DNA of 64,000 nt from Novosphingobium sp. Lineage in GTDB: Bacteria > Pseudomonadota > Alphaproteobacteria > Sphingomonadales > Sphingomonadaceae. The translations under genes and the position numbers were made by a program. Each line of letters starts with the position of its first letter. Position 1 is the stretch's first letter. Positions 1 to 64,000 of this stretch are shown in pieces. Location: the NCBI RefSeq assembly GCF_027489515.1, contig NZ_JAIXZS010000098.1, positions 31,406 to 95,405 on the forward strand, written 5' to 3'. The notes below the pieces were generated by a model that was not told the DNA's origin, ran no database searches, and was given only the letters and a program-made list of their open reading frames with translations.

Positions 1-1562
1 TGGCTTCGGGCTCGTGGACGGACTGGACTGGCGGCGAACCGGTGCTGAAGGACGCAGGCCAGCTGGTCGGCCGGGCGGGCGCGAACCTGCTGTTCCGCCA
101 CAATGGCCTGCACATCGAAGTGGTGATCGATCCGGCGCATCCCATCGGCAAGGACGATCCGGCGGGCATTGCCGACGTGTTGCTGGAAGCGGCGATCTCG
201 ACCATCTGCGACTGCGAGGATTCGGTCGCGGCGGTCGATGCCGAGGACAAGGTGGCGGCCTATGCCAACTGGCTGGGGCTGATGCAGGGGAACCTTGAGG
301 ATACCTTCGAGAAGGGCGGCGCGATGATGACGCGCCGGCTCAACCCGGACCGCATCTATACCGCGCCCGATGGCAGCACGCTGACGCTGCCGGGGCGCTC
401 GCTGCTGCTGGTGCGCAATGTGGGGCACCTGATGACCAATCCGGCGGTGCTGCTGCCGGGTGGCGGCGAGGCGCCTGAGGGCATCCTCGATGGCATCGTC
501 ACCAGCCTGATCGCGATGCATGACATCAATGGCGCGCGCCGCAACAGCCGCGCGGGCTCGGTCTACATCGTGAAGCCCAAGATGCATGGGCCGGAAGAGG
601 CCGCGTTCGCCAACGATCTGTTCGATGCCGTGGAAGACGTGCTGGGCCTTGCGCGCCACACCCTGAAGATCGGCGTGATGGACGAGGAGCGCCGCACGAG
701 CGCCAATCTGGCCGCCTGCATCCATGCGGTGAAGGACCGCATCATGTTCATCAACACCGGCTTCCTTGATCGTACCGGCGACGAGATGCACACCTCGATG
801 CAGGCAGGCGCGATGCTGCGCAAGGGCGACATGAAGACGAGCCCGTGGATCATCTCCTACGAGGATCGCAACGTGCAGATCGGGCTTGCCTCAGGGCTTT
901 CGGGCAAGGCGCAGATAGGCAAGGGCATGTGGGCTATGCCGGATCGCATGGCTGACATGCTGGTGCAGAAGGTGGGGCACCCGAAGACCGGCGCGAACAC
1001 CGCATGGGTCCCTTCGCCGACCGCGGCCGTTCTGCACGCGACGCATTACCATCAGGTCGATGTCTTCGCCCGGCAGGTGGAGCGCCGTGCCGAAGGGATT
1101 GCCAGCCTTGATGCGCTGCTGACCATTCCGGTGGCGGCTGGCCAGAACTGGTCCGAGGCGGACATTCAGGCCGAGATCGACAACAATGCGCAGGGCATTC
1201 TGGGATATGTGGTGCGCTGGGTCGATCAGGGGATCGGCTGCTCCAAGGTGCCCGATATCAACGACGTGGGCTTGATGGAGGACCGCGCGACGCTGCGCAT
1301 TTCGAGCCAGCATATCGCCAATTGGCTGCTGCACGGTGTGGTCTCCGCGGAACAGGTCGATGCCGCGCTGCTGCGCATGGCGGCCAAGGTTGATGCACAG
1401 AACGCTGGCGATCCGCTGTATCAGCCGATGGCGGGCAACCCGGAAGGCAGTCTGGCGTTTCAGGCGGCGCGCGCGCTGGTGTTCGATGGCGTATCGCAGC
1501 CGAGCGGTTATACCGAGCCGCTGCTGCACGCCTTCCGCCAGAAGGTGAAGGCGCTGGCCTGA
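1..1562 (+). CDS. glcB: Malate synthase G, C-terminal part (5' end outside window)
   Basis: Open frame from the window edge; malate synthase G-like sequence ([42 protein letters not shown]); followed by glcDEF. Confidence 0.95.
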
Positions 1563-1590
1563 GCTGGCGCCTGAGCCGGAGAAACCGCTG

Positions 1591-3084
1591 ATGACGATTG
1601 CCATGCCGGTGCCTGACGCGGAGACGCTCGCCAAGCGCGAGCGGATCGCGCGGGCGCTGCGGGCGATCGTGCCGGGGGAGGGCGTGATCGATGCGCCTGA
1701 GGCTTTGCGGCCGTGGGAATCGGATGGGCTGACGGCCTATCGCCAGCCGCCGCTCATGGTCGTGTTGCCGGAGACGACCGCGCAGGTTTCCGCCGTGCTC
1801 AAGTGGTGCCATGCCGAAGGCGTGAAGGTGGTGCCGCGCGGGGCGGGGACTTCGCTTTCGGGCGGGGCGCTGCCGCTGGCCGATGCGGTCCTGTTGGGGC
1901 TGGGCAAGTTCAAGCGCATCCTGGAGGTGGACTACGAGGACCGCGTGGCGGTGGTGCAGCCGGGGGTCACCAACCTTGCGATCACGCAAGCGGTGGAGGC
2001 TCGCGGCTTCTACTACGCACCCGATCCTTCAAGCCAGATCGCCTGCACCATCGGCGGCAATGTCGCGGAGAATTCGGGCGGGGTGCATTGCCTGAAATAC
2101 GGCCTCACCACGAACAACGTGCTGGGTGTCGAGATCGTGATGATGAACGGCGAGATCGTCCGGCTCGGCGGTCGGCATCTCGATCCTTGCGGGCTTGATC
2201 TTTTGGGCGTGGTGGTGGGCTCGGAGGGGCTGCTGGGCGTCGTCACCGAAGTGACGGTGCGCATCCTGCCGAAGCCCGAGACGGCGCGCGCGGTGCTGGT
2301 GGGCTTTCCCGATGCCGAACAGGCGGGCGCCTGTGTGGCGCAAGTCATCGCCGAAGGGATCATCCCGGCGGGCATGGAAATGATGGACCGGCCCGCGATC
2401 CATGCGGCGGAAGCGTTCGTGCAAGTGGGCTATCCGCTTGATGTGGGCGCGCTGCTGATCGTCGAGGTCGATGGGCCGGCGGCGGAGTGCGATTTCCTGA
2501 TTGGCGAGATTGCGCGGATTGCGGACGCGAATGGCGCGGTCACGTCTCGGGTTTCGGAAAACGAGGCGGAGCGCATGGCGTTCTGGGCGGGGCGCAAGGC
2601 GGCCTTTCCGGCAGTGGGGCGCATTTCGCCGGACTATCTCTGCATGGACGGCACGATCCCTCGGCGGCGGCTACCCGATGTGTTGCGGCGGATGGAGGAG
2701 CTTTCGGGCGAGTATGGCCTCAGGGTGGCCAACGTGTTCCACGCGGGCGATGGCAACCTGCATCCGCTGATCCTCTATGATGCCAATGTGCCGGGGGAGC
2801 TCGACAAGGCCGAGGCCTTTGGCGCGGATATCCTGCGGCTCTGTGTCTCGGTCGGCGGGGTGCTGACGGGCGAGCACGGCGTGGGGATCGAGAAGCGCGA
2901 TCTGATGCCCGCGATGTTCTCCGAGGCGGACCTCAAGCAGCAGCAGCGGGTGAAGTGCGCGTTCGATCCGGAACTGCTGCTCAATCCGGGCAAGGTGTTC
3001 CCGGTGCTGCACCGCTGCGCGGAGCTGGGGCGGATGCATGTCCATCATGGCGCGCTGCCGCATCCCGAGTTGCCGAGATTCTGA
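1591..3084 (+). CDS. glcD: Glycolate oxidase subunit GlcD, FAD-linked
   Basis: FAD-binding PCMH-type motif PRGAGTSLSGGALP, C-terminal GEHGVGIEKRDLM; operon context. Confidence 0.95.
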   Translation: MTIAMPVPDAETLAKRERIARALRAIVPGEGVIDAPEALRPWESDGLTAYRQPPLMVVLPETTAQVSAVLKWCHAEGVKVVPRGAGTSLSGGALPLADAVLLGLGKFKRILEVDYEDRVAVVQPGVTNLAITQAVEARGFYYAPDPSSQIACTIGGNVAENSGGVHCLKYGLTTNNVLGVEIVMMNGEIVRLGGRHLDPCGLDLLGVVVGSEGLLGVVTEVTVRILPKPETARAVLVGFPDAEQAGACVAQVIAEGIIPAGMEMMDRPAIHAAEAFVQVGYPLDVGALLIVEVDGPAAECDFLIGEIARIADANGAVTSRVSENEAERMAFWAGRKAAFPAVGRISPDYLCMDGTIPRRRLPDVLRRMEELSGEYGLRVANVFHAGDGNLHPLILYDANVPGELDKAEAFGADILRLCVSVGGVLTGEHGVGIEKRDLMPAMFSEADLKQQQRVKCAFDPELLLNPGKVFPVLHRCAELGRMHVHHGALPHPELPRF

Positions 3085-4217
3085 TGCTGGAGCCGAGGGA
3101 CGCGGCGGACCTTGCCGAGATTGTTGCCGATGCGGCGGCACAGGGGCGCAAGCTGGAACTGCGCGGCGGCGGAACCAAGGCGGCATTCGGCGCGCCGCGC
3201 GAGGCCGAGGTGGCTTCGCTGGCGGGGCTGACGGGCGTGGTCGATTACGACCCTGCCGAACTGGTGCTGACTGTGCGGGCGGGGACGCTGCTCAGCGATG
3301 TGCAGGCGCTGGTTGCGTCTGAAGGGCAGATGCTGGCGTTCGAGCCATGGGGCGAACCCGCCGCGACGATCGGCGGGACGGTGGCGGCGGGCGTGGCGGG
3401 TTCGCGGCGGGTGACGGCAGGGAGCGCGCGCGATCACCTCTTGGGGCTGACGGCGGTTTCGGGCCGGGGCGAGGTGTTTGTCGCAGGCGCCAAGGTGGTC
3501 AAGAACGTGACGGGCTATGACCTGCCCAAGCTGATGGCGGGATCGTGGGGGCGGCTGGGGGCGATGGCCGAGCTGACGCTGAAGGTGCTGCCCGCTCCGC
3601 GCCATGTGGTGACGTTGGCGGCGCGCGGACTGGCTCCGGCGGCGGCCCATGCGGCGATGGCCTGCGCGCTGGGGAGCCGGGCGGACGTTTCTGCCGCCGC
3701 CGCGCTGCCCGATGGGACGGTGCTGCTGCGCGTGGCGGGGTTCGCGCCCTCAGTGGCGGCGCGCTGCGCGGTGCTGCCGGATCTGCTCGCCGGGCATTGT
3801 GCGCTTGAAGCGATGGCTGAGGATGAAGCTGCGCCGCTCTGGCGACAGGCTATGGCGGGTGAGGCCCTGCGCGGGACGGTGCGCTGGGATGTGCATCTGC
3901 CGCCGCGCCACGCGGCCGAGCTGATTGCCGCACTGCCCGAGGGCACGGACTGGGCGATGGACTGGGGCGGCGGGCGGCTCTGGATCGGCACGGATCGCGA
4001 GGATCAGGCAGTGCGCGAGGCTGCGGCACGGCTCGGCGGCGAAGCGCGGCTAGTTGTGGCGCCCGAGGCGATGCGCGCCCGCCTGAACGCGTTTCATCCG
4101 CGCGCAAGGAGCGTGCTGGCGCTGGAAGCCCGCGTACGCCGCGCGTTTGATCCCAAAGGCGTTTTCGCCACCGGGCGATTTGCGGAGGACGGTGATGCAG
4201 ACGCAGTTTCCGCCTGA
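3084..4217 (+). CDS. glcE: Glycolate oxidase subunit GlcE (FAD-binding)
   Basis: Starts at the ATG overlapping the glcD stop (TGATG); LRGGGTKAAFG FAD-binding motif; between glcD and glcF. Confidence 0.9.
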   Translation: MLEPRDAADLAEIVADAAAQGRKLELRGGGTKAAFGAPREAEVASLAGLTGVVDYDPAELVLTVRAGTLLSDVQALVASEGQMLAFEPWGEPAATIGGTVAAGVAGSRRVTAGSARDHLLGLTAVSGRGEVFVAGAKVVKNVTGYDLPKLMAGSWGRLGAMAELTLKVLPAPRHVVTLAARGLAPAAAHAAMACALGSRADVSAAAALPDGTVLLRVAGFAPSVAARCAVLPDLLAGHCALEAMAEDEAAPLWRQAMAGEALRGTVRWDVHLPPRHAAELIAALPEGTDWAMDWGGGRLWIGTDREDQAVREAAARLGGEARLVVAPEAMRARLNAFHPRARSVLALEARVRRAFDPKGVFATGRFAEDGDADAVSA

Positions 4218-5508
4218 AGCGCTGAGCGATCCGGCGATGGCGACATCCGAAGGCGTGATCCGCAAGTGCGTGCACTGCGGGTTCTGCACCGCGACGTGCC
4301 CGACTTATGTGCTGCTCGGCGACGAGAACGACAGCCCGCGCGGTCGGATCTATCTGATCAAGGACATGCTAGAGAACCAGCGCGCGCCGGGGCCGGAAAC
4401 GGTCAAGCATGTCGACCGCTGCCTTTCCTGTCTCGCCTGCATGACGACGTGTCCTTCGGGCGTGAACTACATGCATCTCGTCGATCATGCGCGGGCCTAT
4501 ATCCACGAGCATTATCGGCGGCCCTGGCACGAGCGGGTGACGCGGCAGCTGCTGGCGTGGGTGCTGCCTTATCCCGGGCGGATGCGGTTGGCGCTGGACC
4601 TTGCGCCGCTGGGCCGGCCGTTCCTGCCGCTGATGAAGCGCGTGAAGGCGTTCCGCCCGCTCGCGGCGATGGTGGAACTCGCGCCCAAGCGGGTGCCCGC
4701 GCCAGTTCTGGTGCAGCCGCAGCACATGGCCAGCCCCAAGGGCCGCGTGGCGCTGCTGCAGGGCTGTGCCGAACCTGTGCTGAGCCCCGAGGTCCGCGCC
4801 GCCACGGTGCGACTGCTCGAACGCGCGGGGTGCGAAGTGGTTTTCGCGCAGGGCGAGGGCTGCTGCGGGGCGCTCGTCCACCATCTGGGGCGCGAGCATG
4901 ATGCGCTGGATGCGGCGCGGCGCAATGTCGATGCGTGGACGCGTGAGATCGAAGGCGGCGGGTTGGACGCGGTGATCGTCACCACGTCGGGCTGCGGCAC
5001 CACGATCAAGGACTATGGCCATATGCTGCGCGGGGATCTGGCCTATGCCGAGAAAGCGGCACGGGTGAGCGCGCTGGCGATGGATGTCAGCGAGTATCTG
5101 GCCAAGACGGGCCTGCCTGCGGCCACCCCGCGCGGGCTGACCGTCGCGTATCATCCGCCCTGTTCTTTGCAGCATGGGCAGAAGGTGACCGAGGCACCGA
5201 AGCGGCTACTGGCGGACGCGGGCTATAGCGTGCGGCTGCCCGCCGAGGCGCACCTGTGCTGCGGTTCGGCGGGGACCTACAACATCCTCCAGAGCGAGCT
5301 GGCCGGCCAGCTCGGTGCGCGCAAGGCCGAGCGGCTGACGGCGCTGGAGGCCGATGTGATCGCGACCGGCAATGTCGGCTGCGCGGTGCAGATCGCCCGC
5401 CATACCTTTGGGCACTCCGGCCTTCCCGTCGTCCACACCATCGAACTGCTTGACTGGGCGACCGGCGGGCCAGCCCCTCAAGCCTTGAAGCATCTTCCCC
5501 AGGAGTAA
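4195..5508 (+). CDS. glcF: Glycolate oxidase iron-sulfur subunit GlcF
   Basis: Two CxxCxxCxxxCP ferredoxin motifs (CVHCGFCTATCP, CLSCLACMTTCP) and C-terminal CCG domains. Confidence 0.95.
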   Translation: MQTQFPPEALSDPAMATSEGVIRKCVHCGFCTATCPTYVLLGDENDSPRGRIYLIKDMLENQRAPGPETVKHVDRCLSCLACMTTCPSGVNYMHLVDHARAYIHEHYRRPWHERVTRQLLAWVLPYPGRMRLALDLAPLGRPFLPLMKRVKAFRPLAAMVELAPKRVPAPVLVQPQHMASPKGRVALLQGCAEPVLSPEVRAATVRLLERAGCEVVFAQGEGCCGALVHHLGREHDALDAARRNVDAWTREIEGGGLDAVIVTTSGCGTTIKDYGHMLRGDLAYAEKAARVSALAMDVSEYLAKTGLPAATPRGLTVAYHPPCSLQHGQKVTEAPKRLLADAGYSVRLPAEAHLCCGSAGTYNILQSELAGQLGARKAERLTALEADVIATGNVGCAVQIARHTFGHSGLPVVHTIELLDWATGGPAPQALKHLPQE

Positions 5509-5933
5509 TGACAATGACCCGTATTTCGCTCGAACAGGCCCAGACCATCGTTTCGGGGGCCATCACCAAAGCGCGCGCGCTGGGCCTCAAGCCGATCAGC
5601 GTTGCCGTGCTCGATGCCGGCGGCCACATGATCGCCTTCGCGCGCGAGGATGGCTCCTCGAACCTGCGCCCGCAGATCGCGACGGCCAAGGCCTCAGGTG
5701 CGCTGGCGCTCGGCGTCTCCTCGCGCGTGATCGGCGAGATGGCGATCGAGCGGCCAACCTTCATCAACGCGGCAGCAGGCCTCAATCCTGCGGGAATCGT
5801 GCCCGCAGCGGGCGGCGTGCTGGTGAAGGATGCCGGCGGCATGGTGATCGGTGCAGTCGGCGTGACGGGCGATACCAGCGACAACGACGAACAGGCTGCG
5901 CTCGCCGGGATCGCCGCGGCCGGGCTCGGCTGA
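5508..5933 (+). CDS. glcG: GlcG/HbpS-family heme-binding-like protein
   Basis: DUF336-type sequence (SVAVLDAGGHMIAFAREDGS, GAVGVTGDTSDNDEQAALAGI); directly downstream of glcF. Confidence 0.85.
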   Translation: MTMTRISLEQAQTIVSGAITKARALGLKPISVAVLDAGGHMIAFAREDGSSNLRPQIATAKASGALALGVSSRVIGEMAIERPTFINAAAGLNPAGIVPAAGGVLVKDAGGMVIGAVGVTGDTSDNDEQAALAGIAAAGLG

Positions 5934-6065
5934 GGCAGCCGGATTGCTACAGGAGCGCTGCCCCCTTCGCTGGCGGCGGCGTTCCATGCTGGCCTGTCGG
6001 GGGGGGGCGCCGCCAGGTGTCCTTGGATCAAGCGGCCCCTGATGGATGCGACCCTATCGATCCAC

Positions 6066-7100
6066 TCATGCGCCTTGGAATGCGCGCGGCGCTCCGCGCA
6101 CTGATCGCAGGAGTGCAGACCATTGCGTTTGGCGGACCTGACGGCAGTTCCAGATTGTTTCGCGGGCCTGTCTTGCAATCACCGGCAAGTTTGCCGACCG
6201 GAGGTGGCAAAGGGCATCCTCGATTGATTCCTGATCGGTGAAATCGACGATGGCACCCGCACCTGCGGCTTGTTCGACAAGTCCATCGACAGGTGCAACC
6301 ATGACCGGGCGCCCGGCCTCGCGCGCTTCGTTGGCAACCATGCCATAGGCTTCCCACCGCGATGGCACCGCGACCACATCACACCTGCGCAGAAACGCGG
6401 CCACATCATCCACTTTGCCGGCAAAGCGGATCGCCGGGCAGTCCCCCGCCATGGTCCGCAGCTTCGCCTCGTCCTCGCCAAACCCGCCCAGAATGAGATC
6501 ACAATCCTGAAACCAGCCGCTGAGAAATGCGGCGATCAGGATGTCGAACCCCTTCTGCTCGCAAAATCGGCCATAGGCACCAATCCGCAAGCGCTGACCC
6601 GCCTTGGGCAAGGGCAGCTCGGCAAGTCCGGGGTTTTGGACAAAGGGATGGATCACCGCCATCCGGCCCGCGTCGATACCCGCCGCTTCCTGCAGCCATT
6701 CCGATTGGGCGCGTGATACGCAGACGATCTGGTCAACGAGCCGCATCGCAAGCCACAACATGGCCCGGAAGCGCGACCTGCTAGGGACATGAATGGTTTC
6801 CCAAGCGCGCGTGTAGCTGTGCTCGACATGGATGATCCGCGCCTGTGGGTTGCGGAGCTTCAAACTCGCCAGAAACAACAGGCGGCGCCAGTTGGGCGGA
6901 AAATGCGTGATAATGACATCGGCCGCGATGCGCGGCGCGATGGTCGTTGCGGGAGGCAGGACTATGGTTGTCGCCTCAGCGATCCGGCGCAGTTCCACTG
7001 CCGCGAACACGCCAAGCGCGCGGGTAACGCCGCCCAGCGAGCAATCGTCGAGCAGATTGGCAACACGGATGCGCTTGCCGGGCGAAACTGCTGCGGTCAT
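6066..7100 (-). CDS. Glycosyltransferase (GT4-like)
   Basis: GT1/GT4-like C-terminal domain (GAYGRFCEQKGFDILIAAF, VVAVPSRWEAYGMVANEAREAGRPVM); overlaps upstream GT gene. Confidence 0.85.
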   Translation of the reverse strand: MTAAVSPGKRIRVANLLDDCSLGGVTRALGVFAAVELRRIAEATTIVLPPATTIAPRIAADVIITHFPPNWRRLLFLASLKLRNPQARIIHVEHSYTRAWETIHVPSRSRFRAMLWLAMRLVDQIVCVSRAQSEWLQEAAGIDAGRMAVIHPFVQNPGLAELPLPKAGQRLRIGAYGRFCEQKGFDILIAAFLSGWFQDCDLILGGFGEDEAKLRTMAGDCPAIRFAGKVDDVAAFLRRCDVVAVPSRWEAYGMVANEAREAGRPVMVAPVDGLVEQAAGAGAIVDFTDQESIEDALCHLRSANLPVIARQARETIWNCRQVRQTQWSALLRSVRGAPRAFQGA

Positions 7101-8113
7101 GCCACCAACTGCCCACCGGCTGCGCGCCCGGCGAGGCGGGCGAACTGGTCAGGACCGATCAAGCGCCCCGCAATTGCAGCTGCCAATGTAGTCAGCGACT
7201 TCACCGGCTCTTCCAGCAAAGGCTTGATGCTGCTGGCTGCGGCCCCGCGCAGCAGCGCCATTGCCATGCCGGCATCTCCGAGCTGGATGGCGCGGCGGGC
7301 CAGATAACGAAGCTGATAGGCACGGGCGCGAGCGATATGGCGGGCTGTGAATTCGGGGGCATAGCGGGTCATCCGCGTGACCACGCCTTCCCAGGTTTCA
7401 TATTGCCGCAGGATCTGCGCGGAGAGACCGCCGCTGCCGATACGGTACTCGGTCAGTACCTGCGCGATGCCCTCGAAGCGTACGCCGCCCGTCAGCGAGA
7501 GGCGGAGCCACATTTCGATGTCTTCGGACTGGCGCAGCGATTCATCGAACCAGCAGGTGCGCGACCGTTCGTGCGGGTGGGCAAACGCGACCGTATCGAG
7601 CGCCGAGCGCCGCAATACGGGCGCGGAACCGTTGCCCACCGGATTGCGGCAGAAGATGTCCTTGGCCGCCACGGCCTTGAGCTTCGGTCGCTGGACGATC
7701 CGCAGCGGCTGGCCAGCAGCGTCGATGAAACGCGAGGGCGCGAAGCTGAGGCCCATCTCGGGCGCGTTATCGAGGTGGATAACGTGGAGCATCAGCTTCT
7801 CGGGGAGCCAGCGATCATCGGAATCGAGCAGCGCGACAAATTCCCCCCGCGCTGCGGCAATTCCGGTGTTGCGCGCCCCGGCAAGCCCGCGGTTCTGCTG
7901 CGAAACGATGGTGATGCGCGGATCGGCAAAGGATCGGCAGATCTCCATCGAGGCATCATGGCCGCCATCATCGACAATGATCAGCTCGAAATCGGTGAAG
8001 GTCTGCGCGAGCACGGAACTGATCGCCTCGGCGACATAGGCTTCGACATTGTAGACAGGCATGACGACCGAGACACGCGGCACATCCCGGGGATGCGAGG
8101 TAGAGATTTCCAT
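7097..8113 (-). CDS. Glycosyltransferase family 2
   Basis: GT2 N-terminus VSVVMPVYNVEAYVAEAISSVLAQTFTDFELIIVDDGG and DSDD. Confidence 0.9.
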   Translation of the reverse strand: MEISTSHPRDVPRVSVVMPVYNVEAYVAEAISSVLAQTFTDFELIIVDDGGHDASMEICRSFADPRITIVSQQNRGLAGARNTGIAAARGEFVALLDSDDRWLPEKLMLHVIHLDNAPEMGLSFAPSRFIDAAGQPLRIVQRPKLKAVAAKDIFCRNPVGNGSAPVLRRSALDTVAFAHPHERSRTCWFDESLRQSEDIEMWLRLSLTGGVRFEGIAQVLTEYRIGSGGLSAQILRQYETWEGVVTRMTRYAPEFTARHIARARAYQLRYLARRAIQLGDAGMAMALLRGAAASSIKPLLEEPVKSLTTLAAAIAGRLIGPDQFARLAGRAAGGQLVA

Positions 8114-8144
8114 TGTTCAAACTTTCTGAGTGGCAAACGGGTGT

Positions 8145-9125
8145 TCAGGCGAAGATGCGGCGACGCATGGCGCGCGGGATCAGCGGCGCGGCGCAGGCGG
8201 CCACGACCGTGGCGAGCCCGCGCTTCCATTCGGCCAAGAAGCTGCGCGCATCGAGGCGAAGGCCGCGCACGACAAACTTCAACGCACGGAGCGGGCTGGC
8301 GCCGGAGCGGAGCATGCGGCGCGCAAGGTAGCGACAATAGAGCGCCTCGAGCGAAGCGCGGATCGCAGCATCGTCAATGTAGCGATCGATCAGAACGCGC
8401 CAGCCGGCATGCATCTGGGCATGATCCATGGAGAGGCCGTCCGGGCTGAAACGATAGCCGGTCAGCACGCTGTCAATGCCGCACACCTTGCCGCCGCGCG
8501 AAACCAGCCGCGCGACGAACTCCTGGTCTTCGGCGAACTTCAGGCGCTCGTCGAACTTGCCCAGCATGATGAACCAGTCACGGCGCACGACGAGGTTGGA
8601 CGCAGTGCACACGGGGTTCTCGCCCAGTACGTCCACGAGTTGCGGCATCGGCGAAGAGATCGTCGAGACGGTCTGCGCTCCGTCAAGCGTCTCGGCATTC
8701 TGCGCAATGAACGCGATCCGGGCAAAGCTCGCCGCCAGCTCGGGCTCCTCGCGGTGCAGCGCGATATGGTGGCCAAGCTTGTCCCGCGCCCACAGATCGT
8801 CTGCATCAAGAAATGCGACGAGGGGCGCCGTGGCAAGCTCCACGCCGAGGTTGCGGGCCGCTGAAACGCCGCCGTTGCGCTTCGAGACGACCCTTATGCG
8901 CGGATCCTGGGCGGCCAGCTCAAGCAGGATGTCGAGGCTATCGTCGGTCGAGCCATCATCGATTGCGACGATCTCGAACCAGCGAAACGACTGGGCAAGA
9001 GCCGAGTTGATCGTTGCGGCGATGGTCTGGGCCGCATTGTACACCGGCACCACGACCGAGATTTCGGGGCGAATGTCGGCGTAATCGTCCCGCGTGTCAG
9101 CGGGAAAACAGCGAGTCTGGATCAT
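8145..9125 (-). CDS. Glycosyltransferase family 2
   Basis: ISVVVPVYNAAQTIAATINSALAQSF, AFLDADD; ATG at 9125 overlaps the upstream stop, so the longer track ORF (to 9872) is an over-extension. Confidence 0.88.
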   Translation of the reverse strand: MIQTRCFPADTRDDYADIRPEISVVVPVYNAAQTIAATINSALAQSFRWFEIVAIDDGSTDDSLDILLELAAQDPRIRVVSKRNGGVSAARNLGVELATAPLVAFLDADDLWARDKLGHHIALHREEPELAASFARIAFIAQNAETLDGAQTVSTISSPMPQLVDVLGENPVCTASNLVVRRDWFIMLGKFDERLKFAEDQEFVARLVSRGGKVCGIDSVLTGYRFSPDGLSMDHAQMHAGWRVLIDRYIDDAAIRASLEALYCRYLARRMLRSGASPLRALKFVVRGLRLDARSFLAEWKRGLATVVAACAAPLIPRAMRRRIFA

Positions 9126-10429
9126 GAGCGGGACTCCTTGGGGAAGACGTGAATTCGAAACAGGCCGAGCGCGGGAAGCAGGACGCGCGACCCGTTCCAG
9201 AGCGCGCCAAGGGTCTGGCCCGCAATCAGGCCGACGACGGCGAACTTGAGCTCGCCAGCGTGTGCGCCGAGCGATAGCCCCCCGAGCGCCAGCACGCAGG
9301 TCAACGTGCTGTTGGCAGCATCGGTGCCGACCTGGCCCTGTGCGCGCAGCCAGCATCCGGTGATCTGCGCGATCAGCAGCGGGATACCGGCAAGGCAAAG
9401 AAGGGCGATCAGCGGCGCCGCAAAGGCCCAATGCGCACCAAACACCAGCGGAACATAGAACGGTGCCGCCAGTGCCTGCAGCGCGACGATGGGCACGAAT
9501 ACGGCAGCGCCGCCCAGCGCGATACGGCGCAGCATGGCGATGCGGGCAGCCCCGACCTGCGCGGCGCAGAGCATCGGGAAAGCAACAGTTCCGAATGCCG
9601 TCACCAGTGAGCTGACGATCCCGACACCGGCGTTGAACGCAAAATAGTAGGTGCCCAGTGCCGAAGTGCCCAGCAACGCCGCGATGATCAGATTGTCGCC
9701 TTGGGTGCGCAGGGCGCTCATCCCGTCGGCCAGCATGATCGGGCCGGCAAAGCGCAGCATCCGTGCGGCCGGAATCCGTCCGGCCGCAGGATCCGGGCGC
9801 CAAGGTGCGGCGCGACGGGCAAGGACCAGCCAGAGCGGCGCGGTCAGCAGCTTGGGGAGCACGATAGACCACGGGCTCGGCCAGATCAGGAGCAATGCGG
9901 CGGTGAGGATCTGATCCGCGATGGACTGGCTCGCTCCTATCCGGGCGAGGCGGGTTACCAGCCCAGCGCGCATGGCGATGTAGAATTGCACATGGCCGCC
10001 CGCCATGAAGGGATAGACGAGCGTGAGGACGGCGAGCATGGCGGCCGCCGTCGGCCGGTGAAACACGGCGGCGAGGAGCGCCGCGACGAGCATCTGCAAG
10101 ATCATCAGCGCAGCGGCCCAGGCCGTGTAGAACCGCTGGACCGAATTGCAGGTCGCGGCGAGTTCTTCCGGCTGCGCCTGCACGATCTGCTGGCCGGTGC
10201 CGATCCGTTCGAGCACGCGCACCAGTTCGAAAACGGTGAGCGCCAGTGCGGCCTCACCGACAATCGCCGGTGCCAGGCTTCGTGCAATGACAACCGTCGT
10301 CAGCAGCCGGACCAAGCGCGTCGCCACTTCCGCACTGCCATAGCTGCCGAGCCCGCGCGCCAGCTGCGCGAAGTGCGGACCGATGCGGTGCTCGGCTATC
10401 TGGATCAGGCGCAAGGACAAGGGATGCAC
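9122..10429 (-). CDS. Polysaccharide flippase / Wzx-like transporter
   Basis: Multi-helix protein LGSYGSAEVATRLVRLLTTVVIARSLAP, typical of oligosaccharide flippases. Track ORF starts at TTG 10477, inside a sigma-54-like element; GTG at 10429 is an alternative, so the start is uncertain. Confidence 0.8.
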   Translation of the reverse strand: MHPLSLRLIQIAEHRIGPHFAQLARGLGSYGSAEVATRLVRLLTTVVIARSLAPAIVGEAALALTVFELVRVLERIGTGQQIVQAQPEELAATCNSVQRFYTAWAAALMILQMLVAALLAAVFHRPTAAAMLAVLTLVYPFMAGGHVQFYIAMRAGLVTRLARIGASQSIADQILTAALLLIWPSPWSIVLPKLLTAPLWLVLARRAAPWRPDPAAGRIPAARMLRFAGPIMLADGMSALRTQGDNLIIAALLGTSALGTYYFAFNAGVGIVSSLVTAFGTVAFPMLCAAQVGAARIAMLRRIALGGAAVFVPIVALQALAAPFYVPLVFGAHWAFAAPLIALLCLAGIPLLIAQITGCWLRAQGQVGTDAANSTLTCVLALGGLSLGAHAGELKFAVVGLIAGQTLGALWNGSRVLLPALGLFRIHVFPKESRS

Positions 10430-10472
10430 TCCGGTGTGGGCGTTGCCTGAGCAACTTCTCAGCCGGTGCAGT

Positions 10473-10488
10473 TTCAAAAAGCGTGCCA
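10473..10488 (-). promoter_or_regulatory. Near-canonical sigma-54 promoter for the flippase/GT operon
   Basis: Minus strand TGGCACGCTTTTTGAA: perfect -24 TGGCACG and TTG at -12, but GA instead of GC at the last positions. Confidence 0.5.
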
Positions 10489-10542
10489 GAAAGGGGAAAG
10501 CCCGAATTGCACGGTTATCGGATGGTCAGGCCGGGTCGGCCA

Positions 10543-10619
10543 TGTGCATCGTGCAAAGGACATTGCCGGGAGCCGCTGCAAAATGCGCAGAAGCTCGCCC
10601 ACCTTTTGCATTATGCAAC
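10543..10619. promoter_or_regulatory. Cluster of three 15-bp inverted repeats, candidate enhancer (UAS) for a sigma-54 activator
   Basis: TGTGCA-TCG-TGCAAA (10543-10557), GCTGCA-AAA-TGCGCA (10575-10589), TTTGCA-TTA-TGCAAC (10605-10619). Confidence 0.65.
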
Positions 10620-10672
10620 TTCGCAATCTGGTAGGCGACCTTATAGCGCTGAATATTCGAAATAATTCAAAC

Positions 10673-10688
10673 TGGCACGGCTTCTGCT
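10673..10688 (+). promoter_or_regulatory. Sigma-54 (RpoN) promoter upstream of ATP-grasp gene
   Basis: TGGCACGGCTTCTGCT; GG-N10-GC spacing; 48 bp before the ATG. Confidence 0.8.
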
Positions 10689-10735
10689 TTGAACCGGGCG
10701 CGACAACAGCTCGCTCTCCTCAATAAGGTGCCGAC

Positions 10736-11917
10736 ATGGACATTCTGATATTCGCGATCGAAGATGGCCGCTTCGGTCCCGCACGTTTCCCGCTGATGCT
10801 GCATAAGGCCGGCCTCACGGTGGCCGCTCTGTGCCCCAGCGACAATATCCTTGCGCAAAGCGATTTTCTTGGCGCGCATCATGCGCTGCCGCAGTCCCGC
10901 AATATTCGCGTGATTGCCGAGGCCATGGCCGCAGCGATCACTGCATCGCGGCCCAAGCTGGTTATCCCTGGCGACGAGCAGGCCGTAATCCTGCTTCAGG
11001 CCTTTGCCATGGGGCGCTGCTCATCCTTGATCGGGCCAGAGGCCAAGGCGATCATCGCCAGGTCGCTGGGCGCCCCGTGCATGTTTGCCGCCAGTCTCTT
11101 CAAGTCAGATACGATCGCACTCGCCCGCAGCCTCGGCATTCCCGTGCCGAAGAGCGAGACGGTGGTATCGGCCAATGAGGCTTACCGTGCGGGTGAACGC
11201 ATGGGTTACCCGGTTTTTCTCAAGCAGTCCTTCAGCTGGGCCGGCATGGGCGTGGCAAAGTGCGACGATGCAAATGCCTTGCGCGCAGCTTGCAACGCCG
11301 CGCGCCCGCGCGGCATGATGTTGCGCCGCCTCGTTCGCAAGGTGCTCGGCCGCGATTGGTATCCGGCAGTCACGGCGATGGACGTCCAGTCAGGCATCGC
11401 GGGCAGTACCGCGATGTTCAGCGTGCTGGCCTGGCAGGGCCGTCTGATCGGCGGGATCTCCGGGGTGCGGCTGGCCAAGGTCGGGCCCTACGGACCCAGC
11501 ACATCGGTCCGCATCGCTCACAACCAGTCGATGGCCGATGCCGCAGGCAATATGGTGGCAGCGCTCGGGATGACCGGTTTCGTCTCGTTCGATTTCATGA
11601 TTCCGCATGATGGAAGCGAACCGGTTATGATCGAATGCAACCCGCGCCCGGTGCCGGTGCATCATCTGGGCAGCCATGTCGGCGTGGATCTGGCCTCAGC
11701 GTTTGCACGATTGCTGAAGGGCGAGTCCGTGGAAGGCGATCCGGCTTTTGCGGATCGCGAAATCGATGTCGTGCTTTTTCCCCATGCGCTCAATCCTGCG
11801 CTGCATGTAGCGGGCAGCCTGCTCGATATGGCCGATGAAGATCCCGGTCTGGTACGGCATGTGGCCGGCCATTATTCGGCGAAAGGGACTGATCAGCCCA
11901 CACGCCTCGCTGCGTGA
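10736..11917 (+). CDS. ATP-grasp domain protein in EPS locus
   Basis: ATP-grasp features (GYPVFLKQSFSWAGMGVAKC, FVSFDFMIPHDGSEPVMIECNPRP). Confidence 0.85.
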   Translation: MDILIFAIEDGRFGPARFPLMLHKAGLTVAALCPSDNILAQSDFLGAHHALPQSRNIRVIAEAMAAAITASRPKLVIPGDEQAVILLQAFAMGRCSSLIGPEAKAIIARSLGAPCMFAASLFKSDTIALARSLGIPVPKSETVVSANEAYRAGERMGYPVFLKQSFSWAGMGVAKCDDANALRAACNAARPRGMMLRRLVRKVLGRDWYPAVTAMDVQSGIAGSTAMFSVLAWQGRLIGGISGVRLAKVGPYGPSTSVRIAHNQSMADAAGNMVAALGMTGFVSFDFMIPHDGSEPVMIECNPRPVPVHHLGSHVGVDLASAFARLLKGESVEGDPAFADREIDVVLFPHALNPALHVAGSLLDMADEDPGLVRHVAGHYSAKGTDQPTRLAA

Positions 11918-11992
11918 TCTCGTCCTGATTATGTACCATTAAGGTTCATAAATCGGGTTCCAGATCGCCTCCCACCGCAAGATCAGGTTTCC

Positions 11993-12024
11993 CGCCCACT
12001 CAGCCCCGCATGGCTGGGTGGGCG
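11993..12024 (+). terminator. Hairpin terminator-like structure after the ATP-grasp gene
   Basis: CGCCCACTCAGCC-CCGCAT-GGCTGGGTGGGCG, 13-bp arms with one T/G wobble; no strong T-run. Confidence 0.5.
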
Positions 12025-12091
12025 TTGTGCTGCCTAGTCGGCTAGCAGCGTACAACTCATACTTTCTAGATATTTAGCCTTCCTTTTTTGC

Positions 12092-12137
12092 AATGCAAAG
12101 TGCGAACCGCAAGGGTCGCGGCTTTGCAAAGTGGCAT
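12092..12137. promoter_or_regulatory. Candidate UAS pair of the 15-bp inverted repeat
   Basis: AATGCA-AAG-TGCGAA (12092-12106) and a weaker TTTGCA-AAG-TGGCAT (12123-12137). Confidence 0.5.
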
Positions 12138-12200
12138 GCAATTCGGGCACGCTGCGATCCAGCTGCGCCTAACGCATTGATACTCCAATAAAATCCAAAT

Positions 12201-12216
12201 TGGCACAGTGCCTGCG
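12201..12216 (+). promoter_or_regulatory. Sigma-54 promoter upstream of the WecG/sugar transferase fusion gene
   Basis: TGGCACAGTGCCTGCG; GG-N10-GC spacing; overlaps the track ORF start (12208), supporting the ATG at 12250. Confidence 0.78.
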
Positions 12217-12249
12217 TTGAACCCTGCAACACAATGCAGGATTTTCCAG

Positions 12250-13698
12250 ATGCTCAAGCGATTTGATTCCGAGACCCAGTTCGATCAGGCCGATGCCCGT
12301 TTCACGTCCCTCTCACGACTTCGGCTGCCGCACGATACACTCCGCCAGGCCCGGCGCACCCGGTTGTTCGATCTTGAGCTGATGGTGTCGACGCGTCTCC
12401 ATGTGGCCGAAGAGCTTGTCGCCATGGCGCGCTCCGGTGAATGCGCCACGGTCCAGTTCATCAACGCACACTGCATCAATGTCGCGCAGACCAACCCCAC
12501 CTACCGCGAGGTGCTCGATCGCGCCGACTTCCTCCTTCCCGATGGTAGCGGCATGGCGATCGCCGCGCGTCTGGCTGGACGCGAACTGGGCGAGAACCTC
12601 AACGGCACCGATCTCTTCCCCGAACTCTGCCGCTGCGCTGCCGAACGCGGCCAATCGATCTTTCTGCTTGGCGGCAAGGCAGGCATCGCCGCCGCGGCGG
12701 CGCAGGCCATGCAGGCGCGCTACCCTGCGCTCAATGTTGCCGGAACCCGCCACGGATACTGGAGCGCAAGCGAGGAAGACGCCGTGGTGGCTGAAATCAA
12801 TGCGTCCGGTGCGGCCATCGTGCTGGTCGGGCTTGGCGTGCCGACCCAGGAAATCTGGATCGACCGCATCCGCGATCGCCTCATGGCACGCGTGGTGATG
12901 GGCGTGGGCGGGTTGTTTGACTACTATTCCGGCGCAATTCCGCGTGCGCCGCTCGCGCTGCGCAAGATGGGCTGCGAATGGGCCTGGCGTCTGGCGCAGG
13001 AACCGCGCCGCCTGTTTGTGCGCTATGTGATCGGCAATCCCCGCTTTCTTGCCGCTGCGGCATTCCATGCCTGGCAGGCGCGTGATCTGTCCGGCCGGGG
13101 CTCGCTTGCCGTCAAGCACGGCATCGACCGCATGACGGCGGCTTTGGCGCTGCTGGTGCTGGCCCCCCTGTTCTTCCTGATCGGCGCAGCAATCCGCCTT
13201 GAAGATGGCGGGCCGGTGTTCTTTCGCCAGACCCGCATCGGTGTGGGTGGCCAGCCGTTCCGGATGTGGAAATTCCGTTCGATGGTGATCGATGCCGAGA
13301 CCCGGCTTGCGGCCATCCGCGACAAATCCGAGCGCGACAGCACCTGCTTCAAGATGAAGCGCGACCCGCGGGTCACGCGGATCGGTGCGATCTTGCGCCG
13401 GCTCTCGCTTGACGAGCTTCCGCAGCTGATCAACATCGTCGCAGGCGAGATGTCGGTTGTCGGGCCGCGCCCTGCATTGCCCAACGAGGTCGTCGGCTAT
13501 CAACCCGAGGCCCGCGCGCGCCTGCTCGGCAAACCGGGGCTCACGTGCACCTGGCAAGTCAGCGGGCGAGCAGAAGTGCCGTTCGAACAGCAGGTCGAAC
13601 TGGACGTGAGCTACCTGCGCTCGCGGTCGCTGGTGGCGGATCTGGCGCTGATCCTGCGCACCGTTCCGGCCGTGCTGACCGCGCGCGGCGCCTATTGA
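12250..13698 (+). CDS. Fusion of WecG/TagA/CpsF glycosyltransferase and undecaprenyl-phosphate sugar phosphotransferase (WcaJ/PglC-like)
   Basis: N-terminal INAHCINVAQTNPTYREVLDRADFLLPDGSGMA, LVGLGVPTQEIWIDR (WecG/TagA); C-terminal FRMWKFRSMVIDAE, SLDELPQLINIVAGEMSVVGPRPALP (bacterial sugar transferase). Confidence 0.9.
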   Translation: MLKRFDSETQFDQADARFTSLSRLRLPHDTLRQARRTRLFDLELMVSTRLHVAEELVAMARSGECATVQFINAHCINVAQTNPTYREVLDRADFLLPDGSGMAIAARLAGRELGENLNGTDLFPELCRCAAERGQSIFLLGGKAGIAAAAAQAMQARYPALNVAGTRHGYWSASEEDAVVAEINASGAAIVLVGLGVPTQEIWIDRIRDRLMARVVMGVGGLFDYYSGAIPRAPLALRKMGCEWAWRLAQEPRRLFVRYVIGNPRFLAAAAFHAWQARDLSGRGSLAVKHGIDRMTAALALLVLAPLFFLIGAAIRLEDGGPVFFRQTRIGVGGQPFRMWKFRSMVIDAETRLAAIRDKSERDSTCFKMKRDPRVTRIGAILRRLSLDELPQLINIVAGEMSVVGPRPALPNEVVGYQPEARARLLGKPGLTCTWQVSGRAEVPFEQQVELDVSYLRSRSLVADLALILRTVPAVLTARGAY

Positions 13699-14018
13699 GG
13701 AACCAGCGGAGCGGCGATCGCCACAACGGCGGCGATCGTCGCTTCGACGCAATCAAGAAAGCGAGCGCGAGCGTCGGTCGACGACAGATCGCTGTCCACG
13801 TGATGCATGACCGCAGCTGCACCGAAGTTGCCGCACAGCCCCTTGAGGGAATGACGTGCGCGCCGAATTGCTTCGTCATCTTGCGCAGCCACGGCGTCGA
13901 GCAGACGCGTGCTCCAATCGCGCAGGTCCGCTGACGTTGCCTCGCACAGGGGGACTACAACGTTCGATGGCAATGCCTCGAACTGGCTGAGGGTCAGCTC
14001 TTGATCAATCAGCTCCAT
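13692..14018 (-). CDS. Hpt (histidine phosphotransfer) domain protein
   Basis: Hpt motif AIRRARHSLKGLCGNFGA in a ~108-aa protein. Confidence 0.85.
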   Translation of the reverse strand: MELIDQELTLSQFEALPSNVVVPLCEATSADLRDWSTRLLDAVAAQDDEAIRRARHSLKGLCGNFGAAAVMHHVDSDLSSTDARARFLDCVEATIAAVVAIAAPLVPQ

Positions 14019-14087
14019 GCATGCCTTGCCCTGTTATGAATTCGACGAAGGGGTCGTCTTTCCATCGCTGGCAAACCGACCCGCTGT

Positions 14088-16001
14088 CTAGTGCGCGACG
14101 TCGTCTTCCACCGGTATGCCCAGCACCCGGCTGATTGCGCGATAGAGATCGTCGATGACGATGGGCTTTGCCACACTGTCGTTGGCTCCGGCCGCCATCA
14201 TCGGTTCCAGCTCCTCAGGCCGCGTGAACGCGGTGAGCGCTATGATCGGAAGTTGGGCCAGTTCGCCAGGCAGTGCCCTGATGCGGCGCGTAGCCTCGGG
14301 GCCGTCCATCACCGGCATGGCCATGTCCATCAGCACAAGATCATAGGCTTCGCCCGATCCGACGGCGTCAAGCGCCTGCTGGCCGTCTTCCACGACATGG
14401 ACTTCGCAGCGCAGCTTGCGCAAGCAGCCTTCCACGACGATGCGGTTCGTCGCCAGATCCTCCGCTACAAGCACCCGTGGGACCCGGCCGTCCGCCCCCC
14501 TGAGGGAACGAACGACCGGGTTTGCGACCCGCTTGGGCACGGGGATCCGAACAACGGGAATCTCGAACCAGAAACAGCTTCCTCGCGCGGCATCGTCGAC
14601 GCCAAGGCGTCCGCCCATGACCTCGATGATGCGCTGGCAGATGGCGAGGCCAAGGCCGGCACCGCCGGGCTCGCTGCCGAGCAGATTGAGCTGGCTGAAT
14701 TCGCTGAACAGTTCAGTGCGCCGATGGGCAGGAATGCCGATGCCGGTATCGATGACTTCCGTGCGCAGCCAGCCGCTAGGCAAGACACGTGTCTTCAGCA
14801 ACACGCCGCCTTCGCTCGTATACTTGATGGCGTTGCTAAGCATGTTGTCGATCAGCTGACGCAGCCGCACGCTGTCGGCTTCGACCCAGGTGGGCGTGTC
14901 CGGCGCGAGCACGATATCGAGCGAGAGGCTCTTGTCATCCGCGAGGTGCCGCCAGAAATCGGCCCCGTCGGTGAGGACGTCGACGAGATTGGTCGGCCCG
15001 GGAGTGAGCGCCAGCTTGCCGGCTTCGGCGCGGGCGAGATCGATGATGTCGTTGAGTAGGACGCGCAGCTGATCCCCGCTCGAGCGCACCAGCGCCAGCG
15101 TCCGCCGCTGGCCTGCGGTGAGCGTGCTCTCGTCGAACAGGCTCAGCATTCCGATCACACCGTTGAGCGGGGTGCGGATATCGTGGCTCATCATCGCGAG
15201 AAACCGCGATTTTGCATCGTTGGCGAGGTCTGCCTGCTCGCGCGCGAGCAGCAATTCCTTGTTGAGTCGCTCAAGATCCGCGAGGCGCTGCAGTTCCCGT
15301 GCGCGCAGGGCAGCAGCCTCGTTGTCGGCGCGAACCTGGCGGGTGATGTCCTGCACCGTCACGAAGATCATCGCCGGCCGGCACTGGCTGTCGACCTGGA
15401 ACTGCGCCATGATGCGAAGCGAACGAACGCCTTCGCCGCCTTTTTCGGCGGGGCAGCGGACTTCGATGCGATATTCGCGCAGCGCTTCTTCGCAGGGGCC
15501 CGGCGATCCTTGGCAGGGCTGCCCATCGTATTTGATGCAGTGGTCGCGCTCAAGCCGCGCCAGCAATTCGCCGTGCATCCAGTCCAGCAGGCGCCGGCGG
15601 TCTTCGCGCAGAAGGCCGCGTACGAGCGAGCGATAGGTCTTGACTGCGGAGCCCGGCTCAAGCCCGATCATGACCTGGACCTGCGGCGAGAGTTCAAGCT
15701 GCTGGTGCTTGATATCCCACAGCATGGTGCCAAAGCCTGCCACCCGCTGCGCGTCCAGCAACTGGCGGGTTCGCCGCTCGAGGCTGGTGCTCAGCTTGTC
15801 CTGCCGCGCGGTCAGCTCGGTATTGGCTGCAGCGAGGATACGGCTTTTCTGTTCGAGCAAGTGCTCTGCAGCAGCCCGCGCCGCTTCCGCCCGCGCCAGC
15901 CGGCGTTCAAGCAAGGCAATCTGCGCCGCGGGATCGACCGGCTCAATCGCGGCCGCTACCTCGTGAGGCATCGCAAAACTCGAAAGGGGCGTTCCGGGCA
16001 T
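14088..16001 (-). CDS. Hybrid sensor histidine kinase/response regulator, apparently cytoplasmic (H-NOX-associated type)
   Basis: HisKA box SHDIRTPLNGVIGML, HATPase GGAGLGLAICQRI, C-terminal REC LVLMDMAMPVMDG; N-terminal coiled coil, no obvious TM segments. Confidence 0.9.
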   Translation of the reverse strand: MPGTPLSSFAMPHEVAAAIEPVDPAAQIALLERRLARAEAARAAAEHLLEQKSRILAAANTELTARQDKLSTSLERRTRQLLDAQRVAGFGTMLWDIKHQQLELSPQVQVMIGLEPGSAVKTYRSLVRGLLREDRRRLLDWMHGELLARLERDHCIKYDGQPCQGSPGPCEEALREYRIEVRCPAEKGGEGVRSLRIMAQFQVDSQCRPAMIFVTVQDITRQVRADNEAAALRARELQRLADLERLNKELLLAREQADLANDAKSRFLAMMSHDIRTPLNGVIGMLSLFDESTLTAGQRRTLALVRSSGDQLRVLLNDIIDLARAEAGKLALTPGPTNLVDVLTDGADFWRHLADDKSLSLDIVLAPDTPTWVEADSVRLRQLIDNMLSNAIKYTSEGGVLLKTRVLPSGWLRTEVIDTGIGIPAHRRTELFSEFSQLNLLGSEPGGAGLGLAICQRIIEVMGGRLGVDDAARGSCFWFEIPVVRIPVPKRVANPVVRSLRGADGRVPRVLVAEDLATNRIVVEGCLRKLRCEVHVVEDGQQALDAVGSGEAYDLVLMDMAMPVMDGPEATRRIRALPGELAQLPIIALTAFTRPEELEPMMAAGANDSVAKPIVIDDLYRAISRVLGIPVEDDVAH

Positions 16002-16010
16002 CTCTGATCC

Positions 16011-16565
16011 CTACCCGGACAGGACGCGCGCAGGCTTGCGCACAAGGAAGCGGGCGGCATGCGGCCCGGGCGAGCCGGGATCGCGGATGACCTCGAGATC
16101 ATCGCCGTAATAGTCAATGTAACCGCGCACCAGGCCATGGGCGACATCCGCAAGCGGCCGATGCGACCCGTAGCTGACGGTCAGTTCCTCGCCGTCGATC
16201 ACCACCACGATGCTCGGGGTGCGCGCATCAGGGTAAAGCTTGGTGACTTCGCGGTGATGCTGCCCGTCGACATCGCGCAGGAACGTCACGGCGTCGGTAT
16301 AGCCCTCGAACATCTCGGGATAGAGTTCCATGAACCGGCTTGCCAGCCAGTAGCCATAGCTGTCGGCCAGCACAGCAATCGGCTGACGCGAGATATCGGC
16401 GAGCGCGCCCATCATCGCGAGGGCGTCCGTATGGGGGTAGTTGCCGACTGTCGTGTAGACGCCGTTGCCGGGAAGGCCGGAGCGGACGATCACGGCATCT
16501 GCCACGGCGGGCGAGAAGGCTTCCTCGATCCATCGGACTAGTTCGGCAATGATAACACCCTTCAT
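16011..16565 (-). CDS. H-NOX domain heme/NO sensor protein
   Basis: Starts MKGVI; YxSxR heme-propionate motif present (YGSHR); candidate proximal His in DGQHHREVTKLYPDARTPSIVVV; adjacent to kinase and Hpt genes. Confidence 0.85.
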   Translation of the reverse strand: MKGVIIAELVRWIEEAFSPAVADAVIVRSGLPGNGVYTTVGNYPHTDALAMMGALADISRQPIAVLADSYGYWLASRFMELYPEMFEGYTDAVTFLRDVDGQHHREVTKLYPDARTPSIVVVIDGEELTVSYGSHRPLADVAHGLVRGYIDYYGDDLEVIRDPGSPGPHAARFLVRKPARVLSG

Positions 16566-16613
16566 CCCGACTTCCCGATTCCACTGGCCACGGCTTGCAG
16601 CTCAAACTGGTTA

Positions 16614-16629
16614 AGCAAATCACATGCCA
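16614..16629 (-). promoter_or_regulatory. Sigma-54 promoter for the H-NOX/kinase/Hpt operon
   Basis: Minus strand TGGCATGTGATTTGCT; GG-N10-GC spacing; ~50 bp before the H-NOX ATG. Confidence 0.78.
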
Positions 16630-16682
16630 GTTGTGCGCTGAGGCTAATACCCGCGCATCTTGGCAATTGCCGGCGGATATTC

Positions 16683-16738
16683 TTTGCATTGTGCAAAAGC
16701 AGGCTTTGCAGAATGCAACGATCTTCGCATTCTGCATA
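16683..16738. promoter_or_regulatory. Triple 15-bp inverted repeat, candidate UAS
   Basis: TTTGCA-TTG-TGCAAA (16683), TTTGCA-GAA-TGCAAC (16705), TTCGCA-TTC-TGCATA (16724). Confidence 0.7.
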
Positions 16739-18031
16739 TCATGACGCAGCCTCGCCGGGCGCCCCATTGCTGCGCTGAAGGCGCAGGCCGATGCCAAGCG
16801 CCAGCAGGGCCGGCCACGTGATGTAGACCAGGACTTCGAGATTTTCGCCGAAACTGTAGAGCCAGTAGGTAAGGCTCATCGTGAGCGCCAGACGCCCATA
16901 CCGGCCTCCGGCTGCTGCCAACACGCAGCCGATGAGCGATGAAACCATCGGAACTCCAAGGGCGATAACCCCCAGCAGGCCCTTGACGTAGAGCAGGCCG
17001 TACCAGCTGTGGTGGCTTCCGATCGGCATGTATTCGACGAGGTGCGGTCCGCGTTCGACAATCCCGTGGCCGAACCAGTAGGCTTCGTGCTGCCAGCGCT
17101 CGACCGCGATGCGGCCTAGCGTTGCGCGAACGCGCGACGAGGAGGCGCGCGCGCCGTTGAAGCTGCTCGAGGCTTGCTCGCTGAGCGCTGCAAGCTGTGG
17201 CAGCAGCCAACTGGCCACCAGCGTAACCGGTGCGAAGGCAAACCAGGTGTGCGCCTTGCCGAGCTTGCCCGCGAGCAGGGCGAGGGGGATGATGATCGCC
17301 AGCGCGACCAGTGCCATGCGCGATTGCGAGAGGAGGGCGATCAGCACACTCGCCGAATAGCCCGTCCAGCGCCATGGCGCCGACCGCTCTTCGCGCGCGA
17401 TGAGAAAGTGGATCACCGCGACCATCCCGGCGGCCGGCGACCAAGGAGCGAAGAACTGCCAGCGCGGGGTGCCGATCTCGGGGTCGACCGTGTAGAGTAC
17501 CACGGCGAAGAATTCATCGCTGGCACTGCCCAAGACCTTCAGGGGGGAGACCCACAGGATCGAGGGCAGGTGGAGGAACGGCGCAGCGAGGAACAGCGGC
17601 ATCAGGATCATGGTCTGGCGGCCCAATCGGCAGACTGCGCGCGCCAACACGCTGAGCCGGATCGGCAAGACATAGCCCGCGAAGGGGAACAGCCCGAGCA
17701 AGGCCCAGCCCTTTGCCCAGCCGACTGCCGACTTGACTGTCTGGGCGCTGCCCAGGCCGAACTGGGCATGCGCGACCAGCAGGATCAGGAGCATTGCGGC
17801 CATGCCGAGCAGCCAGGCCCAGACCTGGATCGGCAAGGGGCCGGGCCGCTCGCCTTCGGGCAAGGCAGGGGCGAGATAGCAGTTGCGCGCCGCCATGATA
17901 GCAAGCGCCCAGCCCAGCAGCGGGCCGGCCATGTAGAGCCCGCCGACCAGCCAGAGCCAATAGCTCCCGCCGATCGTGAAGGCGATCAGGCGTTCTGCAG
18001 CATTCGGCGCAGGATCGGTTGGCGTAGCCAT
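16739..18031 (-). CDS. O-antigen ligase/polymerase-like (Wzy-type) membrane protein
   Basis: Polytopic protein with periplasmic-loop sequence HGIVERGPHLVEYMPIGSHHSWYGLLYVKGLLG; in operon with Wza- and Wzz-like genes. Confidence 0.8.
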   Translation of the reverse strand: MATPTDPAPNAAERLIAFTIGGSYWLWLVGGLYMAGPLLGWALAIMAARNCYLAPALPEGERPGPLPIQVWAWLLGMAAMLLILLVAHAQFGLGSAQTVKSAVGWAKGWALLGLFPFAGYVLPIRLSVLARAVCRLGRQTMILMPLFLAAPFLHLPSILWVSPLKVLGSASDEFFAVVLYTVDPEIGTPRWQFFAPWSPAAGMVAVIHFLIAREERSAPWRWTGYSASVLIALLSQSRMALVALAIIIPLALLAGKLGKAHTWFAFAPVTLVASWLLPQLAALSEQASSSFNGARASSSRVRATLGRIAVERWQHEAYWFGHGIVERGPHLVEYMPIGSHHSWYGLLYVKGLLGVIALGVPMVSSLIGCVLAAAGGRYGRLALTMSLTYWLYSFGENLEVLVYITWPALLALGIGLRLQRSNGAPGEAAS

Positions 18032-19401
18032 AGGAGTCCAAAGGCAAGGAGGGTCATCAAGGTCGCCGCGAGCGCGCCGGCCAGAGCAATGATCGCCGAA
18101 GGGCTCGATGGCGCCTTGGGCAGCGAAGGCGCGGCAAGCACCTGCACCAGCGGGTAGGACGCGAAGGGGTCCTGCTTGTTGGTATCGAGCCGGGCAAGCG
18201 CGGAGGAGAACACCGCCTCGGTCACGCGCTGGTCGCGCTGGAGATCTGCGAGCTGCTGGGCCTGCAGGATCAACTGCGGGGCATCGGCCCGGGCGCGCGC
18301 CAGATCGCCGTGGAGTTCGGCGAGCGCGCTGCGCGTACCTGCCGCCTGCGCATCGCTGGCACTCATCGCCTGCATCAGAGTCGAGCGGCCGTCACCCAGC
18401 TGCAGATCGGTCTGGCGCAGCAGGGCCTGTTCGGAAAGGCCGGTCAGCTCCTGCCCGCGATGCACCAGCGCAGCGCGCAGCTGCGCGCTCTCCGCATCGG
18501 CCTGAGCCCGTGCGCTGTGCTGGGGGCCGAGGGTTCCCGCCTTGAGCTGGGCATCGGCATTGGCGGCAGCATACCGCTGCGCAAGTTCCGCAAAGATCGG
18601 ATCGCCCTTGAGCCGCATGATCACGTTCGCACCGCCGGGGCTGGCACCGAGCGTTCCCGAAAGGCGCGAGGCCGTGCCGCCCTGCATGCGCATCTGTACG
18701 CGCAGATCGCGTTCCTTGTCGCGGATCGTGTCAACCGAGGCGATCCGGCTGTTGAACTGCTCGAGCGTGGCAAGGCCATGGCTGGCCTGGAACTCGATCA
18801 GCTTGCGCTGCGCCGCCTTCACCTTGTCGGAAAGCTCGCTCAGATGCGCAAGATCGCTTTCCTCGCGCTTCTTGGCCTCATCCGCACGCAGAGCCGTGAG
18901 CTCCTCGACGAAGGCCTGCTGCAAGGCCATGGCGCGGCGATGCGCACCTTCGGCACTATGCGCGGTGATGCTGATCGCGATGAGGTTTGTCTGGTCCACG
19001 AGCTTTATGGTCGGTGTCGGGAACGTGTCCTCGCTCTCGTGCGCGATGCGCGCTGCGGCCCGCAGGGTGACATCGGCCGTCAGCAGCTGCTTGTAGTTCT
19101 CGGTCGGGCTGAGCGTGGAACTGGCGAAGGCGGAATTGCTCGTGCCTTGTGCCTGACCGATCGATTCGACGTTGATCGAGCTGCCGACACCCGATCCGGG
19201 CAGGATCAGGCTGAACTGGCTCGTGTAGCTGCGCGGCACGGCGATCAGATAGAGGGCGGTCAGGATCCAGATGGAGGCGATCACCGGTCCGATGATCACA
19301 AGATAGCGCCGGTAGCGGCCTACCGAAGGCAAGCCGTTGCGAACGAAACCCCAGATCCGGACGAGCCGCCGGTCGGGCTGAATTTGCTGTGCGAAGTTCA
19401 T
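17986..19401 (-). CDS. Polysaccharide chain-length determinant (Wzz/GumC-like) without visible BY-kinase domain
   Basis: N- and C-terminal TM segments with long coiled coil; C-terminal proline-rich ALPKAPSSPSAI followed by TM. Confidence 0.85.
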   Translation of the reverse strand: MNFAQQIQPDRRLVRIWGFVRNGLPSVGRYRRYLVIIGPVIASIWILTALYLIAVPRSYTSQFSLILPGSGVGSSINVESIGQAQGTSNSAFASSTLSPTENYKQLLTADVTLRAAARIAHESEDTFPTPTIKLVDQTNLIAISITAHSAEGAHRRAMALQQAFVEELTALRADEAKKREESDLAHLSELSDKVKAAQRKLIEFQASHGLATLEQFNSRIASVDTIRDKERDLRVQMRMQGGTASRLSGTLGASPGGANVIMRLKGDPIFAELAQRYAAANADAQLKAGTLGPQHSARAQADAESAQLRAALVHRGQELTGLSEQALLRQTDLQLGDGRSTLMQAMSASDAQAAGTRSALAELHGDLARARADAPQLILQAQQLADLQRDQRVTEAVFSSALARLDTNKQDPFASYPLVQVLAAPSLPKAPSSPSAIIALAGALAATLMTLLAFGLLWLRQPILRRMLQNA

Positions 19402-20645
19402 GGCTTGAGATTCTTTGCAAGAACCGCCGGCCCGAGCAGACTGCCCACGACGCCCACGGCATCGACAAACGTCATCGCCGTGCTGTCGTAGCAGGCGATC
19501 GCATCGCCGGGCATCAGGTAGGGATCGACCTCGTCGCGATCGGCATCGCGGACGAGGGCCTCGACCTTCCGGGCAATGACCACCGAATGGCCGTTGACCG
19601 GATTGCGCGAGATCAGCACCGCGCTGCGCCCCGCGTTGAGCGCCGAGCCGCCGACGCAGTTGGCCGCGATCAGGCCCTGCAGAAAGCGCGTGCCATAAGG
19701 CAGGCTCGTCGCATCCCGGCCGATGGCGGAAGCTGCATTGCTGGCCGCCGGGCGCGAAAGGTTCGACATGTAGACGCGGATGCCCGGTGCGGTGACGGGG
19801 CTGGGGCGGACCAGCTTCTGCTGGAAGCAGCCCTTGGACGGAATGATGATGCGGTCGCCGCGGGCAAGCTGCGGATCGACAGGCAGGCCGCCGGTGCCGT
19901 CGCTGCCTTCGACACCGCCCAGCACCGGGCTGAGATCGATCCGGGCATAGCGATCACCGCGCACGAGGTAGACGGCATCGAGCGCTGCATCTGGGCGCAG
20001 TCCGCCCGCCGCCCGGATGGCGGTTGCCAGCGATCGGCCATTGTTGAAATCGCCCAGAGCCGGGTTGGCAACTGTCGTTGCGCGCGCGTCGGTGGCGCGT
20101 TCCCCCGCGACGATCACGCCCGGCTCGAACACCGCACCTTCGACCGACACCGAAACCCCGGCGCGCTCGGTCGGCACAAGCCGGAGATTGTTGGCGATGT
20201 CGCGGATCAGGCCGGCTGCAACGAGCCTGCTGCGCACCTCTTCAGACACGGCGCCGCTGCTGCGCCCGGCCGCAGCGATTGCCCCGATTCCGTTGATCGT
20301 CAGGCTGCCGTTCGCCGCAATTACATAGTCGTGCGAAAGCACATCCTTGTCGCCGCTGACATCGAGCCGCAGCCGGTCACCCGGCCCCATCACATCGGGG
20401 AACGCGGCCAGCGCCTCGGCCGGTTCCGCCGCCAGTGCGCCGAGGGCGGCGGGCAGCTGCGGGGTCAGGCAGCGCTCTGCACGGGCAGTCTCTTCGAGGC
20501 GCTGGGTGGGTTGATACTGGGCACTGGCCACATTGCGGGGCGTCGGCATGGTCGCGCAGCCGCTGGTCAGGGCGAGCACCATCATCGCGACGATGCGTGG
20601 CGAGCCCTTCAATCGGGTCAGTGTGGGGCGAAGCATCTGGGACAT
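19398..20645 (-). CDS. Polysaccharide export lipoprotein (Wza-like)
   Basis: Lipobox LTSGC; GPGDRLRLDVSGDKDVLSHDYVIAANGSLTI polysaccharide export motif. Start 20645 chosen because the longer track ORF crosses the sigma-54 promoter. Confidence 0.85.
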   Translation of the reverse strand: MSQMLRPTLTRLKGSPRIVAMMVLALTSGCATMPTPRNVASAQYQPTQRLEETARAERCLTPQLPAALGALAAEPAEALAAFPDVMGPGDRLRLDVSGDKDVLSHDYVIAANGSLTINGIGAIAAAGRSSGAVSEEVRSRLVAAGLIRDIANNLRLVPTERAGVSVSVEGAVFEPGVIVAGERATDARATTVANPALGDFNNGRSLATAIRAAGGLRPDAALDAVYLVRGDRYARIDLSPVLGGVEGSDGTGGLPVDPQLARGDRIIIPSKGCFQQKLVRPSPVTAPGIRVYMSNLSRPAASNAASAIGRDATSLPYGTRFLQGLIAANCVGGSALNAGRSAVLISRNPVNGHSVVIARKVEALVRDADRDEVDPYLMPGDAIACYDSTAMTFVDAVGVVGSLLGPAVLAKNLKP

Positions 20646-20672
20646 GGGAATCTCCGGGGTTTGCCCCAGCAT

Positions 20673-20688
20673 GGCAATCCCTGTGCCA
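20673..20688 (-). promoter_or_regulatory. Sigma-54 promoter for the wza-wzz-wzy operon
   Basis: Minus strand TGGCACAGGGATTGCC; GG-N10-GC spacing; ~28 bp before the ATG. Confidence 0.8.
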
Positions 20689-20761
20689 GTTCCCGAAATC
20701 TGATGGAATTGCGCTGTTTCGGCTGAATCCGGGCCGATTCCCGTTTTGCAATCGCGCCTTC

Positions 20762-20822
20762 TTCGCATTTTGCAAAGGCCAGGATTGGCATTTTGCAAAC
20801 ATCAACATTCGCGAAATGCGAA
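20762..20822. promoter_or_regulatory. Triple 15-bp inverted repeat shared by divergent sigma-54 promoters, candidate UAS
   Basis: TTCGCA-TTT-TGCAAA (20762), TTGGCA-TTT-TGCAAA (20785), TTCGCG-AAA-TGCGAA (20808); exactly 23 bp apart. Confidence 0.75.
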
Positions 20823-20872
20823 CGAACTGCTAAGGAAAGGTCCTTATGCTGCCGTTCATGCCTTTCGCGATT

Positions 20873-20888
20873 TGGCACGCATCCTGCT
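20873..20888 (+). promoter_or_regulatory. Sigma-54 promoter upstream of the NtrC-family regulator
   Basis: TGGCACGCATCCTGCT; GG-N10-GC spacing; 38 bp before the ATG at 20926. Confidence 0.8.
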
Positions 20889-20925
20889 TAGTTACGCCGG
20901 AAACCTACTAACTCTGGTACCGTTC

Positions 20926-22349
<1,424 letters not shown>

Positions 22350-22353
<4 letters not shown>

Positions 22354-25300
22354 ACCTCGCGGCGAGCGGACCCTCGATGAACAGAGCGCAAGGCGCGCGC
22401 GATGGGTTCATTCTCGTGCTGTCGCTGTTCGAGGCGCGGTTCGTCTATCCCAATGTAGACGCGCTCACCGTCATGCTCGTGCCGTCGGTGATGCTGGCAG
22501 CTGTGTTCGCGCTCGATTGGCGGAGGCCATGGACGCAGATCCTGCGCATGCTGCTTGCTTCGCTATTCGGCCTCATGCTTGGCGGCATTCCGCCGGCAAA
22601 CGCGGCTGTTGCTGCTCTCCTCGCCGGTTTGCAGGCCGTGATGGGCGGCGCCGCACTCAAGAAGCTCGCGCCGGGTGGTCTTGATCTGACCATGCCAGAT
22701 GCGGTGCTGAAGCTTGGCATTGTCGCCACGGTGATCGCGCCGCTGTTCAGTCTGATATTTACCGTGTTCATGCTTTCCGTGCAGCAACCCGGAGGCGCGT
22801 TCGCTGCCATGTCCGAGTTGTCCAGCCTCTCGGGCCTTCAAGAAACCAACGCATTCCGATGGGTCCTGCCCAATGCCATCGGCATTGTCATTGCTACGCC
22901 GCTCTTCCTCGGGTTGCTGGAAGACCGCTCGTTTCACCTGTCCAGCCTGCTCTCGCTCCGGCGGGCGGCAGGGTTTGTGTCAGTCGCCGCGCTCACGGCA
23001 CTCGTCTTTCTGAGCGGTGGGCACACCTACATCTTCTTCGTGTGCCCCGCGCTGGTCTGGGTCAGCGTCTCATTGGGAATCCGCGATACCGCCGCAGCGC
23101 ACTTGCTCTCCATCCTGATCGCCACGGTGGCGGTTGCCTTTGGCAACGGCCCGGCCGACGTGCTGGCGATAGCGCCCGAGGGCCGGTATCTTTTCATCGA
23201 GACGGCGTATCTTTGCTGCTACGGCTGCCTCCTGCCGATCGCGGCATCGATGGAGGCACGCCGCCGTCTCGAGCAGGAGCTTGCGCAGACGCTGGCCTTC
23301 ACGTCCGAGATCCTCCACAACATGCAGGAAGTCGTGTTTCGCACCGATGTCCGGGGGCGCTGGACGTTCCTCAATCCGGCATGGGAGGCGATGACCGGCT
23401 TCACCGTTGCGGAAACGCTTGAAGGATCGGGCCCGGCCGTGCTCGATCTTGGCGATATCGTCGAGACGCTGGTGCAGTCCGAGCGGTCCCGCGGGGCCGA
23501 ACCCGACGAACTGCGCACCCATCGCAGCTTTGCACGGCGCGACGGAGAGATCCGCGAAGCGGACATCAGCATCCGCCGGATCACCACGCCGGACGGACGG
23601 TTCGAAGGCATCGCGGGCAGTATTCGCGATGTTTCCGACCAACGGCGCTATGTTGTCGCGCTGGAGGCCAGCGAGCAGCGTTTCCGGCAGCTGTGCGACA
23701 CCTCGCCCATCGGCATCCTGCGCTGTGATCGCCATGGCCTGATCACCTACGTCAACCAGCGCATCGAACTGCTCGTCATGGCGCCGGCCTCGGCGATTGT
23801 TGGCAAACTCTGGTCCGAAGTGCTCGGCCTCGCCAACACCCAGGCAATCGATCAGATCAATCACTCGCTGATGACCCCGGGTGCGGTCTTCGAGAACGAG
23901 ATCAACTACATCGACAGGTCCGGGCTCAAGCGCTGGCTGACCTTCACCGCAACCGGTGAGTTCGAGAACGGCTCGCGGCTCAGCGGCTATATCGCCGCGG
24001 TCACCGATGTGACCCAGCGCAAGGCGAGCGACATAGAACTGGCAAGCCGCACCCGTGAGCTCAGGCTGGTTACCGAGAACATCAATGACATGGTGTTCCG
24101 GATCGGGCTCGACGGTCATTGCCTCTACGTCACGCCTTCGGTGCGTCAGGTCCTCGGCTACGATCCGAACGCGCTTCTTGGCGTGCCGATGCTGATCCGC
24201 ATCCACCCCGATGATATCGGGGCTGTCCGCACCGGGTTCGACCAGCTCCTCCAGGGCAAGGTCGACAATCTCAGCGTGGCCTACCGGGCGCTCCCCGCGA
24301 AGACCGAAACCGAATACCGCTGGCTTGAGGCCAATTGCCGGCTGCTACGGACCCGCAAGGGCGCCCCGCACGAGATTGTCGCTTCAGTGCGCGATATCAC
24401 CGCGCGCAAGCTGCTCGAAACCGATCTCATCGAAGCGCGCCACCGTGCCGAACAGGCCACTGCCGCGAAGAGCACATTCCTTGCCAACCTCAGTCACGAG
24501 ATCCGCACGCCGATGAATGGCGTGATCGGCCTCTCGGAACTGCTTCTTGATCATCCGCTCGACGATACCAGCCGAAACTATGTCCGGCTGATTTCCGAAT
24601 CCGGCGCGACGATGATGAAGCTGCTCAACGACATTCTCGATATCGCCAAGATCGATGCAGGGCGGCTGCAGCTGTTGGCTGAGCCTTTCAATCTGCACGA
24701 TTGCCTTGCCGATTGCATGAGCCTGATGACCGCCAGCGCGGTTGGCAAGCGGCTGGCGCTCGATCTCGATATCGCCCCCGATGTGCCGCGGTCGATTGTG
24801 GGCGACAGCCTGCGCCTGCGCCAGATCCTTGCAAACCTCATCGGCAACGCCGTCAAGTTCACCGAGACGGGGCAGATCCGGCTTTCCGCCCGAACTGAAG
24901 GGGACCAATTGGTGATCGCGGTGGACGATACCGGGATCGGCATCTCGCAAGCTGCGCAGGCGAAGGTCTTCGAAGACTTCGGTCAAGGTGAGGAAAGCAT
25001 TGTCGCTTCCTACGGCGGTACGGGTCTGGGCTTGCCGATCTCGCGCCGGATTGCCGAAGCCATGGGCGGAACCTTGACCCTCAGGAGCGAGCTTGGTGTC
25101 GGTACTTCCCTGGTACTGCGGATCAAACTGACCCTTCCGGACGCCGCGACCGTTTCCACCACGCTACCTGCCCCGGCGCCATCCTTGCCCGAGCTGCCAT
25201 CGATGCGCATTCTTGTTGCCGAAGATGGCCGCACCAACCAGCTGATCCTTACGGCCATGCTGGAAAAGCTGGGCCATCGTGTAACATTGGCGCAGACAGG

Positions 25301-25601
25301 CGAAGAAGCGATCGCGATGGTTCATGAGGCCATCGCCGAGACCCAGCCATTTGGAGTGGTTCTCATGGATATCCAGATGCCGGGAATGGACGGCATGACC
25401 GCAACCAGGTTGCTGCGGGAAAGCGGCATTACCGCCGGAATGCTTCCGATCATTGCGGTGACCGCGAACGGCTATCAGGAAAGCATTGACCAGTGCCTTG
25501 CGGCCGGGATGCAAGGGCACCTCGTGAAGCCTGTGCGAAGCGCGGAGATCGCGGCCGAACTTGCGAGGGTCGCCAATCAGGACGCAAGCTGCTTCCATTA
25601 A
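22350..25601 (+). CDS. Membrane hybrid histidine kinase: MASE1-like sensor, multiple PAS, HisKA, HATPase, REC
   Basis: N-terminal multi-TM region, PAS repeats, SHEIRTPMNGVIGLSELL, GGTGLGLPISRRIAEAMGG, VVLMDIQMPGMDG; ATG overlaps regulator stop. Confidence 0.9.
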
Positions 25602-26058
25602 ATATTTGTTATAAAGCCAAAAAGTTTCCATTCTCGCGCTTCGGTGATTTCCCGTCACGCTGACTTGGAGGATCTGAAAGCAAGTCGGAATGACAGATGA
25701 GAAGGCGATGGCCACACCAGGGCAGAGCCGCGGGGCCAGATCCCGGGTGATCCGATCCCAACAACGTTCGCGTCGCAGAAGCCATCCGGCTGACTGGCAT
25801 AAGCAGGTCGAAGCGCTGCGAACGCATTGCCTCCGACGCGATCGGGACGATCAAGGTCTGCCGCTGCGCTCATACCGATGACCAGCCTGCACGCTGAAGC
25901 GTTTCGGAGCGCTCTGCAGGTGCAAGAACGTCTTCCAGAACCCCGTTGGGGCAGGATGCAGGCGCAAATCTATGGCTTCCAGCGGCCTCGCAACCCTGAA
26001 AACATCCGAGGTTCCTGTGAGACACAATGATGCGGGTGAACGCCGGTGGACTGTGGCG

Positions 26059-26132
26059 TGGAGCGGGTGAAGGGAATCGAACCCTCGTATTCAGCTTGGG
26101 AAGCTGCTGCTCTACCATTGAGCTACACCCGC
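26059..26132 (-). tRNA. tRNA-Gly(CCC)
   Basis: Minus strand GCGGGTGTAGCTCAATGGTAGAGCAGCAGCTTCCCAAGCTGAATACGAGGGTTCGATTCCCTTCACCCGCTCCA; cloverleaf, encoded CCA, loop TTCCCAA. Confidence 0.93.
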
Positions 26133-26321
26133 GCGGGCAACTCCCGATGGAGCGGGAGGCAGTGCCTGCGGCGAACGCCGGACCGCCGTATGGCGGGATC
26201 GCCCGCATGCATCAAGCCCCTTTGCGCTCCGCGCGCCGCGCTACCGCCAGAATCCGTGCAACAGAATCCCATTGCCTAGCGCCCGGCCTGTAGCTAAAGC
26301 GCGCCCCTGCCCACACGGCAC

Positions 26322-26397
26322 GCCGCTTTAGCTCAGTCGGTAGAGCACATCATTCGTAATGATGGGGTCAGGTGTTCGAATCACCTAAGCGGCACCA
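26322..26397 (+). tRNA. tRNA-Thr(CGT)
   Basis: GCCGCTTTAGCTCAGTCGGTAGAGCACATCATTCGTAATGATGGGGTCAGGTGTTCGAATCACCTAAGCGGCACCA; loop TTCGTAA. Confidence 0.95.
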
Positions 26398-26566
26398 TTT
26401 CCACCTCCGCCAATGTCCGCGTGCGGTTGAAAAATCCCGGAAATCTGCCATAAAATCGACTGGCTCAGCCAGAAGTTTCCGCATAAATCCGTCTGCATCC
26501 AGACGCATTTGGGGGCCTTTTGAGTAGCCGCCTTGATGGGGCTCCCGGATATCCCTTGCAGCGTGC

Positions 26567-28897
26567 CTACCCCGCTGCGCTTGCGGCTGTGGCCCATTGC
26601 TGGTCTCGGTTCAGTCGCTGGACCAGGCCGGCAACCTCGCTGGACGGAACCGGGCGGCTCACCAGGTACCCCTGGATGAGATCGCAGCCCTCGTGGCGCA
26701 AGGCTTCCATCGTTGCTTCAAGCTCGACCCCTTCGGCCAATGTTTCGATGCCAAGTGCCGCTGCAAGCGTGGTGATGGCACGGATGATCGCGGTTGCGCT
26801 CGTGTCGCTGCCAAGATCGCGCACGAAGCTCTGGTCGATCTTGAGCTTGTCGAACGGGAAAGAGCGCAAGTAGCTCAGCGAGGAGTAGCCGGTCCCGAAA
26901 TCATCAAGCGCGATCCGCACACCGAGGCTGCGCATGCTGTGCAGCATGGCGAGGGTGCGCTCCACGTTGCCGATGAAGATGCTTTCGGTGATTTCGAGTT
27001 CGAGCCGGTGTGCCGGAAGGCCCGAGGCGGCGAGGGCCTGGACGATGGTCTGGGCAAGGACGGGGCTGGAGAACTGGCGCGGCGAGATGTTGACCGCCAC
27101 GGAGAGATCACCGGGCCAGGCAGCGGCGCGCGCGCAGGCATCGCGGATGACCCACTCGCCGATCGGCACGATGAGGCCGGTTTCCTCGGCCAGCGGGATG
27201 AATTCGGCGGGACTTATCAGGCCGCGCTCAGGGTGGTTCCAGCGGATCAGCGCCTCGAAGCCCTTGAGGCGCTGCTCGGCCATCGAATAGAGCGGCTGGA
27301 AGTACAGTTCGAACCCGCCTTCGCGCACGGCGCGGCGCAACTCCAGTTCGAGCTGCCGCCGGCGGCGTGCTTCCTCGTCGAGCGCCGCCTCGAAGAAATG
27401 ATAGGTGCCCTTGCCTTCGCTTTTGGCGCGATAGAGCGCGAGATCGGCATTCTTGAGGAGTTCATCGCTGCTGGCGCCATCCGAAGGTCCGACCGCGACG
27501 CCGAAGCTGGCCGTGAGCTGCACCGTTCGGCCGCCGATATCGACTTCATCGTTGAGCAAGGCGTGGATCGAGCGGGCAAGCGAGGCCGGATCGGCGCCTT
27601 CGCCAAGGCCGGTGACCAGCAGGCCGAACTCGTCACCGCCGAAGCGGGCAACCATGTGATCGGGGAAGTGTTCCTGCAGGCGCTGGCCGGCCTGCCGGAG
27701 CAGCGCATCGCCGCAGGGGTGGCCGAGCGTGTCGTTGATGATCTTGAAATTGTCGAGATCGACAAAGACGACCATTGTGCGCGAGGTCGGCGTCTGCCTG
27801 GTAACGGCGCGGTCGAGCTTCTCGATGAAGAAGCGGCGATTGGGCAGGCTGGTCAGCCCATCGTGCAACGCGCTGTGCACAATCTGGCGCTCGCGCTCCT
27901 CGATCGCATCGACCATCGCATTGAAGCTCTGCGCCAGATCGGCGACTTCGGCATCGCCCGTGATCGCAACCTTCGAGACAGTGCCGCCCGCATAGCGCTG
28001 CGCAGCTTCAGCGAGCTGGCTGAGCGGGCGGCTGATGCTGCGCGCAATGCGGGAAGCAAGCCAAAGGCCGGCGAGTGTGCCGACGAGCGCGATGACCATG
28101 AGCGCGGTGTTGAGCGCGCGGTAGGCCTGCATCGCCTTTTCGAGCGAATGGCTGAGGATGAGGCGCGGCTCGATCCCGCGCTGAAGGCTGGGGAGCGCAG
28201 AGAGGCGGACGAGTTGGCGGCCTTGCGGAGACGGCAGTTCGCCGATGCTGCCGAGGCCGAGCGCCCTTTGGGCAGGGGCCAGCGTGGTCGCAGGGGCGAC
28301 CGAGGCCTTGATCGGCACGGCGGAAAGGCGGCCCAAGGCTTCGAGATCGCGCGTGCCGAGCGGCTGGGCGAGGATCAGCCAGCCGGCGAGATCGGGGGTC
28401 TCGATCGGAGCCGCAACCGCGAGGCCGAGCTGGCCCTTGAGATCGATCACGCCGCTGGCGCCGCCCGCATCGAGTGCCGGAAGCAGCGCCTTGCCATCGA
28501 GCGCAGGGGCACCGGGGCTGGTCACCACCGTGCCGTCGAGCATGACGACGGCGGCGACTTCAGCGCCGGTCCGCTCGCCCAGGCTGGCAAGCGCGGAGCC
28601 GAGTGTGGCGCGGTCATTCAGGGCAAAGGCCTCGCGGAAACCGAAATCGCGCGCGACGACCATCGCGGCATCGCGCAGCTGCCCGGCGCGGCTGGCGATC
28701 AGCTGCTCGAAGACGCGGGCATTGGCGGCCATGTCGCGCTCGGCAACAGCGTGGGCGAAAAGGCTGACCCCGCTACCCGCGACTCCGACGGTGACGGCCA
28801 TGACGCCTGCGAGCAGTGCCATGAACAGCGCGGCGATGCGCGCGCGCAAGGTGCGGGGGCGCAAGGCGGCGATGCGGGTAGCAAGGGCGAACTGCAT
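26567..28897 (-). CDS. GGDEF-EAL c-di-GMP signalling protein with periplasmic sensor and HAMP-like region
   Basis: GGDEF motif ([11 protein letters not shown]), EAL variant ([17 protein letters not shown]), TM-flanked sensor domain. Confidence 0.93.
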
Positions 28898-28901
28898 CGG
28901 A

Positions 28902-29510
28902 TCAGCGCATCTCTATCGTGACGCGCGCCGGGGTGCCGGGCGCGATGGTGACGGTCTGGACGGTTTCGCCGGAGTTGCTGCGCAAGCGCGGGTGCCAAAT
29001 GGTCACGCGGTAGCTGCCCGGAGCAAGCCCATCGATCTGGCCGCGCCCGTTGAGATCTGTAGCGGTGGCATATGGCGTGGCGACCACCCGGATGTAGCCG
29101 CGCATCTTGTCGTGAATGTTGCAGCCGAGCGCCACGGTGCCGAGGACCGGAAAACGCTGCGAACGTGTCTGGTCTCGGCCATAGAGATCGATCTGGAAGC
29201 GCGCGGGCTTGGAAAAGCTGTAGATGCTGTGGCGCACCGTATCGAGATTGGGGAAGGCGACAGAGGAGCCTTGCGGCACGATCAGCGTGCCGGGGACGAA
29301 CGTCTGGTTGCGCTGCGCCATGGCATTGCGCCACGGGAAAGCGAGCGCGCGCATGCTGCCCGCCGGGGGCGGAACCTCGACCACCGCGCCTTCGACGGGA
29401 AGGCCGCGCTGGTCGAACACCTGCACGATGGAGATCTGCGGACCAGACGCCGAGACCCCGATCAGGCACAGCAGTGCGAGGGGCAGCCGATAGACGAAGC
29501 GCAGGACCAT
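28902..29510 (-). CDS. Cupredoxin-like / methylamine-utilisation-type exported protein
   Basis: Signal peptide; [33 protein letters not shown]. Confidence 0.7.
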
Positions 29511-29603
29511 GTATGCGGTTTCGCACGGTTTTCCTAAGAACTGGTCAATCCCGCGGTGTGCTGCCTTTACGAATCTGCAAGTCGGTGCGGTTAATGGTGG
29601 CGC

Positions 29604-30503
29604 ATGCGAAAGAGCCTTGTCCGCCTTGCCGTTGCCTGCAGTATGGGCACGCTGATCAGCAGCACCCCGGCAGCGGCGCGCGACCTTGTCAGCTTTGATA
29701 GCGGCAAGCTCATCCTGACCAACGGCATCACCACGATAGAAGGCAGCGGCGGCGGCGGCCTTGCCACATGGGCTACGATTTCAGGCATGGGGACAAACCG
29801 CGCGTTTGGCGTTTCGGCCCATGTGACCGGCGTGGAACTGCCTGATTTCCGGCTCGATACGCACGGTATCGCGATCGGCATTCGCGACCGGGTGGAGCTG
29901 GCCTACGCCCGGCAGAACTTCAACACGCGCCAAGTTGGCGCGGCGCTGGGGCTGGGGCGCGGGTTCCAGTTCAATCAGGACATCCTCTCGGCCAAGGTGC
30001 GGCTTGCCGGTGATCTGGTCTATGGTCCCGCCTGGCTGCCGCAAGTGAGCATCGGCGTGGAGCACAAGCGCAGCCTCGATGCCGCGATCGTGCGTGCGGT
30101 GGGCGCCAGGTCTTCGGCGGGTACGGATTTCACGGTGAGCGCGACCAAGCTGTTTCTGGGTGCGAGCGTGCTGGCGAATGCGACGGTGCGGGTGACCAAG
30201 GCCAACCAGTTTGGCCTGCTCGGTTTCGGCGGCGACAAGCATGGCGCCGGGAGTGCCGGGCGCAGCGTGCAGTTCGAAGGTTCGCTCGCCTACATGCTGA
30301 GCCGCCGCCTTGTGGTGGGCGGCGAGTGGCGGACGCGGCCGGACAACCTCGGGATTGCACGCGAGGATGATGCGAAGGATCTGTTCGCGGCCTGGGCGGT
30401 GACGCGGAATGTGACAGTGACCGCTGCCTATGTCGACGTCGGCTCGGTCGCGACGTTTGCGGGTCAGCGCGGCGGCCTGCTTTCGCTGCAAGTGGCCTAT
30501 TGA
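29604..30503 (+). CDS. DUF3034-family exported protein
   Basis: Signal peptide; SGKLILTNGITTIEGSGGGGLATWATISG characteristic of DUF3034. Confidence 0.8.
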   Translation: MRKSLVRLAVACSMGTLISSTPAAARDLVSFDSGKLILTNGITTIEGSGGGGLATWATISGMGTNRAFGVSAHVTGVELPDFRLDTHGIAIGIRDRVELAYARQNFNTRQVGAALGLGRGFQFNQDILSAKVRLAGDLVYGPAWLPQVSIGVEHKRSLDAAIVRAVGARSSAGTDFTVSATKLFLGASVLANATVRVTKANQFGLLGFGGDKHGAGSAGRSVQFEGSLAYMLSRRLVVGGEWRTRPDNLGIAREDDAKDLFAAWAVTRNVTVTAAYVDVGSVATFAGQRGGLLSLQVAY

Positions 30504-31078
30504 GAGAGCCGACGATGATGTTTCTGCTGCCCATGCTGATCGCCGCCGCGCCGCTGGCCGAACCGCCCGTCGAAGCGCCTGCGCCTGCGCAGACCGAAGC
30601 GCCGGTCGACTGGGACAAGGAGTTTGGCGTCGTGCGCAAGGAGCGCGATCCCGTGACGGGGGAGATCCCGGTCGATCCCTATGTGCAGGGCGATGCCAAT
30701 GCGGGCGCAAGGCCCTATTCCGGCGATGGACTTGCGCGGGCCTTTGGCGGGCAGGCGGGCATTCGCCGGATCACCGACCGCGCCCTCGAACTGAGCGAGG
30801 CGGACCCGCGGATCAAGGCGATCTTCGAGGAGCATGACATGGTGCGGCTACGGCGCACCTTGTTCGAACAGGTGTGCTATCTGCTCAACGCCGGGTGCAC
30901 CTATACGGGCCGCGACATGAAGACCGCGCACAAGGGGCTCGGCACGACACGCGCCGACCTCAATGCGCTGGTCGAGAACCTTCAGCGCGCCATGCGCGAG
31001 GCGCGTGTTTCCTTCGCGGCGCAGAACCGGCTGCTGGCCAAGCTCGCACCGATGGACCGGGATGTGACCGAGCGCTAG
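30500..31078 (+). CDS. Group 1 truncated hemoglobin with N-terminal export signal
   Basis: LARAFGGQAGIRRITDRALE ... YTGRDMKTAHKGLGTTRADLNALVENL (proximal His region). Confidence 0.85.
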   Translation: MREPTMMFLLPMLIAAAPLAEPPVEAPAPAQTEAPVDWDKEFGVVRKERDPVTGEIPVDPYVQGDANAGARPYSGDGLARAFGGQAGIRRITDRALELSEADPRIKAIFEEHDMVRLRRTLFEQVCYLLNAGCTYTGRDMKTAHKGLGTTRADLNALVENLQRAMREARVSFAAQNRLLAKLAPMDRDVTER

Positions 31079-31183
31079 GCGCACCGGCGCCGTTTCCATC
31101 AACGTGGGTCGCTTTTGTGCGGCGTTGCATGTGGCGGGCTGGCGTGGGATGCCTTGCACCGCTGGCCAGATGCAGGAGCGGCG

Positions 31184-31885
31184 ATGATCGAATTGTTGAC
31201 TGCGCCCACGCCGAACGGGTGGAAGATATCCATCATGCTCGAGGAATGCGGGCTTCCTTACGAGGTGGGCTGGATCAACCTCGGCAAGGGTGAGCAGTTC
31301 GCGCCCGCGTTTCTGGCGGTCAGCCCCAACAACCGGATTCCCGCGATCATCGACCATGAACCGGCAGATGGGGGCGAGCCAGTGCCGGTGTTCGAGACCG
31401 GGGCAATCCTCGTCTATCTGGCGGAGAAGACGGGGCAGTTCCTCCCGACCGATCTGCGCGGGCGCAAGGCGGTGCTGGAGTGGTTGTTCTGGCAGGTCGG
31501 CGGTCTGGGGCCGATGCTGGGGCAACATGGGCATTTCCGGCTCTATGCGCCTGAACGGATCGCCTATGCGACCGAGCGCTACCGCAATGAGGCGCTGCGG
31601 CTTTATGGCGTGCTGGACCGGCAATTGGCGCGGGAGGAACACGTGGCAGGGGCCGATTATTCGATTGCCGACATGGCCTGCTTCCCGTGGATCCAGACGT
31701 GGAAGGCGCAAGGCATTCCGCTGGAGGAGTTTGCAGCGCTTAAGGCGTGGTACAACCGGCTGAAGGAGCGCCCGGGCTTGCGGCGCGGGATGGCAGTGGG
31801 GCGCGACCGGATCAACAAGCGGCCGCAGGACGATGCCGAAACGCGGCGGGTGCTGTTCGGGATCAAAGACGGAGATGGGGCATGA
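31184..31885 (+). CDS. Glutathione S-transferase family protein
   Basis: MIELLTAPTPNGWKISIMLEECGLPYEVGWINLGKGEQFAPAFLAVSPNNRIPAI. Confidence 0.92.
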   Translation: MIELLTAPTPNGWKISIMLEECGLPYEVGWINLGKGEQFAPAFLAVSPNNRIPAIIDHEPADGGEPVPVFETGAILVYLAEKTGQFLPTDLRGRKAVLEWLFWQVGGLGPMLGQHGHFRLYAPERIAYATERYRNEALRLYGVLDRQLAREEHVAGADYSIADMACFPWIQTWKAQGIPLEEFAALKAWYNRLKERPGLRRGMAVGRDRINKRPQDDAETRRVLFGIKDGDGA

Positions 31886-32502
31886 GTGTGCGGGTGGAGT
31901 TTTTCTACGATCTGTCTTCGCCCTGGACGCGGCTGGCGTTTCACAACTTCCGCGAGGGCATTGCGGGCCGGGATGTGGCGGTGACCTGGCGGCCGTTTCT
32001 GGTCGGCGGGGTGTTCAATGCGGTAAACCAGAGCGTCTACGAAAGCCGCGCGAATCCGGACAATCCCAAGTTCCGCCTGAGCTTCACGTGGCTGAAGGAA
32101 TGGGCGCGTCTGGCCGGGCTCAGGATGAACTTCCCCTCGGAATTCCATCCGGTGAAGTCGGTCCATGCGATGCGGTTCTGCTGCGCGCTGGAGGATCGGC
32201 CGGAGGATCTGCTGCGCTTCAGCGAGGCGACGTTTGAGGCTTATTTCGGGGATGCGCGCAATATTGATGATCCTGAAGTGCTGGTGGATATCGCCAATGC
32301 AAGCGGGCTTGATGCCGCGGCGCTGCGGGCGGCAGCGGGCAGCGATGAAGTGAAGGCGCGGCTGCGCGCGAACACCGACGAGGCAATTGCGCGCGGTGCC
32401 TATGGTTCGCCGACGATCTTTGTCGATGGCGCCTTCATGTACTTCGGCAATGATCAGTTGCCGCTGGTGATGCAGCGGATTGCCATGGTGGAGGCCGGCT
32501 GA
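31882..32502 (+). CDS. DsbA-family / 2-hydroxychromene-2-carboxylate isomerase-like protein
   Basis: VEFFYDLSSPWTRLAFHNF, GAYGSPTIFVDGAFMYFGNDQLPLV; ATGA overlap with GST. Confidence 0.9.
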   Translation: MSVRVEFFYDLSSPWTRLAFHNFREGIAGRDVAVTWRPFLVGGVFNAVNQSVYESRANPDNPKFRLSFTWLKEWARLAGLRMNFPSEFHPVKSVHAMRFCCALEDRPEDLLRFSEATFEAYFGDARNIDDPEVLVDIANASGLDAAALRAAAGSDEVKARLRANTDEAIARGAYGSPTIFVDGAFMYFGNDQLPLVMQRIAMVEAG

Positions 32503-32555
32503 GCGCAGTTGCGCTGGATCAATGTTCGAGTGTCCAAAGTGAGGGAGCTTCGATC

Positions 32556-32573
32556 TGTCCAATTGGAGTGACA
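32556..32573. promoter_or_regulatory. PpsR/CrtJ-type site TGT-N12-ACA upstream of bchE
   Basis: TGTCCAATTGGAGTGACA, exact TGT-N12-ACA ending 4 bp before the bchE ATG. Confidence 0.65.
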
Positions 32574-32577
32574 GATC

Positions 32578-34260
32578 ATGCGCATTCTTCTCGTTCATCC
32601 GAATTACCATTCCGGCGGCGCGGAGATTGCGGGGAACTGGCCTCCGGCCTGGGCGGCCTATCTGGCGGGTGCCCTGAAGGGCGCAGGCTACGATGACGTT
32701 CATTTCATCGATGCGATGACTGATCATGTGGATGACGCAGCGCTCGAAGCGCGCATCCGCGAACTGAAGCCCGATGTGGTCGGCACCACCGCGATCACGC
32801 CCTCGATCTACAAGGCCGAGGAGACGCTGAAGATCGCCAAGAAGGTCTCGCCCGCGATCATCACGATGCTGGGCGGCGTGCATGCGACTTTCATGTTCAA
32901 GCAGGTGCTCACCGAAGCGCCGTGGATTGACGTGATCGTGCGGGGGGAGGGGGAGGAAATCCTGCTCGAGCTGGTGCGCGCGATCGACGACGGGCGCTGG
33001 CCGCTGGCGCGCCACGCAATCGAAGGCCTCGCCTTCCTCGACGGGCAGGACATCATCGCCACCAAGGCCGCACCGACGGTGAAGGATCTGGAAAAGATCA
33101 AGCCCGACTGGGGCATTCTGGAATGGGGCAAGTACATCTACATCCCGCTCGGCAAGCGGGTCGCCATTCCCAACATGGCGCGCGGGTGTCCGTTCACCTG
33201 CTCGTTCTGCTCGCAGTGGAAGTTCTGGCGCGACTATCGCATCCGCGATCCCAAGGCCGTGGTCGACGAGATCGAGACACTGGTGAACGATCACGATGTC
33301 GGCTTCTTCATCCTTGCCGACGAGGAACCCACCATCAACCGCAAGAAGTTCATCGCCTTCTGCGAGGAGCTGATCGCGCGGGGCCTGCCGGAGAAGATCC
33401 AGTGGGGGATCAATACCCGCGTCACCGATATCCTGCGTGATGAGGAATACCTCGCGCTCTACCGCAAGGCGGGCCTCGTCCACGTCTCGCTCGGCACCGA
33501 GGCGGCGGCGCAGCTGAAGCTCGATCTGTTCAACAAGGAAACGACCGTCGAGCAGAACAAGAAGGCGATCCGGCTGCTGCGCGAGGCGGACATTCTGGTC
33601 GAGGCGCAGTTCATCGTGGGGCTGGAGAACGAGACGGCGGAAACGCTCGAAGAGACCTACCGCATGGCGATGGACTGGAAGCCGGACCTCGCCAACTGGT
33701 CGATGTACACGCCCTGGCCGTTCTCCAACCTGTTCGAGGAACTCGGCGACAAGGTCGAGATCCACGATTTCGACAAGTACAATTTCGTCACCCCGATCAT
33801 CAAACCCGCCGCGATGGACCGGGCCGAACTGCTCGACCGGGTGATGAACAACTACCGCCGGTTCTACATGCGAAAGGCGCTGTTCTCCTATCCGTGGCAG
33901 GGGACGGGATACCGGCGCAAGTACCTGCTGGGCTGCCTCAAGGCATTCCTCAAGGCGGGCTTCCAGCGCACGTTCTATGATCTGGGCCGGGTGAACTACT
34001 GGGGCCCGCAATCGAAGAAGGGCGTCGACTTCAAGTTCGACAGGACCCGCACCAACCACCGCGCTGAGACGGGCGACTGGAAGGCGGCGGCAGAGACCAG
34101 CCGCAAGGCGGCCAAGCGCGAGGCGGTGGTCCACGAAGCAGCGGGCGTGATCAAGGCCTGCGGTGGCGGGACCGAGCAGCTGACCGACGAGGAAGCCGAT
34201 GCGTTCAAGGTGGCGCCCACCCGAGGTGACGCGCCGGGCCGGAGCGGGGCGCACATATGA
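32578..34260 (+). CDS. bchE: Anaerobic magnesium-protoporphyrin IX monomethyl ester cyclase (B12-binding radical SAM)
   Basis: [34 protein letters not shown] matches BchE N-terminus; radical [11 protein letters not shown]. Confidence 0.93.
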
Positions 34261-34832
34261 CCGCGCCGGCCGGAAAGGTCGGCCCCAACGCGATCATCCA
34301 GCTTGCCGATGTGCTGGCCGACCGGCTGGGTCTGGAGGAGCGCGCGGCGGCGCTGCGGGCAGCGGGGCTGGCGCACTATCTGGCGCGCGATCCCGAACGG
34401 ATGACCGACGAGCGCGAGGCTGCGGCGCTGCATCTTGTGGTGCAGGCGCGCCAGCCAAGCGATTGGGACGAGCTTTCGTGGGAGGCGGGTGAGCGCACCG
34501 CCGAGTACTTGCTCGAGAACCGCATTCCCAAGGGCGCGCAGTGGCTGCTGCGGCGGCTGCCACCAGCGTGGTCGGCGCGGATGCTGCTTCGGGCGATCCG
34601 CGTTCATGCCTGGACCTTTGCCGGTTCCGGCACCTTCGCGGCGCGGATGGAGCGGGGCGCGGCGGTGATTTCCATCACGGACAATCCCATCGCCATGCCG
34701 GGCTGCCCCTGGCACCGCGCCGTTCTCACGCGGCTATTTCGCGAACTGGTCAGCCCTCGCGTGCTGGTGCGGCATGAGCACTGCTGTGCCCGTGGGGAGC
34801 AGGCCTGCAGCTTCGTGATTGGCTGGACCTGA
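34257..34832 (+). CDS. bchJ: BchJ-like bacteriochlorophyll biosynthesis protein (V4R-type domain)
   Basis: [18 protein letters not shown]-terminal [24 protein letters not shown] overlap with bchE. Confidence 0.85.
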
Positions 34833-34902
34833 TCCCCCGTTGACCCGCATTCCACAAATGCTACTCTAGAGTATAAACAAAGCAATTGGTGGGAGAGCGG
34901 CG

Positions 34903-36078
34903 ATGGTTACAGCCTCACAGGTCATGCTCACGGCAACCGAGCGCGTCACATTAGGCGTCCCGGCGGCCGAAGCGGTTGCACAGGAAGCGGCGGCGCGCGG
35001 CGCGAGCCGTGTGTTCATTCTCGCCAGCAGCTACCTCAACCGCCAGACAGACGAGATCCGCCGCATCGAGGCCGCGCTAGGCGGCCGCCACGCGGCAACG
35101 CACGACGGCATCCAGCCCCACGCACCGCGCAGTGATGTGCTCGCGGCCGCCAATGCCGCGCGCGCGGCGGGGGCCGATCTGGTCGTCACCGTGGGCGGCG
35201 GGTCCGTGACCGACGCGGGCAAGATTCTGCTGATCTGCCTCAAGCACAACATCACCACCATCGAAGGCTTCGACGATTACCGCGTGCGGGTGGACGATAC
35301 CGGCGCGATGGTGATCCCCGAATTCGCCGGGCCGGACGTGCGCGCGATCTGCGTGCCGACGACGCTCTCGGGCGGCGAGTTCAATCCGCTCTCTGGCGCG
35401 ACCGACGAGGCGATCAAGCTCAAGCAGGCCTATACCCAGCGCGAGATGGTGCCGGTCTGCGTCGTGCTCGATCCTGCGATCACGGTGCACACGCCCGAAT
35501 GGCTGTGGCTCTCGACCGGCGTTCGCGCGGTGGATCATGCGACCGAGACGCTGGCCTCGTTCCTCTCCAACGATTTCTGCGATGGTATTGCCGATAGCGC
35601 ATTGCGGCTGCTGGCGGCTGGGCTCCCGGCGGTGAAGGCGGACCCGACCGACCTCGACGCGCGGCTCAAATGCCAGATCGGCGCGTGGCAATCGATGATC
35701 CCGATCATCGGCGGTGTGCCGATGGGCGCCAGCCATGCCATCGGCCACGTGCTCGGCGGCACCTGCGATGTGCCGCACGGCCACACCAGCTGCGTGATGT
35801 CGCCCTATGTTCAGGCGTTCAATGCACCGGTCAACGGCGAGCGGCAGAAGCGCATCAGCGCTTGCCTTGGCGATCCCTCGAAATCCGCTTCGGAACTGCT
35901 CGACAAGCTCATCCGCGGGCTCGGCATGCCGCGCAGCCTCAAGGAAGTGGGCGTCAGCGAAAACCAGCTCCAGCTCGTGTCCGAATACACGCTGGAGGAC
36001 ATCTGGGGGCGCACCAATCCCCGCCCGATCAAGACGGCGGCGGACGTGATGGAAATCTTGCGGACCGCGATGGGCTGA
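34903..36078 (+). CDS. Iron-containing alcohol dehydrogenase
   Basis: VTVGGGSVTDAGK, GVRAVDHATETLAS, GASHAIGHVLGGTCDVPHGHTSCVM. Confidence 0.92.
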   Translation: MVTASQVMLTATERVTLGVPAAEAVAQEAAARGASRVFILASSYLNRQTDEIRRIEAALGGRHAATHDGIQPHAPRSDVLAAANAARAAGADLVVTVGGGSVTDAGKILLICLKHNITTIEGFDDYRVRVDDTGAMVIPEFAGPDVRAICVPTTLSGGEFNPLSGATDEAIKLKQAYTQREMVPVCVVLDPAITVHTPEWLWLSTGVRAVDHATETLASFLSNDFCDGIADSALRLLAAGLPAVKADPTDLDARLKCQIGAWQSMIPIIGGVPMGASHAIGHVLGGTCDVPHGHTSCVMSPYVQAFNAPVNGERQKRISACLGDPSKSASELLDKLIRGLGMPRSLKEVGVSENQLQLVSEYTLEDIWGRTNPRPIKTAADVMEILRTAMG

Positions 36079-36755
36079 TGCAAACCGCCGCTGCACTCGC
36101 CACGGACATCGCGGACCTCATGGACAAGCCGAAGAAGAAGCGCGCCGCCTCCCAGCTCAAGGACGAAATCACCGCCTACAAGCGGCGGCGTATCCTGGAG
36201 GAAGCGAGCCACTTCTTCTTCCTCAACGGCTATGAGGCGACGACGCTGGATTCGGTGGCCGAGCAGCTTAACGTGACGAAGCCCTTCATCTACTCGTACT
36301 ACAAGAACAAGGGCGAGCTGCTTTACGAGATCTGCCAGACCGGCATCCAGCTTTCGCTGACCGCGCTGGAAGAGGCGCTCTCGGTGGAAGGCACGGCGAG
36401 CGAGCAATTGAAGATCGTGGTCGAGCGCGTGGCGCGGATCATCATCGAGAACCAGCGCTATGTGACGGTCTACTTGCGCGAGGAAAAGTGCCTCCTGCCC
36501 GAGGATGCACGGCGAATCCGCGATCTGAGGCACACGTTCGATACCAAGCTGGCCGCGCTGCTGGAGAAGGGCAAGCGGACCGGCGAGTTCGATGTGACGC
36601 ACCCTTCGCGCACGGCGATCTGGGTCTCGGGCCTCTTGAGCTGGATCGCGCTGTGGTATCACGAAGGCGGGCGCTGGTCGGCCACGGAAGTGGTGATGGA
36701 TGCGATCACCATGGTGCAGAAGATGGTTCAGCCGGCAGGAGCGGCCCATGGTTGA
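36078..36755 (+). CDS. TetR/AcrR-family regulator
   Basis: RRRILEEASHFFFLNGYEATTLDSVAEQLNVTKPFIYSYYKNKGELLYEI. Confidence 0.92.
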   Translation: MQTAAALATDIADLMDKPKKKRAASQLKDEITAYKRRRILEEASHFFFLNGYEATTLDSVAEQLNVTKPFIYSYYKNKGELLYEICQTGIQLSLTALEEALSVEGTASEQLKIVVERVARIIIENQRYVTVYLREEKCLLPEDARRIRDLRHTFDTKLAALLEKGKRTGEFDVTHPSRTAIWVSGLLSWIALWYHEGGRWSATEVVMDAITMVQKMVQPAGAAHG

Positions 36756-38364
36756 CGCGAAAGGCCACAGCGATCCGCGCGTGCTCGATCGGCGCCGCTG
36801 CGTGCTGCGCTACCTGATCGACGATTTCGCGGCCTCGCAGCCGGATGCAGTCTATGCCGTGTTCGAGGATGGCGGGCAGTGGACCTATGCGCAGCTGCGG
36901 GCGCTGGTCGTTGCCAAGGCGGCGGGCCTCGCGAAGCTGGGCGTGAAACGCGGCGATCATGTTGCTGTGTGGCTGCCTAACGGGCGCGAGGCGCTGATCG
37001 TGTTCTATGCGATCAACTACCTCGGCGGCGTGTTCGTACCGTTCAACACGGCCTATCGGGGCTCGATCCTCGAGCATGTGCTGGCGAATTCCGATGCGAC
37101 GGTGCTCGTCGCCCACGGCGGGCTGCTCGACCGGCTCGAGGGGGCCGATACCGCAGCGGTGACCACGATTGTGCAGCTTGGCGACGGCACTGCACCCGCG
37201 CGCTTTGCCGTCCATGCCTTTGAGGATGTGACCGGCGAGGAAGCCGAGCTTGCCCCGCTGGACCGGCCCATCGAGCCTTGGGACACGCAGTCGATCATCT
37301 ACACTTCGGGCACCACCGGGCCTTCCAAGGGCGTGCTTTCCTCCTACCTCCACCTCTACACCAACGCCGGACCCGAGAGCTGGCACTTCGTGACCGGCCA
37401 GGACCGCTTCCTCGTCAACATGCCGGTGTTCCATATCGGCGGGCTGGGCATTCCCTTCGTGATGCTCGCGCGCGGCGGTTCGATCGCGCTGATGGAGAAC
37501 TTCTCCACCGACACGTTCTGGGATTTCGTGAAGCGCACCGGCTGCACTGTGGTGTTCCTGCTCGGCGTGATGGCCACCTTCCTGATCAAGCGTCCGCCGG
37601 GGCCTGAGGACCGCGATCATGGCGTGACCAAGGCTTTCATGGTGCCGCTGACCGAGGCGGCTGGCGCATTTCACGAGCGCTTCGGGATCGATGTCTACAC
37701 GATCTTCAACATGACCGAGATTTCCTCGCCCATCGTATCGGACGCGAATCCGGTCAAGCTGGGCACCTGCGGCAAGATGCGGCCCGGTGTCGATGTGCGA
37801 CTGGTCGATGCCAATGACTGCGAAGTGCCCATCGGCACGGTGGGCGAGATGATCGTCCGCACCGATCGGCCCTGGGCGATGAACAGCGGCTATCACAAGA
37901 ATCCGGAAGCGACCGCGCGCGCCTGGCGCAATGGCTGGTTTCATACCGGTGACGCGTTCCGCTGCGATGCGGAGGGGTATTTCTACTTCGTCGACCGGGT
38001 GAAGGACGCCATCCGGCGGCGCGGAGAGAACATCTCCTCGTTCGAGGTGGAAAGCGACGTGACCGCGCACCCCGACGTGCGCGAGGCGGCGGTGATCGGC
38101 GTGCCGAGCGAATATTCCGAAGACGAGGTCATGGCGGTGATCGCCCCGGTGCCGGGTGCGAACATCGACCTGCAGGCGCTGTCAGAATTCCTCGCCGCGC
38201 GAATGCCTTACTTCATGGTGCCGCGCTATATCCGCATCCTGCCCGAACTGCCCAAGACGCCGACCGCCAAGGTGATGAAGGCCGAACTGCGCGCCGAAGG
38301 CATAACGCCCGATACGTGGGACCGAGAGAAGGCGGGGATGCGGCTGAAGAAGGAACGCCTCTGA
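36748..38364 (+). CDS. AMP-dependent acyl-CoA synthetase/ligase
   Basis: IIYTSGTTGPSKGVLSS, GWFHTGDAFRCDAEGYFYFVDRVKDAIRRRGENIS. Confidence 0.93.
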   Translation: MVDAKGHSDPRVLDRRRCVLRYLIDDFAASQPDAVYAVFEDGGQWTYAQLRALVVAKAAGLAKLGVKRGDHVAVWLPNGREALIVFYAINYLGGVFVPFNTAYRGSILEHVLANSDATVLVAHGGLLDRLEGADTAAVTTIVQLGDGTAPARFAVHAFEDVTGEEAELAPLDRPIEPWDTQSIIYTSGTTGPSKGVLSSYLHLYTNAGPESWHFVTGQDRFLVNMPVFHIGGLGIPFVMLARGGSIALMENFSTDTFWDFVKRTGCTVVFLLGVMATFLIKRPPGPEDRDHGVTKAFMVPLTEAAGAFHERFGIDVYTIFNMTEISSPIVSDANPVKLGTCGKMRPGVDVRLVDANDCEVPIGTVGEMIVRTDRPWAMNSGYHKNPEATARAWRNGWFHTGDAFRCDAEGYFYFVDRVKDAIRRRGENISSFEVESDVTAHPDVREAAVIGVPSEYSEDEVMAVIAPVPGANIDLQALSEFLAARMPYFMVPRYIRILPELPKTPTAKVMKAELRAEGITPDTWDREKAGMRLKKERL

Positions 38365-39597
38365 TCACCAGCTGACGTCGAGCCGGTTCAGTCCGCGGAA
38401 CATGAAGCCCTCCTGCCGCCACTGCGCGCTGGCGGCATCGATCCGAAGTTGCGGGAAACGCGAGACGAGCGACTTCAACGCGATCTCGCCTTCGAGGCGC
38501 GCCAGTTCCGCGCCGACACAGAAATGGATGCCGCCGCCGAACGAGAGGTGCTTCGGCCCTTTGCGGGTGATGTCAAAGCGATCCGGCTCGTCGAACACGG
38601 CGGGATCGCGGTTGCCTGCCGCCACCAAAGTCAGCACGCGTTCGCCGGCGCGGATCAGCTGGCCGCCCACCTCGGTGTCGGTGAAGGCAGTACGGTTGGT
38701 GCCGACAAGCGAGCTTTCGTAGCGCAGGATTTCCTCGGTCGCGGATTCGGCGAGGCCCGGATCGGCGACCAGCTTCGCCCACTGATCGGGAAACTTCGCG
38801 AGGCTGAGGAGGCCGTTGCCGATCATGTGGGCGGTCGTCTCGAACCCGGCACCGAACAGGCCGATGGCAACGGTCGCGATCTCGTGGTCGCTGAGCGGCC
38901 CGTTCTCGTCGCGTGCCTGGCACAGCGCCGTGGCGAGATCGTCGCGCGGGTGCAGACGGCGGTCTGCGATCACCGCGCCGAAGAAATCCATCAGGAAATC
39001 CATCTGCCGGTTGGCAAGGCCGAGCTCCGCATCGGAGAAGGCGCGCATTTCGAACACGACGAAGCTGTCGGCGATGGCCTGATTGAGCGCCACGAGCACC
39101 TCGTCCGAGGCTTCCTCGGGCGATAGGCCGAGCATGTCGCACATGACGAGGGTGGGAAAGCGGTAGGCAAACTGATGGATCACTTCCATCCGGCCCTGAT
39201 CCGCCACGGCATCGAGCAGCCGGTCCGCCACCGCCTGCACGCGCGGGCGCATTTCGATCACGCGCCGCGCGGTGAGCGCCTGCGTGACGAGGCCGCGCAC
39301 CCGGGTGTGGCGCGGCGGGTCCTGGTAGAGGAAGATTTCAGATAGCCAGCGATAGGCCGAATGCGACAGGACATCGAAGTCCGGCCCATAGAACAGGCGG
39401 ATGTTCGAGAGGAAATCGCCCTGTCCGAAGTTCGTGCGGTCCATCAGGATGGTGCGCACGTCCTCGTAGCGCGTCGCGATCCAGAAGCCGAGCGGCGAGA
39501 AATGGAGGGGATCTTCGCGGCGCAAGGCCGCGAAGATCGGGTAGGGATCACGCTTGAGCTGCGGATCGGTGAGGTCGAAGCGCAGGCTCTCGGTCAT
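38365..39597 (-). CDS. Cytochrome P450
   Basis: Heme motif FGGGIHFCVGAELARLEGEI; I-helix GLFGAGFETTAHM; ExxR. Confidence 0.95.
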   Translation of the reverse strand: MTESLRFDLTDPQLKRDPYPIFAALRREDPLHFSPLGFWIATRYEDVRTILMDRTNFGQGDFLSNIRLFYGPDFDVLSHSAYRWLSEIFLYQDPPRHTRVRGLVTQALTARRVIEMRPRVQAVADRLLDAVADQGRMEVIHQFAYRFPTLVMCDMLGLSPEEASDEVLVALNQAIADSFVVFEMRAFSDAELGLANRQMDFLMDFFGAVIADRRLHPRDDLATALCQARDENGPLSDHEIATVAIGLFGAGFETTAHMIGNGLLSLAKFPDQWAKLVADPGLAESATEEILRYESSLVGTNRTAFTDTEVGGQLIRAGERVLTLVAAGNRDPAVFDEPDRFDITRKGPKHLSFGGGIHFCVGAELARLEGEIALKSLVSRFPQLRIDAASAQWRQEGFMFRGLNRLDVSW

Positions 39598-39608
39598 CCC
39601 CTAGCCCC

Positions 39609-41891
39609 TCAGAAGTTCACCCCGAACGTCACGCCATAGGTGCGCGGCGGGGCGACCGAGCCGACGCGGACGCTGCTGAACAGCGGGGCAGTGATGATGT
39701 TGTTGGTGATGATCAGCTTGTTGGCGAGGTTACGGCCCCAGACGTCGACGCTGTACCGGTCGTTCGCCGAAGTGAAGCGCAGCCCGGCGTTGATCAGGGC
39801 ATAGGGGGCCTGCGTCGCATCGGCGTTGTTGAACTCGGTGAAGAACACCCGGTCCTGCCAGTTCACTTCGGCACGGGCGTTGAGCTTGCCCGCCGTGCCG
39901 AGCGGGATGTCGTAGTTGGCGCCGGCGCGGAACGAGAACTCCGGCGCGTTGGAGAGGCGGTTGCCCGCGACGCTGATCTGCTTGAAGCCCTGCCGGTAAT
40001 CGCCGGTGGTGAAGCGGCGGTACTTGGCATTGAGGTAGGTGCCGAAGAGTTCGAGCGTCAGCCCCGGCAGCGGCTTGGCGCGCAGTTCGGCTTCGAAGCC
40101 GTAGTTGCGTGCCGAAGCCGCGTTGACCGTGGTGACGACGCTGCTGGCATCGACGAAGCCGACCTGAAGATCGGTATAGTCCATGTAGAACGCAGCGAGA
40201 TTGGCCTGCAGCTTGCGGTCCGCCGTGGCGGTCTTGAGGCCGATCTCGTAGCTCCAGACGTATTCGGGGTTGATCACGTCGTTGCGCGAGCCGACGTTGA
40301 TCACGCCCGATTTGAAGCCGCGCGTGACCGAGGCATAGAGCAGCGTGCTGTCGTTGGCCTGATAGTTGAGCGTGACGGTAGGGGTGAAGGCGTTCCAGCC
40401 CTTCTGCTTGTCGGTATTGACGCTGCCGAGGAAGTCGAACGTGCCGACCCCTTTGCGCTTTTCGTGGCTGAAGCGGCCGCCCGCGGTGATCTTGAGCTTG
40501 TCGCTGAGCGCATAGGAGCCCTGCGCGTAGAAGCCTACCGCGTCGATCGTCACGGTGCCGTTCTGGAGGTAGTTGAGCGTGTCGAACGCGTTGTCGGGCG
40601 TCGCCGGCGGCACCTGGCCGGCAATCTTGAGCAGCACGGCCAGATTGGTCAGCGGCACGCGCACTTCGCCGTAGAGGTTCTCGTGGAAGTACATCGCGCC
40701 GAGCAGCACATCGAGCTTTTCGGTCTTGTAGTGGCCGACCAGTTCCTGGCTGAAGGTCTTGCTGTTCTCGATATAGTTGTTCTGCCCGAACATGTTGGCA
40801 TCGGACGCGTCGAGGTCGTCGCGGTTGAAGCGCTTGAACTTGTGGTACGAGGTGATCGACTTCACCTCCCAGTCACCCGGCGTCCACGCGATCGTGCCGG
40901 TGAAGCTGTGGCCGTCACGCTCGTTGAGCGGCTCCTGATCCGACCAGATGTTGCGGATATTGGCGGGCCGGCCTGCGGCTGCGGCAACCGTGAACAGCGA
41001 CTTGCCGCCAAGGATCGAGCCAAGCAGGTTTTCCGGCGCCACAGTCGGGCCGAAATAGTGGAACGCGTAATTGGCGTCGTTCTCGTTGAAATACTCACCC
41101 GAGAGCGTGATCTCGAGATCCTCGGCAGGTTTGGCGAGGATCGTGCCGCGCAAGGCATAGGCATCGCGGTTGTCGATCTGATTGCCGGTAAATTCGTTGA
41201 TGCCGAAGCCGTCGCGGCGGTCGTACTTGCCGGCAAAGCGCACCATCAGCTTGTCGCCCGAGATCGGCCCACCAAGCGCGCCTTCGATCGCGACGGCGTT
41301 GTAATTGCCATAGCTCGCCCTGAGATAGCCGTTGAACTCGTCGGTCGGCTTCTTGGTGATGAGGTTGATCGCGCCCGCGGTCGCGCCGCGACCATAGAGC
41401 GTGCCCTGCGGCCCGCGCAGCACTTCGACGCGATCGAGATCATAGAAGCCCGAAAGCTGGGCGGCGGGGCGGGCAATCTGCGCGCCGTCCTGCAGGAACG
41501 CGACGCCGCCGTCTGCGCCAAGATCGATCGAGGTGAGGCCGATGCCGCGGATGAAGATGCGGTTGACGCCGAACTGGTCACCCACCGAGAGGTTGGGGAT
41601 CGCGGTGGCGAGCGACTGGACGTCCTTGACCCCGCCAACCCTGAGATCGGCAGCCGAGACGGCGGAGACCGATGCGGCGACTTTAGAGAGCGATTCCGAG
41701 CTGCGCGTCGCCGTCACGACGATATCGGCAAGACCCTCGGCTGGCTGGGCAGCAGATTGGGCTGCCTCCTGCGCCAGCGCGGGCGCGGCGATCAGCGCGC
41801 CGCCGGCCAGCAGAACGGCCAGCGCGCTGCGGCGCAGATTCGACTCGACATGCGCGGAAAACTGGCTGCGAACCATCTTCAATCCCCTCAT
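39609..41891 (-). CDS. TonB-dependent receptor
   Basis: Signal peptide, IVVTATRSSESL TonB/plug motif, RVEVLRGPQGTLYGRGATAGAINLITKKP, terminal beta strand ending GVNF. Confidence 0.95.
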   Translation of the reverse strand: MRGLKMVRSQFSAHVESNLRRSALAVLLAGGALIAAPALAQEAAQSAAQPAEGLADIVVTATRSSESLSKVAASVSAVSAADLRVGGVKDVQSLATAIPNLSVGDQFGVNRIFIRGIGLTSIDLGADGGVAFLQDGAQIARPAAQLSGFYDLDRVEVLRGPQGTLYGRGATAGAINLITKKPTDEFNGYLRASYGNYNAVAIEGALGGPISGDKLMVRFAGKYDRRDGFGINEFTGNQIDNRDAYALRGTILAKPAEDLEITLSGEYFNENDANYAFHYFGPTVAPENLLGSILGGKSLFTVAAAAGRPANIRNIWSDQEPLNERDGHSFTGTIAWTPGDWEVKSITSYHKFKRFNRDDLDASDANMFGQNNYIENSKTFSQELVGHYKTEKLDVLLGAMYFHENLYGEVRVPLTNLAVLLKIAGQVPPATPDNAFDTLNYLQNGTVTIDAVGFYAQGSYALSDKLKITAGGRFSHEKRKGVGTFDFLGSVNTDKQKGWNAFTPTVTLNYQANDSTLLYASVTRGFKSGVINVGSRNDVINPEYVWSYEIGLKTATADRKLQANLAAFYMDYTDLQVGFVDASSVVTTVNAASARNYGFEAELRAKPLPGLTLELFGTYLNAKYRRFTTGDYRQGFKQISVAGNRLSNAPEFSFRAGANYDIPLGTAGKLNARAEVNWQDRVFFTEFNNADATQAPYALINAGLRFTSANDRYSVDVWGRNLANKLIITNNIITAPLFSSVRVGSVAPPRTYGVTFGVNF

Positions 41892-41922
41892 CCCTCGCAG
41901 TATTGAAACTGCGTACCTTTTT

Positions 41923-41942
41923 TATCTACTGGTGCGTAGATA
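41923..41942. promoter_or_regulatory. Perfect inverted-repeat operator candidate
   Basis: TATCTAC-TGGTGC-GTAGATA between divergent TonB receptor and monooxygenase genes. Confidence 0.5.
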
Positions 41943-41966
41943 CCTGTTCCGCTAGGTAGATGGCAA

Positions 41967-43949
41967 GTGATAATCAGGGAGAGTGGCTTGACCACGCTGA
42001 AAATGGAAAGCCTGACGCCGGCCGGGGACCCTGTCGATCTGTCCGCGCTGGCCGCGGATCCGGCGGCCTTGCGCGCTGCGCTTGCGGAGGCGGACGCTGC
42101 CACGCTGATGCTCGTGCTGGTGCAGCTGACCGGCGATCATGGCCTGCTCGACCGCGCGCGGCCGCACATCACCGGGCCGATGAACTATCACGAGGCGATG
42201 CCCGAGGACCTGCGTGCGGAAATTCGCGCACGGTTGGCGGACACGCTGCTCGACTATGCCCGCACCGGCCGCCCGTTGCCGCCGCTGCCCGAGGGCGATT
42301 TCCTGCAGGACATGCTCTCTACCGCCGTCGGGGAGCATGTGAGCGCGGACTATACCGCGATGATGCGCGAGGATCTGGAAGCCGCTCAGCCCGATCCGCG
42401 CGGGCTGATCTGGCGCAAGCGCCCGGAGCCGGCAGCGCTCGAAAGCTTCCCGGTGGTCATCATCGGCGCGGGCATGTCGGGCGTCTGCGCCGCGATCCGG
42501 CTGGGGCAGGCGGGCATTCCCTATACGATCATCGAAAAGAACCCTGCGGTCGGCGGCAGCTGGTACGAGAATTTTTATCCCGGCTGCGGGGTCGATACGC
42601 CCAACCACTTCTATTCCTACTCGTTCGAGCTGAACCACGAATGGTCGCACTTCTTCGCCAAGCGCGACGAGCTGTGGACCTATTTCGAGCGCGCGACCGA
42701 CAAGTACGGCGTGCGCGAACATATCCGCTTCGAGACCGAAGTGAGCGCGGCGACCTATGACGCCGCCACCGGCACCTGGGACGTCGCAACGCGCGACGCA
42801 TCGGGCGCGGTCTCTCACATCAAGGCGCGGGCGGTGATCTCGGCAGTGGGTGTGCTCAACCGGCCCAAGCTGCCCGACATCGAGGGGCGCGAGACCTTTG
42901 CCGGCACTGCGCTCCACACCGCGCAGTGGCAGGAGGGGCTGGACCTCAAGGGCAAGCGCGTGGTGATGATCGGCACCGGCGCGTCTGGCCAGCAGGTCGG
43001 TCCGACGATTGCGCCCGATGTGGAAAAGCTCACCATCCTGCAGCGTTCGCCGCATTGGGTCGTGCCCAATCCCAACTATTTCGCCGAAGTGTCCGAAGGC
43101 ATGAAGTGGGTACTCGCCCATGTGCCCTTCTTCGCGCGGTGGTATCGCTTCCAGCTGTTCTGGGCCTTTGCCGACGGGCTCCATGCCTCGCTGCAGGTCG
43201 ATCCGGCGTGGGACGATGGCGGCAAGTCGATCAATCAGGTCAATGCGCGGCACCGCCAGTTCATGGAGCGCTATCTGCGCGGCAAGCTGGCGGGCCGCGA
43301 TGACCTCATCGCCAAGTGCACGCCCAGCTATCCGCCCTATGGCAAGCGCATCCTTGTCGACAACAACTGGTACGACATGCTGCTGCGGCCCAACGTCGAT
43401 CTGGTGACAGGCGGGATCGCGCGGATCGTGCCCGAAGGCGTGGTGATGGCGGACGGCACCCTGATCGAGGCCGACGTGATCATCTACGCGACGGGTTTTC
43501 AGGCCAGCAAGATGCTCGCGCCCATGACGATCACCGGCGAGGGCGGGCGCGACCTGCACAAGCTTTGGGGTCCGGACGACGCCACGGCCTATATCGGCAC
43601 GATGGTCCCGGGCTTTCCCAATTTCTTCATGCTGATGGGCCCCAATACCGGGCTCGCGCATGGCGGGAATGTCATCTTCATCACCGAATGCCAGATGCGC
43701 CTGATCCTCACCGCGCTGCGCGAGGTGATGGAGAATGGCGCCAAGGCGATCGATGTGAAGCCCGCGGCGCATGATGCCTATGTCGTCGATGTGGACGAGC
43801 GGCACGCCCGGATGGTCTGGACCCACAAGGGCCTGACCAACTGGTACCGCAACGATGCGGGACGCGTCTTTGCGCTCCTGCCCTATCGGCTGGTCGACTA
43901 CTGGAAGATGACCAAGACCTTCAAGCCAGAGGATTTTACCCTGACATGA
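41967..43949 (+). CDS. Flavin-containing (Baeyer-Villiger-type) monooxygenase with N-terminal extension
   Basis: GAGMSGVCAAIRLGQAGI, BVMO fingerprint-like FAGTALHTAQW, GTGASGQQ second Rossmann motif. Confidence 0.88.
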   Translation: MIIRESGLTTLKMESLTPAGDPVDLSALAADPAALRAALAEADAATLMLVLVQLTGDHGLLDRARPHITGPMNYHEAMPEDLRAEIRARLADTLLDYARTGRPLPPLPEGDFLQDMLSTAVGEHVSADYTAMMREDLEAAQPDPRGLIWRKRPEPAALESFPVVIIGAGMSGVCAAIRLGQAGIPYTIIEKNPAVGGSWYENFYPGCGVDTPNHFYSYSFELNHEWSHFFAKRDELWTYFERATDKYGVREHIRFETEVSAATYDAATGTWDVATRDASGAVSHIKARAVISAVGVLNRPKLPDIEGRETFAGTALHTAQWQEGLDLKGKRVVMIGTGASGQQVGPTIAPDVEKLTILQRSPHWVVPNPNYFAEVSEGMKWVLAHVPFFARWYRFQLFWAFADGLHASLQVDPAWDDGGKSINQVNARHRQFMERYLRGKLAGRDDLIAKCTPSYPPYGKRILVDNNWYDMLLRPNVDLVTGGIARIVPEGVVMADGTLIEADVIIYATGFQASKMLAPMTITGEGGRDLHKLWGPDDATAYIGTMVPGFPNFFMLMGPNTGLAHGGNVIFITECQMRLILTALREVMENGAKAIDVKPAAHDAYVVDVDERHARMVWTHKGLTNWYRNDAGRVFALLPYRLVDYWKMTKTFKPEDFTLT

Positions 43950-45163
43950 GCGCGATCGCCCTTGAACTGCCCGACGGACGCATGATCTCCGGCCAATGCG
44001 ATGCCCAGTTCACCGGGGTGCTGACGGAGTTCCGTCGCAATTTCGAGGAGCGCAAGGAGGTGGGCGCGAGCGTTGCGATCACCCACCATGGTCGCACCGT
44101 GGTCGATCTGTGGGGTGGGCTGGCACGTCCTGAAAGCGGCGAGCCCTGGAGCCGCGACACGGTCTCGATCGTCTATTCCTGTACGAAGGCCGCGACCGCG
44201 CTGTGCCTGCACATGCTCGTCGATCAGGGCAAGGTGACCTACGAGACGCTGGTCGGCGATCTCTGGCCGGAGTTTGCGAGCGGCGGCAAGGAAACGACCA
44301 CCGTGGCCATGATGCTCGCGCATACATCTCCAGTGCCGCATGTCGCCGACACCATTCGCAAGGGTGGCCTTGCCGACTGGGACTACATGACCGCGCGCGT
44401 CGCAGCCGAGCCCGCGCACTGGGAGCCCGGGACGCGGCAGGGCTATCACGGCGTGACCTACGCGTGGACGGTCGGCCAGCTCGTTCGCCTCGTCTCTGGC
44501 ATGCCGCTGGGGCAGTTCTTCCAGGAGAACGTCGCGGGACCGCTCGGGCTCGATTTCCATATCGGCCTGCCCGAAAGCGAGGAGGGCCGCGTCGCGCCGA
44601 TGATCGCGCCCGATCCGGCGGAAGTGAACTTTGCCTCGGACTTCTATCGCAAGGCGACCACGCAGCCGGGGAGCCTGCCCAACCTGTTCCTCACCAACCT
44701 TGGCGGGGCGGACTTCAATTCGCGCGAGATCCATGCTGCGGAGATCGGCAGCGCCAACGGGATCACCAACGCGCGCGGGCTTGCCGGCATGTACGCCCCG
44801 CTGGCGAACGGGGGCGGCTCGCTCGTCTCCGAAGCCCGCGTCCACCGTATGGGACGTGTATCGGCGGCTACGCACAGCGATGCGGTCCTCTGCCAGCCGA
44901 TGCGTTTTGCGATGGGCTTCATGACCAGCACCGACAATCGTGCCTCCGGCGCCGATAGTCTCATTCTGGGTGAAAGTGCGTTCGGCCATGTCGGCATGGG
45001 CGGCAGCGTGGGGTTTGCCGATCCGGCGCATGGCTTCAGCATGGGCTATACCATGAACCGGATGGGTGCCGGCATCCTCGTCGGCGAACGCGGGCAATCG
45101 CTGATCGATGCGGCATACCGCGCCATTGGCATGACCTCCGACGCAAGCGGGGCGTGGCGCTAG
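43946..45163 (+). CDS. Serine hydrolase / beta-lactamase-family esterase
   Basis: SxxK motif SCTKAATALCLH, YxN-like GVTYAW region; ATGA overlap with monooxygenase. Confidence 0.9.
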   Translation: MSAIALELPDGRMISGQCDAQFTGVLTEFRRNFEERKEVGASVAITHHGRTVVDLWGGLARPESGEPWSRDTVSIVYSCTKAATALCLHMLVDQGKVTYETLVGDLWPEFASGGKETTTVAMMLAHTSPVPHVADTIRKGGLADWDYMTARVAAEPAHWEPGTRQGYHGVTYAWTVGQLVRLVSGMPLGQFFQENVAGPLGLDFHIGLPESEEGRVAPMIAPDPAEVNFASDFYRKATTQPGSLPNLFLTNLGGADFNSREIHAAEIGSANGITNARGLAGMYAPLANGGGSLVSEARVHRMGRVSAATHSDAVLCQPMRFAMGFMTSTDNRASGADSLILGESAFGHVGMGGSVGFADPAHGFSMGYTMNRMGAGILVGERGQSLIDAAYRAIGMTSDASGAWR

Positions 45164-45288
45164 CGCCTCGCGCGGCAAACGCCCGTTCGGGCAAGGCTTT
45201 GACATGCATCCTGGACAATAAGTTGTCGCCAAAACGGCAGAAATTGGGCTAATGTTACAGGGGTGACAGGGGCGGGCACAAGATTCGC

Positions 45289-47676
45289 ATGGATGCGGTG
45301 ACGACAGATCTGGGGCGAGACGTGGCGGCCCAGGCCCGTTTCGGCGTCCAGCTCATCGGGCCGTTCCGCCTGTCGGGTCCGGATGGATCGGTCCTGCCGG
45401 TTCAGGGCCGCCGCACACGCGCGCTGCTCGCCACCTTGCTGCTGGCGCCGCAGCAGAGCATGGGGCGCGAACGCCTTGCCGGCCTTTTCTGGGGGGACCG
45501 CGGCGATGCTCAGGCCAGGGCCAGCCTGCGCCAGTGTCTGCTCGAACTGCGCGGCGTGCTGGCCGCGGGAAGCGGGACCACCGGTGAAGACCATCTGATC
45601 GCCACGCGGGAGACTGTTGCGCTCGCGCCCGGAACCTTTGCGTGCGATGTACTCGCGCTGCGCGTTGCACTGGGCGGGGACGAATGGGAGCGCGTCGCCG
45701 GGCTCATCGACAACGCGGGCACCGCCCCGCTGCTGCAGGATCTGGAACTCGGCGGCGCCTTCGGCGAATGGCTCGAGGTGACACGTGCCGAGATCGATGC
45801 GCGCATCGCCGATGGCCTTGCCAGACACCTCGCCGTGCGGGAAAGCACCGGAGATGGTGCCGCGGTCAAGGCGCTGGCCACCGCCTGGCTCCGGCGCGAT
45901 CCATTAAGCGAACCGGCAGTGGCCGCCATGATCCGCGCCGAGATCGCCACGGGCGCACGGGCGGCGGCGCACATCCGCTATCAGGCCTTTCGCGATCTGC
46001 TCGCCGCCGAAATCGGCGTTGCACCCGGGCCACTTGTCGATGCGGCGCTGCGGACCGAGGCCGGGGCCGAGCTTGTCTCGGGAGCGGTGCAGCCCCAGCC
46101 TGCCCCTGTCGCCGCACCGCCTCAGCAGCTACCGCCACCGCCACCCTCGATCGGCTCGCTCGTCTTGGCGGTGCTTGCCTTCGACAACCATTCCGCCGAT
46201 CCCGACCTCGCAGAATTCTGCGACGGTGTTTCCGAGGAAATCCAGCGCACCGTCGCGCGCGGCACCGGGATTGCCGTGGTCGCGCGGGCATCGAGCTTCC
46301 AGTTTCGCGGTGCCGACAAGAGCATTGCCAAGGTTTCTTCGGCGCTCGGTGCCTCGCACCTCCTCGATGGCTCGGTAAGGCGTAGCGGCACCCGGCTGCG
46401 GATCACGGCTGAACTGGTCGAATGCGCCAGCCACCGCGCGGTGTGGAGCGAGCGCTTTGACGGCAGTCTGGAAGATATCTTCGCATTGCAGGATTCGATC
46501 GCGGAACAGGTCGCTGCGGCGCTGCAGCTCACGCTCGTGCCACGCTCTGCCACGCCGCCGCTCGAGCCCGCCACCTACGAGCGTTTCCTGCGCGCCCGTG
46601 GCCTGCTGGCCGATGGCGATGCGCAGTTCGACAACACTGCGCTCGAGGCGGTGCCGCTGCTCGAGGCTGTCACTAGCGACGCACCCGATCATGCCGCGGC
46701 GTGGGAGCTGCTCGCGCTGGCCCGGGCCCTCGTGCTGCGCTCGGGACGCAGCCCGCAGCCCTTTGCCGAAGCGCGCGAAGCCGTGGTCACCGCCGCGCAG
46801 AAGGCACTGAAGCTCGATCCGCGCCGCGGCGGTGCCTATCGCGCTCTGGCCATGCTGGAGCCCTGGGGCCACCACGCCGTGCGCGAGAAGCTGCTGCTCC
46901 AGGCGCTCGAAGTGGCGCCGCGCGATCCCGCCGCGCTGACCGACATGAGCAATTTCTGCTGGGGTGTCGGACGTTTCCGTGATGCGCTGGCCTATGCCGA
47001 AGCTGCCTGCGAGCTCAACCCGCTGATGCCCGCCGCACGGCTTCATGCAGCGCAGATGCGCGCCTATGTCGGCGATTACGATACGTCGATCAGCATGCTC
47101 GAGGAGCTCCATCTGCGTTGGCCGCAGAACGCCGGCATCCTGATGACCCTGCTCAACTGGTCGGGCTCGCTTGGCTATCCCGAGGTCTATTACCGGCATA
47201 TCGGCGCGATCGACCGGTTCGAGGGCTGGCAGGCGCGCGATCTCGCGGCGGTGCGCGCCTATGTCGAGGCGGTCTTCAGCAAGGACATCAACGTCAAGCA
47301 GACCCGGGCCGCGCGCTATCGCGGCCTGCTCGAGAAGACCGGGACGATCACGCTCAGCCTTGTTACGGGTCTTGGCTTCATCGGCTTGCCGGACGAGGCG
47401 TTCGAGCTCGCCGAACGGGCGGATTACAGCCATGTGTTCGATCCGTCCGGACCGTCACCCAGCCTGTTCTACCCCGGCGTAGCGCTCGGACCGTGGAGCT
47501 GCCTTCTCTCGCATCCGCGCTTCGTGCGGGTGTGCCACCGGCTCGGCCTGTGCCGCTACTGGCAGGAAACCGGCCAGTGGCCCGATTGCGCGGCCTGGGT
47601 GCCATTCGATTTCAAGTCCGCCGTACGCCGGACCGCCGAATCCGGCCCTGCGGCCGGCGAGCAGGATAGGCGATAG
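45289..47676 (+). CDS. SARP-type (winged-helix + BTAD) regulator fused to TolB-like and TPR regions
   Basis: N-terminal FGVQLIGPFRLSGPDGSVLPVQGRRTRALLATLLLAPQQSMGRERLAGLFWGD; central VLAFDNHSADPDLAEFCDGVSEEIQRTVAR...LDGSVRRSGTRLRITAELV; C-terminal helical repeats. Confidence 0.85.
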   Translation: MDAVTTDLGRDVAAQARFGVQLIGPFRLSGPDGSVLPVQGRRTRALLATLLLAPQQSMGRERLAGLFWGDRGDAQARASLRQCLLELRGVLAAGSGTTGEDHLIATRETVALAPGTFACDVLALRVALGGDEWERVAGLIDNAGTAPLLQDLELGGAFGEWLEVTRAEIDARIADGLARHLAVRESTGDGAAVKALATAWLRRDPLSEPAVAAMIRAEIATGARAAAHIRYQAFRDLLAAEIGVAPGPLVDAALRTEAGAELVSGAVQPQPAPVAAPPQQLPPPPPSIGSLVLAVLAFDNHSADPDLAEFCDGVSEEIQRTVARGTGIAVVARASSFQFRGADKSIAKVSSALGASHLLDGSVRRSGTRLRITAELVECASHRAVWSERFDGSLEDIFALQDSIAEQVAAALQLTLVPRSATPPLEPATYERFLRARGLLADGDAQFDNTALEAVPLLEAVTSDAPDHAAAWELLALARALVLRSGRSPQPFAEAREAVVTAAQKALKLDPRRGGAYRALAMLEPWGHHAVREKLLLQALEVAPRDPAALTDMSNFCWGVGRFRDALAYAEAACELNPLMPAARLHAAQMRAYVGDYDTSISMLEELHLRWPQNAGILMTLLNWSGSLGYPEVYYRHIGAIDRFEGWQARDLAAVRAYVEAVFSKDINVKQTRAARYRGLLEKTGTITLSLVTGLGFIGLPDEAFELAERADYSHVFDPSGPSPSLFYPGVALGPWSCLLSHPRFVRVCHRLGLCRYWQETGQWPDCAAWVPFDFKSAVRRTAESGPAAGEQDRR

Positions 47677-47685
47677 GGCTTCGGT

Positions 47686-48753
47686 TCAGGCCGTCTGGCC
47701 GTAGGTGTGCAGGGTCTTCTCGATGCGGTAGCGGGCATCCGCCGTGTAAGAGATGACCAAGGCCACATCGACCGGCATGTAATCCAGGTCCCAGTTGGTC
47801 GGCGGCGTGCCGGGCGCACCAAGATTGGGCGCCTTGGTGGTCAGCTGCGATGTCGGATAGCGCACCCGCTTGCCGAACATCGCTTGCAGCGTCTCCTTCA
47901 AGCTGTCGGACCACAGGAATTCGAGCACGGTGTCCTCGCCCGAAAAGAATTCGACATTGCTGATATTGCCGTGCTGCGTACGCGAGGAAATGATCGCGCG
48001 GTAAGCGGAACGGTCCATGTCGAAGACATCGCGGAACTGGCGCAGGGTGTTCACTTCCATGCCGCCCGGCGCAGCGGTGCCGCTATCATCGAACGAGCCG
48101 GTGAAGATGCCTGCGCCGATCAGGATGTCGACAAAGGCATCGAGATCAGGATCGCCTTGCAGCAGGATTTCCAGATCCGCATTTGCCGTCGTGGGCTTGA
48201 GACCCATGCGCATGCAGCCAATGCTCTGGCTGCGGGCCTTTGGATCGAACCGGGCCATGCCTTCGATCGCCATGTCGATCATCAGCTCGTCCGGCGTCAC
48301 GCCTTCCTCCATCCGGAGCGAGGCCATATCCATTTCCGTGCCCCAGATCTCGCGCGCGGAAAACATCACATAGCTGTTGTCGATGAAGGCAAAGGGCTGG
48401 ATCCACACCATCTCGGGTTCCAGCAGCAGGTTGCCGGGTCCGATCGGATGGCGCAGGACCGGGAAAGTCCAGCAAAGCTCGGTATGGCGGGTCGTGTCCC
48501 AGCCGAACTTGTGTTCGTAGGTGCTCGAGAAATTGTCGTGCTTCGCGACACACAGCATCCCGTAGGTCTTGCCGGGAAGCGGCGTGTAAAAATACGGAGC
48601 CTGATCCGGCGCGGCGGCATTGAACCGCAGCCGCAGATGCGCCTCGATCAGCGCGGCTTCGATCGGGATCACGAAATTCCACATCCGCATGCCGAGCGAC
48701 TGCCACGGCGGCAGCAGCTGATCGGTGGAGAAGGATTCGATGAACAGGGTCAT
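47686..48753 (-). CDS. Uncharacterised protein, possible acetoacetate decarboxylase-like; paralogue of the next gene
   Basis: Starts at ATG 48753 (ATGA overlap); MTLFIESFSTDQLLPPWQSLGMRMWNFVIPIE; longer track ORF rejected as over-extension. Confidence 0.6.
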   Translation of the reverse strand: MTLFIESFSTDQLLPPWQSLGMRMWNFVIPIEAALIEAHLRLRFNAAAPDQAPYFYTPLPGKTYGMLCVAKHDNFSSTYEHKFGWDTTRHTELCWTFPVLRHPIGPGNLLLEPEMVWIQPFAFIDNSYVMFSAREIWGTEMDMASLRMEEGVTPDELMIDMAIEGMARFDPKARSQSIGCMRMGLKPTTANADLEILLQGDPDLDAFVDILIGAGIFTGSFDDSGTAAPGGMEVNTLRQFRDVFDMDRSAYRAIISSRTQHGNISNVEFFSGEDTVLEFLWSDSLKETLQAMFGKRVRYPTSQLTTKAPNLGAPGTPPTNWDLDYMPVDVALVISYTADARYRIEKTLHTYGQTA

Positions 48754-49904
48754 GGCATGCCCACTCCGCTCCGGGGGCCGAAGAAGCCGCGCAGCGGGCG
48801 GTACCAGCGGGCCGCGAGATCGCTGGAGCCGGGCGTGGGCGGCAGGCCTCCTTCGCGGTCGATGGGAAACTCGCGGATCACCCGCATCGTATCGAAATTG
48901 ATGTCTGCCATGAACCGGCAGGCCGCCACGGTATTGACCGAATGCGGCATCTCCGTCGCGTCCTCGCCCACGTCGAGAAACACCTTGAGGATCTGGTGGA
49001 AACTGCCGGTGTTGTTGAAATGGAGATCGACATCGAGCTCGTTGTAGAAGCGCACTTCGCGCACGTTGAGGTATTGCGCGCGGCAGGTGACCAGCGCCTG
49101 ATAGACCGCGCGGCGGGGATCGACGGCATCGCGGTATTGCTTGAGGCCCACCGTGCGCATCGAGGTGGGGATGAGGCCAAGCGAGAAGGTATCGATGAAG
49201 TTGGCGGCCGTGACCGTGCTGCCCAGCCAGTCCTTGGCGGCACGGCTGTCGAGCAGGGTCGCCAGCGTGCGGCGGGGCGGCTGGGTCCCTGCGGTCGTCG
49301 GCAGGACAGGCTTGGTCTCTACCGCCATGAATTCCTGCTGGACCTGCATCGTGCCGATCTCGGCATCGGGCCAGCCGGGGAGGCTGATCCGGCCGAGGAA
49401 GCTGTCCGGATAGCGGCCCACGCCGTTTTCGATATTGGCGAGCAGCTTGCCCAGACCCAGCATCTCGCGCCCGCAAACACTCGACATCGGATTGCCGACG
49501 ACGATGAACGGCAATGCCCATTCAACCGCGGTATCGGTGACGAGCCGCTTTGCGCCCCGGCCATAGCGGATCACTGGCAGTGCGACGAAAACCTCGGTCT
49601 GGCTGATCGAGCCGCGATCGGCATAGCCCACTTCGCCCAGCTGTCCGCTTGCCGGGGCGGCGCTGATCATCGTGGGGTAATCAAGGAACAGCACCGTCGC
49701 GTAAGGCCAGAACGGCATCGGCCGGTAGACGTAATCGCGCGACGCCTCATCGCCGATGTTGAGATAGCGGTCGCAGTACTCCTGCACCTTCTGCATCGAG
49801 ATGTTGAAGTAGAAGGCGTTCACCGTGACGCCGGGGAAATGGTAGGGCGGCGGCACCTGCTGGCTGGCGGCCGATTGGACGTAGGGGATGGACGATCGCA
49901 TCAT
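48750..49904 (-). CDS. Uncharacterised protein, possible acetoacetate decarboxylase-like
   Basis: Starts at ATG 49904 (ATGA overlap); shares LKQYRDAVDPRRAVYQALVTCRAQYLNVREVRF with LRQFRDVFDMDRSAYRAIISSRTQHGNISNVEF of its neighbour. Confidence 0.6.
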   Translation of the reverse strand: MMRSSIPYVQSAASQQVPPPYHFPGVTVNAFYFNISMQKVQEYCDRYLNIGDEASRDYVYRPMPFWPYATVLFLDYPTMISAAPASGQLGEVGYADRGSISQTEVFVALPVIRYGRGAKRLVTDTAVEWALPFIVVGNPMSSVCGREMLGLGKLLANIENGVGRYPDSFLGRISLPGWPDAEIGTMQVQQEFMAVETKPVLPTTAGTQPPRRTLATLLDSRAAKDWLGSTVTAANFIDTFSLGLIPTSMRTVGLKQYRDAVDPRRAVYQALVTCRAQYLNVREVRFYNELDVDLHFNNTGSFHQILKVFLDVGEDATEMPHSVNTVAACRFMADINFDTMRVIREFPIDREGGLPPTPGSSDLAARWYRPLRGFFGPRSGVGMP

Positions 49905-50965
49905 GCCGCCGTGCTCCTGTCTTGCGCGGAGAAACGCGCGGCGCCCGCGTCCACCGCAAACCCTGATCCGAATGCGGCGGCCAGGCTGGAGACCCCGGCT
50001 GGCGCTTCGCCCGCCAGCACCCGGTGCAGCGCGGCCGCGGCGATGCGCACACTGGCGCCGTAGCCATCGAGCGTCTCCATGGTGAGGCGCCGCACCCGCC
50101 GCCAGGGATCGAGCGCTTCGGCGACCATGGTGAAGCGCGCCGCGTCCCGCGCGGGCTCGTCGGGCGCGGCGGGCCACAGCCGCGCGATGGCCCCGCCCGC
50201 CATGCGCCAGGGCGCCGCGCCAGTCAGCGCCATGCCGATCCCGGCAGCGCGATAGCCTGCGCGCATCGACCAGTGCATTTGCGAGAAGACCGCGATGTCC
50301 TCCACGCCGGTCAGTTCTCCCGCCGTGACTACGCTGGCCCAGTCTGTTGCTGCGGTCTCGGCAGGGCCGTCGCCGAAATCGAACATCTGCGTGAGGCTGC
50401 CCGCCGGGATCATCTCCAGCGCGCCGCCGCGACGGATTACCGTGCCGGGATCGGCGAGCCCCGCCATCGTCGCCACGCTCCCGCGCGAGACAACTTGCGC
50501 CGCCGAAACGCCGAGGCGCAGCGCGCGGGTATCGGGCCAGCGCTCCACGGCGGCGAGCAGCAGGCAGTCGGTGGCCGCCGGGGTCAGCGCTGCGCCTGGC
50601 AGCACCGCGATCCCCGCGTCACGCGCCTCGGCATCGCGGGCAAAGAGCGCCGCGATCACGCGCCATTCGCCGCCGAGATCGAGGTAGTGCGTGCCGGTGG
50701 CGAGGCAGGCATCGAGCATCGGCATCGCGGTTGCCGCAAAGGGCCCGGCGGCGTGGAGCACGGCGCCCACATCGGCGAGCGCCGCTCGCACTTCGCCCGG
50801 CGCATCGAGCGCGAAGGCCCGCCAAGGCAGGCCGAGCGGCCCGGCCACGGCGGCGAGGGCCGCGGCATTGCGCCCGGCGAGCACGAGATCACACGTTCCC
50901 GCCAGCTGCCGCGCCAGCGCCTGCCCGGTGTAGCCCGTCGCACCATAGAGCAGGGCGCGGCTCAT
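49901..50965 (-). CDS. Saccharopine dehydrogenase / trans-acting enoyl reductase-like protein
   Basis: LLYGATGYTGQALARQLAG Rossmann motif; VLHAAGPFAATAMPMLDACLATGTHYLDLGGEW. Confidence 0.85.
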   Translation of the reverse strand: MSRALLYGATGYTGQALARQLAGTCDLVLAGRNAAALAAVAGPLGLPWRAFALDAPGEVRAALADVGAVLHAAGPFAATAMPMLDACLATGTHYLDLGGEWRVIAALFARDAEARDAGIAVLPGAALTPAATDCLLLAAVERWPDTRALRLGVSAAQVVSRGSVATMAGLADPGTVIRRGGALEMIPAGSLTQMFDFGDGPAETAATDWASVVTAGELTGVEDIAVFSQMHWSMRAGYRAAGIGMALTGAAPWRMAGGAIARLWPAAPDEPARDAARFTMVAEALDPWRRVRRLTMETLDGYGASVRIAAAALHRVLAGEAPAGVSSLAAAFGSGFAVDAGAARFSAQDRSTAA

Positions 50966-51993
50966 GCCCGGTCAAACACCCAGCGGATGAGGCCATGGAG
51001 GAACGTGCGCTCTTCCGAAGGCGGCAGCGCGCCATAAACTGCGGCAAATTCGTGTTCCGCCGCCCCGGCCATGGCGGCGGCGACCGCGCGGGCATGATCG
51101 ATCGAGCCGCGCTCGTGCATCAGCCCGGCCAGCCACAGCACGTCATTCTCGCGGCGCGCCTCGCGGCTGAGGCCGAGGAACGCATCGAGCCTTGCGCGCT
51201 CGGCCGCATCGCACTGCCGGCGTACATGGATCAGCATGAGTGTACGCTTGGCCTCGGCCAGATCGCCGTTCTGTTCCTTGCCATAACCGGGGTCTTCCGA
51301 AAGGTTGCGCAAGTCGTCCTCGATCTGGAAGGCAAGGCCGAGGAAATAGCCGAAGCGCACGACCATCTCGGGATCGAGCCGCCCGCGCGAGCCGATGATG
51401 AGGCCGAGCTGTGCCGGCCAGATCATCCCCATCCACGCGGTTTTCTTGAGCGCCATGCGCAAGTAGTCGGCCTCGGCAAGGTCGGTCACGTTGCGGTCGC
51501 GCCAGCCGAGTTCGAGCGCCTGCCCCTCGGCAGTCTGCCTTGCCATCGTGGCGGTGACATCCATGACCTGTCGGATCACGTCGCCGCCAAGCGGGCGCAC
51601 GGCATCGATCAGCGGTGCAAAGGCGGCAAACAGCAGCGCGTCGCCCGCATTGATCGCCAGCGGCACGCCGTGGAGAGCGTGGAGCGTCGGCCGGCCGCGT
51701 CGCAGTTCGCTGCCATCCTGTACATCATCGTGGATGAGGAGCGCGTTGTGGAGCATTTCGATCGCGGCGGCCGCGCGCACCGCCTCGGGCATGGGTTCGC
51801 CGCCGGAGCGCTGGCCGAACACGGCGGCATTGGCGAGGCAGATGGCCGGGCGCAGCATCTTGCCGCCGCGCTGAGGATAGTCGGCCAGCATCTCGTCGAG
51901 AAAGGGCGAAGGTGCGGGCGCGGCCAGATAACGCGCCACCTCTGCGCGAGTCGCGGCACCGTAGCGCTGGAGCAGGGCACCCTCGACCGTCAT
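50962..51993 (-). CDS. Polyprenyl diphosphate synthase family protein
   Basis: First Asp-rich motif LLIHDDVQDGSELRRGRPT; second region FQIEDDLRNLSEDPGYGKEQNGDL; start at TGATG overlap. Confidence 0.92.
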   Translation of the reverse strand: MTVEGALLQRYGAATRAEVARYLAAPAPSPFLDEMLADYPQRGGKMLRPAICLANAAVFGQRSGGEPMPEAVRAAAAIEMLHNALLIHDDVQDGSELRRGRPTLHALHGVPLAINAGDALLFAAFAPLIDAVRPLGGDVIRQVMDVTATMARQTAEGQALELGWRDRNVTDLAEADYLRMALKKTAWMGMIWPAQLGLIIGSRGRLDPEMVVRFGYFLGLAFQIEDDLRNLSEDPGYGKEQNGDLAEAKRTLMLIHVRRQCDAAERARLDAFLGLSREARRENDVLWLAGLMHERGSIDHARAVAAAMAGAAEHEFAAVYGALPPSEERTFLHGLIRWVFDRA

Positions 51994-52838
51994 CAGCCGA
52001 TCTCGATCTCCATCAGCCCCACCAGCAGCGCCTGCCGCCGGCAATAGACCGCCCCGGAGTAGAGGCCGGCCGGCTGCCCGGCGGGTACGGATATCGTCGC
52101 CAGCAGACCGGGGGCATCGGGGTCGAGGGCAAAGGTGATGTCGATGATCGGCGGCGCGCTGCTGCCACGCAGGACAAGCGCATCGCAGGCAAGGTCGGCC
52201 GGAGCGACGGGCCGCGCCGGCAGGGCAAACGCGGTGGTCCTCGCCCGCGCTGTCTCGCTGCCGTGAAAGACCACGCTCAGCGCCAGCTTGTCCGGCGCCG
52301 GGGCAGGCTGGGGCGCAGGATGCGGTGCCGGGGTGGGCGCGGAACCATGCGCTTTCGGCGCAGGGAAGGGACCCACGACGGTCGAACCAGGCGGTGGCGG
52401 GCTCGCAAGGCCATCGGCCTGTCGCACTAGTGCCTCGCAGATGTCGAAGGTTGCGCTCGTCATCTGGCGTGCAAGGCCGATGAGGTTCCCCGCCATCGCG
52501 CGCAGATCATCGGGCACGTCGCGCACGTTGTAGGCGCCGACGCGGAACTGCTCGGCGGCGCGGCGCCCCTGCGCGATGGTCTCGCCCAGCACATCGTACG
52601 CTGAGCGGACCGTGGCCGCGACCGTATCGTTCACCGCCAGTGTATCGGGATCGTGGACCGGGCCATGCTGCGGATGTGGTGCGGGATCAGCGGCAGCTGC
52701 GGCTTGAGCGGCAGCGTGGGCTGCGCCGTTGCTTCCGGCTGCGGGACGACTGCCGGCGGCATGGCGATGAGGGCCTTCGCGCGCCGCCTCGGGGCGGGTC
52801 GGGCGGGGTTGGGGGGCAGCGTCGTCAGGGGTGGTCAT
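51993..52838 (-). CDS. Hypothetical protein with Pro/Ala-rich linkers
   Basis: ORF in coupled operon; no recognised family. Confidence 0.6.
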   Translation of the reverse strand: MTTPDDAAPQPRPTRPEAAREGPHRHAAGSRPAAGSNGAAHAAAQAAAAADPAPHPQHGPVHDPDTLAVNDTVAATVRSAYDVLGETIAQGRRAAEQFRVGAYNVRDVPDDLRAMAGNLIGLARQMTSATFDICEALVRQADGLASPPPPGSTVVGPFPAPKAHGSAPTPAPHPAPQPAPAPDKLALSVVFHGSETARARTTAFALPARPVAPADLACDALVLRGSSAPPIIDITFALDPDAPGLLATISVPAGQPAGLYSGAVYCRRQALLVGLMEIEIG

Positions 52839-54990
52839 AGGCAATGATGTCCTCGAGGTCCGGCGCGCCGGAAATGGCGTGGGCTGCCAGCAGGCCCGAC
52901 ATGACCGCGCCTTCGACGCAGCCTGAATGGAAGCCGCTGTCGGTCCAGTCTCCGGCAATGGTCAGGTTGTCGTATGTCCTATCGAGCGGCGAGATGCGGC
53001 TGCGCCAGCTGCCCGGGGTATGGATCACGTAGCGGTCCGACGGGTTGACGTTGGCGCGCCAGTACTGGGTGGCGAAGCGTGCGCGGCCTTGGGGCTCCGG
53101 GCCGCCACATTCATCGGCCTTGAGCAGGTCCCAGCGGAACTGTCCTGCGGCGTCATAGGCTCCTGGCCAGATTGCGCGGATCGGCCCTTCAAGGAAACCT
53201 TCGGCATTGGCGCGAACTTCGGCATCGCGGGCCGGCTGGTACGCCATGTCGCCCTCCGCCGGCGGCTCGGGTGGATCGGGCAGGACTGCGCAGAAATAGA
53301 CCGACGTCGCGGGCGGGCGCTTCCAGCCTTCCTCGGGCACGACATGTGCCATGTCGCACCAGGTATCGAACGGCTTGGCGAAGGCGCCGGTGATGTAGGC
53401 AGGGCCCGGCCAGCCGAGCGATGCGAGGTCCTCCTTGAGCCAGATCTGGAACGCCTGGCTGGCAACGGTCTTCACATCGCGGCACATCGCCTGCCAGCGC
53501 GGATCGCTCGAGACGATGCCATTCGCGCAGTGCGGTACCGCGCCGATGCCCACGCCGAGCACGACCATGTCGAAATCGCGGCGCACCTCGAGCACGCATT
53601 CGTCCGCGCGGCGGCGGTCCCAGTGCGATTCGAACCTGCGGCCCTCGGCCAGCAGCGCCTCGCCCTGTTCTAGCTGGGCATGATCGGGGGCGGAGGGCCA
53701 GCAGGGCCGGCCCTGCACGTCGACGAGCGGCTGGTACTCTCCGCCGCCCGCGATGCGCGCCTGCACATCGAAGCGCAGCCGCGCCGCGTGCGTGCCGGCT
53801 TCATCCAGCTCGATATCGGTGAGCCGGTGGAAGAAGCGGAAGTCCACGCCGCGTTCCTTCAGCGCCGTGTAGAGCGGGGCGAAGACGACATCGCCCATCC
53901 CGGCGCGCATCCGCCACATGAACGCGCCGCGATAGCCGAAGAAAGTGCGCAAGGTGCCGCGCAGGCCTTGCCCTGCGGAAAGACGCGGCTTCTCCGGATC
54001 GCCGTCCTCATACCCCATCGAGAGATCATAGAGCCCGCGCAGGAACGGCGATTGCAGCGAACGCAGCGAGGCGCCGTTCATCCGCATCCATTCGCGGCAT
54101 TCGTAATCGTCGATCGCATCGAGCCCGCGCGGATCGAACATGATCCCGTAGCGGACGAAGCCAGTGACCGTCGCCAGCGTGAGATCGGCGACTTCCCAGA
54201 GGAAGCGCAGCCGGTTGTCGGCGAGGAAGCGGTCCTCGATCCACTGGCGCAGCGGCACCGCCACGGCGTTGACCGCGCCCATCAGCAGGCCCGCCGTCTG
54301 CGGGCTGACCGAGCGCACGAGCGCCGCCAGCACGCCGAGCGCTTCGGCGAAGACGGCGGCGGAGGCAAAGAGGCCCATCCGCGCCAGTTCACCGATCCGC
54401 GCGGCAAGGTCGGCCGGGTTGGCCGGTCCGGCCGCGTGCGGTGCATCGAAGTGCGTGACGAAGCCGTGGCCATCGACCGTGGTATCGAGCACGAGCGCGC
54501 GCAGCAGGTCAAAGGCGCCGGCCATGTAGTATTGCAAGCTGAACACGGCATCCGGCGCGAGCGGATCGCCAGGATAGCCGGCGCGGGGCGGCATATGCAC
54601 TTGCCAGCGCTGGAACTGGCCGATCTCGGTGGCGGCGCACAGCGCGACGTCGTTCTCCGCCGTCCACGCGTCGCGCCAGTCGCCATAGAGGTGGCCGAGG
54701 CCCTTTGCTTCGAGTTCGGCATGGCAGGCACGCATCATGCGGAACGCATTGTCGTAGAAGCCCAGCCAGATGTGGAGGCCGTGCTCCTCGATCCGCCCGT
54801 TCATCCCGCGGCCCGAAGCACCCTTGCCGCCGAGCCGCCAGCCTTCCTGATAAAGTGTGACCTGGTAGCGGCCGCGATGGTGCGGCGCGGTCAGTTCCCA
54901 GGCTGCGGCCATCGAGGCGCAGCCGCCGCCGATGATGGCGACCCTGATGGGCGATTCGGAGGCAGAGGCGGCGCTCAGGGCCGCCTCCAT
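52825..54990 (-). CDS. FAD-dependent oxidoreductase (phytoene desaturase / amine oxidase-like), 721 aa
   Basis: RVAIIGGGCASMAAAWELTA dinucleotide-binding motif; C-terminal NLTIAGDWTDSGFHSGCVEGAVMSGLLAAHAI FAD motif. Confidence 0.88.
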   Translation of the reverse strand: MEAALSAASASESPIRVAIIGGGCASMAAAWELTAPHHRGRYQVTLYQEGWRLGGKGASGRGMNGRIEEHGLHIWLGFYDNAFRMMRACHAELEAKGLGHLYGDWRDAWTAENDVALCAATEIGQFQRWQVHMPPRAGYPGDPLAPDAVFSLQYYMAGAFDLLRALVLDTTVDGHGFVTHFDAPHAAGPANPADLAARIGELARMGLFASAAVFAEALGVLAALVRSVSPQTAGLLMGAVNAVAVPLRQWIEDRFLADNRLRFLWEVADLTLATVTGFVRYGIMFDPRGLDAIDDYECREWMRMNGASLRSLQSPFLRGLYDLSMGYEDGDPEKPRLSAGQGLRGTLRTFFGYRGAFMWRMRAGMGDVVFAPLYTALKERGVDFRFFHRLTDIELDEAGTHAARLRFDVQARIAGGGEYQPLVDVQGRPCWPSAPDHAQLEQGEALLAEGRRFESHWDRRRADECVLEVRRDFDMVVLGVGIGAVPHCANGIVSSDPRWQAMCRDVKTVASQAFQIWLKEDLASLGWPGPAYITGAFAKPFDTWCDMAHVVPEEGWKRPPATSVYFCAVLPDPPEPPAEGDMAYQPARDAEVRANAEGFLEGPIRAIWPGAYDAAGQFRWDLLKADECGGPEPQGRARFATQYWRANVNPSDRYVIHTPGSWRSRISPLDRTYDNLTIAGDWTDSGFHSGCVEGAVMSGLLAAHAISGAPDLEDIIAYDHP

Positions 54991-55118
54991 ATGGTGCGCT
55001 TGCAGTCCGCGCGTCGCCGTCTCATGCCTCGCCTCCCGGAGCTAAGTATCCATGCTTGCGCCGGAAAGTCCATCGCTTGCGATGGGCTGCGGTCCGCTCC
55101 GGACACGAAAACAGCAAT

Positions 55119-55147
55119 CGGGCCGGGAGCACCATGCCCCCGGCCCG
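55119..55147 (-). terminator. Hairpin downstream of first UrcA gene
   Basis: CGGGCCGGG ... CCCGGCCCG. Confidence 0.6.
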
Positions 55148-55177
55148 AACTGACCTGTGTGGTAGGGTGCAACGTGT

Positions 55178-55507
55178 TCAGCGCTGGGCGAGCACCGGGG
55201 CCTGCTGCGACACGGCAGCAGCCAGCGCGGCACGCCGGGCCTTGGCGCGGCAGGTGTTGATCGCCAGCCGCTCCTCGAGCGGGGTCGTACCGGAAGCGGT
55301 GCCGCAGACGCGGCTCACCGCACCGGAGATGCGCGCCTTCAGCGTCGTCAGGCCTTCTTCACTGGCGAGGTTGAGGTCGGCGGTGCGCACCACGGCGACG
55401 TTTACGTTCGGATCGTCCATGGCCGGGGCGGCAAAGGCGGGGACGGTCATTGCGCCGAAGGTGACGGTGGCGGCAATGGCAGCGGCAAGGGTGTTCTTGG
55501 TGATCAT
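55178..55507 (-). CDS. UrcA-family exported protein
   Basis: Signal peptide; VAVVRTADLNLASEEGLTTLKARISGAVSRVCG. Confidence 0.88.
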   Translation of the reverse strand: MITKNTLAAAIAATVTFGAMTVPAFAAPAMDDPNVNVAVVRTADLNLASEEGLTTLKARISGAVSRVCGTASGTTPLEERLAINTCRAKARRAALAAAVSQQAPVLAQR

Positions 55508-55704
55508 CGTGGCTCTCCTTCGGAATTTCGGCTGGTTCGCACCGCCGATGAGCCTTGATTAGGAGCGCCGCGTCAGCGCGCCTGCGAAGCGTGCGTCAGC
55601 ACATCGTCAAAAGTGCATTGCACTGGAAACAAAAGAAAATTGGTGCAGCCTCGGCGTGTCGACGTACGGCAGCCTTATCTGGATCCGGCAACCGCCCATA
55701 CGCG

Positions 55705-55735
55705 AAGGGCCGGGAGCGTGATGCTCCCGGCCCTT
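55705..55735 (-). terminator. Perfect 13-bp hairpin downstream of second UrcA gene
   Basis: AAGGGCCGGGAGC-GTGAT-GCTCCCGGCCCTT. Confidence 0.7.
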
Positions 55736-55764
55736 GCTGACCGATGTGGCGATGTGGGGTGTGC

Positions 55765-56085
55765 TCAGCGCTGAGCTAGCACCTTGTCCTCGCGGGGCCG
55801 TGCGACCGCCAGCGCGCTGTTGCGGGCCTTGGTGCGGCACACGGCGATAGCGCGGCGCTCTTCGATGCCGATCGAACCCGTGGCCGTGCCGCAGACGCGG
55901 TTCACGGCGCTGGTGATACGGGCGTCGAGAGTCGACTGGCCTTCATCCGACGCGAGATTGAGATCGGAGGTGTGAACCACCGCGACCTTCGTTTCCATGC
56001 CGTTCGCAGGAGCGGCGGTTGCCAGCGTCGGCGCGAGGGCCGAGGCAAGGACGAAAGCGGAAGCGAAGAAGATCCTGTTTGTCAT
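55765..56085 (-). CDS. UrcA-family exported protein (paralogue)
   Basis: Signal peptide; VAVVHTSDLNLASDEGQSTLDARITSAVNRVCG; start at ATG 56085. Confidence 0.88.
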   Translation of the reverse strand: MTNRIFFASAFVLASALAPTLATAAPANGMETKVAVVHTSDLNLASDEGQSTLDARITSAVNRVCGTATGSIGIEERRAIAVCRTKARNSALAVARPREDKVLAQR

Positions 56086-56292
56086 TTTTTGCTCTCCTGT
56101 CGGTTTCGGCGCCGCCCCCCCTGGGGTCACGGGGGAAGTCCCCGTCCGGTGCCGATGAGCCTGTTCTAGGGAGCGTGCGTCAGCCGGGCCGCGAACCCAG
56201 CGTCAATCCTGCGTCAAAAACGTGACGACGCGGGGCTGCAATGCGTTTGACGGAGCTGACGCGGGCGGCGTCCACGGCCCGGCCGCAGAAGA

Positions 56293-56326
56293 AAACGGCC
56301 CAGCCTTCGAGAAGGCCGGGCCGTTT
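56293..56326 (-). terminator. Hairpin downstream of polyproline protein gene
   Basis: AAACGGCCC-A-GCCTT CGAG AAGGC-C-GGGCCGTTT. Confidence 0.6.
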
Positions 56327-56352
56327 CCGGTGTTCGCTTGGAAGGGAGCCGA

Positions 56353-56796
56353 TCAGCCGCCGGGGCTGTCGTTACCCTCGCTCGAACCGATGATCGCGCC
56401 GACACCACCACCAAGTGCTGCTGCACCCAGGATGAACCCAAGATTGGGATGATAGCCGACCTTGGGGGGCGGCGGAGGCGGCGACGGCGGCGGAGGCGGG
56501 GGCGGAGGCGGCGGAGGGGGCGGCGGCGGAGGCGGCGGGGGAGGCGGCGGCGGCGGCGGCGGAGCCGGCGTCGTCGTCGTGGTCACCACCGTCTTGGTCT
56601 TGGGCAGATAGCCGGCCGACCGCTTGCGCTTACCCTTGCGGGCCACGCCTTTCTTCTTCCAGGTCTTCTTGTGCACCTTGTGCTTCTTGGCCGGTGCGCC
56701 AGCATCGGCGTAGACCATCACAGGGGCGGCAATCAGCGATGCTGCGGCAATTGCGCACATCGCGCGGGCAATAAAGCCAGCCGGGGGGTTAGCCAT
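56353..56796 (-). CDS. Exported Lys-rich / polyproline protein with C-terminal glycine-zipper-like segment
   Basis: Signal peptide, KKHKVHKKTWKKKGVARKGKRKR, long proline run, LGAAALGGGVGAIIGSSEG. Confidence 0.75.
   Translation of the reverse strand: MANPPAGFIARAMCAIAAASLIAAPVMVYADAGAPAKKHKVHKKTWKKKGVARKGKRKRSAGYLPKTKTVVTTTTTPAPPPPPPPPPPPPPPPPPPPPPPPPPPSPPPPPPKVGYHPNLGFILGAAALGGGVGAIIGSSEGNDSPGG
56464..56566. repeat. GGC/GGA/GGG triplet repeat encoding the polyproline tract
   Basis: Low-complexity ggcggcggaggc... run within the CDS. Confidence 0.9.
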
Positions 56797-56917
56797 CTTT
56801 GTACTCCACAGAAAAGCGGCGCCTCGCAAGTGGCGAAGGAAACTCAGCGAATGTTTTTATTGGACCCCGATCCACGTATGGACCCTCAGGAAGAGTACGT
56901 ATCATACCTAATGTGCG

Positions 56918-56932
56918 TTCGCAAAGTGCGAA
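56918..56932. promoter_or_regulatory. Isolated perfect copy of the 15-bp inverted repeat TTCGCA-AAG-TGCGAA
   Basis: Perfect hexamer arms, same 3-bp spacer as the EPS copies; ~120 bp upstream of the polyproline gene; no sigma-54 promoter found nearby. Confidence 0.4.
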
Positions 56933-57117
56933 TGTTGCACTGGCTCGCATTTGCAGTAGGTGTTTGAATTAATTTGTAAAAATGTGTTCAATCTCGAACT
57001 GATTTGGCTTTGTGACTGTTGTGAGACGATTTTGTTGCCTGAGTAGTGCTGAGGCAGAGATGCACGGTCACACGCTACCGATTCTGATTTAAAGTAGTAA
57101 TTTCAAGTATTTGATGG

Positions 57118-58641
57118 TTAATGAGTCGCGCTGAGATCGACGTCTGCGCGCGGTCTTGGCGCCAGCCAGACGAGCAACGCTGCAAGTGCGAACAAGCCGG
57201 TGCAGCCCCAGAAAATCGCATTGGTGGCTAGGGTTACGCTTTCCGTCTGGACGATTCGCTCCAGAACGAGCCGTCCCTGATCGGCACTGAAGCCCGCTGA
57301 TTCCGGGAGCGGATGGACGAGGCCGGCGAGGTCCTCATGCGCCAGCTTTGCTTCGCGCTCCCACAGCGTTGTCGCGAGCGAGGTAGCAAAGGCCCCTGCC
57401 AGTGTGCGCATGAAGTTCTGCAACCCGGCGGCGGAAGCGGTCTGGTCGGGCCGCACCGAACCCAGCGCCAGCGACGTCGTGCCGATGAAGAAGAACGGCA
57501 TGCCAAGCCCTTGAAGGAACTGCGGCAGCGAGATCGTGAAGAAGTCCATCTGCGTTACCCAGCCGGTGCGCAGCAGCGACATCAGGCCGAGCCAGACGAT
57601 CCCGAAGGTAATCAGCCGGCGCACATCGAAACGCGCCATCATCCCCGCCGCGACCGGCGACATCACCACAGCCAACACGCCGACAAAGGCCGTGGCATAG
57701 CCGGCGTAAGTCGCCGTGTAGCCGAGGTTCGTCTGCAGAAAGAGCGGGATCACCACGATCGCCGAGAAGAACCCGGCGTAGGCAATGCTCTGCGACGCGA
57801 CCGCTGCGCTGTAGCCGCGCGAGGCAAAGACCGAGAGATCGACCACCGGATTGGCCTCGGTCAGCTCCCAGATGAGGAACGCGGCAAAGCCGATCACGGC
57901 AATTACTGCGAGCGTGCAGATAAACGGGCTCGCGAACCAGTCGGCGTTGCGGCCCTCATCGAGCAGGATCTGCAGCGCTCCGACCCAGATCACCAGCAGT
58001 ACGAGGCCGACATAGTCGATCGGCCGCTTCACTGTCGGCGTTTCAAACCGCAGCAGATAGCGCAGCGCGAACACGGTGCAGAAGGCGACCACCGGCAGAT
58101 TGATGAAGAAGATCCAGTGCCAGCTCAGGTTGTCGGAGATCGTGCCGCCGAAAATCGGGCCAAGGATCGGCGCGACGACGACTGTCATGCTCCACAGGCC
58201 CAGCGCCATGCCAACTTTCTCGGGCGGGAAGATGCGCGTCATCAGGGTCTGCGACATCGGCATGATCGGCCCGCCGCTGAGGCCCTGGAAGATGCGGAAC
58301 ACGATCAGCGCCTCGAGGCTGCGCGAAAGGCCGCAAAGCAGCGAGAACAGCGCAAAGCCGATGATCGCGGTGAGAAATACCCGCACCGCACCGAACCGCG
58401 CGGCGAGCCAGCCGGAGAGCGGCACGCAGATCGCCTCGGCCACGGCATAGGAGGTGATCACCCAGGTCCCTTGCGAGGGCGATACCGCAAGGCTCCCGGC
58501 GATATGCGGCACCGAGACGTTGGCGATGGTGATATCGAGCACCACCACGAAATTGGCGAGCGCAAGGCTGAGCGCGGCGAGCAGCAGCTGCCAGCCTTTC
58601 AGCTCCGGCGCCTTTACCGCCAGCGCGGGCGCGCCGCTCAC
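57118..58641 (-). CDS. DHA2-family MFS efflux transporter (EmrB-like)
   Basis: VVLDITIANVSVPHIAGSLAVSPSQGTWVITSYAVAEAICVPLSGWLAARFG. Confidence 0.93.
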   Translation of the reverse strand: MSGAPALAVKAPELKGWQLLLAALSLALANFVVVLDITIANVSVPHIAGSLAVSPSQGTWVITSYAVAEAICVPLSGWLAARFGAVRVFLTAIIGFALFSLLCGLSRSLEALIVFRIFQGLSGGPIMPMSQTLMTRIFPPEKVGMALGLWSMTVVVAPILGPIFGGTISDNLSWHWIFFINLPVVAFCTVFALRYLLRFETPTVKRPIDYVGLVLLVIWVGALQILLDEGRNADWFASPFICTLAVIAVIGFAAFLIWELTEANPVVDLSVFASRGYSAAVASQSIAYAGFFSAIVVIPLFLQTNLGYTATYAGYATAFVGVLAVVMSPVAAGMMARFDVRRLITFGIVWLGLMSLLRTGWVTQMDFFTISLPQFLQGLGMPFFFIGTTSLALGSVRPDQTASAAGLQNFMRTLAGAFATSLATTLWEREAKLAHEDLAGLVHPLPESAGFSADQGRLVLERIVQTESVTLATNAIFWGCTGLFALAALLVWLAPRPRADVDLSATH

Positions 58642-58642
58642 C

Positions 58643-59821
58643 TCACTTCGCTCCGGTGTCGATCGTCGCGGACATCGAAAGACCGACGCGCAGCGGGTGC
58701 TCCTTGAGCTCCTTCGGCTCGAGCGCGATTCGGACGGGGAGGCGCTGCACCACCTTGATCCAGTTGCCGGTCGCGTTCTGTGCCGGGATCAGCGCTTGCG
58801 CCGAGCCGGTGCTGCCCGAGAAGCCGACGACGCGGCCGCGATAGACGACGCCCGAGCCATAGAGGTCCGAAGTCAGCTCGACCGGCTGGCCGGGCGCAAC
58901 GCGGCGTAGCTGGCCTTCCTTGAAGTTTGCATCGACGTGGGCTTCGCCCAGCGGAACCACGGTCATCAGGACAGTCCCCGCAGCGACGCGCTGGCCGACC
59001 TGCACGGCGCGCTGGGTGACGATGCCATCAACGGGCGCGCGGATCACGGTGCGCGCTAGATCGAGCTTTGCCCGGTCGAGGCGTGCCTTGGCAGCGAGTA
59101 CATCGGGGTTGTCGGTGACGGGTGTACCGCCGACCAGCGCGGCGTTGGCGTTCGATTGCCCTTGCGCCGATCCGCGCGCGGCGCGCGCCTGCGCAAGATC
59201 CGCTTCGGCTACGGCGAGCTGGCCTTGCGCCGCCGCAAAGGCATTGCGCGCGCTCGAAAGTTCCTCGCCGGAAACTGCGCCGCCCGAAACCAGTGCTTCG
59301 CGGCGGGTCAGATCGAGCCGGGCGCGGGCAAGGTTGGCAGCGGCAACACCGACGAGCGCCTGCTTGCGGCGGATATCGGCATCGGTGGCCTGAACCTGCG
59401 CGGCCAGCGCGGTGCCTGTTTCGACCGTCTGGTTCACGCGGCGCAGCGCCTGCGCGACCGCGGCTTCCGCTTCGGCGACGGCAATGCGCGCGTCCGCCGG
59501 ATCGAGCTCCAGCAGCACATCGCCTTTCCTCACCTGCATGGTATCGACCGCGGCGACGCGGATCACTGTTCCCGGCGCCAGTGCGGTGACGGGGGCGATC
59601 TCGGCGGCGACATAGGCATTATCGGTTTCGACGTAGCGGCCGGCGAACAGCCACTCGTAGCCACCAAAGGCAAGCGCGGCAGCGAACACGACGCCGCCCA
59701 GAATGGCAAAGCCGCGCTTGCGCTTGGCGGTGGCTTCATCGGCGGGGGCGGGAGGCGCCAGGGTTGCGGTTTCTTCGAGCATGATCTGGGGGTCGCGGTC
59801 AGCCATCGGGTGCTCTTTCAT
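58643..59821 (-). CDS. HlyD-family periplasmic adaptor (EmrA-like)
   Basis: VETDNAYVAAEIAPVTALAPGTVIRVAAVDTMQVRKGDVLLELDPADARI; coiled coil. Confidence 0.93.
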   Translation of the reverse strand: MKEHPMADRDPQIMLEETATLAPPAPADEATAKRKRGFAILGGVVFAAALAFGGYEWLFAGRYVETDNAYVAAEIAPVTALAPGTVIRVAAVDTMQVRKGDVLLELDPADARIAVAEAEAAVAQALRRVNQTVETGTALAAQVQATDADIRRKQALVGVAAANLARARLDLTRREALVSGGAVSGEELSSARNAFAAAQGQLAVAEADLAQARAARGSAQGQSNANAALVGGTPVTDNPDVLAAKARLDRAKLDLARTVIRAPVDGIVTQRAVQVGQRVAAGTVLMTVVPLGEAHVDANFKEGQLRRVAPGQPVELTSDLYGSGVVYRGRVVGFSGSTGSAQALIPAQNATGNWIKVVQRLPVRIALEPKELKEHPLRVGLSMSATIDTGAK

Positions 59822-61284
59822 GAGGCTTTGGAGCCATATCCGCCGCCAAGCGCGCGGATCAGCTCGACATTGAGGGTCAGCGCACGCGCATCGAGCGCGG
59901 CGACAAGCTGGCGGTTGCGCAGAAGTGCATCCTGCGCCGTCAGCACGGAAAGGTAGGGCGAAAGGCCGCCCTCATAGCGGCGCCGCGCGATGCCGTAGGC
60001 CTCTTCCGAGGCAGCGAGCGCGGCATGCGCTTCGACCTGCCGTGCACCGAGCGCGCGCTGCGAGGCGGCGGCATCGGCGACTTCATTGAGCGCGCGGACC
60101 AGCACCGCATCGTACTGCGCGACAGCTTCGTCGTAATCGGCGCGCGAGGCGCGGTACTGGCCCTCGATCCGTCCGCCCGAGAAGATAGGCAGGCTGATGG
60201 CCGCGCCCGCCTGCGCGATATCCGATCCCTTTGCGGTCAGGTTGCCAAGGCCGAACGACTGGAGGCCGGCGAAGGCGAGCAGATTGACGTTGGGGTAGAA
60301 CCCGGCCCGCGCGACCGCGATCCGGGCTGCTGCCGCTTCCGCGCGCAGCCGTGCCGCGACGATATCCGCGCGGCGCCCGATCAGATCGAGCGCAAGATTG
60401 GCTGGCAGCGGCGCGGCGGGGAGGGCGCGCGGGGCGGGCAGGGCAATCGCGGCGCCGCGCTCCGGTCCAGCGCCCAGCAGTGCGGCAAGGCGGTTGCGGG
60501 TGAGCGCGATCGCCTCGTCGGTTGCGGCAAGATCGGCGCGGGCAAGGGGCACGCCGGCATCGGCCTGGCGCTGCTCGCCGCGGGTATCGAGCCCGCTGGC
60601 CACGCGACGGGTGACAAGAGCTGCCACTTCCTCCCGCTGTTTCACGGCGGCCAGGTCCACCTCGCGCTGCGCGGCGAGGCGCGCGAGATCGGCATAAGCG
60701 GCGGCAACCGACGTCGCCAGCGCCAGACGGGCTGCACGCGCTTCAATCGCAGCGGCTTCGCGTTCCGAGGTCGCAGCGCGCAGCGCGGCGCGGTTCTTGC
60801 CGAAGAAGTCGAGCTCGTACGCCAGATCGAGACTGACGCGCCCCGTGTCGTTGAGCCCCTTGGGCACGAACTGGGCGGGAAAGCCGTTGTTGTAGCTTTG
60901 CTTGACTTCGTTGACCTGCCCGTTGGCGGTGAGCGAAGGCAGCAGCCCGGCTCCGGCGCTCTGCGCATAGGCGGCCGCCTTGCGTGCGCGGGCATCGGCG
61001 GCGGCGAGCGTGGGCGATCCGGCAAGCGCTTCCTCGATCAGTGCGGCAAGCTGCGGATCGCCATAGTCCTTCCACCAGCCATCGCCGGGCCAGGCGCCGG
61101 GAGCAGCCTCGGCAGATGCGGGGACAGTGCCCAGCGTGGCAGGATCACGCAACGCGGGTCGCGTGCCGAGATCAGGCATGGTCGCACAGCCGGCGAGTGC
61201 AGCGCAGCCAGCCAGAAGGACGGCTTGGCGCAGCGCCTGCGGGACGTGCTTCAAACGAAAACCCGGATACATTGATGACACCAT
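59818..61284 (-). CDS. NodT-family outer-membrane efflux lipoprotein
   Basis: Lipobox LAGC; WWKDYGDPQLAALIEEALAGSPTLAAADARARKA; ALIGRR/ALNEVADA motifs. Confidence 0.93.
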   Translation of the reverse strand: MVSSMYPGFRLKHVPQALRQAVLLAGCAALAGCATMPDLGTRPALRDPATLGTVPASAEAAPGAWPGDGWWKDYGDPQLAALIEEALAGSPTLAAADARARKAAAYAQSAGAGLLPSLTANGQVNEVKQSYNNGFPAQFVPKGLNDTGRVSLDLAYELDFFGKNRAALRAATSEREAAAIEARAARLALATSVAAAYADLARLAAQREVDLAAVKQREEVAALVTRRVASGLDTRGEQRQADAGVPLARADLAATDEAIALTRNRLAALLGAGPERGAAIALPAPRALPAAPLPANLALDLIGRRADIVAARLRAEAAAARIAVARAGFYPNVNLLAFAGLQSFGLGNLTAKGSDIAQAGAAISLPIFSGGRIEGQYRASRADYDEAVAQYDAVLVRALNEVADAAASQRALGARQVEAHAALAASEEAYGIARRRYEGGLSPYLSVLTAQDALLRNRQLVAALDARALTLNVELIRALGGGYGSKAS

Positions 61285-61291
61285 AATGACA

Positions 61292-61366
61292 GTACGGTTC
61301 GGTCACTAACGAGATGAAGGCTTGCGTCCCCCGAGTCAAGTGAATAAGTGTACGGAATGGTCACTA
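61292..61366. promoter_or_regulatory. Direct repeat, candidate TetR operators of the efflux operon
   Basis: GTACGGTTCGGTCACTA (61292-61308) and GTACGGAATGGTCACTA (61350-61366), 14/17 identical. Confidence 0.55.
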
Positions 61367-62010
61367 GTACGACATTGGCCAAGGGCAGGCTGGGGCGGCA
61401 AAGCCCTGATGAACGGCGGGAAAACATCCTTGCCGTGGCTGCGGAGGCTTTTGCCCTTGAGGGCTATGGCATCACATCGATGTCGACGATTGCCGCCCGG
61501 CTGGGCGGATCGAAGGCGACGCTCTACAAATACTTCACCTCGAAGGAAGAGCTGTTCCAGGCGGTGATGCAGCGCAAGTGCGAGGCGGTGATCGGCCCGC
61601 TCGAGGAACTGGCGGATACGTCACGCGATCCGGCCACGCTGCTGTTCGCCTTCGGCAAGATATTCCTCAGCCGGCTGTGCCAACCCGATGCGCTGGACAT
61701 CCATCGTACCGTTCACGGTGAAGGGCAGCGCTTTCCCGAAGTGGCGCGCACGTTCTTCGCGTATGGCCCGGAGGCGGCCTATTCAGTGCTTGTGCCGGCC
61801 TTCGCCCGGTTTCATGAGGAGGGGCAAATCGATTGCCCCGATCCGCGCCTCGCGGCCGAGCAGTTCCTCGCCATGGTGCGCGGCGATCTCCACCTGCGCG
61901 TGTCGAGCGGCCTGATCCCCCCGCCGGAAGAGGCCGAGATCGAGCGGCAGGTCAGCCATGCCGTCGGCATTTTCGTGCGCGGCATTTCGCGGCGTGACCG
62001 CCCCGATTGA
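61357..62010 (+). CDS. TetR/AcrR-family regulator
   Basis: RRENILAVAAEAFALEGYGITSMSTIAARLGGSKATLYKYFTSKEELFQAV; divergent from pump; GTG 61348 or ATG 61357 start. Confidence 0.92.
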   Translation: MVTSTTLAKGRLGRQSPDERRENILAVAAEAFALEGYGITSMSTIAARLGGSKATLYKYFTSKEELFQAVMQRKCEAVIGPLEELADTSRDPATLLFAFGKIFLSRLCQPDALDIHRTVHGEGQRFPEVARTFFAYGPEAAYSVLVPAFARFHEEGQIDCPDPRLAAEQFLAMVRGDLHLRVSSGLIPPPEEAEIERQVSHAVGIFVRGISRRDRPD

Positions 62011-62126
62011 ATTCCATCGCAAGGGCCCGCTGGCCCCTTGACCGCATCCCCTCTGCGCGGGCACACCGCACCTGCGCTGTCCTCGACCAGAAGATGGACG
62101 CAAGGCTGACTACAAGAGGAGAGGCC

Positions 62127-62501
62127 ATGTTTTCGCACGTCATGCTCGGCAGCAATGATATCGAGCGCTCGAAGAAGTTCTATGACGCCACGTTTGCGGC
62201 ATTCGGCGGCAAGCCCGGGGTGGTCGATCCCAAAGGCCGCCTGATCTATGCGCACAATGGCGCCATGTTCCTCCTGACCACGCCGATCAACGGCGAACCG
62301 GCCACGTGCGCCAACGGCGGCACGATCGGTTTTGCGATGACGCCCGAGCAGGCCGATGCCTGGCACGCGGCAGGCTGCGCCAATGGCGGCACGGCTTGCG
62401 AAGATCCGCCGGGGCCGCGCGAAGGCTCGCCGTTCTACCTTGCCTATCTGCGTGATCCGGATGGCAACAAGCTGTGCGCACTGCACGTGATCGGCAGCTG
62501 A
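62127..62501 (+). CDS. VOC-family (glyoxalase-like) protein
   Basis: MFSHVMLGSNDIERSKKFYDATFAAFG ... FYLAYLRDPDGNKLCALH. Confidence 0.92.
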   Translation: MFSHVMLGSNDIERSKKFYDATFAAFGGKPGVVDPKGRLIYAHNGAMFLLTTPINGEPATCANGGTIGFAMTPEQADAWHAAGCANGGTACEDPPGPREGSPFYLAYLRDPDGNKLCALHVIGS

Positions 62502-62513
62502 GGCAGACTGACG

Positions 62514-63371
62514 ATGGCGCCTGATTCCACGTTCGAGACCGTTTCGACCAGCAAGGCCCACGGCGGCACGCTCGGCGTCCATCGGCACCAGTCTACCGCG
62601 ACGGGGACGGGAATGACCTTTTCGGTCTTCCTGCCCCCGCAGGCGGAAAGCGGTGCGAAGCTTCCGGTTCTTTTCTACCTCTCGGGGCTCACCTGCACCC
62701 ACGCCAATGTGACCGACAAGGGCGAATACCGCCGCGCCTGCGCGGAGCACGGCATCGTCTTCGTCGCCCCCGATACCAGCCCGCGCGGCGAAGGCGTGGC
62801 GGATGATCCGGAAGGCGCTTACGATTTCGGTCTGGGTGCCGGCTTCTACGTCAACGCCACCGAGGAGCCCTTCGCGGCGCACTACCGCATGTGGGACTAT
62901 GCGGCGCACGAACTCCCCGCACTGATCGAGGACCATTTTCCGATCGATCCGGCGCGCATGGGTATCACCGGCCATTCGATGGGCGGCCACGGCGCGCTCA
63001 CCATCGGCCTGACGTTTCCGGACAAGTTCAAGTCACTCTCCGCCTTCGCACCGATCGTTGCGCCGGGGCAGGTGCCGTGGGGCCACAAGGCGCTCGGCGG
63101 CTATCTCGGGCAGGACCGCGCCGCGTGGCGCGCACATGATGCGACCGCGCTGGTGGAAGACGGCAAGCGCCCTGCCGGCGACATTCTGGTCGATCAGGGT
63201 GCGGCAGACGGCTTCCTTGCCGAGCAACTGCGCCCGGAACTGTTCGAGGCTGCGTGCAAGGCGGCAGGCGTGGACCTGACGCTGCGCCTGCAGGATGGCT
63301 ACGACCACAGCTACAACTTCATCTCGACCTTCATGGACGATCACATCCGCTGGCACGCCGAGCGGCTTTAA
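62514..63371 (+). CDS. fghA: S-formylglutathione hydrolase
   Basis: LPVLFYLSGLTCTHANVTDKGEYRRACAEHGI; GHSMGGHGALTIGL. Confidence 0.95.
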   Translation: MAPDSTFETVSTSKAHGGTLGVHRHQSTATGTGMTFSVFLPPQAESGAKLPVLFYLSGLTCTHANVTDKGEYRRACAEHGIVFVAPDTSPRGEGVADDPEGAYDFGLGAGFYVNATEEPFAAHYRMWDYAAHELPALIEDHFPIDPARMGITGHSMGGHGALTIGLTFPDKFKSLSAFAPIVAPGQVPWGHKALGGYLGQDRAAWRAHDATALVEDGKRPAGDILVDQGAADGFLAEQLRPELFEAACKAAGVDLTLRLQDGYDHSYNFISTFMDDHIRWHAERL

Positions 63372-63381
63372 CGCCCATCAC

Positions 63382-63463
63382 TTCGTCGTTGCGCGCGTGG
63401 CGAAGCAATTCAGAGCGTCACGCGAACCGCTCTGGATTGCTTCGCCACGCGCGCAATGATGAA
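63382..63463. repeat. Long imperfect palindromic element (two 36-nt arms, 10-nt loop)
   Basis: ttcgtcgttgcgcgcgtggcgaagcaattcagagcg versus reverse complement ttcatcattgcgcgcgtggcgaagcaatccagagcg; 3 mismatches. Confidence 0.85.
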
Positions 63464-63487
63464 ATGTCCGCTCCTGGGAACGGGCTT

Positions 63488-63940
63488 CTACTTCGCCCGC
63501 ACGTCCTTCGCGACCGCATCGAGCAGTCCGTTGACGAACTTCGTTTCGCGCGCGTCGAAGAAGGCGTGGGCGACGTCGAGGTACTCGCCGATCACGGTGC
63601 CGACGTTGATATCGGCGCGGGCCATGAGCTCGTAGGCGCCTGCACGCAGGATCTGGAGCATCGTGCGATCAAGCCGCGCGATCGACCAGCCATCGGCAAG
63701 GCGGCGCGTCAGTGCGGCGTCGATCTCGTCACGCCGCGCAGCGACCCCGCGCACGACGTCGTCGAAGAAGGCGACATCGGCTTCGAGGTACTGGTCGTCC
63801 TCGATCTCCGCGCCAAGGCGGTGCATGTGGAACTCGTCCAGCAGCAGGTGCAGCTGGGGCTTTTCCATCTCGAGCTGGTAAAGCGCCTGCACGGCGGCAA
63901 GCCGCGCGGCAGATCGATTGGGGGCCTTCGAGCGGGTCAT
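63488..63940 (-). CDS. nusB: Transcription antitermination factor NusB
   Basis: RLAAVQALYQLEM ... ADINVGTVIGEYLDVAHAFFDARETKFVNGLLDAVAK. Confidence 0.95.
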   Translation of the reverse strand: MTRSKAPNRSAARLAAVQALYQLEMEKPQLHLLLDEFHMHRLGAEIEDDQYLEADVAFFDDVVRGVAARRDEIDAALTRRLADGWSIARLDRTMLQILRAGAYELMARADINVGTVIGEYLDVAHAFFDARETKFVNGLLDAVAKDVRAK

Positions 63941-64000
63941 ATTCCAAGCCTCAATTCGATCGAGCGGGCATGTGCGGCAAGCCCTTCCGCTTCGGCCAGC
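63937..64000 (-). CDS. hisD: Histidinol dehydrogenase, C-terminal end (partial)
   Basis: Partial minus-strand frame ...LAEAEGLAAHARSIELRLGI*; stop overlaps nusB start. Confidence 0.6.
   Translation of the reverse strand, partial: LAEAEGLAAHARSIELRLGI

Follow-up and report, generated by a model that had tools for sequence, protein, structure and literature searches.

A putative nitric oxide-linked sigma-54 switch in an exopolysaccharide locus of Novosphingobium

The window analysed in this study, a stretch of 64,000 nucleotides from Novosphingobium sp., contains an exopolysaccharide (EPS) locus in which candidate sigma-54 promoters and the gene for an enhancer-binding protein (EBP) lie among the biosynthetic genes (Table 1). 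This arrangement raises the question of whether the locus is governed as a single sigma-54 regulon and, if so, which signal reaches its activator. A sequence-only reading had proposed a sigma-54 regulon that includes the gene of its own NtrC-type activator, switched by one two-component pair and resembling the PrsK/PrsR control of PEP-CTERM EPS loci.

Table 1. Predicted genes, candidate sigma-54 promoters and candidate enhancer palindromes (UAS) of the EPS locus, in window coordinates.
Position	Strand	Feature	Sequence or basis
6066..7100	-	Glycosyltransferase, GT4-type	PF13692/PF00534; kept in locus
7097..8113	-	Glycosyltransferase family 2	PF00535
8145..9122	-	Glycosyltransferase family 2, start approximate	PF00535
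9122..10420	-	Wzx-type flippase	PF13440; start TTG 10420 or GTG 10429, judged from sequence
10473..10488	-	Candidate sigma-54 promoter, wzx operon	TGGCACGCTTTTTGAA; near-match, variant -12 TTGAA
10543..10619		Candidate UAS between wzx and ATP-grasp promoters	10543 TGTGCATCGTGCAAA, 10605 TTTGCATTATGCAAC
10673..10688	+	Candidate sigma-54 promoter, ATP-grasp gene	TGGCACGGCTTCTGCT
10736..11917	+	ATP-grasp enzyme, lineage-specific member	PF02786 and others
12085..12137		Degenerate candidate UAS upstream of wecG promoter	12092 AATGCAAAGTGCGAA (2 mismatches) and neighbours
12201..12216	+	Candidate sigma-54 promoter, wecG/sugar-transferase gene	TGGCACAGTGCCTGCG
12250..13698	+	WecG/TagA and polyprenyl sugar-phosphate transferase fusion	PF03808 and PF02397
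13692..14018	-	Stand-alone Hpt phosphotransfer protein, 108 aa	PF01627, 27.0 bits (cut-off 24.6); motif RARHSLKGLCGNFGA
14088..16001	-	H-NOX-associated hybrid histidine kinase, HisKA-HATPase-REC	Pfam
16011..16565	-	H-NOX haem NO-binding protein (predicted)	PF07700, E=2.9e-27, 96 bits
16614..16629	-	Candidate sigma-54 promoter, H-NOX/hybrid kinase/Hpt operon	TGGCATGTGATTTGCT
16683..16738		Three candidate UAS upstream of H-NOX promoter	16683, 16705, 16724; spacing 19-22 bp
16739..18031	-	Wzy-like polymerase	No Pfam match; assigned by position; conserved
17986..19401	-	Wzz-like chain-length protein	Weak EpsF match
19398..20645	-	Wza-like export protein	PF02563
20673..20688	-	Candidate sigma-54 promoter, wza-wzz-wzy	TGGCACAGGGATTGCC; kept in orthologues
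20762..20822		Three candidate UAS between wza and EBP promoters	20762, 20785, 20808; spacing 23 bp
20873..20888	+	Candidate sigma-54 promoter, EBP/kinase operon (autoregulation)	TGGCACGCATCCTGCT
20926..22353	+	LuxO/SypG-like sigma-54 EBP, REC-AAA+-HTH	Pfam; best NCBIfam LuxO, 503 bits; best PDB LuxO 5ep0
22326..25601	+	Second hybrid kinase, MASE1-like, PAS, HisKA, HATPase, REC	Pfam; overlaps EBP gene end

Candidate promoters and enhancer palindromes

All five full-match 16-mers named in the sequence-only reading were found where it had placed them, spread over four intergenic stretches within the EPS locus. These five fit the GG-N10-GC layout (TGGCAY-N5-TTGCW consensus), while the sixth site (10473 -) has GA at -12. 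The pattern TGGCAY-N5-YWGC occurs six times in the window compared with 1.64 +/- 1.19 times in shuffled sequences (0 of 100 shuffles reached six), and five of its six matches are the named sites, all intergenic. The distance from the inner end of each of the five sites to the likely start codon, previously given as 30-50 bp, measures approximately 28-49 bp as read from the sequence. The genome-wide scan that had been suggested as a check returned 31 matches to the 16-mer but 52 to a reversed control pattern, and because there was no enrichment over this control, the 16-mer alone was discounted as evidence.

The reality of the candidate sites is decided by comparing loci that possess the activator with those that do not: TGGCAY-N5-TTGMW was observed 111 times in 54 orthologous EBP loci (8.2 expected), whereas 12 EPS loci without the activator contained a single match (1.2 expected). 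Upstream sigma-54 sites accompany wecG orthologues in many genomes, the site at the EBP or H-NOX-EBP operon promoter is kept in orthologues, and Novosphingobium sediminis carries an identically placed counterpart of the 16614 - site. The orthologous wzx and wza promoters share the -12 variant TTGAA/TTGAT with the near-match at 10473 -, which is probably genuine as well, since orthologues retain its odd TTGAW element.

The sequence-only reading overlooked a set of palindromes, TTYGCA-N3-TGCRAA, that adjoin the sigma-54 promoters; 8 of the genome's 25 such sites fall within 10 kb here, and the reversed pattern occurs only 8 times in the entire genome. The candidate UAS of the window and its orthologues share their motif with the LuxO enhancer of Vibrio, published as TTGCAWWWTGCAA (PMC10162802, PMC10328515). 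The exact LuxO-type form, TTGCA-N3-TGCAA, was found 59 times in the 54 EBP loci (2.8 expected) versus none in the 12 EPS loci without the EBP (0.2 expected). Among the genomic sites checked, a UAS adjoins a good sigma-54 site at this locus only, and no other UAS-like site of the genome has a good, well-placed one. One such site (C52) was dismissed as lying inside a coding gene, and the palindrome at 56918 as lying upstream of a secreted-protein gene that has no sigma-54 site. In another genome (G069), a UAS near a gene for a fliA-like flagellar sigma factor has its sigma-54 site on the wrong side and probably serves other control. One relative has a PEP-CTERM protein gene with both a UAS and a sigma-54 site.

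The arrangement of promoters, UAS and gene order is kept across Sphingomonadales and Halomonas, Salinicola and Kushneria, whereas EPS loci that are homologous but have no activator, most of them from Rhodobacteraceae, are missing both motifs. The ATP-grasp gene is found, among the compared loci, only in the closest relatives (L151 and L152).

The activator and its predicted phosphorelay

The genome encodes a single RpoN (one Sigma54_DBD match, 220.8 bits) and seven clear EBPs, one of which is the activator of this locus; the proposal of a sigma-54/EBP regulon over the EPS genes, including the activator's own gene, is supported. The earlier assignment to the NtrC family holds insofar as the complete class I bEBP domain set (REC, AAA+ and Fis-type HTH) is present, but the subfamily differs: judged by its family scores, the activator is LuxO/SypG-like, neither PrsR- nor NtrC-like. 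LuxO is the best family by far, at 503 bits (below the equivalog cut-off of 800 bits for NF041946), followed by NtrC (380 bits) and the PEP-CTERM response regulator PrsR (TIGR02915; 361.6 bits, under the cut-off of 502.6). A phylogenetic tree that included the genome's six remaining EBPs places the protein with LuxO rather than with them (98%), in its own clade separate from Vibrio LuxO. The region of LuxO's inhibitory REC-AAA+ linker aligns with 5ep0, with the linker glycine not assignable, and the loop reads GSFTGA here and GAFTGA in most orthologues.

The notion of one two-component pair proved too simple. The locus encodes an H-NOX protein, two hybrid kinases and a separate Hpt protein, which points to a phosphorelay; the genes for the NO sensor and the Hpt had also been overlooked. 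The H-NOX axial His and YxSxR motif are conserved in 23 of 23 aligned homologues, and from these residues and the gene neighbourhood we infer that the protein binds haem, is selective for NO and is paired with a kinase. The Hpt protein has the hallmark H-x-L-K-G, and a search of the genome for Hpt proteins found, CheA aside, none beyond it; in other genomes the Hpt is fused to the kinase homologue. That homologue occurs in nearly every complete orthologous locus, although in many Erythrobacter-type genomes its ATPase domain is lost or degraded, and H-NOX therefore need not work through it there. Of 200 genomes, 24 contained the EBP, and all 24 also contained H-NOX (33 of 200 overall); similarly, all 19 genomes with the Wzy had the EBP. 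The genomes compared in this work include many close to one another, so counts drawn from them are not independent. In most relatives the H-NOX gene lies immediately 5' of the EBP gene, their ends often overlapping.

Proposed circuit and alternative readings

Given the genes, motifs, conservation and co-occurrence observed, we consider it probable that the locus is a self-contained, NO-linked sigma-54 switch for one exopolysaccharide. The activator would bind the TTYGCA-N3-TGCRAA palindromes and drive sigma-54 holoenzyme at six promoters, namely those of the wzx-glycosyltransferase operon, the ATP-grasp gene, wecG/sugar transferase, wza-wzz-wzy, the H-NOX/kinase/Hpt operon and its own operon. 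H-NOX would modulate its associated hybrid kinase, from which phosphate would pass via the Hpt to the Asp in the activator's receiver domain, with the second hybrid kinase as an additional input. By analogy with the squid symbiont Vibrio fischeri, NO-bound H-NOX would lower kinase output and EPS.

As described in PMC12369376 and PMC10162802, in V. fischeri the NO-sensing H-NOX and its kinase (HnoX-HahK) signal through an Hpt (SypF/LuxU) to the LuxO-like EBP SypG, which acts on sigma-54 promoters of the syp EPS locus via palindromic UAS. The locus described here appears to share every one of these elements, as a functional analogy between predicted parts, and the taxa are Sphingomonadales and Halomonadaceae. 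In V. fischeri, hnoX-hahK form a separate operon whose 5'-RACE start was assigned -10/-35 elements, whereas here all parts lie together and the operon of the sensor is itself preceded by a candidate sigma-54 site and UAS. Likeness to Vibrio LuxU-LuxO at qrr promoters extends to the REC-AAA+-HTH protein, the UAS and the dedicated small Hpt, but the targets here are, as far as seen, EPS genes rather than Qrr sRNAs, and the EBP stands outside the Vibrio LuxO clade. In the open-access literature searched, nothing was found on H-NOX, sigma-54 and EPS together, and related topics led only to Vibrio or unrelated work.

Several other readings must be weighed. That the 16-mers arose by chance, the genome being GC-rich, would agree with their lack of genome-wide enrichment, but is scarcely credible against their intergenic clustering, the co-located palindromes, the strong conservation in orthologues and the absence from activator-less loci. 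It is also very improbable that this is an EPS locus of the PrsK/PrsR (XrtA/PEP-CTERM) type. Such loci likewise combine EPS genes with an NtrC-like, sigma-54-dependent regulator, and the PEP-CTERM protein gene of one relative, noted above, would fit; however, the EBP subfamily and the kinase set are different, and Wza and the sugar transferase score far under the PEP-CTERM equivalog cut-offs. The earlier statement that no exosortase is visible holds for the examined parts of the window; the exosortase gene that the genome has outside them is a point in favour of the PEP-CTERM reading.

The inputs allow more latitude. The regulon could be real and yet switched solely by the adjacent MASE1/PAS hybrid kinase, with H-NOX, its kinase and the Hpt a mere target set acting elsewhere, for example on another response regulator. 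The overlap of that kinase gene with the end of the EBP gene speaks for this, as do kinases of broadly the same type that many relatives carry beside their homologue of the H-NOX kinase. We nevertheless judge it improbable: H-NOX accompanies the EBP in all 24 genomes that have it, its gene directly precedes that of the EBP in most relatives, and an Hpt fused to or beside the H-NOX kinase, with no further one found except CheA, is the element required for relay to a receiver-bearing EBP. Within the relay, the second kinase may still dominate as input. Less remote, although still unlikely, is that the relay operates as proposed with H-NOX sensing oxygen or redox state, tying EPS to aeration. Some H-NOX proteins are known to bind O2 and the hosts are mostly aerobic, but the best relatives among proteins of solved structure are bacterial haem NO-binding proteins of the stand-alone kind, and the V. 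fischeri analogue responds to NO.

Significance for aquatic bacteria

How NO controls biofilm via relays of the LuxO/SypG type has already been worked out in Vibrio, and the present locus suggests that the same logic governs EPS in a broad range of Alphaproteobacteria from aquatic habitats and of halophilic Gammaproteobacteria. The circuit looks like V. fischeri biofilm control in its construction, but is integrated in one locus and common to many other aquatic bacteria. A bolder and doubtful extension is that this is a mobile, fully locus-encoded NO-to-EPS switch on a LuxO-type relay, outside Vibrio, that moved from sphingomonads to Halomonadaceae, and in which the Erythrobacter-type kinase homologue has turned into a kinase-dead DHp-REC-Hpt hub; H-NOX, whose gene directly precedes that of the EBP, may there act directly on the activator or hub instead of a cognate kinase, and if true, this would represent a novel way for H-NOX to work. 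The locus fits sensor, relay, activator, enhancers and output into approximately 20 kb, yields a rule at sequence level for recognising the enhancer, and has a natural control in its activator-less EPS homologues. It thereby offers a compact, testable system for H-NOX control of a sigma-54 regulon, and also an entry point to EPS production in Halomonas and sphingomonads.

Sigma-54 sites and candidate enhancer palindromes

The sequence-only reading had placed five sigma-54 sites and one near-match in the exopolysaccharide (EPS) locus, and all are present. The pattern TGGCAY-N5-YWGC occurred six times in the window (1.64 in shuffles), five of the matches falling at the places named by that reading, all intergenic. 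Genome-wide, the sigma-54 pattern was not enriched (31 matches versus 52 for the reversed pattern); therefore, the pattern alone did not suffice and other evidence was required. The genome contains a single copy of rpoN. Of its seven clear activators of sigma-54, the EPS locus encodes one, here called the enhancer-binding protein (EBP).

Copies of the palindrome TTYGCA-N3-TGCRAA were found in each of the four intergenic regions carrying sigma-54 sites (see the table), spaced 19-23 bp apart inside the third and fourth clusters. The window holds nine matches (at most one mismatch; 0.52 expected), and the whole 4.29-Mb genome 25 (reversed control, 8), eight of them inside the 10-kb EPS stretch. 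Among the genomic matches checked, only those in the EPS locus adjoin a good sigma-54 site. The palindrome agrees with the Vibrio LuxO enhancer, reported as TTGCAWWWTGCAA (PMC10162802); V. cholerae LuxO sites reported from ChIP-seq include ttgcaaaatgcaa and ttgcattttgcaa (PMC10328515). A perfect enhancer-like palindrome elsewhere in the window, TTCGCAAAGTGCGAA, lies upstream of a Gly-rich secreted-protein-like gene, with no sigma-54 site found beside it.

Features of the EPS locus and related sites (window positions unless a contig or locus is named)
Feature	Position	Strand	Remark
GT4, GT2, GT2, Wzx		-	leftmost, in this order
ATP-grasp	10736-11917	+	right of Wzx
WecG/sugar-phosphate transferase fusion		+	right of ATP-grasp
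Hpt	13692-14018	-	operon with next two, left to right
Hybrid kinase		-
H-NOX		-
Wzy-, Wzz-, Wza-like		-	one operon, left to right
EBP	20926-22353	+	right end
MASE1/PAS hybrid kinase		+	after EBP
HAMP-GGDEF-EAL	26567-28897	-	~1 kb past second kinase gene
Candidate enhancers, first region	10543, 10605
Candidate enhancer, second region	12092		degenerate
Candidate enhancers, third region	16683, 16705, 16724
Candidate enhancers, fourth region	20762, 20785, 20808
Isolated palindrome	56918-56932
Palindrome + sigma-54, relative L126			precedes cadherin/Ig-repeat adhesin-like gene
Palindrome + sigma-54, relative L127			precedes DUF11-repeat protein gene
PEP-CTERM gene with perfect palindrome + sigma-54, relative L197	L197:20152-20946		PEP-CTERM protein gene
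Exosortase (EpsH-type), window's genome	G000:C35:7979-8674
Second H-NOX, window's genome	G000:C101:41211-41687 (L134:6218-6691)		near GGDEF/EAL gene

Conservation of the locus

Of 200 genomes of the family, 24 carry an EBP orthologue and all 24 also encode H-NOX (33/200 overall); the Wzy-like gene is present in 19 genomes, each with the EBP. The parts and their conservation are read directly from sequence. In most relatives the H-NOX gene directly precedes the EBP gene, often with overlapping ends, and the pair diverges from wza-wzz-wzy; palindromes lie between the two units, flanked by sigma-54 sites directed at each. At the opposite end, wecG and wzx diverge with the same design, adjoined by the kinase homologue. 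Across 54 EBP loci (1128 kb), 111 sigma-54 sites (8.2 expected) and 59 exact TTGCA-N3-TGCAA palindromes (2.8 expected) were counted, compared to one (1.2 expected) and none (0.2 expected) in 12 EPS loci lacking the EBP (229 kb). The sigma-54 observation thus holds, with more support than the sequence-only reading had available. The loci without the EBP, found in Rhodobacteraceae and a few other taxa, encode a homologous Wzy, but within the fetched flanks neither an orthologous EBP nor H-NOX is present, and both motifs are lacking.

Among named genomes, the locus occurs in Novosphingobium, Erythrobacter, Altericroceibacterium, Croceicoccus, Sphingorhabdus and others, N. sediminis being closest to the window's genome (EBP 94%, Wzy 90% identity), and in Halomonas, Salinicola and Kushneria. 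These gammaproteobacteria carry it whole (L163, L173, L178, L179, L182, L184, L196, L206). In a quick tree with one support measure, Halomonadaceae EBPs form a single branch (100%) nested within sphingomonad EBPs, which suggests horizontal transfer. The ATP-grasp gene, which has a sigma-54 site of its own, separates wzx from wecG in the closest relatives only; elsewhere the two are directly divergent, and the gene seems to have joined the regulon recently.

A LuxO-type activator and its proposed phosphorelay

Against NCBIfam, the EBP scored highest with LuxO (503 bits, below the cut-off of 800), followed by NtrC (380) and the PEP-CTERM regulator (362), and the nearest solved structures were LuxO chains (5ep0, described as V. 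angustum LuxO; PMC10162802). In the same quick tree, the EBP fell on the LuxO side, split from the genome's other six EBPs (98%); together with its counterparts from orthologous EPS loci it makes up a separate clade.

The Hpt gene was detected by an Hpt-domain search of the genome, whose only other match is a frame of 791 aa, presumably CheA. The H-NOX axial His and YxSxR are retained in every homologue aligned. In the window's branch, Hpt is a separate gene directly after the kinase, and a small frame with the same motif occurs in L084, L133, L151, L152, L157, L213 and L214; in the remaining genomes the kinase homologue ends in a fused Hpt-like domain at its C-terminus, a fusion that speaks for joint action. 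Since the ATPase domain of fused homologues is often missing or degenerate (recognisable HATPase kept in 5/17), they look like kinases turned into DHp-REC-Hpt phosphotransfer hubs, probably served by a neighbouring kinase. The kinase homologues of six loci (set A1: L139, L141, L142, L144, L147, L148) have lost the ATPase domain wholly while keeping DHp, REC and Hpt.

As an interpretation, the single two-component pair of the sequence-only reading gives way to an H-NOX-linked LuxO-type phosphorelay. Most likely, H-NOX would modulate its own kinase, phosphate would pass from kinase to Hpt to EBP, and phosphorylated EBP on the palindromes would activate sigma-54 at the promoters of the EPS genes, of the sensor operon and of the EBP itself; the binding and phosphoflow steps, the ligand and the sign of control are what we infer here. 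The scheme agrees with that reported for V. fischeri: there HahK, held back by NO-HnoX, acts through SypF and LuxU on SypG at the syp locus (PMC12369376; PMC10162802).

Wider regulon

The window's genome also encodes, away from the locus, an exosortase and a second H-NOX, which outscores the locus H-NOX on the Pfam model and, with a nearby GGDEF/EAL gene, probably forms an NO/c-di-GMP module of its own. A small number of additional sites combining palindrome and sigma-54 element lie upstream of genes in relatives L126, L127 and L197, whose products are plausible matrix proteins. The site at the PEP-CTERM gene links the EBP regulon to exosortase substrates.
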